From Xenophilus sp. L33 (GTDB lineage: Bacteria; Pseudomonadota; Gammaproteobacteria; Burkholderiales; Burkholderiaceae_C): DNA of 64,000 nucleotides. Numbering within the stretch: the first letter of the stretch is position 1; each line of letters opens with the position of its first letter. This document shows, piece after piece, positions 1 through 64,000 of this stretch. The notes below the pieces were generated by a model, which saw only the letters and a program-made list of their open reading frames with translations, searched no databases and was not told where the DNA came from. The stretch lies in NCBI RefSeq assembly GCF_009765735.1, contig NZ_LMUW01000221.1, forward strand, positions 229,586 through 293,585, read 5' to 3'. Both the position numbers and the translations under genes were made by a program.

Positions 1-2
1 TG

Positions 3-1295
3 ACCTTCTCGGGCGGCGGCACGCGCGCCGCGGCCTTCTCGTACGGCGTGCTCGAGGAACTGCGCCGCACCAACATCGAGGTCCATGGCCAGCAGGGCAA
101 CATGCTCTCGGCGGTTGACCTGATCACCGGCGTCTCGGGCGGCAGCTTCACCGCGCTGGCCTACGCGCTCTACGGCGACCGCCTGTTCACCGAATACGAG
201 CCGCGCTTCCTCAAGCGCAACGTGCAGGGCGTGCTGACCTCGCGCGCGCTGAGCCCGCTCAACTGGCCGAAGCTCGCGAGCCCGGATTTCGGCCGCTCGG
301 AACTGGCGGCCGACTACTACGACGAGATCCTCTTCGGCGGCGCGACCTTCAACGACCTGCTGCCGCTGCACACGCCGGCGGCGATCGTCACCGGCACCGA
401 CCTGTCCACCGGCGCCCGCTTCCAGTTCTCGCAGGAGCAGTTCGACCTGCTGTGCTCGGACATGGGCAAGGTGCGCCTGGCGCGCGCGGCGGCGACTTCG
501 TCGGCGGTGCCGGTGGTGCTGTCGCCCGTGACCTACCGCAACTACGGTGGCCATTGCGGTGCGCAGGCGCCAGCGTGGGTCGAGGACATCGAGGTCGGCG
601 GCGAACGCCCGGCCGGCCGCGCGCTGCTGCGCTACCGCGACATCCAGGCCTTCCAGGACAGCAAGCGCCGGCCCTACCTGCACGTGGTCGACGGCGGCGT
701 CTCCGACAACCTGGGCCTGCGCGGCGTGATCGAGGCGCTCGAGGAACTGGAGGCCAGTCCGAGCTTCCAGGAAGAGATGGACTTCAAGGACCTGCGGCGC
801 ATCGTCGTGGTGGTGGTCAACTCGCGCTCGGCGCCCGAGACCAACTGGGACCGCAGCCCGCGAGCGCCCGGCATCATCGCGCAGGCGCTGCAGTCGTCGA
901 GCGTGCCGATCGACCACTTCTCCTACGAATCGGTGGAACTGCTCAAGGACATCGCGCGACGCTGGGCCGATGCCCGCAAGTACCAGATCGCCGAGAAGCG
1001 GTTGGCGGGCATGTCGCAGGCCGAGGCCGAGGCGCAGGTGCCGGAGCTTCGCTTCGACGCGATCGACGTCAGCTTCGATGCGATCAAGGACCCTGAAGAG
1101 CGCCAGTATTTCCAGGACCTGCCGACCAGCTTCGTGCTGAGCGGCGACGACGTCGACAAGCTGCGCGCGGTCGCCGGCCGCCTGCTGCGCGAGTCGCCCG
1201 CCTACCAGGGCCTGCTCGACAGCCTGCGGCACAACCCGCCCAAGGAGTTGCCGCCGGCAGGCGCGGCGCCGGTCGCACCCGCGCCCGCGCCCTAG
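3..1295 (+). CDS. Patatin-like phospholipase, 5' end outside window
   Basis: A patatin-family serine lipase or acylhydrolase; the frame is open to the left edge, so the true start lies upstream. The visible 430 residues begin with the glycine-rich oxyanion loop (SGGGTRAAAFSYG). The nucleophile elbow GVSGG follows about 45 residues later, and the catalytic Asp lies in VDGGVSDNLGLRG. This Ser-Asp dyad arrangement is diagnostic of the patatin fold. The C-terminus is a Pro/Ala tail (PPAGAAPVAPAPAP). The family cleaves acyl chains from phospholipids or other lipid esters; the substrate is unknown. The next gene follows 52 bases later on the same strand. An internal GTG at 48 is not the likely start because the oxyanion loop lies upstream of it. 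Confidence 0.88.
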   Translation, partial: TFSGGGTRAAAFSYGVLEELRRTNIEVHGQQGNMLSAVDLITGVSGGSFTALAYALYGDRLFTEYEPRFLKRNVQGVLTSRALSPLNWPKLASPDFGRSELAADYYDEILFGGATFNDLLPLHTPAAIVTGTDLSTGARFQFSQEQFDLLCSDMGKVRLARAAATSSAVPVVLSPVTYRNYGGHCGAQAPAWVEDIEVGGERPAGRALLRYRDIQAFQDSKRRPYLHVVDGGVSDNLGLRGVIEALEELEASPSFQEEMDFKDLRRIVVVVVNSRSAPETNWDRSPRAPGIIAQALQSSSVPIDHFSYESVELLKDIARRWADARKYQIAEKRLAGMSQAEAEAQVPELRFDAIDVSFDAIKDPEERQYFQDLPTSFVLSGDDVDKLRAVAGRLLRESPAYQGLLDSLRHNPPKELPPAGAAPVAPAPAP

Positions 1296-1347
1296 CGACG
1301 TCCGGCGCGGTCAGCCGAAACCAACGAGGACCAACGAGGAGTAAGCC

Positions 1348-2514
1348 ATGCTGCGTTTCGATCCGTCACGCCGTCGCCTCGGCCGCTGGGCCGGTGCGGC
1401 CGCGCTCGCCCCGTGGCTGGCGTCCTGCGGCGGTGGCGGCGGATCGGGCGATGCGAGCGCGCTGCTGCCGCTGATCGCGACGCCCGCCCAGGCCGCCTAC
1501 GTGCAGGCGGTGCAGAACATCACCGCGACCTATCACCCGCCGGGCGTACTGGCCGCGGTGCGCATCCCGGGCCAGACGACCTGGACCCAGGCCTACGGCC
1601 TCGCCGACCTGGCCAGCGCCGCGCCGATGACGCTCGCCGAGACCTTCCCGGTGCGCAGCATCACCAAGTCGTTCACCGTGACGCTGTTTCTGCAACTGGT
1701 GCACAACGGGCAGCTGGGGCTGGACGACAAGGTTGGCCGCTACGTCACCGGCGTGCCCAACGGCGACCTGATCGGGCTGGCGGACCTGGCCGGCAACCAG
1801 AGCGGGCTGGTCGACTACTCCGGCACCGCGGGCTTCTTCGACATCTTCATCAAGGACCCGCTGCACGTCTGGACGCCGCAGCAGCTCCTGGCCTTCTCCT
1901 TCGCCGAGACGCCGACCTTCCTGCCCGGCGAGCAATACCAATACTCCAACACCAACACGGTGCTGCTCGGCGTGGTGATCGAGACCGTCACCGGCATGGC
2001 GCTGGCCGACCTGATGGCGGCCGACATCTTCAAGCCGCTGGCGCTGACCGGCACCACCTACCCCAGCTCGGCGGTGCTGCCGCCGCCGACGCCGACGGGT
2101 TACGGGGTCGATGTCGAGACCGGCGTGCCCGACGCGCAGCCCTTGATCAGCCCCACCTCGCTCGCCGGCTCCGGCGCGATGGCCTCGACCCTGGCCGACC
2201 TGCTGGTCTGGGGCGAGGCGCTCGGCCGCGGCACCCTGCTCACGGCGGAACTCCAGGCGCTGCGCGAGTCGCGCTCGCGCGCCGTGACCAACGGCCCGGA
2301 ATACGACAACTACGGCCTGGGCATCGGCCAGATCGGCAACTGGTGGGGCCACACCGGCAGCGGCGTCGGCTTCCAGGTCGCGACCATGTTCCTCGCGTCG
2401 CGCGGCGCGACGATCTCGGTCATGGTGAACGCTTCGCCCGATGGCGGGCGGCACGACCTCAACATCGCGCAGGAGCTGTTCGAGCAGCTGGCGGCGGTCG
2501 TCGAGGCGGCCTGA
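1348..2514 (+). CDS. Serine hydrolase, beta-lactamase/class C PBP fold lipoprotein
   Basis: A 388-residue serine hydrolase of the class C beta-lactamase / D-alanyl-D-alanine peptidase-like esterase family. The N-terminus has an arginine-rich n-region, a hydrophobic stretch and a lipobox ending LASC (Cys27) followed by a glycine run, so it is probably a periplasmic or outer-membrane lipoprotein. Family motifs are intact: SITK at about residues 104-107 (nucleophile Ser and general-base Lys), YSN at 199-201, and HTG at 335 in place of KTG. HTG is common in esterase-type members. The ATG is preceded by a purine-rich AACGAGGAGTAAGCC. The real substrate (peptide, ester or lactam) cannot be read from the sequence. 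Confidence 0.88.
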   Translation: MLRFDPSRRRLGRWAGAAALAPWLASCGGGGGSGDASALLPLIATPAQAAYVQAVQNITATYHPPGVLAAVRIPGQTTWTQAYGLADLASAAPMTLAETFPVRSITKSFTVTLFLQLVHNGQLGLDDKVGRYVTGVPNGDLIGLADLAGNQSGLVDYSGTAGFFDIFIKDPLHVWTPQQLLAFSFAETPTFLPGEQYQYSNTNTVLLGVVIETVTGMALADLMAADIFKPLALTGTTYPSSAVLPPPTPTGYGVDVETGVPDAQPLISPTSLAGSGAMASTLADLLVWGEALGRGTLLTAELQALRESRSRAVTNGPEYDNYGLGIGQIGNWWGHTGSGVGFQVATMFLASRGATISVMVNASPDGGRHDLNIAQELFEQLAAVVEAA

Positions 2515-2536
2515 GACGCCTCCGACGCCTCAGCCC
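2508..2536. terminator. Possible bidirectional stem-loop between convergent genes
   Basis: GGCCTGAG (2508-2515) can pair with CTCAGCCC (2529-2536) with one mismatch and a 13-base loop. It spans both convergent stop codons. There is no T-run on either side, so intrinsic termination is only a possibility. Confidence 0.3.
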
Positions 2537-3324
2537 TGGCGCACGGCGCCGGCCTTCGACCGGTTCTGCGATTCGAGGTAGTCGGTGACGTGCTGCAGGT
2601 GCACCGTCATGGCCGCGCAGGCCTGCTGCGCATCGCGCGCGCGCATGTGGCGCAGCACCTTGCGGCGCATCACGATCATGTCCGGATGCGGCTGCGGGTC
2701 GATGCGGGCGAGCAGGTTGCGCATCACCTCCGACAGCGAATCGATCAGCATGACGATCAGCTCGTTGTGGGTCGCGCAGGCGATCAGCCGGTAGAACTCG
2801 CCGAGCGCCCGGCCGCTGCGCGGCGCATCGCCGCGCCGGAAGCGCTCGGCGATCGCCTCGACGTCCTGCTCGATCGCATCGAGCTCGGCCTCGGTGGCGC
2901 GGGCGCAGGCCAGGCGGATCGCCATGCAGGTCATCTCGATGCGGGTCTCGGTGACCACGCCGATCGGCATCTGGCCGAGCGACACCATGTCGCTCATCGC
3001 CTGGGTCATGCCCTTGGGCGTGCTGCCGCGGATGAAGACGCCGCCGGCGACACCGGTGCGGGCCTCGACCACGCCCATCGATTCGAGGCTGCGGATGCTT
3101 TCGCGCACCACGCCGCGGCTGACGTTGAACTGCTCGGCCATCTCGCGCTCGCCCGGCAGGCGGTCGCCGGGTCGCAGGTCGCCGGCCAGCAACTGCTGGC
3201 GGATCTGGTCGCAGACGGCCTCGAAGGCGCGGCGCACGCGCACTTCGCGGAATTCGAGATGGTCGGCGAGAACGGCGTCCGGCACCGCGTCGGGAACGCT
3301 CGGGGAAGTCTTGGGAGACGGCAT
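2530..3324 (-). CDS. GntR/FadR-family transcriptional regulator (FCD domain)
   Basis: A 264-residue DNA-binding regulator. The N-terminal winged helix-turn-helix contains the GntR signature (RPGDRLPGEREMAEQF, then VSRGVVRESIRSLESMG). The C-terminal half is all-helical and matches the FCD ligand-binding type, with His and Asp positions suitable for metal and carboxylate ligands. The start at 3324 (MPSPKTS) is preferred over an in-frame ATG at 3351. It is divergent from an enoyl-CoA hydratase gene with 86 bases between, and members of this family usually control the neighbouring catabolic genes. A candidate operator in the divergent gap resembles a site at 7991, so it may control the whole acyl-CoA cluster. 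The ligand is probably an acyl-CoA or carboxylic acid, which is inference. Confidence 0.88.
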   Translation of the reverse strand: MPSPKTSPSVPDAVPDAVLADHLEFREVRVRRAFEAVCDQIRQQLLAGDLRPGDRLPGEREMAEQFNVSRGVVRESIRSLESMGVVEARTGVAGGVFIRGSTPKGMTQAMSDMVSLGQMPIGVVTETRIEMTCMAIRLACARATEAELDAIEQDVEAIAERFRRGDAPRSGRALGEFYRLIACATHNELIVMLIDSLSEVMRNLLARIDPQPHPDMIVMRRKVLRHMRARDAQQACAAMTVHLQHVTDYLESQNRSKAGAVRQG

Positions 3325-3336
3325 GGCGCCAGTGTA

Positions 3337-3384
3337 AACCAGCCGGACCATTGGTTCTACCTTTGGACGTTCCTCTGCTATATT
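3337..3384. promoter_or_regulatory. Divergent promoter/operator candidate between gntR and enoyl-CoA hydratase
   Basis: The minus strand reads AACCAATGGTCCGGCTGGTT across 3337-3356, with AACCA and TGGTT as inverted arms and a TGGTCCGG core. The core resembles TTGGTCGGACC at 7991-8001. A TATATT at 3379-3384 could be the -10 element of the rightward gene, whose ATG is at 3411. The -35 element is unclear. Confidence 0.35.
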
Positions 3385-3410
3385 GGCCCTTCCATCGAGC
3401 GAAAGCCTCC

Positions 3411-4301
3411 ATGACCGCCACGTCGACCTTCGAGAACCTGCTGTGGGAGCGCCGCGGACCGGTGCTGACCCTGACCCTGAACCGGCCGCAGGCGATGAAC
3501 GCGATGACCGCCGCGATGCGGCGCGAGCTCTGCGATGCGCTCGACCTCGCCGACGCCGACGACGAGGTGCGCGCGATCGTCTTCACGGGCAGCGGTCCGC
3601 GGGCCTTCTGCGCCGGCTTCGACCTGTCGGCCGGCGCGGCCGCCTTCGATCGCAGCCGGCATCGGCTCGAAGGTTCGGAGGAAGACGAAGCGGGCCGCGA
3701 TGGCGGCGGCGTGCTGGCGCTGCGCCTCTACGCCAGCACCAAGCCGCTGATCGCCGCGGTCAACGGTGCGGCAGTCGGCATCGGCGCCTCGATGCTGCTG
3801 CCGATGGACATCCGCATCGCCAGCAGCAATTCGCGCATCGGCTTCGTCTTCGCACGCCGCGGCATCGTGCCGGACGCCTGCGCCAGTTGGTTCCTGCCGC
3901 GCGTGGTCGGCATCTCGCGGGCGCTCGAATGGAGCCTGTCGGGGCGGCTGATGCCGGCCGAGGAGGCGCTGGCGGGCGGCCTGCTGCGCGAGGTCTGCGC
4001 GCCCGAGGCGCTGACGGCGCGGGCCCGTGCGCTGGCGCTGGAGATCGCCGAACATGCGGCGCCGGTGTCGGTCGCGCTGACCCGGCAGCTGATGTGGCGC
4101 ATGCTGGGCGCCGCGCACCCGATCGAGGCCAACCGGCTGGAAAGCGGTTTCATCGCCGCGCGCGGGGCCTCGGCCGATTCGCGCGAAGGCGTGGCCTCGT
4201 TCCTGGAGAAGCGGGCGCCGGAGTTCACCGGGCGGGTGAGCCGGGACATGCCCGAGGGCTATCCGTGGTGGCGCGATCCGCCGTATCGCGACAAGCCCTA
4301 G
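3411..4301 (+). CDS. Enoyl-CoA hydratase/isomerase family protein (crotonase)
   Basis: A 296-residue crotonase-fold protein acting on an acyl-CoA. The N-terminus has VLTLTLNRPQAMNAM. The oxyanion-hole segments are GPRAFCAGFDLSAG and VNGAAVGIGASMLLPMDIRIAS. The segment FVFARRGIVPDACASWFLP lacks the first catalytic Glu of classical hydratases and has Asp at the second acidic position, so isomerase or another crotonase reaction is as likely as hydration. The start at 3411 (MTATSTFENL) fits the family; an in-frame upstream ATG at 3351 would add 20 residues without family character. Its 3' end overlaps the convergent oxidoreductase gene by 4 bases. It is probably controlled by the divergent GntR regulator. 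Confidence 0.85.
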   Translation: MTATSTFENLLWERRGPVLTLTLNRPQAMNAMTAAMRRELCDALDLADADDEVRAIVFTGSGPRAFCAGFDLSAGAAAFDRSRHRLEGSEEDEAGRDGGGVLALRLYASTKPLIAAVNGAAVGIGASMLLPMDIRIASSNSRIGFVFARRGIVPDACASWFLPRVVGISRALEWSLSGRLMPAEEALAGGLLREVCAPEALTARARALALEIAEHAAPVSVALTRQLMWRMLGAAHPIEANRLESGFIAARGASADSREGVASFLEKRAPEFTGRVSRDMPEGYPWWRDPPYRDKP

Positions 4302-5305
4302 TCGAGCGCAGGCTTCACCGCCAACCAGGGCTTGCCCACGGTCCGCCGCCCCGCCAGCGCCGCCAGCGCCACGGGCGCTTCGTCGAACGCGAAGCCCGCC
4401 GAGCGCAACGGGTGCAGCCGCGCCGCGGCGTGCGCCTCGAACAGTTCGCCCATCAGTGCCGCCGCGTGCGCCGGATCGCGCTTCATCACCTCGCCCCACA
4501 GCACCCCGATCGCCGACGCGTTGTGCAGCAGCAGGCGGTTCGCGGGGAGCGCGGTCAAGGTGCCGGCGGCGAAGCCGATGACCAGGTAGCGGGCGCGGAA
4601 GGCCAGGCAGCGCAGGCTCTGCGCGCCGACGTCGCCGCCGACCGGGTCGAAGATCACGTCGATGCCGTCGGGCGCGATCGCGCGCACCGCATCGACCCAG
4701 TCGCCGTCCGCGTAGTCGATCGCCGCGTCGGCGCCGAGCGCTTCGCAGGCGGCGCGCTTCGCGGACCCGGCCGCGGTCGCGATCACCCGCGCACCGAACA
4801 TTCGGCCGAGGTCGATGGCCGCGCTGCCGACACCGCCGGCCCCTGCATGCACCAGCAGGCTCTCGCCGGCGCGCAGCCGGGCGACGTCGCGCAAGGCGTG
4901 CAGGGCGGTCGGGTAGCTGCCGCGCAGGGCCAGCGCGACGTCGGCCGGGACGCCGGCGGGGAGCGCCAGCGCCTCCTCGTGCGCGACGAGCGCGTAGCGG
5001 GCGAAGCCACCGGTGCGCATGCCGCCGGCGATGCGGGTGCCGAGCGGCAGCGGACCGCTCGCATGGCCATCGCCGACGATCGTCCCGATCACCTCGACGC
5101 CGGGCGTGAAGGGCAGGGCGGGCTTGCGCTGGTAGCGCCCGCGCACCATCAGCGTGTCGAGGAAGTTGAGGCCGGCCGCCTGCACTTCCACCAGGTAGTG
5201 GCCGGGACCCGGCACGGGCATCGGCAGTTCGGCCAGCCGCATCGCGCCGCTGTCGTCGATGCGCTCGACCTGCCAGGCTTGCATCGTTTCGGGCAGTGCG
5301 GTCAT
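4298..5305 (-). CDS. Medium-chain dehydrogenase/reductase, quinone oxidoreductase-like (NADPH)
   Basis: A 335-residue MDR-superfamily oxidoreductase without the structural or catalytic zinc cysteines, as in NADPH:quinone reductase and enoyl-CoA or 2-alkenal reductases. The N-terminal GroES-like domain includes PGPGHYLVEVQAAGLNFLD and PFTPGVEVIG. The nucleotide-binding motif is HAGAGGVGSAAIDLGRMFGA, followed by VIFDPVGGDV. The start overlaps the stop of the upstream phosphotransferase gene as ATGA, so both belong to one minus-strand operon running from the thiolase gene at 7935 down to here. A role in reducing an enoyl-CoA or carbonyl intermediate of the cluster is plausible but unproven. Confidence 0.86.
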   Translation of the reverse strand: MTALPETMQAWQVERIDDSGAMRLAELPMPVPGPGHYLVEVQAAGLNFLDTLMVRGRYQRKPALPFTPGVEVIGTIVGDGHASGPLPLGTRIAGGMRTGGFARYALVAHEEALALPAGVPADVALALRGSYPTALHALRDVARLRAGESLLVHAGAGGVGSAAIDLGRMFGARVIATAAGSAKRAACEALGADAAIDYADGDWVDAVRAIAPDGIDVIFDPVGGDVGAQSLRCLAFRARYLVIGFAAGTLTALPANRLLLHNASAIGVLWGEVMKRDPAHAAALMGELFEAHAAARLHPLRSAGFAFDEAPVALAALAGRRTVGKPWLAVKPALD

Positions 5306-6366
5306 GCGCCTCGCATCGCCTCGAGCGCGCAGTCCCAGCCGGCCGAGGCGCTGGCCTCGACCCGCGCGCCGACCGCGAGCGCGCGGCTGTGGGCCGCGTT
5401 GCCGTCGAGCGCGCGCTTCAGCACGCCCTGCTGGATCGCGGCGAGGCGGAACATGTTGAAGGCCAGGTAGAAGCCCCAGTGCGGGATCGCGCCGCCGTTC
5501 GCGGTGCCCCGGTGGCGCAGGTAGGCCGCGACCTGCTCGCCCACGCCCGGGATGCCGAGCGTCGCGAGGTCGGCGCCCAGCAGGGTGCGATGGCCGCCCA
5601 GCGCGAGGCGCCAGCTCATGCAGTGGTAGGCCAGGTCGACCAGCGGATCGCCGAGGGTCGAGAGTTCCCAGTCGAGCACCGCGACGATGCGCGGCTCGAC
5701 CGGATGGAAGATCACGTTGTCCAGCCGGAAGTCGCCGTGCACCAGCCGGGTCGGGTTCGGCGGCGGCACGTGCGCCGGCAGCCAGGCGATCAGCTGCTCC
5801 ATCGGCTCGATGCGGCGCGTCTCGCTGGCGCGGTACTGGCCGGTCCAGCGCGCCAGTTGCCGCTCGACGTAGTGGCCGTCCTTGCCGAAGCCTTCGAAGC
5901 CGGCCGCGCGCCAGTCGATCGCATGCAGCGATGCGAGCACCCGCGCCATCTCGTCGTAGCAGGCGGCGCGCTGCGCCGGCGGCAGCGAAGGCAGCGTCTG
6001 GTCGCCGAAGATGCGGCCGTCCACGAAGTCCATCACGTAGAAGGCGCTGCCGAGCACCGCGGCGTCCTCGCACAGCGCGCGCACCGCCGGCACCGGCACC
6101 GCGCTGCCCGCCAGCGCGCGCAGCACCCGCACCTCGCGCTCGATCGCATGCGCCGAAGGCAGCAGGCTGCCGGGCGGCTTGCAGCGCACCACGTAGCGCG
6201 CACTGCCGGCACCGGCCGTGCCGACCACGAAAGTCGGATTCGAATAGCCGCCCTCGACCCGCTGCACCGACAGCGGCCCGTCGAAGGGCGCCACGTGCGA
6301 GCGCAGGTAGGCGGCCAGCCGCGCTGGGTCGAGCGAGGGCGCCGGCGCGCCGCCGGCGGTGGTCAT
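5302..6366 (-). CDS. Phosphotransferase family protein, ACAD10-like APH domain
   Basis: A 354-residue aminoglycoside-phosphotransferase-fold kinase. The Brenner-type catalytic loop LVHGDFRLDNVIFH lies near residue 205 and the metal-binding segment VLDWELSTLGDPLVDLAY follows. This subfamily is typically encoded beside acyl-CoA dehydrogenases and resembles the N-terminal kinase part of eukaryotic ACAD10/11, which phosphorylates 4-hydroxyacyl-CoAs so the oxygen can be eliminated. Its position among acyl-CoA genes supports such a role here. Both ends overlap neighbours by 4 bases (ATGA), a tightly coupled operon. A drug-resistance function is unlikely. Confidence 0.86.
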   Translation of the reverse strand: MTTAGGAPAPSLDPARLAAYLRSHVAPFDGPLSVQRVEGGYSNPTFVVGTAGAGSARYVVRCKPPGSLLPSAHAIEREVRVLRALAGSAVPVPAVRALCEDAAVLGSAFYVMDFVDGRIFGDQTLPSLPPAQRAACYDEMARVLASLHAIDWRAAGFEGFGKDGHYVERQLARWTGQYRASETRRIEPMEQLIAWLPAHVPPPNPTRLVHGDFRLDNVIFHPVEPRIVAVLDWELSTLGDPLVDLAYHCMSWRLALGGHRTLLGADLATLGIPGVGEQVAAYLRHRGTANGGAIPHWGFYLAFNMFRLAAIQQGVLKRALDGNAAHSRALAVGARVEASASAGWDCALEAMRGA

Positions 6367-6761
6367 TCGGGCTTGAACATCGGCACCTGGCCGCCGCCCT
6401 CGGCCGGCTTGAAGACGAGCTTGACCCGGTCGCCGATGCGCAGCGCGTCGAGGTCGCAATTGACGATGTTGGTGAGCATCGTCACGCCCTCGTCGAGCCG
6501 CACGTAGGCGATCGCGTAGGGGATCGGGCCGGCGCGGCGGGTCACGCTGACGCTGTAGATCTCGCCCTTGCCGGCGCAGTCGATCCATTCGGTGTCGCCC
6601 AGGCAGAAGGGGCAGAGCGCGCGCGGATAGAAGTGCGGCCTGGCGCAGGCGGTGCAGCGCTTGATCTTCAGCACGCCTTCCTTGGCGGCGTTCCAGTAGG
6701 GCGCGGTGGCGGCATCGACGATCAATGCGCCGATCGGGCGCTCGGTGTAGGCAGTCGTCAT
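6363..6761 (-). CDS. Zn-ribbon and OB-fold protein (DUF35/ChsH2-C-like)
   Basis: A 132-residue DUF35 protein. The N-terminal rubredoxin-like zinc ribbon has two CxxC pairs (CTAC and CPFC) spaced by HFYPRAL. An OB-fold follows, with a strand region such as GEIYSVSVTRRAG. DUF35 proteins bind acyl-CoA and act as obligate partners of thiolase-fold enzymes, for example ChsH2-DUF35 with the Ltp2 aldolase in steroid side-chain degradation and partners of archaeal thiolases and HMG-CoA synthase. The thiolase-fold gene lies only 4 bases upstream on the same strand, so the two products very probably form a complex. Confidence 0.9.
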   Translation of the reverse strand: MTTAYTERPIGALIVDAATAPYWNAAKEGVLKIKRCTACARPHFYPRALCPFCLGDTEWIDCAGKGEIYSVSVTRRAGPIPYAIAYVRLDEGVTMLTNIVNCDLDALRIGDRVKLVFKPAEGGGQVPMFKPE

Positions 6762-6765
6762 CGCT

Positions 6766-7935
6766 TCACTCCCGTTCCATGATCAAGGTGGCGCTGCCGT
6801 GGCGCGAGCCGAGCAGGCCGCCGGTGCCCTGGGCCAGCGCCAGCGTGCAGTTCGGCACCTGCACCTTCGGATGCGCCTCGCCGCGCAATTGCCGCACCGC
6901 CTCGATCACCTTGGTGATGCCGCCGCGGTTGGCCGGATGGTTGTTGCACAGGCCGCCGCCGTCGGTGTTGAAGGGCAGCTTGCCGACGCCGGAGATCAGG
7001 TTGCCGTCCATCACGAAGCGGCCGCCTTCGCCCTTGGCGCAGAAGCCGAGGTCTTCCAGCTGCATCAGCACGGTGATGGTGAAGCTGTCGTAGATCGACG
7101 CGTACTGGATGTCCGAAGGCTTGACCCCGGCCTCGGCGAAGGCGATCGGGCCCGACACCGCGGCGCCGGAATAGCTCAGGTCGACCTGGCCGCCGTGCTG
7201 GCCCTTGATGTGCTCGCCGGCACCCAGCAGGTTGATCACCGGCCGCTTGAGCGAGCGCGCGATCTCCGGGCGCACCACCACCAGCGCGCCGCCGCCGTCG
7301 CTCACCACGCAGCAATCGAGCTTGTGCAGCGGGTCGGCGATGAGCGGGGAGGCGAGCACGTCCTCGACCGTGACCACGTCGCGCAGCATCGCGTTCGGGT
7401 TGTGCTGCGCATGGTGCGAGGCAGCGACCTTGATCCAGGCCAGCTGCTCGCTGGTGGTGCCGTACTGGAACATGTGGCGCGCCGCGACCAGCGCGTACAT
7501 GTTGACCGTCACCGGCGCATAGGGCATCTCGAAGGCGACGTCGGGCGTCTCGGCCGTGACGTTGCGCGGGCCCACGCCGACGCCGCTCGGCGCACTGCGC
7601 GGCCGGCCGGCGAGGGTGACCAGCGCGACGTCGCACTTGCCGGCGGCGATCGCCTGCGCCGCGTGGGCGACGTGGATGAGCGGCGCCGAGCCGCCGGTGT
7701 CGGTGGTGTCGGTGTGGCGCAGCTTGAGGCCGAGGTAGTCGGCCATGCTGAGCTGGCCGAGCCCGGGCGCATCGCCGGCGCTGAAGTAGCCGTCGACGTC
7801 GGCCAGCGTGAGGCCGGCGTCGGCCAGTGCGCCGCGCGCGCACTCGGCGTGCAGCTGCGGCACCGTGTGGTCCGGCGCCTTGCGCAGCGGATGTTCCCAG
7901 GCACCTGCGATGCAGGCGGTCTTGCGGATCGTCAT
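6766..7935 (-). CDS. Thiolase-fold protein, SCP2-thiolase/Ltp2-like, apparently lacking the nucleophilic Cys
   Basis: A 389-residue protein of the SCP2/lipid-transfer thiolase branch. It has the N-terminal half ending in HAAQAIAAGKCDVALV, the segment DCCVVSDGGGALVV, NNHPANRGGITKVIEA, and a C-terminal GTGGLLGSRHGSATLIME. Where thiolases carry the acyl-accepting Cys, this protein reads TDTGGSAPLIH (about residues 79-88), and no C-terminal CxG motif is seen. That pattern is typical of Ltp2-like retro-aldolases, which cleave beta-hydroxyacyl-CoA carbon chains with a DUF35 partner rather than by CoA thiolysis. The start at 7935 (MTIRKTAC) fits the family; an in-frame TTG at 7968 is an alternative. 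It begins the minus-strand operon and is divergent from the SDR at 8030. Confidence 0.85.
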   Translation of the reverse strand: MTIRKTACIAGAWEHPLRKAPDHTVPQLHAECARGALADAGLTLADVDGYFSAGDAPGLGQLSMADYLGLKLRHTDTTDTGGSAPLIHVAHAAQAIAAGKCDVALVTLAGRPRSAPSGVGVGPRNVTAETPDVAFEMPYAPVTVNMYALVAARHMFQYGTTSEQLAWIKVAASHHAQHNPNAMLRDVVTVEDVLASPLIADPLHKLDCCVVSDGGGALVVVRPEIARSLKRPVINLLGAGEHIKGQHGGQVDLSYSGAAVSGPIAFAEAGVKPSDIQYASIYDSFTITVLMQLEDLGFCAKGEGGRFVMDGNLISGVGKLPFNTDGGGLCNNHPANRGGITKVIEAVRQLRGEAHPKVQVPNCTLALAQGTGGLLGSRHGSATLIMERE

Positions 7936-7990
7936 GGAGGGTTGTCGCCTTTCATTTTCTTTTGCCAAACCGGGTTGGTTGATACTATCA

Positions 7991-8001
7991 TTGGTCGGAC
8001 C
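7991..8001. promoter_or_regulatory. Candidate GntR/FadR-type operator
   Basis: TTGGTCGGACC contains GGTC-G-GACC, a 4+4 perfect palindrome with one central base, the usual shape of FadR-subfamily operators. It sits in the 94-base divergent gap between the thiolase and SDR genes. The regulator encoded at 2530-3324 is the obvious candidate to bind it. Confidence 0.4.
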
Positions 8002-8029
8002 TTAAAACTAATTGACAAGAGACATCCGC

Positions 8030-8806
8030 ATGACTGCTCCCCTGATTTCGCTCGAAGGCCGCACCGTCGTCGTCACCGGCGCCGGCCAGGGCATCGGCCG
8101 CGCCGCGGTCGAGCTGGTGGTCGAACTCGGCGGCAATGCCGTGGCGCTCGACCTCAACGCCGACACGCTCGAGGCCGCCACCGCCGCGCTGCCGCAGGAC
8201 AAGGTGCTGATGGTGGTCGGCAGCGTGGCCGATGCGGAGCTGGCCGCCTCGACGGTGGCGCAGGCGGTAGAGCGCTTCGGCGCGGTGCACGGGCTGGTCA
8301 ACAACGCCGGCATCATCCGCCCGGCCATGATCGAGAAGATGACGGTCAAGGAATGGCAGGACGTGATCGACGTCCACCTGACGGGCACCTTCTTCTGGCT
8401 GCAGGCGGTGGGCCGCCACATGGTGTCGCGCGCCAAGGGCGGCGATTCGAGCGGCGGCGCGATCGTCAACATCTCGTCCGACGCCGGCCGCAAGGGCTCG
8501 ATCGGCCAGGTCAACTACGCGGCCGCCAAGGCCGGCATGCTGGGCATCACCATGACCGCCGCGCGCGAATGGGGCCGCTACAACATCCGCACCAACTCCG
8601 TGTGCTTCGGCGTGGTCGAGACGCCGATGACCGAGGTGGTGCGCGGCGAGAAGTTCCGCGACAAGATGCTCGCGCAGATCCCGCTCGACCGCTGGGCCTC
8701 GCCGCAGGAAGTGGTGAAGACGGTCTGTTTCCTGCTGTCCGACGGCGCTTCGTACATCACCGGCCAGCACTTGGGTGTCAACGGGGGTTTTCACATCAGT
8801 CTGTAG
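8030..8806 (+). CDS. Short-chain dehydrogenase/reductase (SDR), FabG/hydroxyacyl-CoA dehydrogenase type
   Basis: A 258-residue classical SDR that oxidises or reduces a hydroxyl/keto group with NAD(P). The Rossmann motif TGAGQGIG follows the N-terminal strand, then NNAG, the catalytic Ser in VNISSDAG, and the YxxxK pair in NYAAAKAG. The C-terminal ITGQHLGVNGGF is typical. In an acyl-CoA cluster the expected job is 3-hydroxyacyl-CoA oxidation. The ATG at 8030 follows GACAAGAGACATCCGC. It is divergent from the thiolase operon, and the two acyl-CoA dehydrogenase genes begin 57 bases downstream, so this is probably the first gene of a plus-strand operon reaching about 15.0 kb. Confidence 0.9.
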   Translation: MTAPLISLEGRTVVVTGAGQGIGRAAVELVVELGGNAVALDLNADTLEAATAALPQDKVLMVVGSVADAELAASTVAQAVERFGAVHGLVNNAGIIRPAMIEKMTVKEWQDVIDVHLTGTFFWLQAVGRHMVSRAKGGDSSGGAIVNISSDAGRKGSIGQVNYAAAKAGMLGITMTAAREWGRYNIRTNSVCFGVVETPMTEVVRGEKFRDKMLAQIPLDRWASPQEVVKTVCFLLSDGASYITGQHLGVNGGFHISL

Positions 8807-8863
8807 TTTTCGAGGACTGCACACTTTCGCCCGACCGGCCCCGCAACCCTCAGGAGACTGGCC

Positions 8864-10036
8864 ATGAACCTGGCGCTCACGCCCGCGCAGGCGGCGTTCC
8901 GCGACGAAGTCCGCGCCTTCATCGACGCGCGCCTGCCCGACGAGATCCGCAGCCGCATGCGCGCCGGCCATCCCGCACGCAAGGAAGACATCGTGCTGTT
9001 CCAGCGCGCGCTCAACGAGCGCGGCTGGGCGGCGCCGCACTGGCCCAAGCGCTACGGCGGCGCCGAGCTGGGCCAGGTCGAACGCATGATCCTGATCGAC
9101 GAGCTGTACCGCGCGCCGGCGCCGCTGCCCTCGGTCTTCAACGTGATCATGCTGGGGCCGCTGCTGATGCGCTTCGGCACGCCGGCGCAGTGCGACCACT
9201 TCCTGCCGAAGCTGGCCAACCTCGACCTCTGGTTCTGCCAGGGCTTCTCGGAGCCGGGCGCCGGCTCCGACCTCGCTTCGCTGCGCACCGCGGCACGGCG
9301 CGACGGCGACCACTACGTGGTCAATGGCCAGAAGATCTGGACCAGCACCGCCCACGTCGCCGACTGGGCCTTCTGCCTGGTGCGCACCGAGCAGGCCGCG
9401 CGCAAACAGGACGGCATTTCCTTCCTGCTGGTCGACATGCGCACACCGGGCATCACGGTGCGGCCGATCATCTCGATCGACGGCTCGCACATCCTCAACG
9501 AGGTCTTCTTCGACGAGGTGCGGGTGCCGGTCGGGAACCTCGTGGGCGAGGAGGGCCGCGGCTGGGAATGCGCCAAGTTCCTGCTCGGCAACGAGCGCAC
9601 CGGCATCGCCAACGTCGGCCTCTGCCGCGAGCGGCTGGGCTATGCGCGCGAGCTGGCGCGCAGCCTCACGCAGGCCGGCCGGCCGCTGATCGAGGACACC
9701 GGGCTGCAATCCGAACTGGCGCTGCTCGATGCCGAGATCCGCGCGCTCGAGGTCACCAACTGGCGGCTGCTGATGGCGCCGGAGACCGGCCTGGCGGGCC
9801 AGGCCTTCGCCTCGGTGCTGAAGTTGAAGGGCACCGAGGTGCAGCAGGACGTGGCGGCGCTGCTCGCGCGCCTGGCCGGTCCCGCCGCGCTGGAGCGCCG
9901 GCCGGCCGAAGGCGAGGCCGGCATGCACTGGGCCGCGCCGCTCATGCCGCGCTACCTGCACTCGCGCGCCGCCAGCATCTACGGCGGCACCAGCGAGATC
10001 CAGAAGGACATCCTGGCCAAGGCCATCCTGGGCTGA
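8864..10036 (+). CDS. Acyl-CoA dehydrogenase, likely catalytic subunit of a heteromeric pair
   Basis: A 390-residue FAD-dependent acyl-CoA dehydrogenase that would introduce an alpha-beta double bond and pass electrons to ETF. The FAD-contacting loop is present (FSEPGAGSDLASLRT, then GQKIWTSTAHVADW). The C-terminus carries ASIYGGTSEIQKDILAKAILG. This form, with YGGT in place of YEGT, is frequent in subunits of two-gene dehydrogenases used on bulky substrates such as steroid side chains. A Shine-Dalgarno-like CAGGAG precedes the start. The next dehydrogenase begins 3 bases after its stop, strongly suggesting a heteromer. Confidence 0.92.
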   Translation: MNLALTPAQAAFRDEVRAFIDARLPDEIRSRMRAGHPARKEDIVLFQRALNERGWAAPHWPKRYGGAELGQVERMILIDELYRAPAPLPSVFNVIMLGPLLMRFGTPAQCDHFLPKLANLDLWFCQGFSEPGAGSDLASLRTAARRDGDHYVVNGQKIWTSTAHVADWAFCLVRTEQAARKQDGISFLLVDMRTPGITVRPIISIDGSHILNEVFFDEVRVPVGNLVGEEGRGWECAKFLLGNERTGIANVGLCRERLGYARELARSLTQAGRPLIEDTGLQSELALLDAEIRALEVTNWRLLMAPETGLAGQAFASVLKLKGTEVQQDVAALLARLAGPAALERRPAEGEAGMHWAAPLMPRYLHSRAASIYGGTSEIQKDILAKAILG

Positions 10037-10039
10037 CAC

Positions 10040-11176
10040 ATGAATTTCGAACTGAGCGAAGAACAGGTCCAGCTGCAGGACAGCGTCGGCCGCCTGCTGG
10101 CCGACAGCTACACCTTCGAGCAGCGCCGCGCGATCGCGGCGAGCGCCGAAGGCTGGAGCCCCGCCGTGTGGCGCCAGTTGTGCGAACTCGGCCTGGCGGG
10201 CCTCTGCATCGACGAGGCCGCCGGCGGCTTCGGCGGCCGCGCGGCCGACCTCGGGCCGGTGCTGCAAACCTTCGGCCGCGCGCTGCTGCTCGAACCGTTC
10301 ATGGCCTCCGCCGTGCTCGGTGCCACCGCTCTGCAGCAGGCGGCCGATGCATCGACTCGCGAACGCCTGCTGCCGAAGGTGGCAAGCGGCGAGACGATCC
10401 TGGCCTGGGCCGACGACGAGCCGGCGGCCCGCCATGCGCCGCTGTGGGTCGAGACGAAGGCCGTGCGCGACGGCGAGCGCTGGCGCCTGCACGGCCTGAA
10501 GTCCAACGTGCAGCACGCCGCCGCCGCGGATGCGCTGGTGGTCGTCGCGCGCAGCGCCGGCGCGCCGGCGGAGCGTGACGGACTCGGCCTGTTCCTGGTC
10601 GAGCGTGGCGCCGCCGGACTGCAGCGCCGCGACTTCCGCCTGGTCGACGACACGCCCGCCGCCGAGCTGACCTTCGAAGGCGTCGAGGCAACCCCGCTCG
10701 GCGATCCGACGCAAGGCTGGAACGCCATCGAGGCCGTCCGCGCGGCCGGCATCGCGGCGCTGTGCGCCGACGCGGTCGGCGCGATGGAAGGCGCCTATGC
10801 CTTGACGATGGAATACCTGCGCACCCGCAAGCAGTTCGGCCGGCTGCTCGGCGAGAACCAGGCGCTGCGCCATCGCGCCGCCGAGATGCTGGTGAGCCTG
10901 GAGGTCGCCAGAAGCATGGCCGGTCTCGCCGCCGCCGTGCTCGACGACCCCGCGACGGTCGAGCCGGGCGACCTGCTGCGCGCCAAGCTGATCATCGGCC
11001 GCCACGGCCGCAGCCTCTGCCAGAGCGCGATCCAGCTGCACGGCGGCATCGGCATGACCGAGGAATACGCGGTCGGCCATTACCTGCGCCGCCTGCTGGT
11101 CATCGACCAGACGTTCGGCGATGCCGCGAGCCAGGCCGCGCGGCTGGCCGACCTGCTGGAGGCGCGCCATGGCTGA
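10040..11176 (+). CDS. Acyl-CoA dehydrogenase, likely non-catalytic partner subunit
   Basis: A 378-residue acyl-CoA dehydrogenase family protein starting 3 bases after its partner. The C-terminal helical domain is well conserved (EYLRTRKQFGRLLGENQALRHR as separate short motifs, then QLHGGIGMTEEYAVGHYLRR). The FAD-binding middle region is degenerate, however. Where the partner has EPGAGSD, this protein reads AWADDEPAARH. Such division of labour is known for alpha2-beta2 dehydrogenases of the FadE26/27 kind, where one subunit supplies the base and the other completes the FAD pocket. Its stop overlaps the next gene by 8 bases. Confidence 0.9.
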   Translation: MNFELSEEQVQLQDSVGRLLADSYTFEQRRAIAASAEGWSPAVWRQLCELGLAGLCIDEAAGGFGGRAADLGPVLQTFGRALLLEPFMASAVLGATALQQAADASTRERLLPKVASGETILAWADDEPAARHAPLWVETKAVRDGERWRLHGLKSNVQHAAAADALVVVARSAGAPAERDGLGLFLVERGAAGLQRRDFRLVDDTPAAELTFEGVEATPLGDPTQGWNAIEAVRAAGIAALCADAVGAMEGAYALTMEYLRTRKQFGRLLGENQALRHRAAEMLVSLEVARSMAGLAAAVLDDPATVEPGDLLRAKLIIGRHGRSLCQSAIQLHGGIGMTEEYAVGHYLRRLLVIDQTFGDAASQAARLADLLEARHG

Positions 11177-12014
11177 GTTCAAGACCCTGCGCTACGCGCT
11201 CGACGAAGGCGTGGCGACCCTGACCCTCCACCGGCCGGAGTCGAAGAACGCGATCGATCCGACCATGGCCGACGAACTGGGCGACCTGCTGGCCGCGATC
11301 CGCGCCGACGAGGCCGTGCGCGTGCTGGTGCTGGCCGGCGCGGGTGGCGCCTTCTGCGCCGGCGGCGACGTGCGCGGCATGAATGCCTCGACCAGCGCCG
11401 GCCCGCGCAGCGCGGCGCAGATCCGCGCCGGCATGGCGCGCTACCGCCGTCTCACGCTGGAGCTCATGGGCCTGGACAAGCCCGTGATCGCCGCGGTCGA
11501 CGGCGTCGCCTACGGTGCCGGCTTCAGCCTGGCGCTGATGGCCGACATCGTGCTGCTGAGCGAACGCGCGCGGTTGTGCATGGTGTTCCAGCGCATCGGC
11601 CTGGTGCCCGATTGCGGCGCCTTCTTCACCCTGCCGCGCGCGGTGGGGCTGCAGCGCGCCAAGGAGCTGATCTTCTCGGCGCGCGAGATCGGTGCCGCCG
11701 AGGCGCAAGGCATGGGCATCGCGCTCGAAGTGCTGCCGCCCGATGCGCTGCTGGCGCGCGCGCAGGACATGGCGCGCAGCTTCTGCGGCGCCAACGGCGT
11801 GGCGCTGAGCCTGTCCAAGCAGGCCCTCAACGCGTCGCTGCAGAGCGACCTGGCGACCGTGCTCGACATGGAAGCCGCCGGCCAGGGCATCGCCGGCAGC
11901 AGCGACTACCTCAAGGAAGCGGCACGGCGCTTCGTCGCCAAGGAGCCGGCGCAGTTCCGCTGGCCTCCCGCACTTGCAGCCGCTCCGACAGCTCCGAAGA
12001 ACCCAGGAACCTGA
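11169..12014 (+). CDS. Enoyl-CoA hydratase/isomerase, PaaG-like
   Basis: A 281-residue crotonase. The motifs are ATLTLHRPESKNAID, the oxyanion loop GGAFCAGGDVRGM, and VDGVAYGAGFSLALMADIVL. The segment CMVFQRIGLVPDCGAFF has Asp rather than Glu at the active-site position, as in the PaaG isomerases that shift double bonds in ring-derived enoyl-CoAs. It overlaps the preceding dehydrogenase gene by 8 bases, so translation is coupled. The C-terminal PALAAAPTAPKNPGT tail is low-complexity and not part of the fold. Confidence 0.88.
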   Translation: MAEFKTLRYALDEGVATLTLHRPESKNAIDPTMADELGDLLAAIRADEAVRVLVLAGAGGAFCAGGDVRGMNASTSAGPRSAAQIRAGMARYRRLTLELMGLDKPVIAAVDGVAYGAGFSLALMADIVLLSERARLCMVFQRIGLVPDCGAFFTLPRAVGLQRAKELIFSAREIGAAEAQGMGIALEVLPPDALLARAQDMARSFCGANGVALSLSKQALNASLQSDLATVLDMEAAGQGIAGSSDYLKEAARRFVAKEPAQFRWPPALAAAPTAPKNPGT

Positions 12015-12018
12015 ACCG

Positions 12019-12885
12019 ATGCTCGACTACGAGAAGACCCGCAACTTCCGCTTCGCCGAAGTCCGCCACGGCTACACCGCGCGCGACACGATCCTCTATT
12101 CGCTCGGCCTGGGCTTCGGCGCCGACCCGATGAACCGCGCCGAGCTGCCCTTCGTCTACGAGAAGAACCTGGTCGCGATGCCGACCATGGTCAGCGTGCT
12201 GGCCTCGCCCGGCTTCTGGATGCGCGACCACCCGGAGCTCGGCATCGACGCGGTGAAGATCGTGCACGGCGAGCAGAGCGTCACCCTGCATGCCGAGCTG
12301 CCGCCGGCGGCGACCGTGATCGGCCGCTCGCGCGTCGTGCGCATCGTCGACAAGGGCGAAGGCAAGGGTGCGGTGCTGCACACCGAACGGCAGATCGTCA
12401 ACGAGGCCAACGGCGAACTGCTGGCGACGGTCGAGCAGACCGTCTTCTGCCGCGGCGACGGCGGCTTCTCCAGGCAGGGCGGCGGCGACGAGGCCGCGCC
12501 GCCTTTCGAGGCCACACCCGACGGCGCGCCCGAAGCGGTCTTCGACCTGCCGACCCGCGCCGACGCGGCGCTGCTCTACCGCCTCTCGGGCGACCTGAAT
12601 CCGTTGCATGCCGACCCCGACATCGCCGCCAAGGCCGGCTTCCCGAAGCCGATCCTGCACGGCCTGGCGACCTTCGGCATCGCCGGCCGCGCGCTGGTTG
12701 CGAACTTCGGCGGCCACGATCCGCGGCGCCTGAAGTCGCTGCGCGCGCGCATGTCCTCGCCGGTGTTCCCCGGCGAGACGATCCGCGTCGAATGCTGGCG
12801 CCGCGACGGCGGCGTCGCCTTCCGCGCCAAGGTGGTCGAGCGCGAGGTGACGGTGCTCACGCACGGCCACGCCGCGATCGCCTGA
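12019..12885 (+). CDS. MaoC-like enoyl-CoA hydratase 2 (double hot-dog)
   Basis: A 288-residue double hot-dog protein of the MaoC/hydratase-2 family. The C-terminal half carries the hydratase-2 signature YRLSGDLNPLHADPDIA followed by GFPKPILHGLATFG, containing the catalytic Asp and His. The N-terminal half is the diverged non-catalytic hot-dog. It would hydrate a trans-2-enoyl-CoA to the R-3-hydroxyacyl-CoA. It starts 4 bases after the PaaG-like gene and is followed 17 bases later by the acyl-CoA ligase. Having both crotonase and MaoC types in one operon suggests two different hydration or isomerisation steps. Confidence 0.92.
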   Translation: MLDYEKTRNFRFAEVRHGYTARDTILYSLGLGFGADPMNRAELPFVYEKNLVAMPTMVSVLASPGFWMRDHPELGIDAVKIVHGEQSVTLHAELPPAATVIGRSRVVRIVDKGEGKGAVLHTERQIVNEANGELLATVEQTVFCRGDGGFSRQGGGDEAAPPFEATPDGAPEAVFDLPTRADAALLYRLSGDLNPLHADPDIAAKAGFPKPILHGLATFGIAGRALVANFGGHDPRRLKSLRARMSSPVFPGETIRVECWRRDGGVAFRAKVVEREVTVLTHGHAAIA

Positions 12886-12902
12886 ACGCACGTGGACACT
12901 CG

Positions 12903-15038
12903 ATGAACCGCCCGCTCTACTGCTACGCCGAGACCCGGCGCCTGTTCGATCCGGCCAGCATCGCGATCGTCGGCGCCTCGCCCAACGCGGCTTCCTTCGG
13001 CGCCCGCACGCTGGCCAACCTGCACGGCTACACCGGCCGCATCCATCTGGTGAACGGCAAGTACGACCGCATCGGCGAGCGCCCTTGCGTCGCCGCGCTG
13101 GCCGACATCGGCGAGGTGCCCGACTGCGTCTTCATCGCGGTGCCGCGCGACGCGGTGCGCCCGGTGGTCGAGGAATGCGTGCGGCTCGGCGTCGGCGGCG
13201 TGGTCATCTTCGCTTCCGGCTTCGGCGAGAGCGAGGACCCGGCCCACCAGCAACTGCAGCGCGACCTGGTCGCGATGACCGCCGGCACGCCGACCCGGCT
13301 GCTCGGTCCCAACTGCCTCGGCTCGATGAACGCGGTGACCGGCCTGCTGGCCACCTTCGCGCTCATTCCCGAGCGCATGCGCATCGAGGGCTGCCGCTCG
13401 ATCGGGTTGATCAGCCAGTCGGGCGCGCTCGGCGTCGGCTTGTCGCAGGCGGTGGAGCTCGGCGTCTCCTTCAGCCACGTGCTGACCCTGGGCAACGGCT
13501 GCGACGTCGACGTCGCCGACGAGATCGCGTTCCTGGCCGAGGACCCTTCCTGCGACGTCATCGCCTGCGTCTTCGAGGGCACCACGGCGCCGGCCCGGCT
13601 GCTCGAGGCCGGTGCGCTGGCGCGCCGCCAGGGCAAGGCGGTGGTGGTCTTCAAGCTGGCGACCGGCGCCAGCGGCGCCGAGGCGGCGCTCTCGCACACC
13701 GGGGCGCTGGCCGGTTCGGCCGCCGGCTACGACGCGCTCTTCGAGCGGGCCGGCTTCATCCCGGTCGATCACTTCGAGGCGCTGCTCGAGACCGCCGCCT
13801 TCTTCGCCAAGGCGCCGCGCGCCAAGGCCGCCGGCGTGGCGGTGCTGACGCCTTCGGGCGGCGCCGGCATCATGGCCGCCGACCAGGCCGAAGTGCACGG
13901 CGTGCCGCTGCCGCAGCCGGGGCCCGAACTGAAGGCGTTGCTCGAATCGCACATCCCCGAATTCGGCGCCGCGCGCAATCCCTGCGACGTCACGGCGCAG
14001 ATCCTCAACAACCCGCTGTCCTTCCCGGCCTGCGCCGAAGCCTTCCTGAAGGAAGCCGACATCGGCGCGATCGCCACGCCCTACACCACCGCGATGGAGT
14101 CGAGCGCGAAGCGCACCGTCGCGCTGGCCGAGATGGCGCGCGAGCACGGCAAGATGGCCTGCTGCTACCTGCTGACCGGCTGGCTCGAAGGGCCGGGCAC
14201 GAAGCTGATGGAACTCAGCCCGCACCTGGCGCTGTTCCGCTCGACCTCGCGCTGCTTCGCCACCCTGGCGGCCTGGCATCGCTGGTCGGCGCGCCTGGAT
14301 CGCGGCGACGACATCGCGACCGCTTCGCTGGGCGAGGCCGAGTCGGGCGCAGTGCAACGCGAGCTGGCGGCGGCCGGCACCGAGCGCACCTTGTCCGAAG
14401 GGCCCGCCAAGCGCCTGCTGCAGGCCGCGGGCGTGCCGATGGTCGACAACTGGCTGGTCGCCGATGCCGATGCCGCGGTCGCCGCTGCCGAGGTGCTCGG
14501 CTATCCGGTGGCGCTCAAGGTCGACACGCCCGACCTGCCGCACAAGACCGAGGCCGGCGTGCTGCGCCTGAACCTGAAGGACGCCGCCGCGGTGCGCGAC
14601 GCCTTCGCCGCGGTGATGGCCAACGCGTTGAAGGCCACCACCGCCGGGCGCATCCACGGCGTGCTGGTGCAGCCGATGATCCCGCAGGGCCTGGAGATCA
14701 TGGTCGGCGCGCGGGTCGATGCGCTCTTCGGTCCGATGATCGTGGTCGGCCTCGGCGGCGTGATGGTCGAGCTCTTGAAGGACACGGCGGTGGCGCTGGC
14801 GCCGGTCGACCGCCAGGGCGCGAAGGCGCTGCTGCAGCGGCTGCGCGGCCATGCACTGCTGCAAGGCTTCCGCGGCAGCGCCGCGATCGACCTGGACGCG
14901 CTGGCCGACACCGTCTCGCGCATCTCGCGCCTCATCCACCAGGAGCGCGAACGAATCGCCGAGATCGATGTCAACCCGGTGATCTGCAGCCCTTCGGGCG
15001 TGATCGCGGTCGATGCGCTGGTGGTCCGCCAGGGCTGA
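12903..15038 (+). CDS. Acetate--CoA ligase family protein, ADP-forming acyl-CoA synthetase
   Basis: A 711-residue fused ADP-forming acyl-CoA synthetase. The order is a CoA-binding Rossmann domain (FDPASIAIVGASPN; LLGPNCLGSMN), a succinyl-CoA-ligase-like flavodoxin domain (SQSGALGVGLSQAVELG; the phospho-His region SHTGALAGSAAGYDALFERA), and a C-terminal ATP-grasp domain (YPVALKVDTPDLPHKTEAGV). It activates an acid to its CoA thioester, or runs backwards to recover ATP. It is probably the entry or exit enzyme of the acyl-CoA route. The start at 12903 (MNRPLYCY) fits the family; 17 bases separate it from the MaoC gene. Confidence 0.9.
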   Translation: MNRPLYCYAETRRLFDPASIAIVGASPNAASFGARTLANLHGYTGRIHLVNGKYDRIGERPCVAALADIGEVPDCVFIAVPRDAVRPVVEECVRLGVGGVVIFASGFGESEDPAHQQLQRDLVAMTAGTPTRLLGPNCLGSMNAVTGLLATFALIPERMRIEGCRSIGLISQSGALGVGLSQAVELGVSFSHVLTLGNGCDVDVADEIAFLAEDPSCDVIACVFEGTTAPARLLEAGALARRQGKAVVVFKLATGASGAEAALSHTGALAGSAAGYDALFERAGFIPVDHFEALLETAAFFAKAPRAKAAGVAVLTPSGGAGIMAADQAEVHGVPLPQPGPELKALLESHIPEFGAARNPCDVTAQILNNPLSFPACAEAFLKEADIGAIATPYTTAMESSAKRTVALAEMAREHGKMACCYLLTGWLEGPGTKLMELSPHLALFRSTSRCFATLAAWHRWSARLDRGDDIATASLGEAESGAVQRELAAAGTERTLSEGPAKRLLQAAGVPMVDNWLVADADAAVAAAEVLGYPVALKVDTPDLPHKTEAGVLRLNLKDAAAVRDAFAAVMANALKATTAGRIHGVLVQPMIPQGLEIMVGARVDALFGPMIVVGLGGVMVELLKDTAVALAPVDRQGAKALLQRLRGHALLQGFRGSAAIDLDALADTVSRISRLIHQERERIAEIDVNPVICSPSGVIAVDALVVRQG

Positions 15039-15072
15039 CGACCGACTTCCAATTTTCATAAAGAGGCAAACC

Positions 15073-16314
15073 ATGAAACTCAGAACCCGTGTGCTCCCCC
15101 TCGTGCTGATGATCGGTGCCGCCTGCGTCGGCAGCGCCACCGCCGAAGTGGTCAAGATCGCCCAGATCGATCCCTTCACCGGCCCGGCCGCCGGCATCAA
15201 CGAGAACAACGTCCACATGCTCCAGTACGCGATCTCGATCGCCAACAAGGAACATTGGGCCGGCCCGAACATCACCTTCCAGGACGTGCCCTTCGACAAC
15301 AAGGGCACCTCGCAGGAAGCGATCGCGCAGCTCAACAACGCGACCGACCAGGGCATCCACTTCGTGACGCAGGGGCTGAGTTCCTCGATCGGCCTGGCGC
15401 TGAGCGATGCCGCCGCCAAGTTCAACGAGCGCAATCCGGGCAAGGAGGTGCTCTACCTCACGCCGACCAACACCGCGCCCGAGATCACCGGCGAGCGGTG
15501 CAACTTCTGGGCCTTCCGCTTCGACTCGAACCAGGACATGAAGGTCAAGGCGCTGATGACCGCGCTGGCCGAGAACAAGTCGATCAAGAAGGTCTACCTC
15601 ATCAACCAGAACTACGCGATGGGCCAGCAGACCAGCGCCGCTGCCAAGCGCGAGCTGAAGGTGCTGCGCCCGGACATCGAGATCGTCGGCGACGACCTGA
15701 CGCCGATGCTGGCGGTGAAGGACTTCTCGCCCTACGTGGCGAAGATCAAGGCCTCCGGCGCCCAGGCGGTGGTCACCGCCAACTGGAGCGGCGACCTCAC
15801 GCTCCTGATCAAGGCGGCCAAGGACTCGGCGCTGAACGTGCCCTTCTACACGGTCAACGCGGCCACCACCGGCATCCCGGCGGCGCTGGCGGCGGCCCAG
15901 TCGGAGAACGTCAAGCTGGTGACCTACTGGGTGCCGAACGACGACGTCAAGGCCTCCGCGCCGCTGGTCGATCCGTTCAAGGCCAAGTACAACGACGACT
16001 TCACCAACCTGCCCTGGTACACGCTGGTCCGCATGCTGTCGCAGGCCATCAAGGACGCCGGCACCACCCAGCCCGCGGCGGTCGCCAAGGCGCTGGAGAA
16101 CGTCAAGATCGAGGCGATCAACGGCACCGTCCAGATGCGTGCCGCCGACCACCAGATCCAGCAGCCGCTGGTGATCGCCGACTGGACCAAGAGCGACCCG
16201 AAGACGGCGCCGTACGACCTCGAGAAGACCGGCTACGGCTTCAAGACCACGCAGCGCATCCCGGCGTCGGAAGCCGAACTGCCGTCGACCTGCCAGATGA
16301 AGCGGCCGGGCTGA
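15073..16314 (+). CDS. Branched-chain-type ABC transporter substrate-binding protein (orphan)
   Basis: A 413-residue type I periplasmic binding protein of the LivK/Leu-Ile-Val family. A cleavable signal peptide ends near SATA-EVVKIA, and the mature start VVKIAQIDPFTGPAAG is characteristic. It is likely the sensor or capture protein for the substrate of the preceding catabolic operon (34 bases downstream of the acyl-CoA ligase, ribosome site AAGAGGCAAACC). No permease or ATPase gene adjoins it. The nearest complete Liv system lies at 31.6-36.1 kb and could serve it, but that is inference. Confidence 0.9.
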   Translation: MKLRTRVLPLVLMIGAACVGSATAEVVKIAQIDPFTGPAAGINENNVHMLQYAISIANKEHWAGPNITFQDVPFDNKGTSQEAIAQLNNATDQGIHFVTQGLSSSIGLALSDAAAKFNERNPGKEVLYLTPTNTAPEITGERCNFWAFRFDSNQDMKVKALMTALAENKSIKKVYLINQNYAMGQQTSAAAKRELKVLRPDIEIVGDDLTPMLAVKDFSPYVAKIKASGAQAVVTANWSGDLTLLIKAAKDSALNVPFYTVNAATTGIPAALAAAQSENVKLVTYWVPNDDVKASAPLVDPFKAKYNDDFTNLPWYTLVRMLSQAIKDAGTTQPAAVAKALENVKIEAINGTVQMRAADHQIQQPLVIADWTKSDPKTAPYDLEKTGYGFKTTQRIPASEAELPSTCQMKRPG

Positions 16315-16360
16315 CGCGCCTGTCAGATCGGGCGGCCGGATTCGTGCAAAAATTCCGGCC

Positions 16361-16558
16361 ATGGATCCAGTCACCGCCATCGACCGCTACGAACCCGACT
16401 ACGCCCAGCAGTGCGAAATCTGCGGGACGTCTCCCATCGTGACCGGCACCCGCGCCGGCGCAGTGGTCTACCGTTCGACCATGTGCGGCCCGTGTCTCTG
16501 GAGCGAGCCGAAGGCGGCCGATCCGGCGACCTGGAACGAAGACGCCCACGGCGGCTGA
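16361..16558 (+). CDS. Small cysteine-motif protein of unknown function
   Basis: A 65-residue protein, acidic and soluble, with CEICG near residue 18 and MCGPC near residue 42. The two CxxC-type pairs could hold one zinc ion, giving a minimal zinc-ribbon knuckle. I recognise no named family. The frame has the coding character of its neighbours and a plausible ATG 46 bases after the binding-protein stop. It could belong to that operon's tail or be independent. Confidence 0.55.
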   Translation: MDPVTAIDRYEPDYAQQCEICGTSPIVTGTRAGAVVYRSTMCGPCLWSEPKAADPATWNEDAHGG

Positions 16559-16648
16559 GCCCTCGAGCCCGCCTCTGCCGCGCGCCATGCAGCTCCGGAC
16601 GCGGCACTCTCCTACGCACCGGCGCTGAATCACTTGCGTAAGAGCGGC

Positions 16649-17608
16649 ATGGGAATCCCTTTCATCTCCAGGCCGCGCCGTGCGCTGTGGGTCGCCGCTG
16701 CCGCGCTCGGCACCATCGTCCTCTCGGCTTGCGCACCGGTCACGGTGCTGAACGACCTGGTCACCAGCCGCACCTACCACCTCGACGCCGGCATCGCCTA
16801 CGGCAGCCAGCCGCGCCAGCAGCTGGACGTCTACCGGCCGCTGGCCGAGCGCACGGCCACGGGCGGGCGGCCGCCGCTGGTGGTCTTCTTCTACGGCGGC
16901 ACCTGGACCCACGGCAATCGCGCCGACTACAAGTTCCTCGGCGAGGCACTGGCCGCGCGCGGTGCGGTGGTGGTGCTGCCCGACTACCGGCTGTCGCCGC
17001 AGGCCACCTATCCGGCCTTCGTGCAGGACAGCGCGCTGGCCACCAAGTGGGCGCTCGACAACGCCGAGCGGCTGGGCGCCGATCCGGCCAGGGTCTACGT
17101 CATGGGCCACAGTGCCGGCGCCTACATGGCGGCGATGCTGGCGCTCGACGGGCGCTGGCTGAAGCAGGTCGGCGCGCAGCCGAAGCAGCTGGCCGGCTGG
17201 ATCGGCCTGGCCGGGCCCTACGACTTCCTGCCGATCGGCGATCCGGAAACGCAGGTCGCCTTCAACTGGCCGAACACCCCGGCCTCGTCGCAGCCGCTGG
17301 CCCATGTGACGGCGGCCTCGCCGCCGACGCTGCTCATGGTCGGCAAGAAGGACGAGGTGGTCGATCCGCAGCACAACACCGAAGGCATGGCCGACAAGCT
17401 GCGCGCCGCCGGCGTGCCGGTGCAGCTGCGCGAATACGACCAGCTCGGCCATGTCGGCCTGATGGCCGCCTTCGCCGAGCCGCTGCACTGGATCGGCGGC
17501 CCGGTGCTGCCGCCGGTGCTCGGCTTCATCGGCTTGCCGGTGGCGGCGCCGGCGACCGCGTCCGGCGCCGCCGCGACGCCAGCAGCGAGCCGTACACCGC
17601 CAGGTTGA
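16649..17608 (+). CDS. Alpha/beta hydrolase lipoprotein (BD-FAE/carboxylesterase-like)
   Basis: A 319-residue alpha/beta hydrolase. The ATG at 16649 gives a signal peptide with lipobox LSAC (about residue 25), so it is probably a lipoprotein. The oxyanion region is FFYGGTWTHGNRADY, the nucleophile elbow is GHSAGAY, the acid lies in GKKDEVVDPQHN and the His in LGHVGLMAAF. This arrangement matches BD-FAE or acetyl-esterase-like hydrolases. Its last 83 bases overlap antiparallel with the end of the DUF2784 gene. A TTG at 16634 is an alternative but weaker start. Confidence 0.85.
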   Translation: MGIPFISRPRRALWVAAAALGTIVLSACAPVTVLNDLVTSRTYHLDAGIAYGSQPRQQLDVYRPLAERTATGGRPPLVVFFYGGTWTHGNRADYKFLGEALAARGAVVVLPDYRLSPQATYPAFVQDSALATKWALDNAERLGADPARVYVMGHSAGAYMAAMLALDGRWLKQVGAQPKQLAGWIGLAGPYDFLPIGDPETQVAFNWPNTPASSQPLAHVTAASPPTLLMVGKKDEVVDPQHNTEGMADKLRAAGVPVQLREYDQLGHVGLMAAFAEPLHWIGGPVLPPVLGFIGLPVAAPATASGAAATPAASRTPPG

Positions 17609-17924
17609 GCAGCACGACCACGCCGCCGAGGGCGACCTGCACCGGCCGCGTCAGGCCTTCGGGGTAGATCAGCGCGGTGACGTAGTGGTCGATGAAGCCG
17701 CCGCTGTAGCCGACCTGGCCGGCCTGGTGGCGCAGCGCGTTCTCCAGCGGCGTGAGCGGGCAGATCCAGCCGGTCGATGTCACCCACACGGCCCAGGCGG
17801 CCGCCGGCAGGTGCAGCCAGGCCGCACGCGGACGGCGCCGCACCCACAGGCCGCCCAGCAGCACGAAGAGGATGAACAGGCCGTGCAGCACCAGCACGGC
17901 ATCGGCCGCCAGGCCGGCGATCAA
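17526..17924 (-). CDS. DUF2784 small membrane protein
   Basis: A 132-residue integral membrane protein with a TTG start at 17924, one base after the stop of the preceding hydrolase gene. It shows the DUF2784 pattern: an N-terminal helix ADAVLVLHGLFILFVLLGG, the motif WICPLTPLENALR, then YSGGFIDHYVTALIYPEG and a last hydrophobic helix. The family function is unknown. The Cys-Pro-Leu-Thr and FIDHY residues are its hallmarks. It is the third gene of the operon with the MASE1-like and fusion hydrolase genes. A GTG a few codons downstream is an alternative start. Confidence 0.8.
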   Translation of the reverse strand: MIAGLAADAVLVLHGLFILFVLLGGLWVRRRPRAAWLHLPAAAWAVWVTSTGWICPLTPLENALRHQAGQVGYSGGFIDHYVTALIYPEGLTRPVQVALGGVVVLLNLAVYGSLLASRRRRTRSPAPPPASR

Positions 17925-17925
17925 C

Positions 17926-19392
17926 TCACGCCTCGGCCTTTTGCAGGCTCTCGACCTGCTCGACGTAGGCCGCCATCGCCTGCGCCCGGTCCATGCCCTT
18001 GCGCTTGGCCCAGGCATCGAACTTGGCGCGCCCGACCTGGTCCATGAGGCCGGGACGATCGCCTTCGACGTCGCCGATGCTGCCCTGCTTGTAGAGCGCG
18101 TAGAGGACGAGGAGCGTGTCGTTGTCGGGCGCCTTGCGCAAGGTGCGCGAAGCCTTCGCCGCGGCCTCGAAGGCCAGCTCGGCGGGGCTGGGGCCTTCGG
18201 GCGCGGCCTCGCCGCCGAAGTGCCGGTCCTCGGTCTCGACCTCGTCGGGGAACCAGCGGGCCTCGATCAGCTTGCCGGTGCGCATCGCGAAGGCCAGCAC
18301 GCCCGGCGAGCGCAGCGGGCCGACCGAGAGCGTCGCCGGCACCACCACCACGCCGGCGTTGAAGCTGGGCGCGCCGAAGGAACCGAAGGCCGCGCCTTCG
18401 GCCCAGCCGGCCAGCCGCGCGCGGCCCTTGCTGCCGGCGTGCACGCCGCTCGTGCGGTTGGCGCCCGGCTGGAACCAGGCGAAGTCCGGAATGCCGCGCT
18501 GGTAGAGCGCGGCGAAGTCGCCGGCGGCCAGGTCGGACAGCGCCGCGGCCAGCAGCGCCGCCATCTCGGCCGCCGCCATGCCGGACTGCGTGGAGGCCAT
18601 GCCGAGCGAGGCCGCCGGGCTGGCGTCGAAGAACTCCAGCACGTTCTTGGCGACGATCTCGCGGTCGTTGTCCACGCAGATCATGTGGTAGCTGTCTTCC
18701 AGCACCACCATGCGCGCGCGGCCGGCGCGCGGGCCGCCGCCGATGTTCTCGACCAGGTAGTTGGCCGAGCGCAGGCTCGTGAGCTCGTCCTCGCGGGCAT
18801 GGATGACCAGCGTGCGGCAGTCGATCCTGTCGAGCCCCTTCATCACCATCGCGCGCAGCCGGTCGACCTCGCGGATGCAGGCCAGCGGCACCCAGCCGTA
18901 GTGGAAGTTGTCGCCGCGCTCGAACTTGGCCTTGACCAGCGAGCGCAGCCGCTCGTTCTTGATGCCGAAGGGATCCTCCTCGACCACCTTCATGCGGTCG
19001 GCGACGCCCGGCACCAGGTAGAGCAGCGGCCGCGCCGCGCGATACCAGGGCGTTGACCAGCCGTCGATGTAGACCGGCGGCGCCAGCGCCACCAGCTGAC
19101 CCTTGGTGTGGCGCTCGCGCTTGACCGTCTCGACCGCCAGCAGCGAGCCCATGCACATGCCCATCACGTGCAGCACCTCGTGCTCCTGGACGATCTCGCG
19201 GTACTTGACGCGCACCGCCTCCAGCCAGTCCTCGGCCTTCACCCGCACCAGGTCCTCGGGCGTGGTGCCGTGCCCGGGCAGCGTCAGCGCATGCGTCACG
19301 AAGCCGGCGTTCTTCAGCCGCTTGTGCATCGAGCCGAGGTCGTATTGGGTGCCGCCCAGGCCGTGGATCAGGAAGACGCCGGGTTCAGGCAT
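17926..19392 (-). CDS. Three-domain fusion: Cys-nucleophile alpha/beta hydrolase, NTF2/SnoaL-like domain, acyl-CoA-binding domain
   Basis: A 488-residue protein. Residues 1 to about 270 form an alpha/beta hydrolase (FLIHGLGGTQYDL) whose nucleophile elbow reads GMCMG, with Cys80 where esterases have Ser. The acid is in HAREDELTSL and the His in EDSYHMICVD. Residues about 275-395 look like an NTF2/SnoaL-like domain (LAAGDFAALYQRGIPDF, then AMRTGKLIEARWFPDE). Residues about 400-488 are an acyl-CoA-binding protein domain (LYALYKQGSIGD, RPGLMDQVGRAKFDAW). A Cys elbow is otherwise typical of PHA synthases, so an acyltransferase, thioesterase or polymerase-like reaction on acyl-CoA is plausible. It lies between the MASE1-like gene (8-base overlap) and DUF2784 (1-base gap). 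The substrate is unknown. Confidence 0.85.
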   Translation of the reverse strand: MPEPGVFLIHGLGGTQYDLGSMHKRLKNAGFVTHALTLPGHGTTPEDLVRVKAEDWLEAVRVKYREIVQEHEVLHVMGMCMGSLLAVETVKRERHTKGQLVALAPPVYIDGWSTPWYRAARPLLYLVPGVADRMKVVEEDPFGIKNERLRSLVKAKFERGDNFHYGWVPLACIREVDRLRAMVMKGLDRIDCRTLVIHAREDELTSLRSANYLVENIGGGPRAGRARMVVLEDSYHMICVDNDREIVAKNVLEFFDASPAASLGMASTQSGMAAAEMAALLAAALSDLAAGDFAALYQRGIPDFAWFQPGANRTSGVHAGSKGRARLAGWAEGAAFGSFGAPSFNAGVVVVPATLSVGPLRSPGVLAFAMRTGKLIEARWFPDEVETEDRHFGGEAAPEGPSPAELAFEAAAKASRTLRKAPDNDTLLVLYALYKQGSIGDVEGDRPGLMDQVGRAKFDAWAKRKGMDRAQAMAAYVEQVESLQKAEA

Positions 19393-20698
19393 CGAGCGCC
19401 TCGAGTCCTTGCGTCGCGGGTGCCTGCACCACGCGCAGCAGGCCGACGACAAGTTCGACCGCGTCGTCCGGCCCGACCACCGGCGACCAGCTCACCCGCA
19501 TCGGCAGGCGGCGGCCGCCGAGCTGCATCGCGTAGTCGTCGCCGGCGTCGCGGTGCTCGCCGCCGCGCGCGGCCGCCCAGGCGGTCTCGGCCAGCGGCCG
19601 GCCATCGGGCTCCACCCGCGCCAGCCAGTCGGTGATGTTGCCGATCGAGGTGGCGGCGCTGCCGAGCACCGCGCCGGCGTCCTGGCCCCAGCTGATGCGG
19701 CCGGTGCGCGCATCGACTTCGGCGCTGGCCACGTGCGACGCCTGCAGCGCGCGCTCGTAGCGCAGCTGCCAGGCGCGGGCCGAGACCAGCGCCTGCCGCC
19801 GCTGCTCGGTCAGCGCGCGCAGCAGCAGCAGCAGCAGGGTCCACACCGCCACGTAGACCTGCGCCTGGATCACCGCCTCGTTCAGCGAACTGTCGGCCAG
19901 CGCGAACGGGCCGCCGCCCGAGGCGGTGCGCCCGACCACCAGCAGCGCGCCGATCAGGGTGGCGATGGCGCCACCCTGGGCGCCCCAGATCAGCGCCGCC
20001 AGCACCAGGAAGGGCATCGGCAGGTAGGCGAGCGTCGCGGCGGTGCGACCGATGCGCTCGGCCACGTCCTTGCCGAAGACCACCCAGGCGATCACCAGGA
20101 AGACGGCGAAGGCCACGGCGCCGGCCCAGAAGCGGGCCATCGACAGGCCGCCCGAGCGGCGCACCTCGAAGTCGCGAAAGGCGGTGACCAGCGGCGCGAC
20201 CAGCAGGATGCCGAGCGCGGTGGACGAAGCCCAGGTGCGCCATTCGAGGCCGTAGCTGGTGGTCGGGCGCACCCAGATCCAGAAGCCGGCTGCGACGCTG
20301 GCACCGAGCGCCGCGGTGAGCACCGCGCCGGCCAGCAGCGCGGCCAGCGCGGCGAGTGGATTGCCTTCCGGCACCAGCCGCGTGGCGACCCAGGCGCCGA
20401 GCACCACGAAGCCGATCTCGATCGCGGCGAACACCAGCACCGACGCCGGATGCAGATCGTGGCCATAGAGGCCCCAGGCGACCGCGGCGATGAAGGAGGC
20501 CAGGATCACCGGTGCCCAGCGGGCCGGCGGCATGACGCAGAGCGCGCCGAAGACGACGCCGGCGGCGAGCCAGACCGGCGTGGTCTCGCTGTCTTCCCAG
20601 GCATTCCAGGCGAGCGCCTGCGAGATCAGCCCGACGATCAGGTAGGCCACCAGCACCGCTACGGCGCTCTTCCATGGCGCGCGACTCGAGGCTTGCAT
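19385..20698 (-). CDS. MASE1-type membrane sensor with C-terminal PAS-like domain and no output domain
   Basis: A 437-residue protein. About eight hydrophobic helices fill residues 10-300 and include MASE1-like features (TTPVWLAAGVVFGALCVMP, GNPLAALAALLAGAVLTAAL, then TWASSTALGILLVAPLV). A short PAS-like segment follows (ASAEVDARTGRISWGQDAG to the PVVGPDDAVELVVGLLRVV strand). MASE1 normally precedes GGDEF, EAL or histidine-kinase modules; here the protein stops after the PAS with nothing else. It is the first gene of a three-gene operon and overlaps the fusion-hydrolase start by 8 bases. A membrane sensor or scaffold role is inferred. Confidence 0.8.
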   Translation of the reverse strand: MQASSRAPWKSAVAVLVAYLIVGLISQALAWNAWEDSETTPVWLAAGVVFGALCVMPPARWAPVILASFIAAVAWGLYGHDLHPASVLVFAAIEIGFVVLGAWVATRLVPEGNPLAALAALLAGAVLTAALGASVAAGFWIWVRPTTSYGLEWRTWASSTALGILLVAPLVTAFRDFEVRRSGGLSMARFWAGAVAFAVFLVIAWVVFGKDVAERIGRTAATLAYLPMPFLVLAALIWGAQGGAIATLIGALLVVGRTASGGGPFALADSSLNEAVIQAQVYVAVWTLLLLLLRALTEQRRQALVSARAWQLRYERALQASHVASAEVDARTGRISWGQDAGAVLGSAATSIGNITDWLARVEPDGRPLAETAWAAARGGEHRDAGDDYAMQLGGRRLPMRVSWSPVVGPDDAVELVVGLLRVVQAPATQGLEALDA

Positions 20699-20886
20699 CG
20701 ATTGCGTCTCCTGCGACAGAAAGCGCTGATTGTGATGGCAGCCCTTTCGCCGACCAATCCGAAACGAAACGATGCGCACTTAGGGAAAACGCCGAACAAA
20801 AACGCGCAATAGAGCGCCAAAATGAACAAATACGAAAGAGACGACGCGCTTTTCATCCACTTCCAACGCGACAAGAGGAGACTTCC

Positions 20887-21963
20887 ATGAACCGATTTCT
20901 TGGCAAAGCCACGCTGCTGGCCGGTGCCATCACCGCCGCCCTGGCGCTCTCGAGCACCGCGCTGGCCGCCGACGTGGAGTTGCTGCCCAACGGCCTGATG
21001 ACGCCGAGCAGCACCGAGCAGACCAAGCCCGACCAGTTCAAGAAGGCGCCGCCGTGGCGCATCGGGGTGTCCTTCGGTGGCGTGGGCAACACCTGGATCG
21101 TGCAGATGATCCAGGAGATGAAGTACGAGGCTTCGCTGCACAAGGAGATCGGCGAGTTCATCTTCGTCGAGGCCAATTGGCAGCCGGCCAAGCAGGTGTC
21201 GGACGTGGAAGACCTGCTGACCAAGAAGGTCGACGCGATCATCATCGGCCCGATCTCGGCCGGCGTCGGCGCGCCGCTGTCGGAGAAGGCGCTCAAGGCC
21301 GGCATCCCGGTGGTGGTCTTCGGCGCCTTCGGCAAGGCGATGCAGTCGACCACCGAGATCGGTGCCGGCGGCGAGGTCTTCGGCCGCCAGGGCGGCGAAT
21401 TCCTGCGCAAGGAACTCAACGGCAAGGGCAACGTGTGGGCCTTCCGCGGCGTCGCCGGCGTCGACGAGGAAACGCTGCGCTACGAGGGCTTCAAGAAGGC
21501 CATCGCCGGCTCCGACATCAAGATCACCAACGAGGTCTTCGGCGACTGGGGCTATGCCAAGGGCAAGCAGCTGTGCGAGAACCTGGTGCTCTCGGGCAAC
21601 CCGGTCGACGGCATCTGGTTCTCGGGCGCGGAAATGACGCGGGCCTGCCTCGACGTCTTCAAGGAGAGCGGCAAGGCGCTCGTGCCGATGACCGGCGAAG
21701 GCAACAACGGCTTCTTCCGCGCGTGGAAGCAGACCGGCGTGAAGAGCGTCGCGCCGATCTTCACGCCGGGCCTCGGCGTTGCGACGGTGCGCGCCGCGGT
21801 GGCGCTGCTCGAAGGCAAGCCGGTCTACAAGTCCTACTTCTCGGCGCCGCCGCCGGTGCTGCAGGGCGACCTCGACAAGGTCTACCGCCCCGACCTGAAC
21901 GACGCCTACTGGGTGCCGTCGACCTTGCCCGAGGCCAAGCTGAAGGAAATGTTCCACCGCTGA
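20887..21963 (+). CDS. Sugar-type ABC transporter periplasmic binding protein (TorT/RbsB-like)
   Basis: A 358-residue type I periplasmic binding protein of the ribose/TorT group. The signal peptide ends at STALA-ADVE. The body shows WRIGVSFGGVGNTWIVQM, DVEDLLTKKVDAIIIGPIS and the hinge strand VWAFRGVAGVDEETLRYEG. It captures an unidentified solute for the downstream ATPase and two permeases. The start is backed by the strong ribosome site AAGAGGAGACTTCC. Its stop shares a base with the next ATG (TGATG). It is divergent from the MASE1-like operon, with 188 bases between. Confidence 0.88.
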   Translation: MNRFLGKATLLAGAITAALALSSTALAADVELLPNGLMTPSSTEQTKPDQFKKAPPWRIGVSFGGVGNTWIVQMIQEMKYEASLHKEIGEFIFVEANWQPAKQVSDVEDLLTKKVDAIIIGPISAGVGAPLSEKALKAGIPVVVFGAFGKAMQSTTEIGAGGEVFGRQGGEFLRKELNGKGNVWAFRGVAGVDEETLRYEGFKKAIAGSDIKITNEVFGDWGYAKGKQLCENLVLSGNPVDGIWFSGAEMTRACLDVFKESGKALVPMTGEGNNGFFRAWKQTGVKSVAPIFTPGLGVATVRAAVALLEGKPVYKSYFSAPPPVLQGDLDKVYRPDLNDAYWVPSTLPEAKLKEMFHR

Positions 21964-23525
21964 TGCCAGGCGAAACGATGAATCCCGCGCCAGGGCGCGA
22001 GCGGGTCGCGGTCCGCGGCATCTCGAAGTCCTTCGGCTCGACCGCCGCGCTGCGCAACGTCAGCCTGGTCGGGCAGGCCGGCTCGATCCACGCCATCACC
22101 GGCGAGAACGGCGCCGGCAAGTCGACCCTCATGAAGCTGCTGGCCGGCGTGCACCAGCCGGACGCGGGCGAGCTGGCGATCGACGGCGAGGTGCTGCGGC
22201 TCAGCAGCCCGGCCGCGGCGCGTGCCGCCGGCATCTCCACCGTGTTCCAGGAACTGACGGTGCTCCCGAACCTCGGCATCGGCGAGAACCTGATGCTGGG
22301 CCGCGAGCCGACCCGCTTCGGATTCCTGAGCCGCACCCGCATGCTCGGCGAAGCCCGCAAGGTGCTGGCGACGCTCGGCATCGACCTCGACCCGGCGCGC
22401 CTGTGCGGCAGCCTCACGGTCGGCGAGCAGCAACTGGTGGAAATCGCCAAAGGCCTGGCGACCGACGCCCGCGTCTTCATCTTCGACGAGCCGACCGCGG
22501 CGCTGAACCGCGCCGAGGTGGTCAAGCTGCAGGGCCTGCTGGAGCGGCTGCGCGAGCAGGGCAAGCTGGTCTTCTACATCAGCCATCGACTGGACGAGAT
22601 CTTTCGCCTGTGCGACACGGTGAGCGTGCTCAAGGACGGCCAGCTCGTGACCACCGAGCCGATCGAAGCGCTCACGCCCGAGCGGCTGGTGACGCTGATG
22701 GTCGGGCGGCCGCTGCAGGCGCTGTTCCCGGCCCGCGATGCGGCGCGCGACGGCGTGCGCTCGGGCGGCTTCGCGCTCGACGTGCGTTCGCTGCAGCCGC
22801 ACGCCGACGGCCCGGTGGCGCGGCTGCAGCTGCGCCACGGCGAGATCGTCGGCCTGGGCGGCCTCGAAGGCCAGGGCCAGCACGAGATCGTCCGTTCGCT
22901 GGCCGGCGTGCACCGGCCCTTCGGCAGCGACGTGATGCGCGCGACGGCCGACGGCGCCGCCGAGCGCTTCGATCCGCGCGAAGGCGTGGTGCGCGCGGTC
23001 GAGCACGGCATCGGCCTGGTGCCGGAAGACCGCAAGCTCGAAGGGCTCTACCTCGAACTGCCGATCGTCGACAACATGTGGCTCGGCGGCCTGCGCGGCA
23101 AGGGCCTGATGCGCAGCGCGCGGCGCGACATGGCGACCGTCGGGCGCATCGCCGAGCGCATGCAGTTGCGTGCCCGCGACCTCGACCAGGAGGCCGGTGC
23201 GCTCTCGGGCGGCAACCAGCAGAAGGTGATGCTGGGCCGCTGGCTGGCCAGCGGCGTCGACACGCTGCTGGTCGAGCAGCCGACGCGCGGCGTCGACGTC
23301 GGCGCCAAGGCCGAGATCTACGGGCTGCTGCGCGAGTTCACCCGCGAGGGCGGCGCGGTGCTGGCGGTGTCGAGCGACCTGCTCGAGCTGATCGGCCTGT
23401 GCGACCGCATCCTGATGGTGCGCGGCGGCGAGATCGTCGGCGACGTGCCGGCGGCCGGCGCGACCGAGGAAGGCCTGCTGGCGCTGGCCTTGTCGGGCAG
23501 CGCGGAAACCGAGGCGATCGCATGA
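21963..23525 (+). CDS. Sugar-type ABC transporter double ATPase (RbsA/XylG-like)
   Basis: A 520-residue two-cassette ATPase. The first cassette has Walker A GENGAGKST, the signature variant LTVGEQQ and Walker B FIFDEPTAAL. The second has the degenerate P-loop GGLEGQGQHE, the signature LSGGNQQKVMLGRWL and LLVEQPTRGVDVG. This is the standard asymmetric layout of the ribose/xylose class. The start at 21963 overlaps the preceding stop; ATG at 21978 is an alternative. It pairs with the two permeases that follow. Confidence 0.92.
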   Translation: MPGETMNPAPGRERVAVRGISKSFGSTAALRNVSLVGQAGSIHAITGENGAGKSTLMKLLAGVHQPDAGELAIDGEVLRLSSPAAARAAGISTVFQELTVLPNLGIGENLMLGREPTRFGFLSRTRMLGEARKVLATLGIDLDPARLCGSLTVGEQQLVEIAKGLATDARVFIFDEPTAALNRAEVVKLQGLLERLREQGKLVFYISHRLDEIFRLCDTVSVLKDGQLVTTEPIEALTPERLVTLMVGRPLQALFPARDAARDGVRSGGFALDVRSLQPHADGPVARLQLRHGEIVGLGGLEGQGQHEIVRSLAGVHRPFGSDVMRATADGAAERFDPREGVVRAVEHGIGLVPEDRKLEGLYLELPIVDNMWLGGLRGKGLMRSARRDMATVGRIAERMQLRARDLDQEAGALSGGNQQKVMLGRWLASGVDTLLVEQPTRGVDVGAKAEIYGLLREFTREGGAVLAVSSDLLELIGLCDRILMVRGGEIVGDVPAAGATEEGLLALALSGSAETEAIA

Positions 23526-24442
23526 CGACGGCAACCCGCTCCGGCATCAGCCGCTACACGGTCGGCCTGCCGATCCTGCTCTTCATCGTGCTGGCCGCCT
23601 CGGTGCCGGAATTCGCGGCGACGCGCAACCTGGCCAACATCAGCGGCCAGATCGCGGCCTTGCTGATCGTCACGCTCGGCCAGCTGCTGGTGGCGCTGAT
23701 CGCGGGCATCGATCTGTCGGTCGGCTCGGTGGTGAGCCTGGCCGGCTGCATCGTCGCCACGCATGCCGACCCGCTGCAGGGCGTGCTGCTGGCGCTCGCG
23801 CTCGGCGCGGTCGTCGGGCTGGTGAACGGCCTCGGCGTGGCGCTGGCCAACATCCATCCGCTGGTGATGACGCTCAGCACGATGACCTTCCTGCAGGGCC
23901 TGGCCTTCCTGATCCTGCCGATCCCGGGCGGGCAGGTGCCGGCCGCGCTGGGCCAGGCCGCCAACGGCGACCTCTGGGGACTGCCGCTGCCGCTCCTGTG
24001 GTGCGCCGTCTGCGCCGCACTGGTGGGGCTGCTGCTGCACCGCTCGCGCCTGGGGCTGCACATCTTCGCGGTCGGCGCCAATCCGCGCAGCGCCAGCCTG
24101 AACGGCGTGCGCACGCTCGGCGTGGTGGTCGCCGCCTATGTGATGTGCAGCCTGCTGGCGGTGGTCGCCGGCATCTACCTGGCGGCGCGCGTGTCGTCGG
24201 GCGATCCGGGCATGGGCGCTTCGTTCAGCCTGGAATCGGTGACCGCGATCGCGCTCGGCGGCGTGCAGCTGACCGGCGGCGTCGGCAGCATCGCCGGCGT
24301 GGTGACCGGCGCGCTGAGCCTGGGCCTGATCACCAACGGCATCAACCTCTTCGGCATCTCGCCCTTCCTGCGCGGCACCATCACCGGCGTGCTGCTGCTG
24401 GCGGCGGTGTGCGTGCAGCGCCGCCGGGCGGTGGGGCTGTGA
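23522..24442 (+). CDS. Sugar-type ABC transporter permease 1 (RbsC-like)
   Basis: A 306-residue inner-membrane permease of the RbsC/BPD_transp_2 family with 8-10 hydrophobic helices. The motif VALIAGIDLSVGSVVSLAG is a hallmark of the family, as is FAVGANPRSASLNGV, and the C-terminal GGVQLTGGVGSIAGVVTGA fits as well. It overlaps both neighbours by a few bases (ATGA at the start, TGATG at the end). With the second permease it should form a heterodimeric channel. Confidence 0.9.
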   Translation: MTTATRSGISRYTVGLPILLFIVLAASVPEFAATRNLANISGQIAALLIVTLGQLLVALIAGIDLSVGSVVSLAGCIVATHADPLQGVLLALALGAVVGLVNGLGVALANIHPLVMTLSTMTFLQGLAFLILPIPGGQVPAALGQAANGDLWGLPLPLLWCAVCAALVGLLLHRSRLGLHIFAVGANPRSASLNGVRTLGVVVAAYVMCSLLAVVAGIYLAARVSSGDPGMGASFSLESVTAIALGGVQLTGGVGSIAGVVTGALSLGLITNGINLFGISPFLRGTITGVLLLAAVCVQRRRAVGL

Positions 24443-25443
24443 TGGACCGGGTGCAAGAAATGGTCGTCGCCGTGCCTCCTTCGCCTTCCACCTCGACGCC
24501 TTCGTCGTCACGCTGGCGCGCACGCGCGGCCTGGCTGGTGTCCGTGCCGCCGGCCTACCCCGGCACGGTGATCCTGCTGCTGCTGGCGGCCTTCCTGCGG
24601 CCGCAGCTGCTGTCGCTCACCCTGCTGCCGCTGATCCTCCGGCAGGCGGCGCCGCTCGGGCTGGCGGTGATCGGGCAGTCGATGGTGATGCGGGCGCGCT
24701 CGATCGACCTGTCCTCGGGCGGTGTGATCGTCGCGGTCTCGTACGTGCTCACCAGCGGGCTCTTCCCGGTGTCCGACGGCGTCGCGATGCTGCTGTGCGT
24801 GGCGCTCGGACTGGTGGTCGGCGTGGTCAACGGCGTGCTGATCGTGAAGGCGCGGGCGTCCTCGATGATCGTGACCCTGGCGATGGCGATGATCCTGATG
24901 GGCATCGTGATCGCGCTGAGCCAGTTGCGCGCGCCGGGCGAGGCGCCCGAGAGCCTGCGCGAGCTGGCGCGGCTGCGCGTGGGCGGCCTGCCGGTGCCGG
25001 CGCTGGCGTGGCTGGCGGTGCTGGTGCCGGCGGCGCTGCTGCTGCGGCTGACCGTGTTCGGCCGCTACCTGGACGCGGTCGGCGGCAACCCGCAGGCGGC
25101 GGCGCTGTCGGGGCTGCCCTACCTGCGCGTGATCTTCATCGGCCACGTGGTGTCGGCGCTGATCTCGGTGGCCTGCGGCTTCATCCTGGTGGGCTTCGTC
25201 GGCTTCGGCAGCACCACGCTGGGCCAGGACCTGGCGCTCAATTCGCTCGCCGCCGCGATCCTGGGCGGCGTGAACTTCGGCAACGGCAAGGGCGGCATGG
25301 TGGGACCGGCGGTGGCCGCGTTCATGCTGACCTTCCTTTTCAATTTCCTGACCAGCCTCGGCCTGGGCGAGCCCGGCCGGCTGATGCTGCAGGGCGCGAT
25401 CATCGCCGGCGCCGCGCTGGTCTACAGCATCGGCAAGCGCTGA
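24442..25443 (+). CDS. Sugar-type ABC transporter permease 2 (RbsC-like)
   Basis: A 333-residue permease with a Ser/Pro-rich N-terminal extension (VPPSPSTSTPSSSRW) before the first helix. It contains IGQSMVMRARSIDLSSGGV and YLDAVGGNPQAAALSGL, the counterparts of motifs in the first permease, and ends AAILGGVNFGNGKGGMVGP. It is the fourth gene of the ABC operon. A carboxylesterase gene follows after 31 bases and may be co-transcribed. Confidence 0.9.
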   Translation: MDRVQEMVVAVPPSPSTSTPSSSRWRARAAWLVSVPPAYPGTVILLLLAAFLRPQLLSLTLLPLILRQAAPLGLAVIGQSMVMRARSIDLSSGGVIVAVSYVLTSGLFPVSDGVAMLLCVALGLVVGVVNGVLIVKARASSMIVTLAMAMILMGIVIALSQLRAPGEAPESLRELARLRVGGLPVPALAWLAVLVPAALLLRLTVFGRYLDAVGGNPQAAALSGLPYLRVIFIGHVVSALISVACGFILVGFVGFGSTTLGQDLALNSLAAAILGGVNFGNGKGGMVGPAVAAFMLTFLFNFLTSLGLGEPGRLMLQGAIIAGAALVYSIGKR

Positions 25444-25474
25444 TGCATTTCCGCTTTTTCAACGAGGACGCGAC

Positions 25475-26233
25475 ATGACTGACGAAACGATCCTGGAAGG
25501 CGCCGAGCCTTTCTTCTTCAAGGGCAACGACATCGGCGTGCTGGCCTGCCACGGCTTCACCGGCACCACGCAGAGCATGCGCTACCTGGGCGAGCAGCTG
25601 CACGGCGCCGGCTACACGGTGATCGGCCCGCGCCTGAAGGGCCACGGCATCTCGCCGGCGGCGATGGCGAAGACCACCGCCGCCGACTGGATCGAATCGG
25701 TCGACGAGGCGCTGGCCGAACTGCGCAAGACCTGCTCGCAGGTCTTCATGGTCGGCCTCTCGATGGGCGGCACGCTGACGCTCTACACCGCGGCCAAGCA
25801 TGCCGACGTGATCAAGGGCGCGATCCCGATCAACGCCGTGGTCCGCATCGGCAAGGCCGACATGGCCAGCGTCGTGTTCGACCGCTCGATGCCCGACACC
25901 GTGCCCGGCATCGGCTCCGACGTGAAGGACCCGAAGACCACCGAGCTGGCCTACCGCGAGGTGCCGGTGCCGGCCTTCCGCCAGATCTACGCGCTGGCCG
26001 GCGTGACCCACGACCTGCTGCCGCTCATCAAGTGCCCGACGCTGGTGATGCAGTCGCGCGAGGACCACGTGGTCGACCCGACCAACGGCCCGCGCATCGT
26101 CAAGGGACTGGGCTCCAAGCGGGCCGAGCTCTTGTGGCTGGAGGATTCGTACCACGTGGCGACGATCGACTTCGACAAGGAGCTGATCGCGCGCGAGGCG
26201 ATCGCGTTCATCCGGTCGATCGCGGGGAAGTAG
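25475..26233 (+). CDS. Carboxylesterase/monoacylglycerol-lipase-like alpha/beta hydrolase
   Basis: A 252-residue cytoplasmic esterase of the Est30/monoacylglycerol lipase group. The oxyanion segment is CHGFTGTTQSM, the nucleophile Ser lies in GLSMGG, the acid in SREDHVVDP and the His in EDSYHVATIDFD. There is no signal peptide. The layout of the His region closely resembles the hydrolase half of the fusion protein at 17926-19392, so the two are probably related, but here the nucleophile is a normal Ser. Position after the ABC importer suggests it hydrolyses the imported ester, which is inference. Confidence 0.87.
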   Translation: MTDETILEGAEPFFFKGNDIGVLACHGFTGTTQSMRYLGEQLHGAGYTVIGPRLKGHGISPAAMAKTTAADWIESVDEALAELRKTCSQVFMVGLSMGGTLTLYTAAKHADVIKGAIPINAVVRIGKADMASVVFDRSMPDTVPGIGSDVKDPKTTELAYREVPVPAFRQIYALAGVTHDLLPLIKCPTLVMQSREDHVVDPTNGPRIVKGLGSKRAELLWLEDSYHVATIDFDKELIAREAIAFIRSIAGK

Positions 26234-26236
26234 TCC

Positions 26237-26581
26237 TCAATACCAGTCCATCAGGTTGCCGACCCGCCCCGCCTCCACCTCGTGATGCCGCACGACCGTC
26301 TCGCGGTCGACCGTCATGTGGTCCTCGCTGCGGTTGTCCTGGCCGGTCGGCCTGCTCGCTTCGGCGCCGGCGAAGAGGCGCACGCTTTCCATCGAGTCCC
26401 AGAGCGAGAGGAACACAACCTCGGTGGTGCCGTCGCCGAGGTCGCGGTAGAGCGTCTTGGCCTCGAGGTTGCCCGGTGAAGCGCGCATCTGGGCCAGCTT
26501 GGCGTCCTCGACGTAGGCCTTGCAGAACTCGGTGTGCTCGGTGCGGATCCAGCAGGTCCAGGTACGTACGATGTGCTTCAT
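26237..26581 (-). CDS. Antibiotic biosynthesis monooxygenase-like (ABM) dimeric alpha-beta barrel protein
   Basis: A 114-residue protein resembling ABM-domain or ferredoxin-like dimeric barrel proteins. It begins KHIVRTWTCWIRTEH, contains the typical GNLEAKTLYRDLGDGTTEVV followed by FLSLWDSMESVRLFAG, and ends in a His/Glu-rich segment. Such proteins are heme-degrading or quinone-forming oxygenases or simple stress proteins. It is convergent with the esterase (3 bases between stops) and lies downstream of the crotonase gene on the minus strand. Confidence 0.7.
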   Translation of the reverse strand: MKHIVRTWTCWIRTEHTEFCKAYVEDAKLAQMRASPGNLEAKTLYRDLGDGTTEVVFLSLWDSMESVRLFAGAEASRPTGQDNRSEDHMTVDRETVVRHHEVEAGRVGNLMDWY

Positions 26582-26634
26582 GGGTGAGGTTCGAGGCGGA
26601 GGGTGGCCCAGGGCGGTTGTAGCAGCATCGCTGC

Positions 26635-27324
26635 TCAACCGGGTCCGTGGGCCGACGCCTCGCGCTCGAGCGCCCGCTGGAAGTCGCCGAGCGCCTCGCC
26701 GTGCACCAGCCGCTTGATGCGGCCGAGCGCCGTCGCGTCGAGCGTCGCCAGCTCGGCCGCCAGCTGCCGGGCCCGCAGGGGCAGCAGCGCGCGATCCGCC
26801 AGCTCCCACACCAGGCCCCAGGCATGCGCCTGCGTGGCGTCCAGCTCGCCGCCCAGCCACAGCATTCCCTTGGCGCGCCCGAGGCCGACCAGGCGCGGCA
26901 GCAGCGCATGCACGCCGCCCGTGCCCATGAGGCCCAGCCGCGCCTCGGGCAGCGCGAAGCGGGCGTCGTGGCTGGCGAGCACCAGGTCGCAGTCGAGCGC
27001 CAGCTCGAAGCCGGCACCGACGGCCCAGCCCTGCACCGCGGCGATCACCGGCTTGCGGCCCTGCACGAGCGCGGCCGCCAGCCGCTGCAGGTCGGCGACG
27101 AATGCATCGGTGGGTGGATCGTCGCGGTCCTTGCCGGCACAGAAGCCTCGGCCTTCCGCGCTGATCAGCAGGACGCGCACCGTGTCGTCCGACATCGCCC
27201 GCTCGACCGCGTCGGCCAGCGCGAGCACCAGCGAATGGGTGAGGGCGTTGAGGCGGGCGGGGCGGTTCAGGCGCAGCTCCAGCACGCCGTCGGCGGCGTG
27301 CCGGAGGAGTTCGTCGTGGGTCAT
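26635..27324 (-). CDS. Enoyl-CoA hydratase/isomerase family protein (short)
   Basis: A 229-residue crotonase, shorter than the usual 255-265. It has LELRLNRPARLNALT, the oxyanion loop RGFCAGKDRDD, VQGWAVGAGFELALDCDLVLAS and FALPEARLGLMGTGG with the catalytic-type Glu retained. The C-terminal trimerisation helix is short (HGEALGDFQRALEREA). It probably acts as a hydratase or isomerase on a CoA ester. It lies between the ABM-like gene and an SDR gene, all minus strand. Confidence 0.84.
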   Translation of the reverse strand: MTHDELLRHAADGVLELRLNRPARLNALTHSLVLALADAVERAMSDDTVRVLLISAEGRGFCAGKDRDDPPTDAFVADLQRLAAALVQGRKPVIAAVQGWAVGAGFELALDCDLVLASHDARFALPEARLGLMGTGGVHALLPRLVGLGRAKGMLWLGGELDATQAHAWGLVWELADRALLPLRARQLAAELATLDATALGRIKRLVHGEALGDFQRALEREASAHGPG

Positions 27325-27367
27325 GCCCGCGATTCTGGCGCACGAGGTCGTCGGACCTTCGCGGTCT

Positions 27368-28204
27368 TCAGCCGCCGTCGGTGGAGCGGGTCAGCGCTTC
27401 GTGGCGGTCCAGGCTCGCTCGCGTCGCCTCGAGCTTCGCGCGGACCAGCGCGAGCGCATCGCTGCCGAGCAGCAGGTGCTCCGGCGGTTCTGCCATGTCC
27501 ACCAGTTCGAGGATGGCTGCCGCCGCCTTGTCCGGGTCGCCCGGCTGCTTGCCGCTGCGGGCGGCGCGCGTTTCGCGGATCGGGTCGAAGAGCGCGTCGT
27601 AGTCGCCGATGGAGCGCGCGCTGCGCACCATCGAGCGACCGGCCCAGTCGGTCCGGAAGGAGCCCGGCGCGACCGCGGTGACCGCGATGCCGAAGCCCTT
27701 CACTTCCTTCGCCAGGGTCTCGGAGATGCCTTCGAGCGCGAACTTGCTGCCGCAGTAGAAGGCGATGCCGGGCATCGTGATGGTGCCGCCCATCGACGTG
27801 ATGTTGACGATGCGGCCGCGGCGCCGCCGCCGCATGAAGGGCAGGAAGGCCTGAATGACTGCGACCGCGCCGAAGACGTTCACCTCGAACTGCTGCCGCA
27901 GGTCGTCGAGCGTCGACTCCTCGAGGATGCCCTCGTGGCCGTAGCCGGCGTTGTTGACCAGCACGTCCACCGGCCCGATCTCCGCCTCGACGGCGGCGGC
28001 CAGCGGTGCGATGTTTTCGGCGCGCGTCAGGTCCAGCAGTCTTGCGCGGGCACGGCCGTGCCACGGCGCTTCGAATTCGGCGGCCGCCGCTTCGCTGCGA
28101 ACCGTGCCGACGACGCGGTGGCCGCGTTGCAGCGCGGCGTTGGCGAGGGCGCGGCCGAAGCCGCTGGCGACGCCGGTGATGAAGAAGGTCTTGGTGTTTT
28201 CCAT
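27368..28204 (-). CDS. Short-chain dehydrogenase (SDR)
   Basis: A 278-residue classical SDR. It has ITGVASGFGRA for the cofactor, NNAGYGHEG, the Ser in NITSMGGT and the YxxxK in FYCGSKFA. A C-terminal helical extension follows (PIRETRAARSGKQPGD). The start at 28204 (MENTKTF) matches the family N-terminus; the frame is open further upstream. It is divergent from an AraC regulator 125 bases away, a common arrangement in which the regulator controls the oxidoreductase. Confidence 0.88.
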   Translation of the reverse strand: MENTKTFFITGVASGFGRALANAALQRGHRVVGTVRSEAAAAEFEAPWHGRARARLLDLTRAENIAPLAAAVEAEIGPVDVLVNNAGYGHEGILEESTLDDLRQQFEVNVFGAVAVIQAFLPFMRRRRRGRIVNITSMGGTITMPGIAFYCGSKFALEGISETLAKEVKGFGIAVTAVAPGSFRTDWAGRSMVRSARSIGDYDALFDPIRETRAARSGKQPGDPDKAAAAILELVDMAEPPEHLLLGSDALALVRAKLEATRASLDRHEALTRSTDGG

Positions 28205-28329
28205 GCATCGATTCTGGAAGCGATGGGTTCGCGAGGCCAGCCGCGTTCCTCTGCTTATCTTGCCCATTCCTATGAGCAATGCGAAATTGCCCCCAGGCGG
28301 CAGTGTGCGAATTGATGCACATTACGCTG

Positions 28330-29280
28330 ATGAGCAAGAAACGCGATGCGACCACCGACCGCCGGGCAGCCATGGTCGCCCTCATGAAGCGGCTGGCGCC
28401 GCAGGAAGGCTACACGCGCACCGCGCTGCCGGACGTGCGCCTGCTTCGCTCGGATCGCCCCTTGGCCTCGACGCCGGTGCTCTACGAGCCGGGCATCGTC
28501 GTGGTCTGCCAGGGGTGCAAGCGCGGCCTGTGGGGCGATCAGGTCTACCTCTACGACGCGCAGCACTACCTCGCGGTGTCGGTGCCCGTCCCCTTCACCA
28601 TGGAGACGGACGCCAGTGCCGAGGAGCCGCTGCTGGCGATCTACTTCAGCCTCGATCTCGCGATGCTGGCGGGCCTCGCGCTGCAGGTCGACGAAATGGT
28701 CGATGCATCGGCCACTGCGCCGCTGGGCATGTTCTCCACGCCGCTGGACGATGCGCTGGCAGGCACCGTGCTGCGCTTTCTGGAGGCGCTGTGTTCGCCG
28801 CTCGAAGCGGTGTTGCTCGGCCCGTCGATCGTGCGGGAGATCTACTTCCGGGTGCTGGTCGGCGCGCAGGGCGGCGCCTTGCGCGCGGCTCTGGCCGGCC
28901 AGGGCCACTTCGGGAGGATCGCCAAGGCGCTGCGGCGCATCCACGGCGCCTTCGGCGAGCGGCTCAATGTCGAGCGGCTGGCGCGCGAGGCCGCCATGAG
29001 CGTGCCGAGCTTCCACGCGCACTTTCGCGAGGTCACGCAGCACTCGCCGATGCAATATCTCAAGTCGGTGCGGCTGCATCGCGCGCGGCTCCTGATGCTG
29101 CGCGAAGGCCGGACGGCGTCCGCCGCCTGCCTCGAGGTGGGTTATGAGAGCGCGTCGCAGTTCAGCCGCGAATTCAAGCGCTTCTTCGGCGCGAGCCCGG
29201 GCGACGAAGTCGCGCGGCTGAAGTCGAGCTTCGCCATGCCGGCCCTGCCGGAGCAGCTCGGATGGGTGACCTCGCACTGA
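28330..29280 (+). CDS. AraC-family transcriptional regulator (AraC_N type)
   Basis: A 316-residue regulator. The N-terminal half is the AraC_N cupin-like domain (STPVLYEPGIVVVCQG, VSVPVPFTMETDA). The C-terminal half has two helix-turn-helix units (LNVERLAREAAMSVPSFHAHF and ASAACLEVGYESASQFSREF). These regulators bind an alcohol, aldehyde or similar small inducer and activate a divergent SDR, here the gene at 27368-28204. The start at 28330 is chosen on N-terminal likeness; in-frame starts at 28315 and 28279 exist. Confidence 0.88.
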   Translation: MSKKRDATTDRRAAMVALMKRLAPQEGYTRTALPDVRLLRSDRPLASTPVLYEPGIVVVCQGCKRGLWGDQVYLYDAQHYLAVSVPVPFTMETDASAEEPLLAIYFSLDLAMLAGLALQVDEMVDASATAPLGMFSTPLDDALAGTVLRFLEALCSPLEAVLLGPSIVREIYFRVLVGAQGGALRAALAGQGHFGRIAKALRRIHGAFGERLNVERLAREAAMSVPSFHAHFREVTQHSPMQYLKSVRLHRARLLMLREGRTASAACLEVGYESASQFSREFKRFFGASPGDEVARLKSSFAMPALPEQLGWVTSH

Positions 29281-29301
29281 GGCCGTGCGCCTCGGCCCTC
29301 G

Positions 29302-30369
29302 CTATCCCAGCCAGCGCGCCAGGTTCTCCTGCACGAATACGTCGTCGGAGAGATCGCCATGCGTCGCCAGCACGCGGTCGATCTCCGCCGCCTGTCCTGC
29401 CCCCAGGCCTTCGTCCGGATCGAGGCACCAGATGCCTTCCAGCAGCCCCTGCCGACGCAGCACCTCGTGGCAACCCGCGATGCAGCCGTGGAAGTCGTTG
29501 GCGACGTCGAAGAACGCGGCATTGCAGTCCGTGACCTGCGAATCGAGCGCCAGCAACTCGGCGCTCAGGGCGCCGCCGTTCGCCGCCAGTTCCGCGTGCA
29601 CCCGTTCCAGCAGGCGCACCGCGCCGGCGGTCCAGACCGACCAGTGCCCGAGCAGCCCGCCGCGAAAGCGCACCGTGACCGGCGCGCCGTCGCGTTCGGC
29701 GACGAAGGGCAGCGCAAGGTCGAGCACGATGTGGTCGTCGTTGCCGGTGTAGAGGAAGACCCGCTCCTCCGCCCGCGCGGCGACCACGCCGCGCACCACG
29801 TCCAGCGTACGGTAGCGGTGGAAGGGCGCGACCTTGATCGCCAGCACGTTCGGCAGCGCCGCGAAGCGCCGCCAGAAGTCCTGCGACAGGCGCGGGCCGC
29901 CCACGGCGGTCTGCAGGTAGAAGCCGACCAGCGGCATCTCGCGGCTGACCGCCTCGCAGTGGGCGATGCGTTCGTCCTCCGACGCCGAGGCCATCGCCGC
30001 CAGGCTCAGCAGCCCGGCGTGGTAGCCGAGCGCGACCGCGGTGCGGGCTTCGGCACAGGCCTGCGCGGTGCCGCCGCAGAGGCCGGCGACCATGGCCATC
30101 GGCCGGTCGGTCCAGGCGCGCTGGTCTTCCATCGCGGCGGCCAGCACGGTCTCGTAGAGGCCGCGCTCGCGGATCGCGAACTGCGTGGTGTGCACGCCGA
30201 CCGCGAGACCGCCGGCGCCGGCGTCCACGTAGTAGCGGGTCAGCGCGCGCTGGCGCCGGCGGTCGAAGCGGCGCTCGGCGTCGAGCGCCAGCGGATGCGC
30301 GGGGATGACGGTGCCCCGGGCGAGCAGGTCGAGCACCGGGGCGGGAAGGTCGGAGCGTTGCAGTGGCAT
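29302..30369 (-). CDS. Dihydrodipicolinate synthase (DapA) family lyase/aldolase
   Basis: A 355-residue TIM-barrel class I lyase. The Schiff-base Lys lies in VLAIKVAPF and the partner Tyr in VGFYLQTA. The usual DapA GTTGE motif is replaced by GGLAVGVHTTQFAI, so lysine biosynthesis is unlikely. The protein is longer than DapA (about 290) and probably a catabolic aldolase or dehydratase for a 2-keto acid. Its start is 13 bases from the end of the epimerase gene upstream, suggesting an operon. Confidence 0.85.
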   Translation of the reverse strand: MPLQRSDLPAPVLDLLARGTVIPAHPLALDAERRFDRRRQRALTRYYVDAGAGGLAVGVHTTQFAIRERGLYETVLAAAMEDQRAWTDRPMAMVAGLCGGTAQACAEARTAVALGYHAGLLSLAAMASASEDERIAHCEAVSREMPLVGFYLQTAVGGPRLSQDFWRRFAALPNVLAIKVAPFHRYRTLDVVRGVVAARAEERVFLYTGNDDHIVLDLALPFVAERDGAPVTVRFRGGLLGHWSVWTAGAVRLLERVHAELAANGGALSAELLALDSQVTDCNAAFFDVANDFHGCIAGCHEVLRRQGLLEGIWCLDPDEGLGAGQAAEIDRVLATHGDLSDDVFVQENLARWLG

Positions 30370-30382
30370 CTGCGTCTCGCTT

Positions 30383-31444
30383 TCAGTACTTGCCGTCGCG
30401 CGCTTCGAACTTGGTGGGCTTGCCGTAGAGGCGCCCCTCGCGCGAGATCCAGTCGGCGACCCAGCCCAGCATGCGCGCGAGCGGCACCTTCGGATAGCCG
30501 AAGAGCCGCTCGGCCTCGCCGGTGTTCATCAGCCAGGCGGTCGGCGCCTCGGTGCCGGTGATCGTCGCCGGCTTGTCGAAGCAGCGGCCGAATTCCTCGG
30601 CCAGCCAGCGGATCGAGGTGGTCTCGGGGCCGCTCACGTTGAGCGGCGAGGTCGGCACCGTGGCCACCGCCAGGCAGCGCAGCGCCTGGGCGTTGGCGTC
30701 GCCCTGCCAGATGACGTTGACGTGGCCCATGGTGACGTCGACCGCTTCGCCGCGCCAGACCTTCAGCGCCACGTCGGCCAGCACGCCGTAGCGCAGGTCG
30801 ATCGCATAGCTGAGCCGGAAGAGGCGGCCGGGCGTGCCGTGCAGCCGCGAGAAATACTCGAACATGCGCTCGCGCGCGACGCAGGAGTTGGCGTATTCGC
30901 CCGGCGGCCCGGGCGGCAGGTCCTCGGCGGCGCCCTGGCCGGTCACCGGCACGAACGGGTAGACGCAGGCGGTCGAGAAGGCCACGATGCGCGAGCCGGC
31001 GAAGGCCTGCGCCACCAGCGCCGGCACGTGCGCGTTCATCGCCCAGGTGAGCGCGTTGTCGGCATCGGCGCCGAACTTGCGCCCGGCCATGAAGACCACG
31101 TTCGGGCATTTCGGCAGCGCCGCCAGCGCGGCGGGGTCGAGCAGGTCGCAGGCGATGGTCTCGATGCCGTGGCCTTCGAGCATCGTGCGCACTCCCGGCT
31201 CGCTGAAGCGCGCCACCGCGATCACCCGGCGCCCGGGCATCGCGTTGCGCGCCAGCCGCGCCAGGGTCGGGCCCATCTTTCCGCCGACGCCGAGCACCAT
31301 CAGGTCGCCGTCGAGGCCATGCAGGTCGTCGACCAGCTCCTGCGTGGGCGTGGCGAGGAAGTCCTCCAGCGCCTGCTCGTCGTCGAAGCGGTCGGGGAAG
31401 CGGCGCGGATCGAGCAGCGCCGATGGTCGGTCGGAAGGGTTCAT
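30383..31444 (-). CDS. NAD-dependent epimerase/dehydratase family protein
   Basis: A 353-residue extended-SDR protein. The Rossmann motif is VLGVGGKMGPTLARLA after an unusual 45-residue N-terminal extension. The region that should carry YxxxK reads EYANSCVARERMFEYF, so the lysine is Cys here. The enzyme may therefore use a different residue or have lost activity. It precedes the DapA-family gene in the same direction and is divergent from the Liv operon (156 bases). A sugar-acid or keto-acid substrate is likely, given the neighbour. Confidence 0.82.
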   Translation of the reverse strand: MNPSDRPSALLDPRRFPDRFDDEQALEDFLATPTQELVDDLHGLDGDLMVLGVGGKMGPTLARLARNAMPGRRVIAVARFSEPGVRTMLEGHGIETIACDLLDPAALAALPKCPNVVFMAGRKFGADADNALTWAMNAHVPALVAQAFAGSRIVAFSTACVYPFVPVTGQGAAEDLPPGPPGEYANSCVARERMFEYFSRLHGTPGRLFRLSYAIDLRYGVLADVALKVWRGEAVDVTMGHVNVIWQGDANAQALRCLAVATVPTSPLNVSGPETTSIRWLAEEFGRCFDKPATITGTEAPTAWLMNTGEAERLFGYPKVPLARMLGWVADWISREGRLYGKPTKFEARDGKY

Positions 31445-31522
31445 TGGATCGAAGGGTGGGCTGGATGGGCCATTCTTGCGCAAACCCGGTGAATGCCGCC
31501 GCGCTTATCGATGAATACCCTC

Positions 31523-31540
31523 GGTCGGTTTGCGCCGACC
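31523..31540. promoter_or_regulatory. Inverted repeat upstream of the Liv-type ABC operon
   Basis: GGTCGG-TTTGCG-CCGACC is a perfect 6-bp inverted repeat with a 6-base spacer, 60 bases before the binding-protein start. A separate 8-bp palindrome TTGCGCAA lies at 31476-31483, nearer the epimerase gene. Both are in the divergent control region and are operator candidates, or the first could form a leader hairpin. Confidence 0.4.
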
Positions 31541-31600
31541 CTGAAATACATTGGCAGCGCCCGCGGCTCGGCCGTCGCAATCCACATGAAGAGGCAAGAC

Positions 31601-32749
31601 ATGAGCATCTCGCGTCGACAATTCTCGTTGGCGGCCTCCGCGGCCGTGGTCCTTCCGGCCTTCGTGGGCCGGGTTTCGGCACAGGGCGCGACGATGAAGA
31701 TCGGCATGTGCGCGCCGGTCACCGGCCCCGCCGCCGAGTCGGGCCGCTATGCGCAGATCGGCGCGAAGATCGCGGTCGACGCGGTCAACAAGGCCGGCGG
31801 CGTGCTCGGCAAGCAGATCGAGCTGATCGTCGAGGACGACCAGACCACCAACCCGGGCATCGTGCTGGCCTTCTCCAAGCTGGCCTCGCAGCCCGACATC
31901 GTGGCCTTCCTCGGCTCGATCCGTTCGACCCAGGTGCATGCGATGGCGCCCGACGTGTTGAAGATCGCCAAGCCGGTGATGATCGGCGGCACCGACCCGG
32001 CGCTCACCCACATGGGCAACCCGTGGCTCTTCCGCTTCCGGCCGAACGACTCCTACTCGGGCAGCGTGCTGGCCGCCTACGGCGTGCAGACCCTGGGCAA
32101 GAAGAAGTGGGCCATCGTGCATTCGACCGACGCCTTCGGCACCGCCGGCGGCAAGGCGCTGACCGACGGGCTGGCCAAGCTGCCCGGCACCTCGGTGGTG
32201 CTCGACCAGGGCTATTCGAACCAGAGCCAGGACTTCACGCCGGTGGTGCTGGCGATCAAGCAGTCGGGCGCGGACATCCTCGGCTCCTACTTCACCTTCG
32301 AGAACGACCTCGGCGTCTTCGCCCGCCAGTTGCGCCAGCTCGGCGTGACGATCCCCTACGTCGGCTCGCCCTCGATCACCAACACCACGGCGCTCAAGCT
32401 GGCCGGGCCGGCGCTCTACGGCACCTTCGGCGTGGCCGACTACGCGGAAGACTCCAGCGACGCCGCCAAGGCCTTCGGCAAGGCCTACCGCGACGTCGCC
32501 CACGTGGCGGCCGACAACCAGTCGTCCTGGACCTTCGACGCGATCACGGTGCTGGCCAAGGCGATCAACAAGGCCGGCAAGACCGATCCGCAGGCGGTGC
32601 GCGAGGCCATCCTCGCCATCAAGGGCCATGCCGGCGCCGAAGGCGAATACAACTTCGACGCCAACGGCGACGGCCTGCACGGCTACAACGTGGTGCGCAA
32701 CGACAAGGGCAACATCGTCTTCGACAAGCACGTCGAAGCCAGCACCTGA
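31601..32749 (+). CDS. Branched-chain-type ABC transporter substrate-binding protein
   Basis: A 382-residue LivK-like periplasmic binding protein. The N-terminus MSISRRQFSLAASAAVVLPA has a twin-arginine-like SRRQF motif and a cleavage site near VSA-QGA. The mature protein begins MKIGMCAPVTGPAAESGRYA. The start at 31601 is supported by AAGAGGCAAGAC upstream; an in-frame ATG at 31586 is possible. It is the first gene of a complete importer (binding protein, permease, fused permease-ATPase, ATPase). The ligand may be an acid or aromatic rather than an amino acid. Confidence 0.9.
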   Translation: MSISRRQFSLAASAAVVLPAFVGRVSAQGATMKIGMCAPVTGPAAESGRYAQIGAKIAVDAVNKAGGVLGKQIELIVEDDQTTNPGIVLAFSKLASQPDIVAFLGSIRSTQVHAMAPDVLKIAKPVMIGGTDPALTHMGNPWLFRFRPNDSYSGSVLAAYGVQTLGKKKWAIVHSTDAFGTAGGKALTDGLAKLPGTSVVLDQGYSNQSQDFTPVVLAIKQSGADILGSYFTFENDLGVFARQLRQLGVTIPYVGSPSITNTTALKLAGPALYGTFGVADYAEDSSDAAKAFGKAYRDVAHVAADNQSSWTFDAITVLAKAINKAGKTDPQAVREAILAIKGHAGAEGEYNFDANGDGLHGYNVVRNDKGNIVFDKHVEAST

Positions 32750-32752
32750 TCG

Positions 32753-33628
32753 ATGGACCTGGCGCTCCAGCTGTTCTTCACCGGGCTGGGCATCGGCGCG
32801 GTCTACGCGCTGGTGGCGCTGGGCTTCGTGCTGATCTTCCGCGCCACCAACGTCGTCAACTTCGCGCAGGGCGAGTTCTCGATGGTCGGCGCCTACCTGA
32901 TGGTGGTGTTCGCGGTCGACCTGCAATGGCCCTACGGCTGGGCCTTCCTGGCGGCGCTGGCGGGCATGGCGCTGCTGGGCGTGGTGTTCAACCTGGGCGT
33001 GTACTACCCGCTGCGCAACCGCAGCTTCCTGCCGGTGATCATCGCCACCATCGGCGCCTCGATCTTCCTGTCGAACAGCGTGCTGGCGCTGTACGGGCCG
33101 CAGCCGCAGGTGCTGCCCGGCTGGTTCGACACGCCGGGGCTGCAAATCGGGCCGGTGTACCTCGACAGCCAGTACCTGCTGATCATGGTCGTCACGCTGC
33201 TGCTGGTGGCCTTCAACTTCTGGTTCTTCGAGCGCACCCTGCTCGGCAAGAAGCTGCAGGCCACTTCGCAGGACAAGGAGATGGCCTCGCTGCTGGGCAT
33301 CCCGGTGGCCTCGATGATCATGCTGACCTTCGTCTACTCGGCGCTGCTCGGCGGGGTCGCCGGCATCCTGGTCGCGCCGATCCTGTTCGTGTCGATCCAG
33401 ATGGGTTCGACCATCGCGCTGAAGGCCTTCGCCGCGACCATCATCGGCGGCTTCGGCGACGTCAAGGGCGCGATCATCGGCGGCCTGTCGCTCGGCGTGA
33501 TCGAGACCTTCGGCGCGGCGTACATCTCGGTGCCCTACAAGGACGGCTTCGCCTTCCTGGTGCTGGTCGCCTTCCTGATCTTCCGTCCGCAGGGCATCTT
33601 CGGCGAGCGGGTGGCGGAGAAGGCATGA
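32753..33628 (+). CDS. livH: Branched-chain-type ABC transporter permease (LivH-like)
   Basis: A 291-residue inner-membrane permease. The N-terminal GLGIGAVYALVALGFVLIFRATNVVNFAQGEFSMVGAY motif, in parts, is typical of LivH, and TSQDKEMASLLGIPV is the cytoplasmic loop that contacts the ATPase. It starts 3 bases after the binding-protein stop. Its own stop overlaps a tiny in-phase ATG that leads into the next permease (see 33625). Confidence 0.92.
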   Translation: MDLALQLFFTGLGIGAVYALVALGFVLIFRATNVVNFAQGEFSMVGAYLMVVFAVDLQWPYGWAFLAALAGMALLGVVFNLGVYYPLRNRSFLPVIIATIGASIFLSNSVLALYGPQPQVLPGWFDTPGLQIGPVYLDSQYLLIMVVTLLLVAFNFWFFERTLLGKKLQATSQDKEMASLLGIPVASMIMLTFVYSALLGGVAGILVAPILFVSIQMGSTIALKAFAATIIGGFGDVKGAIIGGLSLGVIETFGAAYISVPYKDGFAFLVLVAFLIFRPQGIFGERVAEKA

Positions 33629-33669
33629 GGCTCGATCGCCGCGCGCTGCCGCGCGAAGGACTGCAGTGA
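33625..33669 (+). CDS. Possible 14-codon coupling ORF between livH and livM
   Basis: ATG at 33625 overlaps the livH stop as ATGA, runs 14 codons (MRLDRRALPREGLQ) and ends with TGA at 33667, overlapping the GTG start of the next permease. It could carry ribosomes across the gap, or be chance. There is no independent evidence that it encodes a functional peptide. Confidence 0.2.
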   Translation: MRLDRRALPREGLQ

Positions 33670-35423
33670 CCCGGCGCGCGCTGGCCGGCAGCTTCGCCTT
33701 CGTGCTGCTCTCCGTGCTGGCGGTCGCCGCGGCGACGCTGGTGCCGATGCAGGACTACACGGTCCATATCCTGGTGCAGACCGCGACCTTCGCGATCGCG
33801 GTCTTCGGCCTCACGGTGGTGCTCGGCCTGTGCGGCCAGATCAACCTGGCGCAGGCCGCCTTCTTCGGCTTCGGCGCCTACGCGGTCGGCCTCGGCACCG
33901 CCGACTTGCACCTGAACTTCTGGATCGCGCTGGCCATGGGCGCGGCGGTGACGCTGGTGATGGGCGCCTTCCTCGGCATGACCACGCTGCGCCTCGGTGG
34001 CCACTACCTGGCGATGGTGACGATCAGCTTCCAGCAGATCGTGACGCTGGTGATGGTGAACTGGATCCCGGTCACGCACGGCCCCGATGGTGTCGGCAGC
34101 ATCCAGCGGCCGCCCGGTCTGCAGTCGTCGCAGGCTTTCCTGGGGATGTGCGTCGCGGCGGTGGCGCTGATCGGCTACCTGGTCTGGCGACTGCCGCAGA
34201 CGCCGATCGGCCGCGCGATGCGGGCGGTGCGCGACAACGAACTGGCTGCCGGCGTCGCCGGCATCAACGTCTACAAGGTCAAGGTCGCGGCCTTCGCGCT
34301 GGCGGCGGTGCTCGGCGGCATCGGTGGCGGCCTCTTCGCGGGCGGCTTCGCCTACGTCAGCCCGGACCAGTTCAGCTTCGCCGAGTCGGTGGTCTTCATC
34401 ACCATGACCTTGCTCGGCGGCGTGGCCTCGCCGGTCGGCGCGCTGATCGGCACCGGGCTCCTGATCGTGCTGCCCGAGAGCCTGCGCTTCCTGAAGAGCG
34501 TGCCGGGGCTCTATCTCGCGATCTACGGCCTCGCGATCATCCTCATCATCCGCTACATGCCCGACGGCATCTGGGGCTTCGTGCAGCACCGCGTGCGGCG
34601 CTGGCTGGCGCCGCCGCCCTTCACGGCGGCGCCGGCGGAACTGGTGCTGTCGCCGGCCTACCAAGGCGCGGAGACGGCGGCCGCGCTGGAAGTGCGCGAC
34701 CTCGCCAAGCATTTCGGCGGCGTCAAGGCGGTCGACCAGATCTCGTTCTCGGTCGGCCGCGGCGAGGTGCATGCGCTGATCGGGCCGAACGGCTCGGGCA
34801 AGACCACCACGCTCAACGTGCTGTCGGGCATCTATGCGGCGACCTCGGGCAGCGTGCGGCTCGGCGGCCGCGACGTCACCGCGCTGCCGCCGCACGCGCG
34901 CACCGCGGCGGGCCTCGGCCGCACCTTCCAGAACATCCGCCTGTTCCGCTCGATGACCGCGCTGGAGAACGTGGTGATCGGCGCCGAGCATCCGGGCAAC
35001 CCGCTGGCCGGCGGCCATGCGGCGCTGGTCGAGCGGGCCCGCTCGGCCCTGGCCTTCGTCGGGCTGGAGGCGCGCGCCAACGAGCCGGTGACCGGCTTCT
35101 CGTACGGCCACCAGCGGCTGATCGAGATCGCCCGCGCGCTGGCCGGCAACCCGACGCTGCTCCTGCTCGACGAACCGGCCGCGGGACTGAACCCGACCGA
35201 GAAGATGGAACTGCGCGACCTGCTGCGGCGCATCGCCGCCAAGGGCCTGACGATCCTGATCATCGACCACGACATGACGCTGGTGACCGAGGTCGCCGCC
35301 CGCATCACGGTGTTGAACTTCGGCCGCCGCATCGCCGACGGCGGCGCGGCCGAGGTGCTGGCCCAGCCGGAAGTCATCGCCGCCTACCTCGGAAGCGAAC
35401 CCGATGTCCCTGCTTTCGCTTGA
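33666..35423 (+). CDS. Fused branched-chain-type ABC permease and ATPase (LivM-LivG)
   Basis: A 585-residue fusion. Residues 1 to about 310 are a LivM permease (GLCGQINLAQAAFFGFGAYAVG; MRAVRDNELAAGVAGINVYK). Residues about 340-585 are a LivG ATPase with Walker A GPNGSGKTT, the signature FSYGHQRLIEIARAL, Walker B LLLLDEPAAGL and the switch His in IIDHDM. The start is a GTG at 33666. The last 20 bases overlap the LivF gene. Such fusions are common in Burkholderiales uptake systems for aromatic or aliphatic acids. Confidence 0.92.
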   Translation: MTRRALAGSFAFVLLSVLAVAAATLVPMQDYTVHILVQTATFAIAVFGLTVVLGLCGQINLAQAAFFGFGAYAVGLGTADLHLNFWIALAMGAAVTLVMGAFLGMTTLRLGGHYLAMVTISFQQIVTLVMVNWIPVTHGPDGVGSIQRPPGLQSSQAFLGMCVAAVALIGYLVWRLPQTPIGRAMRAVRDNELAAGVAGINVYKVKVAAFALAAVLGGIGGGLFAGGFAYVSPDQFSFAESVVFITMTLLGGVASPVGALIGTGLLIVLPESLRFLKSVPGLYLAIYGLAIILIIRYMPDGIWGFVQHRVRRWLAPPPFTAAPAELVLSPAYQGAETAAALEVRDLAKHFGGVKAVDQISFSVGRGEVHALIGPNGSGKTTTLNVLSGIYAATSGSVRLGGRDVTALPPHARTAAGLGRTFQNIRLFRSMTALENVVIGAEHPGNPLAGGHAALVERARSALAFVGLEARANEPVTGFSYGHQRLIEIARALAGNPTLLLLDEPAAGLNPTEKMELRDLLRRIAAKGLTILIIDHDMTLVTEVAARITVLNFGRRIADGGAAEVLAQPEVIAAYLGSEPDVPAFA

Positions 35424-36138
35424 CGGCCTGGTGGTCCGCTACGGCGAGATCGAGGCGCTGCGCGGCGTCTCGCTGGCGATCGAGCCGGGCGAGGTCGTGA
35501 CCCTGCTGGGTGCCAACGGCGCCGGCAAGTCGACCACCCTGCGCGCGATCTCGGGCCTCTTGAAGCCGGTGGCGGGCGAACTGCGCTTCGACGGCAAGCC
35601 GATCGCGGGATTGGGGCCGGAGGCGATCGTACGGCTGGGCATCGCCCACGTGCCCGAAGGACGGCGGCTGTTCCCGGGCCTCACCTCGCGCGAGAACATC
35701 ATCCTCGGCGCCGCCAGCCGCGGCCGCATCGACAAGGCCACCCTGCGGCGCGAGTCGGACGAGATGTTCGACCTGTTCCCGGACATCCGTCCCTTCGCCG
35801 ACACCCTCGGCTGGATGCTCTCGGGCGGCCAGCAGCAGATGGTGGCGGTGGCCCGCGGCCTGATGGCCAAGCCGCGCCTGCTGCTGCTCGACGAGCCCTC
35901 GCTCGGCCTGGCGCCTGTGGTGGTGCAGAAGGTGTTCGCGATCATCGGAGAGATCCGCCGGCGCGGGACCACGGTGCTGCTGGTCGAGCAGAACGCGCGC
36001 ATGGCGCTGTCGGTGGCCGATCGCGGCTATGTGCTGGAGACCGGCCGGCTGGCGGTCGAGGGCAAGCCGGCGGACTTGTGGTCGAACGACGCGGTGCGTG
36101 CGGCCTACCTGGGCGGGCAGTTGGCCAAGGGCGGCTGA
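35404..36138 (+). CDS. livF: Branched-chain-type ABC transporter ATPase (LivF-like)
   Basis: A 244-residue ATPase with Walker A GANGAGKST, the signature LSGGQQQMVAVARGLM and Walker B LLLLDEPSLGL, and the LivF-specific HVPEGRRLFPGLTSRENI. It overlaps the fused LivMG gene by 20 bases and closes the operon; a GC-rich stem-loop follows at 36150. Confidence 0.93.
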   Translation: MSLLSLDGLVVRYGEIEALRGVSLAIEPGEVVTLLGANGAGKSTTLRAISGLLKPVAGELRFDGKPIAGLGPEAIVRLGIAHVPEGRRLFPGLTSRENIILGAASRGRIDKATLRRESDEMFDLFPDIRPFADTLGWMLSGGQQQMVAVARGLMAKPRLLLLDEPSLGLAPVVVQKVFAIIGEIRRRGTTVLLVEQNARMALSVADRGYVLETGRLAVEGKPADLWSNDAVRAAYLGGQLAKGG

Positions 36139-36149
36139 GTCGCCGACCG

Positions 36150-36168
36150 GCGCCGCATGCCGCGGCGC
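36150..36168. terminator. GC-rich stem-loop after livF, between convergent genes
   Basis: GCGCCGC (36150-36156) and GCGGCGC (36162-36168) are perfect complements around a 5-base loop. It sits 12 bases after the livF stop and 5 bases before the end of the convergent gene, so it could terminate both. There is no T-run, so efficiency is uncertain. Confidence 0.45.
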
Positions 36169-36172
36169 GAGG

Positions 36173-36571
36173 CTAGTGGCTGCGCCCGATCTTCGACGCG
36201 ATCTCCTGCAGCATCGGCAGCAGGCTCGCGCAGTTCAGGTTGCGACCGCGCATCCACTGGCCGCGCAGCGGGCCGGGTGCCATGGCGTCGGCGAGGGTCG
36301 CGGGCAGTTCGAGCAGGTCGAGCGAAAGCAGTTCGAGTGCGCAGGCGGCCTGCGCGGGGCTCAGGCGCGACGGCGTCCAGTCCTGCAGCAACCGGGCCGC
36401 GTCTTCATGCGCGAGTTCGGCGATCTTCAGCGCGAAGACGAGGCGTGCCTGGTCTTCACTGAACGTCTCGGGAATGGCGACTTCGATCCGTTCGGCGATG
36501 ACGGGTTTGCGGGGCTTGGACCGGGGCCAACCGATCTGGCAGAAGGAGGGGAGGGCGAGGGAAGCAGGCAT
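36173..36571 (-). CDS. Hypothetical protein, mostly helical
   Basis: A 132-residue protein I do not recognise. It has a basic Pro/Arg/Lys segment early (GWPRSKPRKPVIAERIEV), then predicted helices (FSEDQARLVFALKIAELAH, LSPAQAACALELLSLDLLELP). There is no signal peptide or membrane segment. The ATG at 36571 is preferred; a TTG two codons earlier is possible. Codon use is like that of its neighbours. It is divergent from a small ORF at 36764. Confidence 0.5.
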   Translation of the reverse strand: MPASLALPSFCQIGWPRSKPRKPVIAERIEVAIPETFSEDQARLVFALKIAELAHEDAARLLQDWTPSRLSPAQAACALELLSLDLLELPATLADAMAPGPLRGQWMRGRNLNCASLLPMLQEIASKIGRSH

Positions 36572-36718
36572 GCACAAATCTTAAAAATCGGGTGGCCGAC
36601 AAGCCATGAGACGACTCCGAAAGTGCCCGCGAATCGGCCTTGCCCCAACCGAGCGAGAATGAGAGCTTTCCCATGGTCGTCGGCGCAGGCATTTCCCATA
36701 CTGCCGCGTGCCCGACCC

Positions 36719-36738
36719 GCGCCTGGTTCGCCAGGTGC
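36719..36738 (+). other. Leader hairpin with TTCG tetraloop
   Basis: CGCCTGG... pairs with CCAGGTGC... around TTCG (36727-36730). The 8-base-pair stem includes one G-T pair and ends 26 bases before the ATG at 36764. It could structure the 5' leader of the small gene. The closing pair is G-C, not the extra-stable C-G. Confidence 0.3.
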
Positions 36739-36763
36739 CCTTTCCAGCGAAACCTTCTCTCAC

Positions 36764-36973
36764 ATGACCATTTCCGACCTCCAGATCGAGCGCCCCGTCG
36801 ACCCCAAGGCACGCCAGCAGGCCGACGCCCTCGCAACGAGGCCCACGCTCGTGAAGACCACCTTCTTCGGCGAGAACCCCTTCGCATCCTTCCCTCCCAT
36901 GGCGGACCCTGGCGCGACCGGCAAGGCCCCCCGCAAGTCCTCGAAGAAGGCGCCGAGCGCGTCCAAGATCTAG
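36764..36973 (+). CDS. Small hypothetical protein with Lys/Ser-rich tail
   Basis: A 69-residue protein of unknown function. The middle has LVKTTFFGENPFASFPPM and the end is basic (KAPRKSSKKAPSASKI). There are no cysteines and no membrane segment. It is preceded by a hairpin-bearing leader and is convergent with the YciI-like gene. It might be a small nucleic-acid- or membrane-associated protein, but nothing specific can be claimed. Confidence 0.4.
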   Translation: MTISDLQIERPVDPKARQQADALATRPTLVKTTFFGENPFASFPPMADPGATGKAPRKSSKKAPSASKI

Positions 36974-36997
36974 TCGCAGCCTCGGCGCCCGTCCGCC

Positions 36998-37288
36998 TCA
37001 CTGCTTCGGCAGCAGCAGGCGCAGCGGTGCCAGCGGTCCCACCGGCAGGAACTCGTAGGCCATGAGGCCGTCGGCCACCAGCGGCAGTGCCGCCAGCGTG
37101 GCCTCGGCCTCGGCGACCGATTCGACGTTCATGAGAAAGATCGGACCGGCCTTCTCGCGAAACCAGAACTGCTCGACCTTCCCCTCGAGATAGAGCTTGA
37201 GGGTGGCCGGAACCTCGTTCGGCATGTGCTGCTGCAGCTTGTCGGGCGTGAGCGTGGGCTGGGCGGTGGCGATGGCAAAGACTTTCAT
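36998..37288 (-). CDS. Muconolactone-isomerase/YciI-like small protein
   Basis: A 96-residue protein with the dimeric ferredoxin-like pattern. It begins MKVFAIATAQPTLT, continues EGKVEQFWFREKAGPIFLMN and VESVAEAEATLAALPLV, and ends EFLPVGPLAPLRLLL. The layout is that of YciI-like and muconolactone-isomerase-like proteins. The substrate is unknown. A 21-bp-period direct repeat lies about 76-111 bases upstream (37364-37399) and may regulate it. Confidence 0.65.
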   Translation of the reverse strand: MKVFAIATAQPTLTPDKLQQHMPNEVPATLKLYLEGKVEQFWFREKAGPIFLMNVESVAEAEATLAALPLVADGLMAYEFLPVGPLAPLRLLLPKQ

Positions 37289-37363
37289 GACTGCACTCCT
37301 GTTGGAACTCGTTGCGGCTTGCAACGGGGACCAATGTAGGTTTCGCGAGGCCGAAGCCCAACA

Positions 37364-37399
37364 GTCGTAAATGCCAACTTTGCCGTCGTTTACGCCAAC
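37364..37399. promoter_or_regulatory. 21-bp-period direct repeat, possible regulator site
   Basis: GTCGTAAATGCCAAC (37364-37378) and GTCGTTTACGCCAAC (37385-37399) match at 12 of 15 positions, exactly two helical turns apart. They lie upstream of the gene at 36998-37288 and overlap the last codons of the glycosylase gene. AraC- or LysR-type regulators often bind such pairs. Confidence 0.35.
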
Positions 37400-38001
37400 G
37401 CCTGCGTTCGCTTGAAAGGCTTGCTCAGGAAGCGCGAACCTTTCTCGCCGAAGCGCCACGGCAGCTCGATCGCCTTCGAGATGCCGATGCGCGGGCCGAC
37501 GTCGACCTCCAGCGGTGATGCGTCGCCGGCGGCAGCGAGCAAGGCGAAGGGCGGCGCGTCCAGCGCCAGCCCGTTGTAGCTCGCGTCGACGCCGAGTGCC
37601 TGGCCGACCCGGCCCGGGCCGGCGCACAGCAGCCTCGGATCCTCCAGGCCGCGGCGTGCGCGCATGCGGTCCAGGCCGTGCGTCGGCTCCAGCGCGCGGA
37701 TCAGTACTCCGGCGCCGTGGCCGGCCTCGCGGCAGACGACGTTGAGACACCAATGGATGCCGTAGGACCGGTAGACGTAGGCCCGCCCCGGCGGTCCGAA
37801 GAGCGGCGCGTTGCGCGTCCGCTGGCCGCCGAAGCTGTGCGCCGCCGGCTCGGTGCTGTCGTAGGCCTCGGTCTCGACGATGCGGCCGCCGACGCCGTCG
37901 ACCAGCAGCAGCATGCCGATCAGGCGGTGCGCGACCTCCACCGAGGGCGCCTCGAAGTCGATCGGCAGGGCGGCGCGGCGGGAACGGCGAGGCGATGGCA
38001 T
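37390..38001 (-). CDS. DNA-3-methyladenine glycosylase (AAG/MPG family)
   Basis: A 203-residue base-excision-repair glycosylase of the AAG fold that removes 3-methyladenine and other alkylated purines. Conserved segments are [19 protein letters not shown] (with the catalytic-type Glu), [26 protein letters not shown] and [11 protein letters not shown]. The start at 38001 (MPSPRRSRR) gives a normal family length; the frame is open further upstream. It is a single gene between two unrelated units. Confidence 0.92.
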
Positions 38002-38105
38002 GGCGCCGCATGCTAGCGCCTGGGCCGCGTCCCAAGAACCGGAGTCGAACGAAGGGCCATCGGCCGACAGGTGCGATCGAGGCTTCGCCACCGCACAATC
38101 GCCGG

Positions 38106-38651
38106 ATGAACACACCCACCTCGAACCCGTTGCTGCGCGTGGACCGGGCCACCGACCATCACCAGGGCCCCGCCGCTGCGATGGCGACGCTGATCGAATA
38201 CGGCGACTTCGAATGCCCGTCCTGCAGCCAGGCGCACGGCGCGTTGAAGATCATCCGGCGGCATTTCGACAGCCAGTTGCAGTTCGTGTTCCGGCACTTC
38301 CCGCAGCGCGAGGTGCATCCGCACGCCGAGCTGGCGGCCGAGGCCGCCGAGGCCGCCGGCGCCCAGGGCAAGTTCTGGCAGATGCACGACCTGCTCTTCG
38401 ACCACCAGCAGCACCTGGACGAGCCGCACTTCTTCAAGCATGCGGCCTCGCTCGGCCTGGACCTGCCGCGCTTCGAGAACGAGATGCGCGACCACGTCTA
38501 CCTGCAGCGGGTCAACGAACAGCTGGCGGTGGCCGAGCGGCTCAGGGTGCGGGCGACGCCGACCTTCTACCTGAACGGCGTCTTCGTCGACATCTCCTTC
38601 GGCTACGAGCACCTGCACAAGGCGATCGAGGCCGCGCTGGCCCGCGGGTGA
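38106..38651 (+). CDS. DsbA-family thioredoxin-fold protein
   Basis: A 181-residue thioredoxin-fold protein of the DsbA/Thioredoxin_4 group. The active-site motif is CPSC in [14 protein letters not shown], and the cis-Pro lies in [11 protein letters not shown]. No clear signal peptide is present, so it may be cytoplasmic (FrnE-like) rather than periplasmic. It probably handles thiol-disulfide exchange. Its stop overlaps the next ATG as TGATG, so it is likely co-translated with the hydroxyacid dehydrogenase. Confidence 0.86.
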
Positions 38652-39616
38652 TGGCCGAAGCCCGCCCGAAGATCGCGGTCCTCGACGACTACCAGGGCGC
38701 GGCGCTGCGGATGGCCGACTGGTCGCGGCTCGACGGCCGCGCCGACGTCACCGTCTTCCATGACCACCTCGCCGACTTCGAGCCGCTGGTGGCGCGGCTC
38801 GCGCCCTTCGATGCGCTGTGCGTGATGCGCGAGCGCACGCCGATGTCTCGTGCGTTGATCGAGCGGCTGCCGCGCCTGAAGCTGATCGCGTCGACCGGCC
38901 CGCGCAATGCGTCGATCGACCTGCAGGCGGCCGCCGACCATGGCGTCGGCGTGGTCCACACCGGCTACAAGTCGGAGCCGACGGTGGAGCTGACCTGGGC
39001 GCTGATCCTGGCCGGCGCGCGTCACCTGGTGGCGGAGTCGGCGTCGGTGCGCGGCGGGGGCTGGCAGGTCGGCGTCGGCGACGACATGGGCGGCGCCACG
39101 CTCGGGCTGCTCGGGCTCGGCAACGTCGGTGCGCGGGTGGCGAAGGTCGGCCTGGCTTTCGGCATGAAGGTGATCGCCTGGAGCCAGAACCTCACGGACG
39201 AGAAGGCGGCTGCGCAGGGCGCGACGCGGGTGTCGAAGGAAGAGCTTTTCGGGCAGGCCGACGTGCTGTCGGTGCACCTGGTGCTGAGCGGCCGCACCCG
39301 CGGGCTGGTGGGCGCGGGCGAGCTGGCGCTCATGAAGCCGACCGCGCGCCTCAACACCTCGCGCGGCCCGATCGTCGACGAGGCGGCGCTGATCGCCGCG
39401 TTGCGCGAGGGCCGCATCGCCGGCGCCGCGATCGACGTCTTCGACCAGGAGCCGCTGCCGGCCGACCACCCTTATCGTTCGTTGCCGAAGCTGCTGGCGA
39501 CGCCGCACATCGGCTACGTCTCGCGCGACCTCTACCGCACCTTCTACGGCGACACGGTCGCGCAGCTGCTCAGGTGGCTCGATGCGGGCGCAGGTCGGCC
39601 GACGGCCTCGACCTGA
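38651..39616 (+). CDS. D-2-hydroxyacid dehydrogenase family protein
   Basis: A 321-residue NAD-dependent D-2-hydroxyacid dehydrogenase, which reduces a 2-keto acid or oxidises a D-2-hydroxyacid. The nucleotide motif is GLLGLGNVGARVAKVG. The catalytic Arg lies in NTSRGPIVDE, the Glu in DVFDQEPLP and the His in ATPHIGYVS. The N-terminal IAVLDDYQGAALRMADW is typical of the SerA-like group found with hydroxypyruvate reductases. The 3' end overlaps the convergent MFS gene by 47 bases. Confidence 0.9.
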   Translation: MAEARPKIAVLDDYQGAALRMADWSRLDGRADVTVFHDHLADFEPLVARLAPFDALCVMRERTPMSRALIERLPRLKLIASTGPRNASIDLQAAADHGVGVVHTGYKSEPTVELTWALILAGARHLVAESASVRGGGWQVGVGDDMGGATLGLLGLGNVGARVAKVGLAFGMKVIAWSQNLTDEKAAAQGATRVSKEELFGQADVLSVHLVLSGRTRGLVGAGELALMKPTARLNTSRGPIVDEAALIAALREGRIAGAAIDVFDQEPLPADHPYRSLPKLLATPHIGYVSRDLYRTFYGDTVAQLLRWLDAGAGRPTAST

Positions 39617-40907
39617 CCACCGACACCGCGGCCAGCGAGATCACCGACAGGACCGCGACGTAGACGCCGATCAGCCAGGACTGGTTCCAGGTCGAGATGA
39701 TCCATTGCGCGATGGTCGCCGCGAAGGCGCCGCCGATCACCGAGCCGAGCGCATAGCCGATCGAGACGCCGGAGTAGCGCACGTTCGGCGGGAACATCTC
39801 GGCATAGAGCGCGGCCTGCGGGCCGTACGAGAGGCCCAGCGCCGCCGCCATCACCACCGCGGCGACGAAGAACAGCACCGGGTTGCCGGTGTCGATCAGC
39901 CACCACATCGGAATCGCCCAGATCGCGAGCATCGCGTAGCCGATCTGGAAGGTGCGCACCCGGCCGAGCTTGTCGCCGAGCAGGCCGCCCAGCAGGGTGA
40001 AGAAGAGCCAGCCGACCGCCGCCAGCACCGCCACGGTCAGCATGCTGGTGCCTTCGATGTGGAGCGTCTTCTGGCCGTAGCTGATGAAGAAGGCGATGAG
40101 CAGGTAGCCGGCCGCGTTGTTGGCCATGAAGATCAGCGCGGCCAGGACCACCTCGCGCGTGTGGTGGCGGAACAGGTAGCGCAGCGGCGCGGACGACTGC
40201 TGGCGGCGCACCTGCATCTCCAGGAACACCGGTGACTCCTCGACCTTGCGGCGGATCACCAGCCCGACCACGATCAGCAGGATCGACACCAGGAAGGGCA
40301 GCCGCCAGCCCCAGGCCAGGAACTGTTCCTTGGTCAGCAGCGCAGTGAAGATGAGCAGGGTGAGCGTGGCGACGATCATGCCGATCGGCGTGCCGATCTG
40401 CGGGAAGGAACCGAAGAAGCTGCGCTTGTCCGGCGGTGCATGCTCGACCGCCATCAGCGCCGCGCCGCCCCATTCGCCGCCGGCCGAGAAGCCCTGCACC
40501 ACGCGCAGGAAGATCAGCAGGATCGGTGCCCAGACGCCCGCCTGCGCGTAGGTCGGCAGGAGGCCGATCAGCGCGGTCGAGGCGCCCATCAGGAGCAGCG
40601 TGATGATCAGCGTCATCTTGCGGCCGAAGCGGTCGCCCAACTCGCCGGCGACCACCGCGCCGAGCGGGCGGAACAGGAAGGCGATGCCAATGGTGGCGAA
40701 GGCGATGATCTGCGAGAGCTCCGGGTTCGATTGCGCGAAGGGCCCGAAGAACATCGGCCCGAGCACCAGGCCGGCCGCCTGCGCGTAGATGAAGTAGTCG
40801 TACCACTCGATCGAGGTGCCGATCAGGGTGGCCGCCAGCACCTTCTTGTGCTCCGCGGTGATCTCGGTGCCGCCGGTCGGGACGGCGTCGGGTGCGAGGG
40901 TGCTCAT
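39570..40907 (-). CDS. MFS transporter, metabolite:H+ symporter (MHS) family
   Basis: A 445-residue, 12-helix major facilitator of the MHS group (KgtP/ShiA/ProP-like). The family N-terminus is SIEWYDYFIYAQAAGLVLGP, and motif A is GELGDRFGRKMTLI. It would import an organic acid with protons; the substrate is unknown. The start at 40907 (MSTLAPDAV) fits the family. It lies 88 bases downstream of the CUT1 ATPase gene on the same strand. Confidence 0.9.
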   Translation of the reverse strand: MSTLAPDAVPTGGTEITAEHKKVLAATLIGTSIEWYDYFIYAQAAGLVLGPMFFGPFAQSNPELSQIIAFATIGIAFLFRPLGAVVAGELGDRFGRKMTLIITLLLMGASTALIGLLPTYAQAGVWAPILLIFLRVVQGFSAGGEWGGAALMAVEHAPPDKRSFFGSFPQIGTPIGMIVATLTLLIFTALLTKEQFLAWGWRLPFLVSILLIVVGLVIRRKVEESPVFLEMQVRRQQSSAPLRYLFRHHTREVVLAALIFMANNAAGYLLIAFFISYGQKTLHIEGTSMLTVAVLAAVGWLFFTLLGGLLGDKLGRVRTFQIGYAMLAIWAIPMWWLIDTGNPVLFFVAAVVMAAALGLSYGPQAALYAEMFPPNVRYSGVSIGYALGSVIGGAFAATIAQWIISTWNQSWLIGVYVAVLSVISLAAVSVVRSRPSADLRPHRAT

Positions 40908-40995
40908 GGTGTCTCCGGTGCGCCGGCGTGCGGCCGGGCTGGTTTTCGAGGTGGGCGGATTGTCGCGATCCCGGGTGCTTGTCGACAGGGGTCGA

Positions 40996-42090
40996 CTACG
41001 GATGCGGCGTCTCGGCCGTGACAGCCTGTTCCCGCGCATCGAAGAAGTGCAGCGCCGCCGGATCGAGCGCCAGGCGCAGGTGGCCTTCGAGCGCCGGTCC
41101 GTCGCCGGGCGCCAGCAGCACCAGCGGGCCGAGCGTCGACTGCAGGTAGACGAAGGCGCGGTCGCCCAGCTGCTCGACCGCCTGCGTCTCGCAGCCGTGC
41201 AGGTCGAAGGCGACCTCGCCCGGCCCCGGCTCGCCGATGCGCGCCTGCTCGGCGCGAAAGCCCAGGGTCGCGACGTCGGCGGGCAGGCGCAGCGGCAGGT
41301 CGAGCGTGGTCTCGCCCAGGCGCATGCGGGTGCCGCCGGCGACCGCGGCGGCGGCCTCGATCGCGAACAGGTTCATGCGCGGCGTGCCGATGAAGCCGGC
41401 GACGAAGAGGTTGGCGGGCGTCCGGTAGAGCGCCAGCGGCGAGCCGACCTGCTCGATGCGGCCGCGGCGCAGCACCACGATCTGGTCGGCCAGGGTCATC
41501 GCCTCGGTCTGGTCGTGGGTGACGTACACCGCGGTGGCCTTGAGCTGGCGCTGCATGCGCGCGATCTCCAGCCGCAGCCGCACGCGCAGTTCGAGGTCGA
41601 GGTTCGACAGCGGCTCGTCGTAGAGGAAGACCTCGGGCCGGCGGATCATCGCGCGGCCCATCGCGACCCGCTGGCGCTGGCCGCCGGAGAGCTGCCGCGG
41701 GTAGCGGTCGAGCAGCGGCGTGAGCTCCAGCGTCTCGGCGATGCGCTCGACGCTCTCCTTCTGCGCCGCCGCCGCGACCTTGGCCATGCGCAGGGGGAAG
41801 GCCAGGTTCTGGCGCACCGTCTTGTGCGGATAGAGCGCGTAGTTCTGGAACACCAGCGCGCAGCCGCGATCGGCCGGCGGCACCTCGTTCATGCGCTTGC
41901 CGTCGATCAAGACCTCGCCGCCGCTGGGCGTCTCGAGGCCGGCGATCATGCGCAGCAGGGTCGACTTGCCGCAACCGGAGGGGCCGAGCAGCACGGTCAC
42001 CTGGCCGTCGGGCATGACGAGGTCGAGGCCGGGGATCACCTCGACCTCGCCGAAGCGCTTGCTGATGGAACGCAGTTGGATCTCGGCCAT
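40996..42090 (-). CDS. CUT1-type ABC transporter ATPase (UgpC/MalK-like)
   Basis: A 364-residue ATPase with Walker A GPSGCGKSTLLRMIAG, the signature LSGGQRQRVAMGRAM, Walker B FLYDEPLSNLD and the HDQTEAMTLAD switch, then a C-terminal TOBE/OB regulatory domain. It powers the CUT1 permeases encoded divergently at 44356-46061. It is downstream of the GntR gene by 16 bases on the minus strand. Confidence 0.92.
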   Translation of the reverse strand: MAEIQLRSISKRFGEVEVIPGLDLVMPDGQVTVLLGPSGCGKSTLLRMIAGLETPSGGEVLIDGKRMNEVPPADRGCALVFQNYALYPHKTVRQNLAFPLRMAKVAAAAQKESVERIAETLELTPLLDRYPRQLSGGQRQRVAMGRAMIRRPEVFLYDEPLSNLDLELRVRLRLEIARMQRQLKATAVYVTHDQTEAMTLADQIVVLRRGRIEQVGSPLALYRTPANLFVAGFIGTPRMNLFAIEAAAAVAGGTRMRLGETTLDLPLRLPADVATLGFRAEQARIGEPGPGEVAFDLHGCETQAVEQLGDRAFVYLQSTLGPLVLLAPGDGPALEGHLRLALDPAALHFFDAREQAVTAETPHP

Positions 42091-42106
42091 GTTCGGTCTC
42101 GCGCGT

Positions 42107-42859
42107 TCAGGCGGCCGGCGCGGCGCCGGCCTGCGCCACGCCGCGCTGGATGTTGGATTCGGTCAGGCCCAGCAGCGCCTCCATGGCCTTGCGGGCCTCG
42201 GCCGGCTTGCGGGCCCAGATCTGGTCGAGCACCGCGCGGTGCAGCGGCAGGCTCTTGCGCGGCGCGCCCGGCTGGCGGGTCGACAGCTCGAAGGACGTGC
42301 GCAGCGCCGCCTCGATGGTGGCGCCGAAGGACACCAGGAAGGGATTCCCGGTGGCCGCCAGGATCGCGTGGTGGAAGTCGAGGTCGGGGCCGGCATAGGC
42401 GACCGGGTCCATGCCGGCGGCGTCCATCAGGCGGTACGCGCGCTCGATCGCGGCAATGGCCGCGTCGGGCGCCGAGGCGGCCGCGATCTCGCAGGCGGCG
42501 GGCTCGACGATGCGCCGCAGCTGCATCAGGTGGCGGGCCATCTCGGCGCGGTCCTGGCCGGACCAGGTCCAGCGCAGCACGTCCTCGTCGAGCATGTTCC
42601 ATTGCATGCGCGGCAGCACGCGGGTGCCGGCCTTCTGGCGCGAGGCGAGCAGGCCCTTGGCCTTCAGCCGGGTCAGCGCCTCGCGCACCGAGGTGCGCGC
42701 CACGCCCATCTGCCCGGCCAGCTCGACTTCGGTCGGCAGCGCCGAGCCGTCGTGCCATTCGCCGCCGATGACCCGGCGCGCGAGCGCCTCGGTGACGGCC
42801 AGCGGACCGCGCCTGGCAGGCGCCTGGGGCAAGGGAAGAGAGGGCTTATCGTCTGACAT
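42107..42859 (-). CDS. GntR/FadR-family regulator (FCD domain) of the sugar-acid locus
   Basis: A 250-residue regulator. The winged helix is GGEWHDGSALPTEVELAGQM with MGVARTSVREALTRLKAKG, followed by an FCD effector domain (LDFHHAILAATGNPFL carries the typical His/Asp metal ligands). The start at 42859 (MSDDKPSL) is preferred over an upstream in-frame ATG at 42892. A 9-base operator-like palindrome overlaps its own start codon and a second sits before the divergent binding-protein gene, so it probably autoregulates and controls the importer in response to a sugar acid. Confidence 0.89.
   Translation of the reverse strand: MSDDKPSLPLPQAPARRGPLAVTEALARRVIGGEWHDGSALPTEVELAGQMGVARTSVREALTRLKAKGLLASRQKAGTRVLPRMQWNMLDEDVLRWTWSGQDRAEMARHLMQLRRIVEPAACEIAAASAPDAAIAAIERAYRLMDAAGMDPVAYAGPDLDFHHAILAATGNPFLVSFGATIEAALRTSFELSTRQPGAPRKSLPLHRAVLDQIWARKPAEARKAMEALLGLTESNIQRGVAQAGAAPAA
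42850..42858. promoter_or_regulatory. Operator-like site overlapping the gntR start
   Basis: CGTCTGACA, one mismatch from the palindrome TGTC-T-GACA. It overlaps the ATG of the regulator gene (42859-42857), which would suit autorepression. A near copy lies at 42938-42946. Confidence 0.4.
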
Positions 42860-42937
42860 ATTCTTGGACGCGGCCGAGGTTAGCCGAGTCAAAACTGCGG
42901 TTCGCTACGGGTTTTCCATGAAGGGAAGAAAATAATT

Positions 42938-42946
42938 TGTCTGTCA
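42938..42946. promoter_or_regulatory. Operator-like site upstream of the ABC binding-protein gene
   Basis: TGTCTGTCA, one mismatch from the palindrome TGTC-T-GACA. Together with the site at 42850 it forms a 13-base near-identical string, GTCTG(A/T)CATATTC, 88 bases apart and in the same orientation. It lies 32 bases before the ATG at 42978. Confidence 0.4.
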
Positions 42947-42977
42947 TATTCGCTGGCGCACAGCGAAAGAGACACCC

Positions 42978-44345
42978 ATGCAAAGCCTTCCCACGCCTGC
43001 CGTCGACCTTCGTCGCCGCCGCCTCGTCCAGTCCGCCGCCGCCGGCGCGGTGCTCGCCGCCGGCGGCACGCTCGGCTTCCCGGCGATCGCCCAGGGCAAG
43101 CCCTTCGCCGGCGTCAAGCTGCGCGGCGCGGCCTACCAGCACGGCTTCTTCAACATCCTGCGCAAGTACATCCCGGAGTTCGAGAACGAGACCGGCATGA
43201 CGGTCGACCTGCAGCTGTCGGCCTTCCCGGTCTACAACCAGCAGGCCGACCTGGAGCTGTCCTCGGGCGGCAGCTCCTGGGACTTCTGCAACGTGACCTT
43301 CATCCTGGCGGCGCGCTGGGTCGCGGCCGGCCTCCTGGCCAACCTGGACGACTTCACCGGCAACCCGAAGCTCACGCCGGCCAGCTGGAAGCCGGACGAC
43401 TTCGTCAAGGGCGCGCAGCTGCCCTACCTCGACAAGGCCGGCAAGACCTACGGCTTCGCCTGGGAAGGCGGCGCGATGCTCATGGGCATCAGCCGCACCG
43501 ACCTCATGAAGAAGCGCGGCGTCGACGTGCCGCACACCTTCGACGAGCTGATGAAGGTCTGCGACGCGGTCAACGGCCAGGACGGCGTCAGCGGCTTCGT
43601 CAGCTCGAACCTGCACCACTGGTTCCTGCCGCCCTACGTGCAGGGCTACGGCGGCGACTTCTTCGTCGACCCGCCGGGCAACCTGATGCCGGCGCTCGAC
43701 ACGCCGGCCTCGGTGCAGGGCACCGCCTTCTACACGCAGCTGCTCTCCAAATACAGCCCGCAGGGCGTGCTCGGCTACACCGAGGACCAGGCCCGCGCGG
43801 CGCTGCTGGCCGGCCGCTCGAACATCTTCATCCACTCCAGCTCGTGGGTCACCGGCATGCTCACCGCGCCCGAGAGCAAGGTGAAGGACACCGCGCTGGT
43901 GACCCGGATGCCGGCCGGCCCCAAGGGCGACTGCCCGGGTTCCAACAGCCAGGGCATGGGCATCCCCAAGAACGCGAAGAACAAGGAGGCCGCGTGGGCC
44001 TTCATCCAGTGGATGCTGAGCCCGGAGCTGACCGCGCGCATCGTCAAGGACACCGGCCATCCCTCGGTCTGCCGCCGCTCGATCATCGAGAGCGCCGACT
44101 ACAAGCGCATCAACACCATCAACGGCCAGGACATCGGCAAGCTCTACCTCGAGGTGCTCGACCTGCCGAGCAAGGGCCGCAACTACATGGCCTACCGCGA
44201 GGTGAAGGAATTCCCGGTCGTCGGCGACGTGGTCAACAAGGCGGTCGAGCGGGTGGTGTCGGGGCAGATGCAGCCGGCGGAGTCCATGAAGAGCGCACAG
44301 GATTCCGCGGTGAACGGCCTGCGGCGCAGTGGCCTGAAGATCTGA
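42978..44345 (+). CDS. CUT1-type ABC transporter extracellular solute-binding protein
   Basis: A 455-residue family 1 solute-binding protein. The N-terminus has a twin-arginine-like run RRRRLVQSAAAGAVLAAGG and a cleavage site near IAQ-GKPFA, so Tat export is plausible. The mature protein has typical motifs (KYIPEFENETGMTVDLQLS, WAFIQWMLSPELTARIVK). It is the first gene of the plus-strand importer operon and is divergent from the GntR gene. Confidence 0.9.
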   Translation: MQSLPTPAVDLRRRRLVQSAAAGAVLAAGGTLGFPAIAQGKPFAGVKLRGAAYQHGFFNILRKYIPEFENETGMTVDLQLSAFPVYNQQADLELSSGGSSWDFCNVTFILAARWVAAGLLANLDDFTGNPKLTPASWKPDDFVKGAQLPYLDKAGKTYGFAWEGGAMLMGISRTDLMKKRGVDVPHTFDELMKVCDAVNGQDGVSGFVSSNLHHWFLPPYVQGYGGDFFVDPPGNLMPALDTPASVQGTAFYTQLLSKYSPQGVLGYTEDQARAALLAGRSNIFIHSSSWVTGMLTAPESKVKDTALVTRMPAGPKGDCPGSNSQGMGIPKNAKNKEAAWAFIQWMLSPELTARIVKDTGHPSVCRRSIIESADYKRINTINGQDIGKLYLEVLDLPSKGRNYMAYREVKEFPVVGDVVNKAVERVVSGQMQPAESMKSAQDSAVNGLRRSGLKI

Positions 44346-44355
44346 GACCGGGCGC

Positions 44356-45252
44356 ATGGCAGCAGCCTCCTACGAAGGCCAGCGCCGACGCTTCGCGCGG
44401 CAGGCGATCGCGCCCAGCCTGCTGTTCCTGCTGCTGGTCGCGGGCCTGCCGACGCTGTTCCTGCTGGTCACCAGCCTGACGCCGGGCGCGCTGGTCAATC
44501 CGGGCTCGCTGTCGGACTTCAGCGACCCCTTCATCAACTACAAGCTGCTGCCGGGCGACGAGCGCTTCGTCGGCTCGCTCTGGGTGCAGGCGCGGCTGTC
44601 GGTCTACACGGTGGTGCTGCAGGTGCTGCTGGGCACAGGCCTGGCCTTGCTGGTGCATTCGGGCCGCGAGCGCTGGCAGTCGCTGCGGCACCTGTTCGTG
44701 ATCCCGATGGTGCTGCCGCCGATCGTGGTGGCGGTGATCTGGAAGCTGATTTACACGCCCGACATCAGCCCGGTCTACCAGGTCGCGCGGCTGCTCGGCA
44801 TCGCGCTGCCGGCGCTCACCACGCACGTCGACTTCGCGCTCGGCTCGATCGTCATCGCCGACACCTGGGAGTGGGCGCCGTTCACCTTCCTCATGGTGCT
44901 GGCCGCGCTGCAGACCTTGCCGGCCGAGTACGTCGAGGCGGCGCGCATGGACGGCGCCGACGCCTGGCGGGTCTTCGGCCACATCGTGCTGCCCTACATC
45001 GCGCCGGTGCTGGTGGTGTGCACGCTGTTCCGGCTGATCGACAGCATCAAGGCCTTCCCGCTGATCTTCCTCCTGACCGGCGGCGGTCCCGGCTCGGTGA
45101 CCGAGGTGACCAACTACTACGCCTACCTGGTGGCCTTCAACCAGGGCGAGCTCGGCTATTCGAGCGCGATCACGGTGGTGCTGCTGGCGGCGACCGTGGT
45201 GATCAGCTGGGTGGCGATGCGGGCCAGCCGCAACATGGGGGCAGAGCAATGA
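44356..45252 (+). CDS. CUT1-type ABC transporter permease 1 (UgpA/MalF-like)
   Basis: A 298-residue, six-helix permease. The cytoplasmic EAA loop reads EYVEAARMDGADAWRVFGHI, which couples to the ATPase. It begins 10 bases after the binding-protein stop and overlaps the next permease by 4 bases (ATGA). Confidence 0.91.
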   Translation: MAAASYEGQRRRFARQAIAPSLLFLLLVAGLPTLFLLVTSLTPGALVNPGSLSDFSDPFINYKLLPGDERFVGSLWVQARLSVYTVVLQVLLGTGLALLVHSGRERWQSLRHLFVIPMVLPPIVVAVIWKLIYTPDISPVYQVARLLGIALPALTTHVDFALGSIVIADTWEWAPFTFLMVLAALQTLPAEYVEAARMDGADAWRVFGHIVLPYIAPVLVVCTLFRLIDSIKAFPLIFLLTGGGPGSVTEVTNYYAYLVAFNQGELGYSSAITVVLLAATVVISWVAMRASRNMGAEQ

Positions 45253-46061
45253 ACAGCCGCTGGCCGCTCGCGCGCTGGGCGGTGCCGCTGCTGCTGCTGC
45301 TCATGCTGCTGCCCTTCCTGTGGCTGCTGCAGATGTCCTTCAAGCCGCAGGACCTGATCCTCGAATTCCCGCCGCGGCTCTTCTTCAAGCCGACGCTGGC
45401 GCACTACGTCGGGCTCTGGGATTCGGGCTTCGCCAACTCCTTCGTCAACAGCCTGGTGACCGCCAGCGTGTCGACCCTGCTGGCGTTGGTGCTGGGCATT
45501 CCGGCGGCCTATGCGCTGTCGCGCTGGAGCGGGCGAGGGCGCTTCGGCCTGGGCCTGGGCATCCTGCTCACGCGCATGGCGCCGCCGATCGCGTTCACCA
45601 TTCCCTTCTTCCTGGCCTACCGCTGGCTCGGCCTGCTCGACACCCGCACCGGGCTGATCCTGATCTACATGACCTTCAACCTGCCGCTGGTCATCTGGAT
45701 GATGCAGCCCTTCTTCGACGCGGTGCCCGCCTCGCTGGAAGAAGCGGCGCTGATGGACGGCGCCGGCTTCCCGACCGTGTTCCTCGAGATCGTGCTGCCG
45801 ATGGCCAGCGCCGGCATCGCGGCCACCGCGATCCTGTGCTTCCTCTATGCCTGGAACGACTTCTTCTTCGCGCTCATCCTGACCCGCACCGACGCCCGCA
45901 CCGCGCCGGTGGCGGTGGTCAACTTCATGAACTACGAAGGCTGGGAGTGGGGCAAGATCGCCGCCGGCGGCTCGCTGGTGATGGCGCCGGTGCTGCTGTT
46001 CTCGATGCTGGTGCGGCGCTACCTGGTGAGCGGCCTGACCGCCGGCGCGGTGAAAGGCTGA
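45249..46061 (+). CDS. CUT1-type ABC transporter permease 2 (UgpE/MalG-like)
   Basis: A 270-residue permease with the EAA loop SLEEAALMDGAGFPTVFLEI and a first hydrophobic helix AVPLLLLLMLLPFLWLL. It follows the first permease with a 4-base overlap and is followed by the shikimate-dehydrogenase-like gene after a single base, so importer and enzyme share one mRNA. Confidence 0.91.
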   Translation: MNSRWPLARWAVPLLLLLMLLPFLWLLQMSFKPQDLILEFPPRLFFKPTLAHYVGLWDSGFANSFVNSLVTASVSTLLALVLGIPAAYALSRWSGRGRFGLGLGILLTRMAPPIAFTIPFFLAYRWLGLLDTRTGLILIYMTFNLPLVIWMMQPFFDAVPASLEEAALMDGAGFPTVFLEIVLPMASAGIAATAILCFLYAWNDFFFALILTRTDARTAPVAVVNFMNYEGWEWGKIAAGGSLVMAPVLLFSMLVRRYLVSGLTAGAVKG

Positions 46062-46062
46062 G

Positions 46063-46923
46063 ATGCGGTCTGCTGCGCTTCCCGACCTCACCGGCGCCAC
46101 CCGGCTGGTGCCGATCCTGGCGCATCCGGTCGATCACGTGCTGGCGCCGCGCATCTACAACCCCGCCTTCGCCGCCGCCGGCCTCGACTGGTGCCTGGTG
46201 CCGATGGGCGTGCAGCCGCGCGACTTCGCGGCCACGGTCGCACAACTCGCCAGGCTCGGCAACCTGCAGGGCATGAACCTCACCATTCCCCACAAGGCCG
46301 CGGCCCATGCGCTCTGCCGCCATCGCGGGCCGGAGGCGGAGCGCACCGGCGTGGTCAACACGATGCGGCTCGAGGCCGACGGCAGCTGGTCGGGCGAAAG
46401 CTTCGACGGCATCGGTTTCGTCGACGCGGCGCGCGCGCACGGCGTGTTGCGAGCCGATTCACCTGTGGTGCTGGTCGGCTGCGGCGGCGCGGGCACGGCG
46501 ATCGCCTTCGCGCTCGGCGCGGCCGGCGTGCGGACGCTGCATGCGATCGACAGCGACCCGCAGCGCGCCGAGCGCCTGGTCGCCGCGCTGCGCCGGTCGT
46601 ACCCGCAGATGGACGCGGACACCGACGCCGCCGGCCTGCGCAGCGCCGGCCTCGCGATCAACGCCACGCCGCTCGGCCTGCATGCGGGCGACGCCTTGCC
46701 TTTCGACCCGGCGCTGCTGCCGGCGGGCGCGGCGCTGTTCGACATCATCGCGGCGCGGGACACCGAACTGATGGCGGCCTGCGCGGCACGCGGCCATGCG
46801 GTGGTCGGCGGCCGGCCGATGATCGACCACCAGGTGGCGGCGCAGATCGCGTTCTGGCGCGGATCACCGACCGCGCTGCCGCGGCCCCTGTTGCCTGCCG
46901 AGTCCTTCCGCGATGAACGATAG
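46063..46923 (+). CDS. Shikimate/quinate dehydrogenase-like protein
   Basis: A 286-residue shikimate dehydrogenase-family oxidoreductase. The catalytic Lys lies in LTIPHKAAAHAL and the nucleotide motif is VLVGCGGAGTAIAFALG. The substrate loop that is GxNTDGxGF in AroE reads GESFDGIGFVDA, keeping the Asp but losing Asn and Thr. It is embedded in a sugar importer operon, so a catabolic role on a quinate-, shikimate- or inositol-like polyol is more likely than aromatic biosynthesis. Its last 60 bases overlap the convergent HicB gene. Confidence 0.84.
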   Translation: MRSAALPDLTGATRLVPILAHPVDHVLAPRIYNPAFAAAGLDWCLVPMGVQPRDFAATVAQLARLGNLQGMNLTIPHKAAAHALCRHRGPEAERTGVVNTMRLEADGSWSGESFDGIGFVDAARAHGVLRADSPVVLVGCGGAGTAIAFALGAAGVRTLHAIDSDPQRAERLVAALRRSYPQMDADTDAAGLRSAGLAINATPLGLHAGDALPFDPALLPAGAALFDIIAARDTELMAACAARGHAVVGGRPMIDHQVAAQIAFWRGSPTALPRPLLPAESFRDER

Positions 46924-47247
46924 AACGAGCATGTTCAAGGAGACACCTTCCGTCTTGGCGCGGTGGGTCAATTGAGCATGTATCGACTTCGGAACGCGCG
47001 CAATGAACTTGCCGGAAGCCGGCCCGGCACCGGGCGCGGGGACGGGAAACCCGCCCTCCTTCAAGGATTCGATGGTCGCCCGGAGCGCATCGCGCCCGTT
47101 CATCATGGCCTCCTCGATCGTCTCGCCATCGGACATGCAGACGTTGAAGTCCGGATAGGTCACCAGATAGCCGCCACCTTCCTCAGCCGTCAGGTGGCGC
47201 ACTTCAAAGGGATAGTCGTCGAGATTTTCCGTGGACATGTTGATCAT
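46864..47247 (-). CDS. hicB: HicB-family antitoxin
   Basis: A 127-residue antitoxin. The N-terminal partial RNase-H-like domain has YPFEVRHLTAEEGGGYLVTY and YPDFNVCMSDGETIEEAM. The C-terminal ribbon-helix-helix is FIARVPKSIHAQLTHRAK with GVSLNMLVLSFIAEGLG. It binds and neutralises HicA and represses the pair's promoter. The start at 47247 overlaps the HicA stop as ATGA; a second ATG at 47238 is possible. The gene overlaps the end of the shikimate-dehydrogenase-like gene by 60 bases. Confidence 0.9.
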   Translation of the reverse strand: MINMSTENLDDYPFEVRHLTAEEGGGYLVTYPDFNVCMSDGETIEEAMMNGRDALRATIESLKEGGFPVPAPGAGPASGKFIARVPKSIHAQLTHRAKTEGVSLNMLVLSFIAEGLGRQQGPRQRGR

Positions 47248-47477
47248 TCTCCGCTGCCGATGTGGGAAACGAATTGCCGGATGTACAGGGGCTTGATGGG
47301 CCGACGGGCAGGAACCGCCAAGGTTCGGCCGTCCGGCCACCGGAACACGCAGTGGCTTCCGCCCTTGTGGTCCCACGACACACCGTGGCGGCGCGCGACG
47401 TTCTGGATGTCTGTCAGCGACCAATCGGCGGCGGGATTGTTGGCCATTGCCTTGAGTGACTTCGCCGCTGTATTCAT
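47244..47477 (-). CDS. hicA: HicA-family mRNA interferase toxin
   Basis: A 77-residue double-stranded-RNA-binding-fold toxin that cleaves mRNA. It contains the core GGSHCVFRWPDGRTLAVPARRP, in two parts the catalytic His motif (GGSH) and the basic C-terminal strand, then PLYIRQFVSHI. The ATG at 47477 (MNTAAKSLKAM) gives the normal short length; the open frame extends further. It is upstream of HicB, the standard order, and a perfect inverted repeat lies just before its start. Confidence 0.88.
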   Translation of the reverse strand: MNTAAKSLKAMANNPAADWSLTDIQNVARRHGVSWDHKGGSHCVFRWPDGRTLAVPARRPIKPLYIRQFVSHIGSGE

Positions 47478-47485
47478 CCATTCGA

Positions 47486-47505
47486 TGATATCGCATTCGA
47501 TATCA
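47486..47505. promoter_or_regulatory. hicAB operator: perfect inverted repeat
   Basis: TGATATCG-CATT-CGATATCA, an 8-bp perfect inverted repeat with a 4-base spacer, begins 9 bases upstream of the hicA ATG. Its position and symmetry suit binding by the HicB ribbon-helix-helix dimer and hence autoregulation. It is AT-rich against a very GC-rich background. Confidence 0.7.
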
Positions 47506-47560
47506 CTATGCCCGGATGCCGGCCAACGGAATCCGTGAATCTCCAACCGGACAAAGACCC

Positions 47561-48364
47561 ATGCCCACCAACAACACCTTCAAGCACGCCCTCGCCGCCA
47601 AAAAGCCGCAGATCGGCATCTGGTCGACCCTGTGCGACCCCTTCGTCTCCGAGCTGATCGCCGGTGCCGGCTACGACTGGGTGATGCTCGACACCGAGCA
47701 CGCGCCGAGCGATCCGGTGCAGATCCTGCGGCAGCTGCAGGCGGTGCAGGCCGAGCGCCTGAGGCCCTCGTCGGCGGTGGTGCGGCCGGCCTGGAACGAC
47801 ACGGTGCTGATCAAGCGCCATCTCGACATCGGCGCCCAGACGCTGCTGCTGCCCTTCGTGCAGAACAAGGACGAGGCCGAGGCCGCGGTGGCGGCGATGC
47901 GCTATCCGCCGCGCGGCGTGCGCGGCATGGGCGGCGCGGTGCGGGCCTCGCGCTATGGCCGCGACACCGCCTACGTCGCCGAGGCGGAGCGCGAGCTGTG
48001 TCTGCTGGTGCAGGTCGAGACCGCCGAGGCGCTGGAGCAGCTGGAAGCCATCGCGAACGTCGACGGCGTCGACGGCGTCTTCATCGGCCCGGGCGACCTG
48101 TCGGCCAGCATGGGCCTGGCCGGGCAGGTGAACCATCCGCAGGTGCGCGCGGCGATCGACGACGCGATCCGTCGCATCCTGGCCTGCGGCAAGGCGCCGG
48201 GCCTGCTGATGCTCGACGAGCCGCGGGCCCGTGAATGCCTGGACCTGGGTGCGCTTTTCGTCGCGGTGGCGACCGACCAGGTGCTGCTGCGCAAGGCCGC
48301 CGACGAGGTCGCGGCGCGCTTCAAGCGCGCCGATGCGGCCGCCCCTTCGACCGCGACCTACTGA
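47561..48364 (+). CDS. HpcH/HpaI family aldolase (2-keto-3-deoxy sugar acid aldolase-like)
   Basis: A 267-residue class II TIM-barrel aldolase. It has FVSELIAGAGYDWVMLDTEHAP, the metal-ligand region QVETAEALEQLEAIANVDG, and FIGPGDLSASMGLAGQ with the second metal Asp. It cleaves a 2-keto-3-deoxy acid to pyruvate or a related keto acid plus an aldehyde. It is followed 8 bases later by an IlvD/Edd dehydratase, whose product class is exactly such an acid. The start at 47561 follows ACAAAGACCC. Confidence 0.9.
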   Translation: MPTNNTFKHALAAKKPQIGIWSTLCDPFVSELIAGAGYDWVMLDTEHAPSDPVQILRQLQAVQAERLRPSSAVVRPAWNDTVLIKRHLDIGAQTLLLPFVQNKDEAEAAVAAMRYPPRGVRGMGGAVRASRYGRDTAYVAEAERELCLLVQVETAEALEQLEAIANVDGVDGVFIGPGDLSASMGLAGQVNHPQVRAAIDDAIRRILACGKAPGLLMLDEPRARECLDLGALFVAVATDQVLLRKAADEVAARFKRADAAAPSTATY

Positions 48365-48372
48365 AGCCACGC

Positions 48373-50118
48373 ATGACGAAGACCATCGACCAACTGCGCA
48401 GCCAGCGCTGGTTCGCCAGCGACGACATCCGCGGCTTCGCGCACCGCCAGCGCATGCAGCAGCAAGGGCTGGCGCGCGAGGAATTCATGGGGCGGCCGGT
48501 GATCGGCATCCTCAACACCTGGAGCGAGCTGTCGCCGTGCCATGCGCACCTGCGCGAGCGCGCCCAGGCGGTCAAGCGCGGCGTGCTGCAGGCCGGCGGC
48601 TATCCGCTGGAGCTGCCGGCGCTGAGCCTGGGCGAGGTGATGGTCAAGCCGACCACCATGCTCTATCGCAACCTGCTGGCGATCGAGGCCGAGGAGCTGC
48701 TGCGCAGCCTGCCGATCGACGGCGCGGTGCTGATGGGCGGCTGCGACAAGACCGTGCCCGGGCTCATCATGGGCGCGCTGTCGATGGACCTGCCGGCCAT
48801 CTTCCTGCCGGCCGGCCCGATGCTCAACGACCGCTACCAGGGCCAGGCGGTCGGCGCCGGCACCCACACCAAGAAGTTCTGGGCCGAGCGCATGGTCGGC
48901 AACGTCAGCGAGGCGCAGTGGATCGGCCTGGAGGCGCGCATGACGCGCTCGCCCGGCACCTGCAACACCATGGGCACCGCCAGCACCATGGCCGCGATCG
49001 CCGAGTCGCTCGGCCTCACGCTGCCCGGCGCGATGAGCATCCCCGCGGTCGACGCCGGCCACGGCCGCATGGCCTGGCATTGCGGCGAGCGGATCGTCGG
49101 CATGGTGTGGGAAGACCTGAAGCCCTCGCGCATCGTCAGCCGCGCCTCGTTCCTGAACGCCGCGGCCACCTACATGGCGCTCGGCGGCTCGACCAATGCC
49201 GCGGTGCACCTGCCGGCGATGGCCGGCCGCGCCGGCATCGCGCTGACGATCGACGACCTCGACGCGATCGCGCGCCGCGTGCCGGTGATCGCCAACCTCT
49301 ATCCCTCGGGCGAGAAGCTGATGGAGGACTTCCACTACGCCGGCGGCCTGCCCGCGGTGCTGAACAAGATCGCCGGGCACCTCGACCTCGCGGCGATGAC
49401 GGTCACCGGCCGCACGCTCGGCGAGAACATCGCCGGCTGGCCCTCGACCGAGGACGGCACCATCCTCGACCCGTCGGCGCCGCTGCGGCCTGTCGACGCC
49501 GACGAGCCCGACGCCGGCAGCGCGCTGGCGGTGCTGCGCGGCAACCTGTGCCCGGACGGCGCGGTCATCAAGCCTTCGGCCGCCAGCCCGGCGCTGCTGC
49601 GGCACACCGGCCGGGCGCTGATCTTCGACTCGAACGCGCAGATGCTGGCCGCGATGGCCGACGAGACCCTGGACTGCGACGAGTCGACGGTGCTGGTGCT
49701 GCGCAACGGCGGCCCGGTCGGCGGACCTGGCATGCCCGAGTGGGGCAACCTGCCGATCCCGACCAAGCTCCTGAAGCAGGGCGTGCGCGACATGCTGCGC
49801 ATCTCCGACGCCCGCATGAGCGGCACCCACTACGGCACCTGCATCCTGCACGTGTCGCCCGAGTCGGCGGTCGGCGGACCGCTGGCGCTCTTGAAGACCG
49901 GCGACACGATCCGTTTCGACCTCGGCGCGCGCCGCCTCGACATGCTGGTGTCGGACGAGGAACTGGCCGCGCGGCGGCAGGCCTGGGTGGCGCCGGTGCA
50001 GCCCTACGCGCGCGGCTGGACCCGCATGTTCCAGCAGCAGGTGACGCAGGCGCACCTGGGCTGCGACTTCGTCGAACTGGCCGGCGACGCGCCGACGCCG
50101 GAGCCGCCGATCTACTGA
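48373..50118 (+). CDS. IlvD/Edd family dehydratase (sugar-acid/aldonate dehydratase)
   Basis: A 581-residue iron-sulfur dehydratase of the L-arabonate / D-xylonate dehydratase branch. Cluster cysteines lie in NTWSELSPCHAHL, MGGCDKTVPG and SPGTCNTMGTASTM; the Lys site is in THTKKFWAERMVG. The likely reaction is aldonate to 2-keto-3-deoxy-aldonate. It starts 8 bases after the aldolase gene, and the two steps form a coherent pathway. A housekeeping branched-chain amino acid role is less likely because of this context. Confidence 0.88.
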   Translation: MTKTIDQLRSQRWFASDDIRGFAHRQRMQQQGLAREEFMGRPVIGILNTWSELSPCHAHLRERAQAVKRGVLQAGGYPLELPALSLGEVMVKPTTMLYRNLLAIEAEELLRSLPIDGAVLMGGCDKTVPGLIMGALSMDLPAIFLPAGPMLNDRYQGQAVGAGTHTKKFWAERMVGNVSEAQWIGLEARMTRSPGTCNTMGTASTMAAIAESLGLTLPGAMSIPAVDAGHGRMAWHCGERIVGMVWEDLKPSRIVSRASFLNAAATYMALGGSTNAAVHLPAMAGRAGIALTIDDLDAIARRVPVIANLYPSGEKLMEDFHYAGGLPAVLNKIAGHLDLAAMTVTGRTLGENIAGWPSTEDGTILDPSAPLRPVDADEPDAGSALAVLRGNLCPDGAVIKPSAASPALLRHTGRALIFDSNAQMLAAMADETLDCDESTVLVLRNGGPVGGPGMPEWGNLPIPTKLLKQGVRDMLRISDARMSGTHYGTCILHVSPESAVGGPLALLKTGDTIRFDLGARRLDMLVSDEELAARRQAWVAPVQPYARGWTRMFQQQVTQAHLGCDFVELAGDAPTPEPPIY

Positions 50119-50125
50119 GCGCCCG

Positions 50126-51286
50126 TCAGAGGCCGACCGTCGGGATCTCGACCCTGAATTCGGCCGCCGCCTCCAGGTCGGGCACCACGCCCAGGCCGGG
50201 CGCGTCCGACAGCGTCACCGCGCCTTCCGCGAGCACGAAGTCCGGCACTGCCAGCAGCGAGCGCAGCGGGTTCGGATTGGCGTCGACCTCGACATAGCCG
50301 GGCCCGCCGACGGCGGTCTTCAGGTGCATCGAGGCCACGAGGCCGATGCCGCCGCCGAGCCAGTGCGGGCAATACCACTTGCCGGCCGCCAGGGTCTCGC
50401 GGGCCACCGGCAGGCAGCCGCTGAAGCCGCCCCACTTGCCGAGGTCCGGCTGGATCACGGCCAGCCCTTCGGCGGCGATGAATTCGCGGAACTGCGGCAG
50501 GCCGACCAGGTTCTCGCCGCCGGCCAGGCGCAGCGGCTGGGCGCGGGCAAGGGCGGCCCAGCGCGCGGGCGGCTGGTCGGCGCGCATCGGCTCTTCCAGC
50601 CAGCCGAGGCCGAAGTCGGCCATGCGCCGGCCGGCGCGGCAGGCCTCGTCGAAATCCCAGGCCTGGTTGGCGTCGACCATCAGCGCCGCATCGTTGCCGA
50701 GCGCGTCGCGCATGGCGCGCAGGTTGGCCAGGTCGCGCTCGGCGCCGAAGCCGACCTTGAGCTTGAAGGCGCGGTAGCCCTCGTCGCGCTTGTGCAGCGC
50801 CAGCGCCTCGGGCTCGGTCGGGTTGAGGCCGGAGGCATAGACCGCGACCGGCCGCGCCGCCTCGCCGCCGAGCAGCTTCCACAGCGGCAGCCCGGCGCGG
50901 CGCGCCTGCAGGTCCCAGAGCGCCATGTCGATGCCCGCGACCATCTGGTGCAGCGGGCCGTGCTCGCCGGTCTGGATCGCCAGCACGGCCAACCGGCGGC
51001 TCAGCTCCTCATGGGCCTCGGCCGGCCCGTTCCAACTGCGGCCCGCCAGCACCGGCTTGCCGTAGGCCAGCGCCAGCCGGGCCCGGTGCTCCGCGCCGAC
51101 CGTCGGGAAGTTGCACCAGATCTCGCCCCAGCCGGCATGGCCGTCGGCGTCGCTGAGACGCAACAGCACCGCCGGCCGGTCGCGCATCACGCCGAAGGAG
51201 GTCTGCACGGGCGGCACTGCCGGCGCGCGGAAGACGAAGACGTCGAAGCGTTCGATGGTGAAGGCGGAAAGGACGGAAGTGGTCAT
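50126..51286 (-). CDS. Mandelate racemase/muconate lactonizing enzyme family (sugar-acid dehydratase-like)
   Basis: A 386-residue enolase-superfamily enzyme. The base motif KLK lies in FKLKVGFGAE, and metal ligands are in MVDANQAWDFD, WLEEPM and LAGGENL. Asp is in IQPDLGKWGGF, and the second-half His in CPHWLGGGIGL. It probably dehydrates or epimerises an acid sugar and may feed the aldolase pathway. It is convergent with the IlvD/Edd gene (8 bases between stops) and is preceded by the long AT-richer gap before the giant gene. Confidence 0.89.
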   Translation of the reverse strand: MTTSVLSAFTIERFDVFVFRAPAVPPVQTSFGVMRDRPAVLLRLSDADGHAGWGEIWCNFPTVGAEHRARLALAYGKPVLAGRSWNGPAEAHEELSRRLAVLAIQTGEHGPLHQMVAGIDMALWDLQARRAGLPLWKLLGGEAARPVAVYASGLNPTEPEALALHKRDEGYRAFKLKVGFGAERDLANLRAMRDALGNDAALMVDANQAWDFDEACRAGRRMADFGLGWLEEPMRADQPPARWAALARAQPLRLAGGENLVGLPQFREFIAAEGLAVIQPDLGKWGGFSGCLPVARETLAAGKWYCPHWLGGGIGLVASMHLKTAVGGPGYVEVDANPNPLRSLLAVPDFVLAEGAVTLSDAPGLGVVPDLEAAAEFRVEIPTVGL

Positions 51287-51656
51287 GCATCAAATCCTGG
51301 CAAATAGGCGGCGAATTGGAATAAGACGCAAAAAAGTATCGGGCGATGGAACCTGCATATCGATTTTGCGCAAATCAAAGGAACGAAGAAATGCCGAAAC
51401 GAATTGAAACTCAAATTCTGGTTGATTGAATTCAACCGTCACGACATTGACTCAGGGTATTCACTTGTTTCTACAGAAGTGTCGTCACACGCTATTCGTG
51501 AAGCTTTTGTGTGTTCGGCGCAAATTCACTCATCAATAGGGGGGGCCCACCTTCTGGCATCAGTTATTGCCAACTAACATCGCCGCGTCCTCGAAAACCA
51601 GACCTTAACTGCTTACGCCTTAATTAATTCAAGACGTATCCAGAGCGATCCCTCCA
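51287..51656. promoter_or_regulatory. AT-richer intergenic region before the giant repeat-protein gene
   Basis: About 370 bases without a recognisable gene, clearly lower in GC than its surroundings, between two divergent genes. A weak promoter candidate is TTGACT (51447-51452), 17 bases, then TCTACA. GGTTGA (51420) and TCAACC (51432) form an inverted repeat. A run of seven G (51539-51545) is followed by CCC. No RNA gene or terminator was identified. Confidence 0.4.
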
Positions 51657-54600
51657 ATGCCGTCCTTGCCCCGCTTCGCCGAGCTCCTTCGACCCCAATC
51701 CCACCGATTCGCACTCGAGAGCCGCCAATTGTTCGATGGCGCGGCGCATGCGGTGGCGGAGAGCCATCACGCCGACGCCCTGGACCCGCATCGATCGGAG
51801 GCACCCCCGCCCCCGCCGCCTCCGCCGCCGCCTGCACCACCGCCGGCACCGCGCCCGGCACCGGCCGCCGGCACCGCCGATCACGCCGCCGAACGCGAGG
51901 CGCCGCGCACCCTGGCCGTGGCCGACCTAGCCGCCAACGGCAACGCGACGGGCAATGCCGCCAAGGTTGCCAGCGCGACCGCCGCGACCGCCGCAACCGC
52001 CGCCACCTCCGCCACCACCGACACCCACACCGTCTACGTCATCGACGAGAACGTCGCCGACTACCAGCAGATCGTCAGCGCGCTGCCCAAGGGCAGCGAG
52101 GTCATCCTGATCGATCCGAACTCCGACGGCGTGGCCCAGCTGGCCGCGGCGCTGAAGGGGCAGACCGGCATCACCGACCTGTCGATCATCAGCCATGGCG
52201 CGGCCGGCGAGATCACGCTGGGCACCACCACCATCACCGCCGCCAACATCGGCGACCATGCCGCCGCCTGGCAGTCGATCGGCGCCAGCCTCGGCGCCAA
52301 CGGCGACATCCTGCTCTACGGCTGCGACGTCGCCAGCCAGGGCAACGGCCTCCTGACGCAGATCGCCGGCCTCACCGGCGCCGACGTGGCCGCCTCCACC
52401 GACGCCACCGGCGCCGCCAGCAAGGGCGGCGACTGGACGCTCGAGGCCTCGGTCGGCCACATCGAATCCAAGGCCTTCTCGGACCCGGGCTACGACGGCC
52501 TGCTGGCCCAGCCCACGGTGGCCACCACCGCGACGAAGCTGCAGGTCGCCGAGCCCAGCACGCTCGACGCGCCCGGTGCCGACAGCGGCCGCCTGAGCGG
52601 CTGGACGGTCGCCGACGCCAGCGGCAACGTGACGGTGACCGTCTCGGTCGACAGCCTGGTCAACGGCGTGGCCGACGGCACGCCCGACACCGCAGTCGGC
52701 GGCCTCACCGCCGGCGCCACCGGCACCGCCGTCGCCTCGCTGAGCTTCACCGGCACGGTGGCCGACGCCAACACCTGGCTGAACAACGTCACCTTCCACG
52801 CCACCGACGTCGAACTCGGCAACACCGCCGCGCAGGCGACGCTCAAGGTGGTCGTCACCGATTCGGCGCAGCCCACGCTGAGCGCCACGCAGACGCTGCC
52901 GGTGACCGTGACGCCGTCCAACGACCCGACCGTCATCGGCAACTCGACCACCTCGGTGGCCGAGGTCGGCAGCACCGTGCTGACCGTGGCGACGCTGAAT
53001 GCGCTGGACCCCGAGGTGGACGCGCCGAACCCGACGCAGACGCCCAGCCAGATCGTCTACTCGGTGACGGCCGAGCCGGGCTATGGCTACCTGACGGTCA
53101 ACGGCACGCGGCTCGGCGTCGGCTCGGTCTTCACCCAGGCCGACGTGATCGCCGGCAACGTGGTCTACGTGCACACCGCCACCGGCGCCTCGCAGGACAC
53201 CCCCGACAGCTTCGGCGTCTCGGTCAACGACGGCGCCACGCCGGCCAACCTGTCGGACCACGCCACGATCACCCTGAACATCACGCCGCTGAACCAGCCG
53301 CCGACCGTCTCCGGCTCGGGCAGCATGCTCGAAGGCCAGCCGGCCAATGCGCACGACGGCAGCGGCAATGTGCTGTCGGACGTCGGCGCCTTCATCACCG
53401 CCAGCGGCGGCGGCGACGATGCCGACTCGACCCTCAGCGTGAAGCTCACCGCGCTGCCGACCGACGGCACGCTCTACTACAGCGGGACCGCCATCGTCGG
53501 CGGCGTCACCGAGACGCTCACCAACCACGCGATCACCTCGGCCGACGTCGCCGCCGGCTTCAGCTTCGCCTACACCGCGCGCGACGGCCTGACCTACGGC
53601 AACAACGGCAACCGCGACCAGAACCCGGCCACGCCGTACCCGTTCAGCGACGGCTTCAACGTCGTGGTGACCGACGGTGGCGGCGGCACCGGCACGCCGG
53701 CCTCGACCGCCGACACGCGCATCGCGATCGACGTGCGGCCGACCGACGACGACCCGGTGCTCACGACCTCGCCGACGCCGGTGGCCACGGTCACCGCGGC
53801 CGGCGACGGCCTGGGCGTCTACAAGGGCAGCTACACCACGACCATCACGCCGGCGCTGCTGAATGCCACCGACGTCGATTCGAGCGACAGCAACCTCACC
53901 TTCGCGGTCACCTCGCAGGCGGGCCTCAACCAGGGCATCCTGCTGGTCAACGGCGCGCCGCTGGGCGCGGGCGGCGTCTTCACCATGGCCGAGGTGCGCG
54001 CCGGCGAGGTGCAGTACGTGCAGCAGGCCGGGGCGGCCGCGGGCGACACCGACAACTTCAGCTTCCAGGTGCTGGACAACACCACCAGCGTGCGCTGGAA
54101 CAGCGACGGCAGCAGCGTGACGCGGCCGGGCGGCGTCTACCAGGACAACGGCACGCCCGGCAACTACGCCGACGACACGCTGCAGACCTTCAACCTCACG
54201 ATCAACCTCGTGCCGACGCCGCAGGGCAACGGCGACAGCTTCTCGCCGCCGCCGAGCTACGTGGCGGTCCACACCGATTCGAGCTACGCCGGCACCGACA
54301 CCACCGGCGCCTCGCGCGGCACGCTGGACGAGGGCGGCACCGTGGTGCTGGCCGGCACCGGCGCCGACTTCACGACCACGCCGGGCCTGAGCTACACGGT
54401 CGACGGCGTGCCGGCCTCGCAGGTGGTCTACACCGTGCTGGCCTTCAACGGCGCCGGTCCGAACTGGAACGGCGAGCTGCAGAAGCTGGAGAACGGCACC
54501 TGGGTCGACCTCAACGTCTACGACACCTTCACGCAGGCCGACCTCAACGCCGGCGACATCCGCTACCAGCACAACGGCACCAGCGAGGACTTCCAGTCGA

Positions 54601-57600
54601 GCGTGGTGCTGTCGGCCTCGGCCGGCGTGCTGGTCGGCCCGGTCGGCAGCCAGACGCCGGACAACTGGACGACCAGCTTCAACTTCTACGTCCACCCGCT
54701 CAACGATGCGCCGGTGGTGACCGGCAGCTCGAACACGGTGCTGGCGGAAGGCCAGACGATCGGCATCACCAGCGGCCAGCTGCAGATCACCGACCAGGAC
54801 GACGCGGTCAGCGAGAGCTACCTCGAAGGCCCGTCGCAGGGCGGCACCGGCGGCCTGACGCTGCCGGGCGGCGGCAACAACTACGCCTACAACAACGATG
54901 CCACCGGCGCCGGCGCGCTCAAGTTCGAGGTCGAGACCCTGCCCGCCGGCGGCACGCTGCAGTATTCGACCGACGGCGGCGCGACCTGGCTCGACGTGGT
55001 CGCGGGCGTCACGCAGATCGACGCGTCGGTGCTGACCGCCAACGCCGCCACCACCGGCCTGCGCTTCGTCAGCAACGGCGGCGAGACCCGCAACGCCAGC
55101 TTCAGCGTGGAAGCGATCGACCGCTGGGGCGCGGTGTCGAACACCGCCACCGTCAGCCTGCAGATCACCAACGTCGACGACGCGCCCACGATCGCCAGCG
55201 ACCCGACGCAGCCCGATCCGACGGTGCCGGGCGATTCGCCGAACCTGATCGGCGGCGCGCCGCAGAACAACCCGCTGACCGTCGCCGAAGGCAGCGCCGG
55301 CCGCATCACGCCGGCCTTGCTGCAGGCCTACGACCCGGACAGCGATTCGACGCAGGTGCAGTACAGCATCACCAGCGCGCCGGCCAACGGCTACCTCGCC
55401 TACTCGACCAACGGCGGCGCCAGCTACCAGGTGCTGGGCGTGAACTCGTCCTTCACCCAGGCCGACGTCGCGGCCGGGCGCATCTACTACGTGAGCAACG
55501 GCAGCGAGAGCAGCGGCGCCACCTACCCGACCGGGCAGGACGACAAGTTCACCTTCACCGTCTCCGACGGCGCCAAGGAACAGACGAACAACCAGTTCTG
55601 GATCTACACGACGCCGACCAACGACGCGCCGGTGGTCAAGGGTCCGGGCGGCCCGATCGCGATCGACAGCCTGATCCCGGCCGACAACCCGGTCACTGGC
55701 TTCACCGTGACCGACCCGGACCTGGTCAACGTCACCAGCGGCGAGCAGGACTTCATCGAGGTCACGGTTCGGCTGCGCGACGCCAACGGCAATGCGCTGC
55801 CCGACTCGGTCTACAACGGCGTCAGCATCGCGGTCACGACCTCGGCCGCGGGGCTGGTCGACGGCACCGAGAACGGCGCCGGCACCTACCTCGTGCTGCA
55901 CGGCACGGTGGAGGACGTGCAGAGCGCGCTGTCGACCCTGACCGTCACCTTTGCGGACGACCGCAACACCGCCTACCAGCTGCAGGTCATCGCCGACGAC
56001 CGGCTGCGCAACCCAGACGGCAGCCTGGCCGGCGGTGCCAACGGCGGCGCGCTCAACCAGAGCGCCACGCCGCTCGTCGCGCCGGTCGCGGTGCCGACCA
56101 CGGTCTACGACTGGGGCCACGACGACATCCCGACCAGCGGCGCGATCCTGGGCGACATCTCGTCGCAGTCGGTGCTGATCTACGCCTCGTCGGTCAACCA
56201 GCCGGCGACGCTCACCGCCACCGGCGGCAAGGTCAGCCTGGAGGACCAGGCCAGCTACATCGGCGGCGGCTTCGCGGTCGCCGACCCGGAATCCGACGGC
56301 TTCGGCACGCCGGTCACCGTGACCCTGAGCGTGCCCAGCGGCACGCTCGGCATCGGCGGCAGCGGCATCCAGACCAGCGTGCCGATCGACGGCCGCACCG
56401 TGACGGTCGCCGGCGACAACACCGGCACGCTGGTGCTGACCGGCCGCGCCGGCGACATCCAGGACCTGCTCAACAGCGGCACCGCCACCGGCCTGACCTA
56501 CCAGAGCGCGCTCAACGTCAACCACGACCTGAACGGCGCCGCGGCCGGCGACGTCACGGTCACGCTGAGCCTGAACGACGCCGGCTCGGCCATCGGCGGC
56601 GACACCGGCAGCGGCAGCGTCTCGAACAACCCGCCGAACGCCAGCTTCGACATCACGATCACGCCGACCAACGACGCGCCGACCGTGGCGGTGGCCGGCA
56701 ACCGCGACACCCCGGTGTTCCTCCTCGGCTCGACCACGCCGACCGCGGTGGGCGGCCTGTCGGTGGGCGACATCGACATCGCCGGCGACGGCGGCGGCGT
56801 GGCCACCGGCGAGACCGACTTCGTGCAGGCCACGGTGCGCATCACCACCGCCGCCGGCACGCCGCTCGCGGCCGACCTCTACAACGGCAGCAACGCCGGC
56901 GACGTCAGCGTGATCGTGCTGGGCTCGACCGCCTCGGCCACCAACCCGGACGGCAGCGGCGGCGCCTTCGCGGTCGACACCACCTACACCGGCAACCAGT
57001 CGGCGCTGGTGATCCGCGGCACGCTGTCGCAGGTCGATGCCTACCTGGCCGGCCTCACGCTGTCGATGACCGGCGCCGGCGTGGTCGACGCCGACACGCC
57101 CTACCGCGTCGAGGTGGTGGCCGACGACCGGGTGCGCGACGTCGCGACCGGCGCGCTGGTCGACAGCGACTCGGGCACCGCGGGCGTGCAGCCCATCGCC
57201 AACGGCGGCCTGAACCCCGGTGCCGGCAACGTCGGCACCGCGAATCCGCCGCAGACCGTGGTCGACCCGTACGCGGCGACGCCCACCGGCCTCACGCAGG
57301 ACGTCGCCTCCAACTACCAGACGGTGTTCCCGACCGGCATCAACGACCCGGCGCACATCACCGGCACGCCGGCGACCTACACCGAGGCCAACCCGACGAT
57401 CACGCTGACCAACATCCAGGTCAGCGACCAGGACGCGCAGGCCACCAGCATCCTGACCACCACGGTCTCGGTGCCGGCCGGCTTCAGCATCGTGAGCGTC
57501 GGCGCCGGCTCGGGCGGCACCGCGGTCATCTCGGGCGACACCCGCTCGATCGTGCTGACCGGCACCCTGGCGCAGATCAACAGCCGCATCGACACGATCG

Positions 57601-60600
57601 CGGTGCAGCTGCCCGACCCGGACGGCGCCGGCCCGGCCCAGCGCAGCGACTGGAACGGCAGCTTCGGCATCACGGTGGTGGTGGACGACAACGGCAACTC
57701 CGGCGCCCGCCCGGCCACGCTGGCCGCCGGCGACAACACGACCACCGGCACCTTCACCTACGAAGACCCGAGCGCCGGCTCGACCGACAACGCGCTGGTC
57801 ACCACCCGCACCTACACGCTCACGGTCAACCCGCAGAACGACGCGCCGGTGCTGGCCGGCACCACCGGCACCCGCACGGTGGTCGAGTATCCGAACGCCG
57901 ACAACATCCCGGGCACGCCGGGCGTGCAACTGGTCAGCACCGGCACCGCCAGCCTCACCGACATCGACTTGACGACCACCGCCGGCCTGACCACCTTCGG
58001 CGCCGGCACGATCACGGTCACGCTCGGCGCGGTGCCGGCCGGTGTCGCCGCCGGCGACCACCTGACGGTGTCGACGCCGCTGCCGGCCGGCTTCACCAGC
58101 AGCGGCGGCAGCAACGGCGCGCCGCTGGTCATCAGCTTCGGCCTCGGCACCACCGAGGCGCAGATCGACCAGGTGATCGAGAGCATGTCGTACAGCAGCA
58201 GCAGCGACAACCCGACCAACTTCGGCGCCAACCCGACGCGCAGCTTCAGCATCGTCGTCAACGACGGCGACAACCAGCAGGTCGGCGGCGCCAATGCCGG
58301 CGGCCCGACCGCGCTCAACAGCAACGCGCTGACCGGCACCATCGCGATCACCGCGGTCGACGACGCGCCGGTCGCCAACGACGATGCCCGCCACGTCACC
58401 GAGGACGGCCCGGCGATCACCGGCAACGTGATCGTCGGCGATGCCAACGGCGACGTCGCCGACACCGACGTCGACAGCCTGCCGGCCGCCCTGAACATCG
58501 CCGCGATCCGCACCGGCACCGAGGCCGCCGGCACCGGCACTGCCGGCGCGGTCGGCGCCGCGCTGGCCGGCAGCTACGGCAGCCTGGTGCTGAACGCCAA
58601 TGGCAGCTACACCTACACGCTCGACAACGCCAACCCGGCCGTCAACGCGCTGAAGACCGGCCAGACGCTGACCGAGACCTACACCTACACCCTGTCCGAC
58701 GGCGCCGGAGGCACCGACACCGCGCAGATCACCATCACCATCGACGGCCACACCGACGGCGCACCGTCGATCACGCCGGTCGACGGCAACGGCGCGGTTG
58801 CCGGCCAGGCGACGGTGTACGAAGCCGGCCTCACCACCGACGGCCCGGCCGGCGAGAGCAGGACCGTCGCCGGTACGGTGCACGTCAGCGCGCCCGACGG
58901 GCTGGCGAGCATCTCGGTCGGCGGCACCACGGTCACGGCCGCGCAGCTTGGCACGCTCGGCACGACGCCGGTGGTCATCGACACCGGCGAAGGCCTGCTC
59001 ACCCTGACCGGCTACGCCGCCGGCAGCGGCACGCTCAGCTACAGCTACACGCTGAAGGCGGCACTGAACCAGCCCGGCACCGACACGCTCGACAACATCG
59101 CGCTCGGCGTCACCGACCTCGGCGCCGCGCCGCTCACCGGCACCGCCACGGGCACGCTGGCGATCGACATCGTCAACGACGTGCCGACCGCCCGCCCCGA
59201 CACCAACGCCATCACCGAGGACGCGGCACCGGCGACGGTCGCCGGCAATGTCGTGACCAACGACCGCCTCGGTGCCGACGGCGCGGCCACCACCGGCCCG
59301 GTCACCGCGGTGAGCCACGGCGCCACCGCCGGCACGCTCGGCGCCAACCTGGCGACCACCTACGGCTCGATCGTGGTCAACGCCGACGGCAGCTACGTCT
59401 ACACGCTGGACAACAACAACGTCGCGGTCAACGCGCTGAAGACCGGCCAGAGCCTCAACGACGTCGTGAGCTACACGGTCACCGACCGCGACGGCGACAC
59501 CTCGACCACCAATTTGACGATCACGATCGCCGGCCACACCGACGGGCCGCCCTCGGCGGTGCCGGCCGACGCCAACGGCGCCGATCCGGGCCAGGTCACG
59601 GTCTACGAAGCGGGCCTCACCACCGACGGACCGGCGGGCGAGAGCAAGACCGCCTCCGGCACCATCGCGGTCAGCGCCGCGGACGGGCTGCAGAGCGTCT
59701 CGGTCGGCGGCACCGTGCTGACCTCGGCGCAACTGGCGAACCTTTCGGCCGGCAACCCGGTCAGCATCACCACGCCCGACGGCACCTTGCTGCTGACCGG
59801 CTTCAGCGTGGGCTCGACCGTCGGCGGCGTGCCGGGCGGCGTGCCGACCGCCGGCACGCTCAGCTACACCTACACGCTCGTCACCGCCCAGCACCAGACG
59901 GGCGTCGACAGCACCGACGACATCCCGCTGGTGGTGACCGACCTCTCGGGCGCACCGACCGGCGGCAGCGCCACCAGCACGCTGAGCGTGCGCATCGTCA
60001 ACGACGACCCGACCGCGCACCCGGACACCGCCGCCATCAGCGAGGACGCGGCGCCGACGGTCACCGGCAACGTGGTCACCAACGACCGCATCGGCGCCGA
60101 CGGCCCGGCCGCCGGCGGCCCGGTGACCTCCTTCGGCTTCGGCGCCACCACCGGCGCGGCCGGCAGCACGATCGCGACCGCCTTCGGCACCATCCAGGTC
60201 AACGCCGACGGCAGCTATGTCTACACGCTCGACAACGACAACGCCACGGTCAACGCGCTGAAGACCGGCCAGACCCTGACCGAGGTCGTGAACTACACGA
60301 TCACCGACGGCGACGGCAACAGCTCGCCCTCGACTCTCACCGTCACGATCAACGGCCACAGCGACGGCGCGCCGGCGATCACCTCGGCCGACGGCAACGG
60401 CGCCGCCGCCGGCGAGGCCACGGTCTACGAGGCCGGCCTCACCGCCGACGGCCCGGCCGGCGAGAGCAAGAGCGCCAGCGGCAGCATCTCGGTCAGCGCG
60501 CCGGACGGCCTGCAGTCCGTCGACATCGGCGGCACCACGCTCGGCGCGGCGCAACTGGCGGCGCTGAGCCCGGCGACGCCCGTGACCATCGCCACCGCCG

Positions 60601-63600
60601 ACGGCACGCTGGTGCTGACCGGCTTCACCGCCGGCACCGTGGTCGGCGGCGTGCCGACCTCGGGCACGCTCAGCTACACCTACACGCTCGGCGCGGCCCA
60701 GCACCAGGCCGGCGCCGACAGCGTCGACAGCATCGCGCTGTCGGTCACCGACCGCTCGGGTGCCACCACCGGCAGCAGCGCCGCGGGCACGCTGAACATC
60801 GACATCGTCAACGACGTGCCGACCGCGCGCCCCGACACCGCCGCGATCACCGAGGACGCCGCGCCGGCCACGGTCGCCGGCAACGTGGTCACCAACGACC
60901 GGCTCGGCGCCGACGGCGCGGCCGCGGGCGGCGCGGTCACCGGCGTGGTCTCGGCCGCGGGCACCGGCACGGTCGGCGCGAGTCTGGCGACCACCTACGG
61001 CGCGATCGTGCTGAACGCCGACGGCAGCTACGTCTACACCCTGAACAACGACAACGCCGCGGTCAACGCGCTGAAGACCGGCCAGAGCCTGAGCGACGTG
61101 GTGACCTACACGATCACCGACGGCGACGGCAACACCTCTGCCACCACGCTCACCGTGACCATCGCCGGCCACAGCGACGGCACGCCGACGGTCGCGCCGG
61201 TCGATGCCAACGGCGCCGATCCGGGCCAGGTCACGGTCTACGAGGCGGGCCTCACCACCGACGGGCCGGCCGGCGAGAGCAAGACCGCCTCCGGCACGAT
61301 CGCGATCACCGCGCCGGACGGGCTGCAGAGCGTGAGCGTCGGCGGCACCGTGCTGACCACGGCGCAGCTGGCGACGCTGTCCAGCGGCAACCCGGTCAGC
61401 ATCGCCACGCCCGACGGCACCTTGCTGCTGACCGGCTTCACGCCCGGCACCAGCGTCGGCGGCGTGCCGACCGCCGGCACGCTCAGCTACACCTACACGC
61501 TCGGCGCGGCGCAGCACCAGACCGGCGTCGACAGCACCGACGACATCCCGATCGTGGTGACCGACCTCTCGGGCGCGGCCACCGGCAACACCGGCGCGGG
61601 CACCCTGAGCGTGCGCATCGTCAACGACGACCCGACCGCGCATCCGGACACCGCCAGCGTGACCGAGGACGGCGTGCCGACTGTCACCGGCAATGTCGTC
61701 ACCAACGACCGCATCGGCGCCGACGGCCCGGCCGCCGGCGGGCCGGTGACCTCCTTCGGCTTCGGCGCCACCTCCGGCACGGTCGGCGGCACCATCGCCA
61801 CCGCCTTCGGCACGATCCAGGTCAACGCCGACGGCAGCTACGTCTACACGCTGGACAACAGTAACCCGACGGTCAATGCGCTCAAGACCGGCGAGACGCT
61901 GACCGAGGTCGTGAACTACACGATCACCGACAGCGACGGCAACAGCTCGCCCTCGACCCTGACCGTGACCATCGACGGCCACACCGACAACGCCGCCGGT
62001 CCGCTGATCGTGCCGGTCGACGGCAACGGCGCCGCCGCCGGCCAGGTCGACGTCTACGAGCACGGCCTCACCGACGGCCCGGCCGGCCCCGACACCAGCG
62101 AACGCAACACCGGCGCGATCGCGATCGAGGCCGACGACGGCCTGACCTCGGTCACCGTCGGCGGCACCACGCTCACGGCGGCGCAGCTGCAGAACCTCGG
62201 CACCAACCCGGTCACGGTCCACACGCCCGAGGGCACGCTGGTGCTCACCGGCTTCACCGACGTGGCCTTCAACGGCACGGTGCCGGTCTCCGGCAACCTG
62301 CAATACACCTACACGCTCGACGGCCCGGTGAACCAGCCGGGCGCCGCCAGCACGATCGACCCGATCGCGCTGTCCATCCTCGACGCCGGCGGCGCCACCA
62401 GCACCGGCACGCTGGGCGTGCGGGTGGTCAACGACGTGCCGGTGGCGCACGGCGACAGCGCCGACATCACCGAGGACGGCACGCCCACGGTCACCGGCAA
62501 CGTCAAGGCCAACGACGTGCCCGGCGCCGACAACGGCAACGGCGTGCCGGTGACCGGCGTGGCCTTCGGCGGCAGCACCGGCGCGGTCGGCACGCCGCTG
62601 GCGACCGCCTACGGCACGGTGACGATCAACGCCGACGGCAGCTACAGCTACACGCTGGACAACGCCAATCCGGCGGTGCAGCACCTGATCGCCGGCGAGA
62701 GCCTGGTCGAGACGGTGAACTACACGATCACCGACGCCGACGGCGACCGCTCGACCGCCGCGCTGACCCTCACCATCCATGGCACCGACGACGTGCCGAC
62801 GCTGGCGCTGGTCGACGGCAATGGCGGCGCCGACGGCCAGGCCTCGGTCAGCGAACGCGGCCTCACGAGCCCGTCCGACAACAGCGAGACCACCACCGGC
62901 CGCTTCGTCGTCACCGCGCCCGACGGCCTGACCGGCCTGGTCATCGACGGCACCGCGGTCAGCCCGGCGCAGCTGGCCAACCTCGGCAACGCGCCGCTGA
63001 CCCTGGGCACCGCGCTCGGCCAGATGACGCTCACCGGCTACGACCCGGCGACCGGCACCGTGAGCTACAGCTACACCCTCGGCCACGACCAGGACAACGC
63101 CGGCGGCGAAGTCCTCGACCGGATCTCGATCACGGTGCAGGACCGCGGCGGCGCCACCGTCACCGGCAGCCTCGGCGTGCTGGTGCTGGACGACGTGCCG
63201 ACCGCCAACAGCGACAGCGCCACGGTGAGCATGGCGATCCCGAACGCGACCGTGAGCGGCAACGTGGTCGGCGGTGCCGGCCGCGGGCCGGGCGACGTGC
63301 CCGACCGCATCGGCGCCGACGACACGCCGACGCCGGTCACCGGCTTCTCATTCGACGGCCACGCCGGCGTGGTCGGCGGCACGCCGCTGGCCGGTGCCTA
63401 CGGCACGCTGAAGCTGAACGCCGACGGCAGCTACACCTATTCGGTGGATGCGAGCAACGCCAAGCTGGCGGCGCTCGGCGACGGCCAGACCGTGACCGAC
63501 GTCTTCAGCTACACCATCACCGACTCGGACGGCAGCACCAGCACGGCCCGGCTGGTCATCACGATCAAGGGCTCGACCCCGCCGCTGCCGGCCCTCGGCG

Positions 63601-64000
63601 ACGACGTCTGGCCGAGCGACTTCATCGAGCCGACCCGCGGCATCACGCAGGGCATGGAGCCGGCCCTGTTCGTGCAACTGGCGGTGCGCGAATCGCAGCA
63701 GCTGAGCGACGACCTGGTCGCGGGCGTCGCGACGCGCGTCGCCGGCGGCCTGGCCGAGCCCTTCGTCGATGGCCACGGCGACGACTACGCCTTCGGCTAC
63801 CACCCGCTGCCCGATCCGGGCTTCGTGCCGGCCCAGCACGTGCTGCGCGACGGCGTCGCCTTCTCGCAGGCGCTGGTGCGCGACATCGAACTCACCGAGG
63901 CGATGCAGGGCCGCGGCAACGGCCTGCCCGCCCATGGCAGCAATGCGCTCTTCGGCGACTTCAACGGCTTCACCGGCGAGCGCTTCGTGATCGCCGGTGC
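51657..64000 (+). CDS. Giant DUF4347 and cadherin/VCBS-repeat surface or secreted protein, 3' end outside window
   Basis: More than 4114 codons with no stop before the window end. The N-terminus has the LESRQLFDGA motif common to these giant proteins, then a proline run. A DUF4347 domain covers residues about 123-283, with SHG (His180) and YGC (Cys223). From about 285 to 2240 there are cadherin/Ig-like repeats ending in NDAP-type motifs. From about 2240 to 3970 there are VCBS-like repeats (NADGSYTYTLDN, EDGTPTVTGN). The last part, after DDVWPSDFIEP, is non-repetitive. Such proteins are usually exported by type I systems and act in adhesion or biofilm formation; RTX repeats or a retention module are not in view. 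The ATG at 51657 has a weak ribosome site. Low-GC DNA precedes it. Confidence 0.85.
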   Translation, partial: MPSLPRFAELLRPQSHRFALESRQLFDGAAHAVAESHHADALDPHRSEAPPPPPPPPPPAPPPAPRPAPAAGTADHAAEREAPRTLAVADLAANGNATGNAAKVASATAATAATAATSATTDTHTVYVIDENVADYQQIVSALPKGSEVILIDPNSDGVAQLAAALKGQTGITDLSIISHGAAGEITLGTTTITAANIGDHAAAWQSIGASLGANGDILLYGCDVASQGNGLLTQIAGLTGADVAASTDATGAASKGGDWTLEASVGHIESKAFSDPGYDGLLAQPTVATTATKLQVAEPSTLDAPGADSGRLSGWTVADASGNVTVTVSVDSLVNGVADGTPDTAVGGLTAGATGTAVASLSFTGTVADANTWLNNVTFHATDVELGNTAAQATLKVVVTDSAQPTLSATQTLPVTVTPSNDPTVIGNSTTSVAEVGSTVLTVATLNALDPEVDAPNPTQTPSQIVYSVTAEPGYGYLTVNGTRLGVGSVFTQADVIAGNVVYVHTATGASQDTPDSFGVSVNDGATPANLSDHATITLNITPLNQPPTVSGSGSMLEGQPANAHDGSGNVLSDVGAFITASGGGDDADSTLSVKLTALPTDGTLYYSGTAIVGGVTETLTNHAITSADVAAGFSFAYTARDGLTYGNNGNRDQNPATPYPFSDGFNVVVTDGGGGTGTPASTADTRIAIDVRPTDDDPVLTTSPTPVATVTAAGDGLGVYKGSYTTTITPALLNATDVDSSDSNLTFAVTSQAGLNQGILLVNGAPLGAGGVFTMAEVRAGEVQYVQQAGAAAGDTDNFSFQVLDNTTSVRWNSDGSSVTRPGGVYQDNGTPGNYADDTLQTFNLTINLVPTPQGNGDSFSPPPSYVAVHTDSSYAGTDTTGASRGTLDEGGTVVLAGTGADFTTTPGLSYTVDGVPASQVVYTVLAFNGAGPNWNGELQKLENGTWVDLNVYDTFTQADLNAGDIRYQHNGTSEDFQSSVVLSASAGVLVGPVGSQTPDNWTTSFNFYVHPLNDAPVVTGSSNTVLAEGQTIGITSGQLQITDQDDAVSESYLEGPSQGGTGGLTLPGGGNNYAYNNDATGAGALKFEVETLPAGGTLQYSTDGGATWLDVVAGVTQIDASVLTANAATTGLRFVSNGGETRNASFSVEAIDRWGAVSNTATVSLQITNVDDAPTIASDPTQPDPTVPGDSPNLIGGAPQNNPLTVAEGSAGRITPALLQAYDPDSDSTQVQYSITSAPANGYLAYSTNGGASYQVLGVNSSFTQADVAAGRIYYVSNGSESSGATYPTGQDDKFTFTVSDGAKEQTNNQFWIYTTPTNDAPVVKGPGGPIAIDSLIPADNPVTGFTVTDPDLVNVTSGEQDFIEVTVRLRDANGNALPDSVYNGVSIAVTTSAAGLVDGTENGAGTYLVLHGTVEDVQSALSTLTVTFADDRNTAYQLQVIADDRLRNPDGSLAGGANGGALNQSATPLVAPVAVPTTVYDWGHDDIPTSGAILGDISSQSVLIYASSVNQPATLTATGGKVSLEDQASYIGGGFAVADPESDGFGTPVTVTLSVPSGTLGIGGSGIQTSVPIDGRTVTVAGDNTGTLVLTGRAGDIQDLLNSGTATGLTYQSALNVNHDLNGAAAGDVTVTLSLNDAGSAIGGDTGSGSVSNNPPNASFDITITPTNDAPTVAVAGNRDTPVFLLGSTTPTAVGGLSVGDIDIAGDGGGVATGETDFVQATVRITTAAGTPLAADLYNGSNAGDVSVIVLGSTASATNPDGSGGAFAVDTTYTGNQSALVIRGTLSQVDAYLAGLTLSMTGAGVVDADTPYRVEVVADDRVRDVATGALVDSDSGTAGVQPIANGGLNPGAGNVGTANPPQTVVDPYAATPTGLTQDVASNYQTVFPTGINDPAHITGTPATYTEANPTITLTNIQVSDQDAQATSILTTTVSVPAGFSIVSVGAGSGGTAVISGDTRSIVLTGTLAQINSRIDTIAVQLPDPDGAGPAQRSDWNGSFGITVVVDDNGNSGARPATLAAGDNTTTGTFTYEDPSAGSTDNALVTTRTYTLTVNPQNDAPVLAGTTGTRTVVEYPNADNIPGTPGVQLVSTGTASLTDIDLTTTAGLTTFGAGTITVTLGAVPAGVAAGDHLTVSTPLPAGFTSSGGSNGAPLVISFGLGTTEAQIDQVIESMSYSSSSDNPTNFGANPTRSFSIVVNDGDNQQVGGANAGGPTALNSNALTGTIAITAVDDAPVANDDARHVTEDGPAITGNVIVGDANGDVADTDVDSLPAALNIAAIRTGTEAAGTGTAGAVGAALAGSYGSLVLNANGSYTYTLDNANPAVNALKTGQTLTETYTYTLSDGAGGTDTAQITITIDGHTDGAPSITPVDGNGAVAGQATVYEAGLTTDGPAGESRTVAGTVHVSAPDGLASISVGGTTVTAAQLGTLGTTPVVIDTGEGLLTLTGYAAGSGTLSYSYTLKAALNQPGTDTLDNIALGVTDLGAAPLTGTATGTLAIDIVNDVPTARPDTNAITEDAAPATVAGNVVTNDRLGADGAATTGPVTAVSHGATAGTLGANLATTYGSIVVNADGSYVYTLDNNNVAVNALKTGQSLNDVVSYTVTDRDGDTSTTNLTITIAGHTDGPPSAVPADANGADPGQVTVYEAGLTTDGPAGESKTASGTIAVSAADGLQSVSVGGTVLTSAQLANLSAGNPVSITTPDGTLLLTGFSVGSTVGGVPGGVPTAGTLSYTYTLVTAQHQTGVDSTDDIPLVVTDLSGAPTGGSATSTLSVRIVNDDPTAHPDTAAISEDAAPTVTGNVVTNDRIGADGPAAGGPVTSFGFGATTGAAGSTIATAFGTIQVNADGSYVYTLDNDNATVNALKTGQTLTEVVNYTITDGDGNSSPSTLTVTINGHSDGAPAITSADGNGAAAGEATVYEAGLTADGPAGESKSASGSISVSAPDGLQSVDIGGTTLGAAQLAALSPATPVTIATADGTLVLTGFTAGTVVGGVPTSGTLSYTYTLGAAQHQAGADSVDSIALSVTDRSGATTGSSAAGTLNIDIVNDVPTARPDTAAITEDAAPATVAGNVVTNDRLGADGAAAGGAVTGVVSAAGTGTVGASLATTYGAIVLNADGSYVYTLNNDNAAVNALKTGQSLSDVVTYTITDGDGNTSATTLTVTIAGHSDGTPTVAPVDANGADPGQVTVYEAGLTTDGPAGESKTASGTIAITAPDGLQSVSVGGTVLTTAQLATLSSGNPVSIATPDGTLLLTGFTPGTSVGGVPTAGTLSYTYTLGAAQHQTGVDSTDDIPIVVTDLSGAATGNTGAGTLSVRIVNDDPTAHPDTASVTEDGVPTVTGNVVTNDRIGADGPAAGGPVTSFGFGATSGTVGGTIATAFGTIQVNADGSYVYTLDNSNPTVNALKTGETLTEVVNYTITDSDGNSSPSTLTVTIDGHTDNAAGPLIVPVDGNGAAAGQVDVYEHGLTDGPAGPDTSERNTGAIAIEADDGLTSVTVGGTTLTAAQLQNLGTNPVTVHTPEGTLVLTGFTDVAFNGTVPVSGNLQYTYTLDGPVNQPGAASTIDPIALSILDAGGATSTGTLGVRVVNDVPVAHGDSADITEDGTPTVTGNVKANDVPGADNGNGVPVTGVAFGGSTGAVGTPLATAYGTVTINADGSYSYTLDNANPAVQHLIAGESLVETVNYTITDADGDRSTAALTLTIHGTDDVPTLALVDGNGGADGQASVSERGLTSPSDNSETTTGRFVVTAPDGLTGLVIDGTAVSPAQLANLGNAPLTLGTALGQMTLTGYDPATGTVSYSYTLGHDQDNAGGEVLDRISITVQDRGGATVTGSLGVLVLDDVPTANSDSATVSMAIPNATVSGNVVGGAGRGPGDVPDRIGADDTPTPVTGFSFDGHAGVVGGTPLAGAYGTLKLNADGSYTYSVDASNAKLAALGDGQTVTDVFSYTITDSDGSTSTARLVITIKGSTPPLPALGDDVWPSDFIEPTRGITQGMEPALFVQLAVRESQQLSDDLVAGVATRVAGGLAEPFVDGHGDDYAFGYHPLPDPGFVPAQHVLRDGVAFSQALVRDIELTEAMQGRGNGLPAHGSNALFGDFNGFTGERFVIAG
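58815..62845 (+). repeat. Five tandem VCBS-like units of about 262-274 residues
   Basis: Unit boundaries set by the recurring VYEAGL/VYEHGL motif fall at about 58815, 59601, 60423, 61236 and 62052, with a sixth, diverged start at about 62846 (SERGLT). Each unit holds a first part with VGGT...AAQL and a second part with ADGSYVYTL and ALKTGQ. Lengths are 786, 822, 813, 816 and 794 bases. They lie within the giant protein gene. Confidence 0.8.
59166..62435 (+). repeat. Higher-order two-unit duplication, period about 1.63 kb
   Basis: Units alternate in an A-B-A-B pattern. DIVNDVPTARPD recurs at 59166 and 60801 (1635 bases apart). RIVNDDPTAHPD recurs at 59991 and 61614 (1623 apart). RIGADGPAAGGPVTSFGFGA appears only in the B positions. 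Adjacent units differ more than units two apart, pointing to duplication of a two-unit block. Confidence 0.65.

Follow-up and report, generated by a model that had tools for sequence, protein, structure and literature searches.

A cysteine-type alpha/beta hydrolase fused to NTF2-like and acyl-CoA-binding domains and encoded next to a MASE1-PAS membrane receptor

The bacterial monoacylglycerol lipases of Bacillus sp. H257 (PDB access codes 3rm3 and 4ke9) and LipS (4fbl) are serine enzymes. Cysteine nucleophiles are usually poor ester hydrolases. SulM is reportedly a cysteine-type thioesterase domain of an NRPS. For the thioesterase domain of ObiF1, the published account states that the GxCxG motif favours acyl transfer (PMC6668435), and the one on PhaC from Chromobacterium sp. 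USM2 presents a GxCxG elbow, a Cys-Asp-His triad and acyl transfer from acyl-CoA (PMC5509742). A study of E. coli DgcE describes MASE1 as a common input domain that had long lacked a clear molecular function; the soluble partner RdcA docks on the MASE1 of DgcE and activates this membrane protein, and the authors suggest that further MASE1 domains may serve for docking as well (PMC6510439).

The window, the whole stretch of 64,000 nucleotides of Xenophilus sp. L33 DNA analysed here, encodes a cysteine hydrolase extended by two further domains and, directly upstream, a MASE1-PAS protein. The acyl transfer by the Cys elbows of PhaC and ObiF1 and the docking on MASE1 in DgcE lead us to read the pair as a membrane receptor and an acyl-transferring enzyme. 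Our proposal, which we hold with confidence and doubt evenly balanced, is a two-gene module in which a MASE1-PAS receptor would work with a cytoplasmic cysteine hydrolase moving acyl groups from a thioester to an acceptor or to water.

The fusion gene and its hydrolase domain

17926-19392, minus strand: fusion gene for a cysteine hydrolase with NTF2-like and acyl-CoA-binding domains, 488 residues (ORF translation, Pfam, alignment)
18619-19392, minus strand: alpha/beta hydrolase domain, residues 1-258, with the monoacylglycerol-lipase fold (Pfam, AF2, fold alignment to 3rm3)
19153-19155, minus strand: codon of Cys80, presumed nucleophile in GMCMG (translation, alignment)
18787-18789, minus strand: codon for Asp202, the presumed triad acid (no variation among the 48 rows of alignment A1)
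18685-18687, minus strand: codon for His236, the presumed triad base (no variation among the 48 rows of alignment A1)

The gene reads on the minus strand from an ATG at position 19392 to a TGA at 17926, in an open reading frame with a third-position GC content of 0.96, and its product has 488 residues. The alpha/beta hydrolase domain (residues 1-258) is followed by an NTF2/SnoaL-like domain (about 274-392) and by a complete acyl-CoA-binding domain (ACBP, 403-487). The AF2 model of residues 1-488, computed from 48 sequences (mean pLDDT 88.2, pTM 0.59), shows three folded units, with low confidence in a linker at residues 264-270; at this pTM the packing and orientation of the domains relative to one another are uncertain. 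Against four relatives, each of the three domains has a dN/dS below 1, with dS near or past saturation in several cases. The long tail that follows the hydrolase domain is found in 34 of the 80 genome-contig loci, therefore the fusion, which recurs in many genera, is genuine and not an assembly error as the preliminary description had considered. Its presence also in L006, L139 and L141, and a full-length relative with 74% identity on a plasmid of Variovorax boronicumulans, rule out a chance fusion as well.

Pfam recognises Hydrolase_4 (E 1.5e-13) and Abhydrolase_6 (E 1.4e-12) in residues 6-247. The nearest folds among the matches listed are 3rm3, 4ke9_A and 4fbl_B, which align with Z of 28.7-29.0 and 2.1-2.4 A over 227-232 residues; the VIA-align superposition of the domain on 3rm3 gives Z 29.0 and 2.1 A over 227 residues, at 27% identity. 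PhaC is not among the 50 fold matches listed for the domain, and absence from this list carries no weight against a family.

The elbow residue is Cys in all 80 loci (the best 80 of 97 relatives, from genome contigs), mostly within GMCMG or GMCLG; the relatives were found with six peptide patterns, one of which spans the cysteine and may favour Cys relatives while the other five do not. The preliminary description had placed Cys80 where esterases have Ser, and this trait extends to the close relatives, which do not mostly carry Ser. C80, D202 and H236 are invariant in the 48 rows of alignment A1 (the window protein and 47 of the 80 loci) and apparently form a catalytic triad. The wider family is mixed, with 79 Cys and 8 Ser among 87 tree rows and at least four changes on the tree; L182 carries Ser within the same wider branch as the Cys hydrolases. 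The window holds also, about 6 kb away on the plus strand (25475-26233), a Ser-type hydrolase (GLSMG) of the same broad fold family which at 29% identity is a distant paralog.

These data bear on an alternative in which the protein is an ordinary monoacylglycerol lipase-like hydrolase of lipid esters with Cys in place of Ser, its ACBP capturing or sensing the product side and MASE1 being a co-inherited regulator that makes no direct contact. The very close match to 3rm3 and the existence of Ser paralogs, including the one in the window, speak for this enzyme, while the retention in 80 of 80 loci of a residue usually poor for ester hydrolysis, and the genes for acyl carrier protein (ACP) and ketoacyl synthase (KS) adjoining 22 of the 40 Cys loci of the wider family, speak against it; we consider it unlikely.

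Another alternative builds on the likeness to PHA synthases pointed out in the preliminary description: Cys80 would build or degrade an (oligo)hydroxyalkanoate from hydroxyacyl-CoA. The GxCxG elbow and the Cys-Asp-His triad are those reported for PhaC (PMC5509742), and an ACBP is present. One relative, L147, has a Phasin_2 gene (E 2.2e-7; 4357-4713 of the wider stretch L169, minus strand) about 1.4 kb from the hydrolase gene and on the same strand, with a phospholipid methyltransferase-like gene in between. Against this, no PhaC model is found among the Pfam and NCBIfam matches of the window protein listed up to E 10, the nearest listed folds are monoacylglycerol lipases, and there is no pha gene among the Pfam-tested neighbours in the window, those of other loci being only partly annotated. 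The likeness holds for elbow and triad and does not extend to profiles, and we give a PHA-synthase-like activity very little credence.

The NTF2-like and acyl-CoA-binding tail

18217-18573, minus strand: NTF2/SnoaL-like domain, residues about 274-392 (profile searches, AF2)
17932-18186, minus strand: acyl-CoA-binding domain, residues 403-487, keeping Tyr431, Tyr434, Lys435, Lys457 and Tyr476 (Pfam, AF2, alignment)

No Pfam family is matched by the middle segment of the window protein on its own, whether at E<=10 (search with the whole protein) or at E<=1 (search with the segment). Among 28 aligned middle segments, from 32 in hand, 16 match SnoaL_2 (best 3e-9), and the profile of the aligned segments retrieves the NTF2/cystatin-like structure 3g8z with E 1.1e-24; with the AF2 fold, these matches bear out the SnoaL/NTF2-like segment suggested earlier. 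The C-terminal ACBP, also suggested earlier, matches PF00887 over residues 407-480 with E 8.8e-24 and 83.9 bits, well above the gathering cut-off of 28.3. In an ungapped alignment Y431, Y434, K435, K457 and Y476 fall on the five ligand positions of mammalian ACBP, which we take, in numbering and roles, to be Tyr28, Tyr31, Lys32, Lys54 and Tyr73.

All five ligand residues are kept in 23 of the 38 long-tailed sequences (window protein included; Tyr or Phe allowed at the second position). Two Paraburkholderia rows have Arg at the first position. In Achromobacter at least three of the five are gone from every one of the 13 long-tailed rows; these copies (L054-L057, L059, L060, L062-L068) have kept the tail and lost most ligand residues, which suggests a domain either decaying or repurposed. 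It is likely that the window ACBP binds acyl-CoA and that not every fused relative does. The losses in Achromobacter mean that acyl-CoA tethering cannot be general, and the substrate-tethering acyltransferase or thioesterase proposed in the preliminary description is reduced in this respect, its thioester use being backed by the ACP and KS neighbours of Cys relatives.

The length of the tail varies among 83 loci (the 80 genome-contig loci and L006, L139 and L141): at least 190 residues follow the hydrolase domain in 37, 110-190 in 12 and fewer in 34, which have no tail. The 12 tails of intermediate length are too short for both domains. One of them, in L069, is cut by the contig end; the other 11, mostly from Cupriavidus, fit an NTF2-like domain alone, and seven of these are part of the middle-segment alignment. 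The relative found on a plasmid of Pandoraea oxalativorans is without the ACBP part. With 34 of 83 loci lacking the tail and 12 having one too short, the NTF2-ACBP extension is dispensable and not the core of the system. The fusion first taken as the unit does have its three domains, but the constant companion of the hydrolase is the MASE1-PAS protein.

On the tree the three architectures form clusters, and explaining them takes at least seven changes, or at least six for any tail versus none. One early gain of the tail with later losses is a simple account, the tree itself not telling gain from loss, and transfer between lineages was likely also involved. The tree comes from a quick method and may suffer from long branches that meet, which leaves L155, L179-L182 and L002 without a secure position. 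We rejected a free NTF2-ACBP protein as the source of the tail: the sole candidate (G241, L115) turned out to be an ordinary ACBP whose alignment was extended by chance.

The MASE1-PAS partner and other neighbours

19385-20698, minus strand: gene of the MASE1-PAS membrane receptor, 437 residues from the likely ATG, sharing 8 bases with the start of the fusion gene (Pfam MASE1, AF2, Foldseek)
17526-17924, minus strand: gene of a DUF2784 protein, with a possible TTG start just past the stop of the fusion gene (Pfam PF10861, E 5.3e-40)

MASE1 (PF05231) is matched in the window receptor with E 1.1e-34 and in all 38 aligned members. PAS_3 is matched in 33 of the 38; the window receptor's own PAS is absent from its Pfam matches and is folded as a PAS in the AF2 model (pLDDT 92.1, pTM 0.84). 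The 50 Foldseek matches listed for the MASE1-PAS model rest on the PAS, and no solved relative of MASE1 was seen among them, which again carries no weight against unlisted families. No GGDEF, EAL, kinase, cyclase or other output domain is recognised in the Pfam matches of the 38 members; the partner ends after one PAS.

A MASE1-PAS gene is found directly upstream of the hydrolase gene, on the same strand, in 78 of the 80 loci (77 at a stricter threshold); it is absent from L042 and L061, and weak and partial in L049. With starts chosen by the script, the distance from the upstream gene's end to the hydrolase start lies between -22 and +29 bases in 73 of these 78, and a 4-base overlap is found in 25. 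Strong receptor matches (E<1e-100) occur in three of 299 family genomes (G000, G099 and G150) and the hydrolase adjoins each of them; the next match has E 6e-34, and the ORFs that hold the seven weaker matches are all 574-1175 residues long. The pair is present also on plasmids of Variovorax and Pandoraea. Unlike the NTF2-ACBP tail, the MASE1-PAS gene is a near-constant companion of the hydrolase.

The remaining neighbours vary among genera. The next largest shared group is a patatin-like gene, found in no more than 34 of 81 neighbourhoods, mostly in convergent orientation. The DUF2784 gene, perhaps a third operon gene in the window genome, was seen only beside the window copy and falls in none of the neighbour groups that the 80 loci share; a shared third gene was rejected on these grounds. 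Elsewhere in the window, a very long open frame on the plus strand runs to its end (51657-64000; 4114 residues as called by the script).

In the wider Cys branch, hydrolases without MASE1 are those of L042, L061, L147, L148-L150 and L152 and, on plasmids, of L179 and L180; L147-L150 and L152 were checked with wider flanks, and on the tree L147 falls inside the MASE1 branch. Such hydrolases belong to several lineages, which disfavours a strict pairing. They would also fit a neighbourhood kept by shared inheritance only, with no functional link between MASE1 and hydrolase, since gene order can persist among related genera. This explanation is very improbable in view of the spacing of -22 to +29 bases in 73 of 78 loci across many genera with differing other neighbours, of the pairs on the Variovorax and Pandoraea plasmids and of the hydrolase adjoining three of three strong receptor matches in the 299 family genomes.

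Other sensor genes occur near hydrolases of this branch. In L170 and L173 (wider stretches of L148 and L152, from a sister branch with GVCLG) genes for a histidine kinase and a response regulator precede the hydrolase gene, so that it too lies behind a sensor system, and in L169 a histidine kinase gene is divergent from the hydrolase.

Information might also flow in the opposite direction, from the enzyme to the membrane protein, the hydrolase being an acyl-thioester receptor whose stable acyl-enzyme reports acyl-CoA status to MASE1-PAS. Both ACBP and NTF2-like folds bind ligands, as this role would require. The precedent would be DgcE, whose soluble partner, according to the study cited above, docks on MASE1 and activates the membrane protein (PMC6510439). 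The complete and conserved triad suggests turnover instead, and a MASE1-PAS protein without recognised output could form the final step only with the help of a further partner; a pure receptor role of the hydrolase appears distinctly unlikely.

Relatives in ACP-KS settings, mechanism and comparison with known systems

The hydrolase branch is present in G000, G099, G150, G155 and G237 among the 299 family genomes (E<=6.6e-87; next match 2.8e-39), and in G155 and G237 ACP and KS genes take the place of MASE1 beside it. Three other searched genomes of the window's genus gave no close match (best E 1.9e-33), an absence in keeping with horizontal transfer. In the order sample 16 of 399 genomes match below 1e-100, followed by a gap to 1e-59; in the class sample, for which few genomes of the order were drawn, the figure is 1 of 369 at E<=1e-60.

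The settings were compared in 61 loci of the wider family, which are best matches and not a random sample, window copies and re-fetched stretches being left out. Among the 40 with Cys, 22 lie beside ACP and KS, 8 beside MASE1 and 10 beside neither, and among the 21 with Ser, 18 lie beside neither and 3 beside ACP and KS; 'neither' is a weak statement because flanks were about 1500 bases for most loci. Wider flanks of six of the ten Cys loci with neither again contained no ACP, KS or MASE1. The three Ser loci beside ACP and KS show that this setting does not need Cys. In the MASE1 clade, none of the 80 loci has ACP or KS.

Pfam identified a ketoacyl synthase in 5 of 5 tested proteins and a PP-binding (ACP) domain in 4 of 5, the fifth (L124) having no Pfam match and being called ACP from its position, its size and a DSL motif spotted on inspection. 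Some of the loci marked by the ACP and KS queries are those from which the queries had been drawn (L009, L017, L027 and L031, through wider stretches, and L002 for KS), and in L002, L025 and L033 the ACP matches reach no more than 32-36 bits, which is weak.

Gene sets of hydrolase, ACP and KS are seen in L117, L121, L122, L124, L175 and L176, and in L125 with a weak ACP match; an RND pump gene (L122), dxs (L117) and polysaccharide deacetylase and epimerase genes (L175) lie near them. The Ser relatives L118 and L181 adjoin HAD phosphatase, DegT aminotransferase and EamA-like genes, a recurring setting, with a GNAT gene in L181.

As its genes are often beside ACP and KS, the Cys hydrolase family most likely takes acyl groups from thioesters. 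The same neighbours of wider Cys relatives make a thioester-using acyltransferase or thioesterase better supported than the guess it was at first.

For the proposed receptor-hydrolase module, the predicted domains, the putative triad with its conservation, the intact ACBP ligand residues and the operon linkage are read from the sequence. We infer the thioester chemistry, acyl-CoA as donor, the physical contact with MASE1-PAS and the direction of signalling. MASE1-PAS would be a membrane receptor without recognised output domain and the hydrolase its enzymatic partner. His236 and Asp202 would activate Cys80 to accept an acyl group from a thioester donor, acyl-CoA in the fusion and acyl-ACP in the related ACP-KS operons, and either an acceptor or water would then take over the group from Cys80. 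Acyl-CoA may be kept near the active site by the fused ACBP, while the NTF2-like domain could be a spacer, a dimeriser or a second ligand pocket. The receptor might tie the hydrolase to the membrane, switch it, or both. A bolder version, possible but on balance doubtful, is a new type of membrane signalling: the output of MASE1-PAS would be acyl transfer from acyl-CoA by a separate Cys hydrolase rather than phosphorylation or c-di-GMP, and the ACBP would be a captured substrate antenna replacing the ACP of an ancestral ACP-KS-hydrolase operon.

A MASE1-PAS protein that has no recognised output and one near-constant enzyme partner makes the output testable. The exchange of Ser and Cys within one fold, accompanied by a shift from ACP-KS neighbours to MASE1 and a fused ACBP, provides a good set for learning the role of Cys in alpha/beta hydrolases. 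The pair points to a previously undescribed enzyme-receptor system handling activated fatty acids.

The whole hydrolase-domain fold is that of the Bacillus sp. H257 monoacylglycerol lipases and LipS; the GxSxG serine of the monoacylglycerol lipase/S33 group is replaced here by Cys80, as in the 80 of 80 close loci. To our knowledge neither an NTF2-ACBP tail nor a MASE1 partner is known for these lipases. PhaC has in common with the window hydrolase, by sequence, the GxCxG motif and the Cys, Asp and His residues, and it uses acyl-CoA, as the window hydrolase would in our proposal. The Cys-type NRPS thioesterase domains of ObiF1 and SulM share the Cys elbow and an acyl group coming from a thioester carrier; they are fed by a carrier domain, whereas the carrier of the window protein would be CoA on the ACBP. 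MASE1 followed by PAS is found in both DgcE and the window receptor, which is without GGDEF, EAL or kinase.

The closest gene sets are those of ACP, KS and hydrolase in Burkholderiales, where the same hydrolase family, often with Cys, lies beside acyl-thioester machinery, and no MASE1 or ACBP tail was found there. No description of these sets was found in the literature searched, among the matches listed, nor was a bacterial hydrolase-ACBP fusion or a MASE1-hydrolase pair named there. In PLSDB, WP_319361828.1 and WP_319361829.1 on the Variovorax boronicumulans plasmid appear as 'acyl-CoA-binding protein' behind 'MASE1 domain-containing protein', product names that give no function, hydrolase domain or pairing. 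Each domain of the system is already known; their combination, the Cys subfamily and the pairing with the receptor are new.
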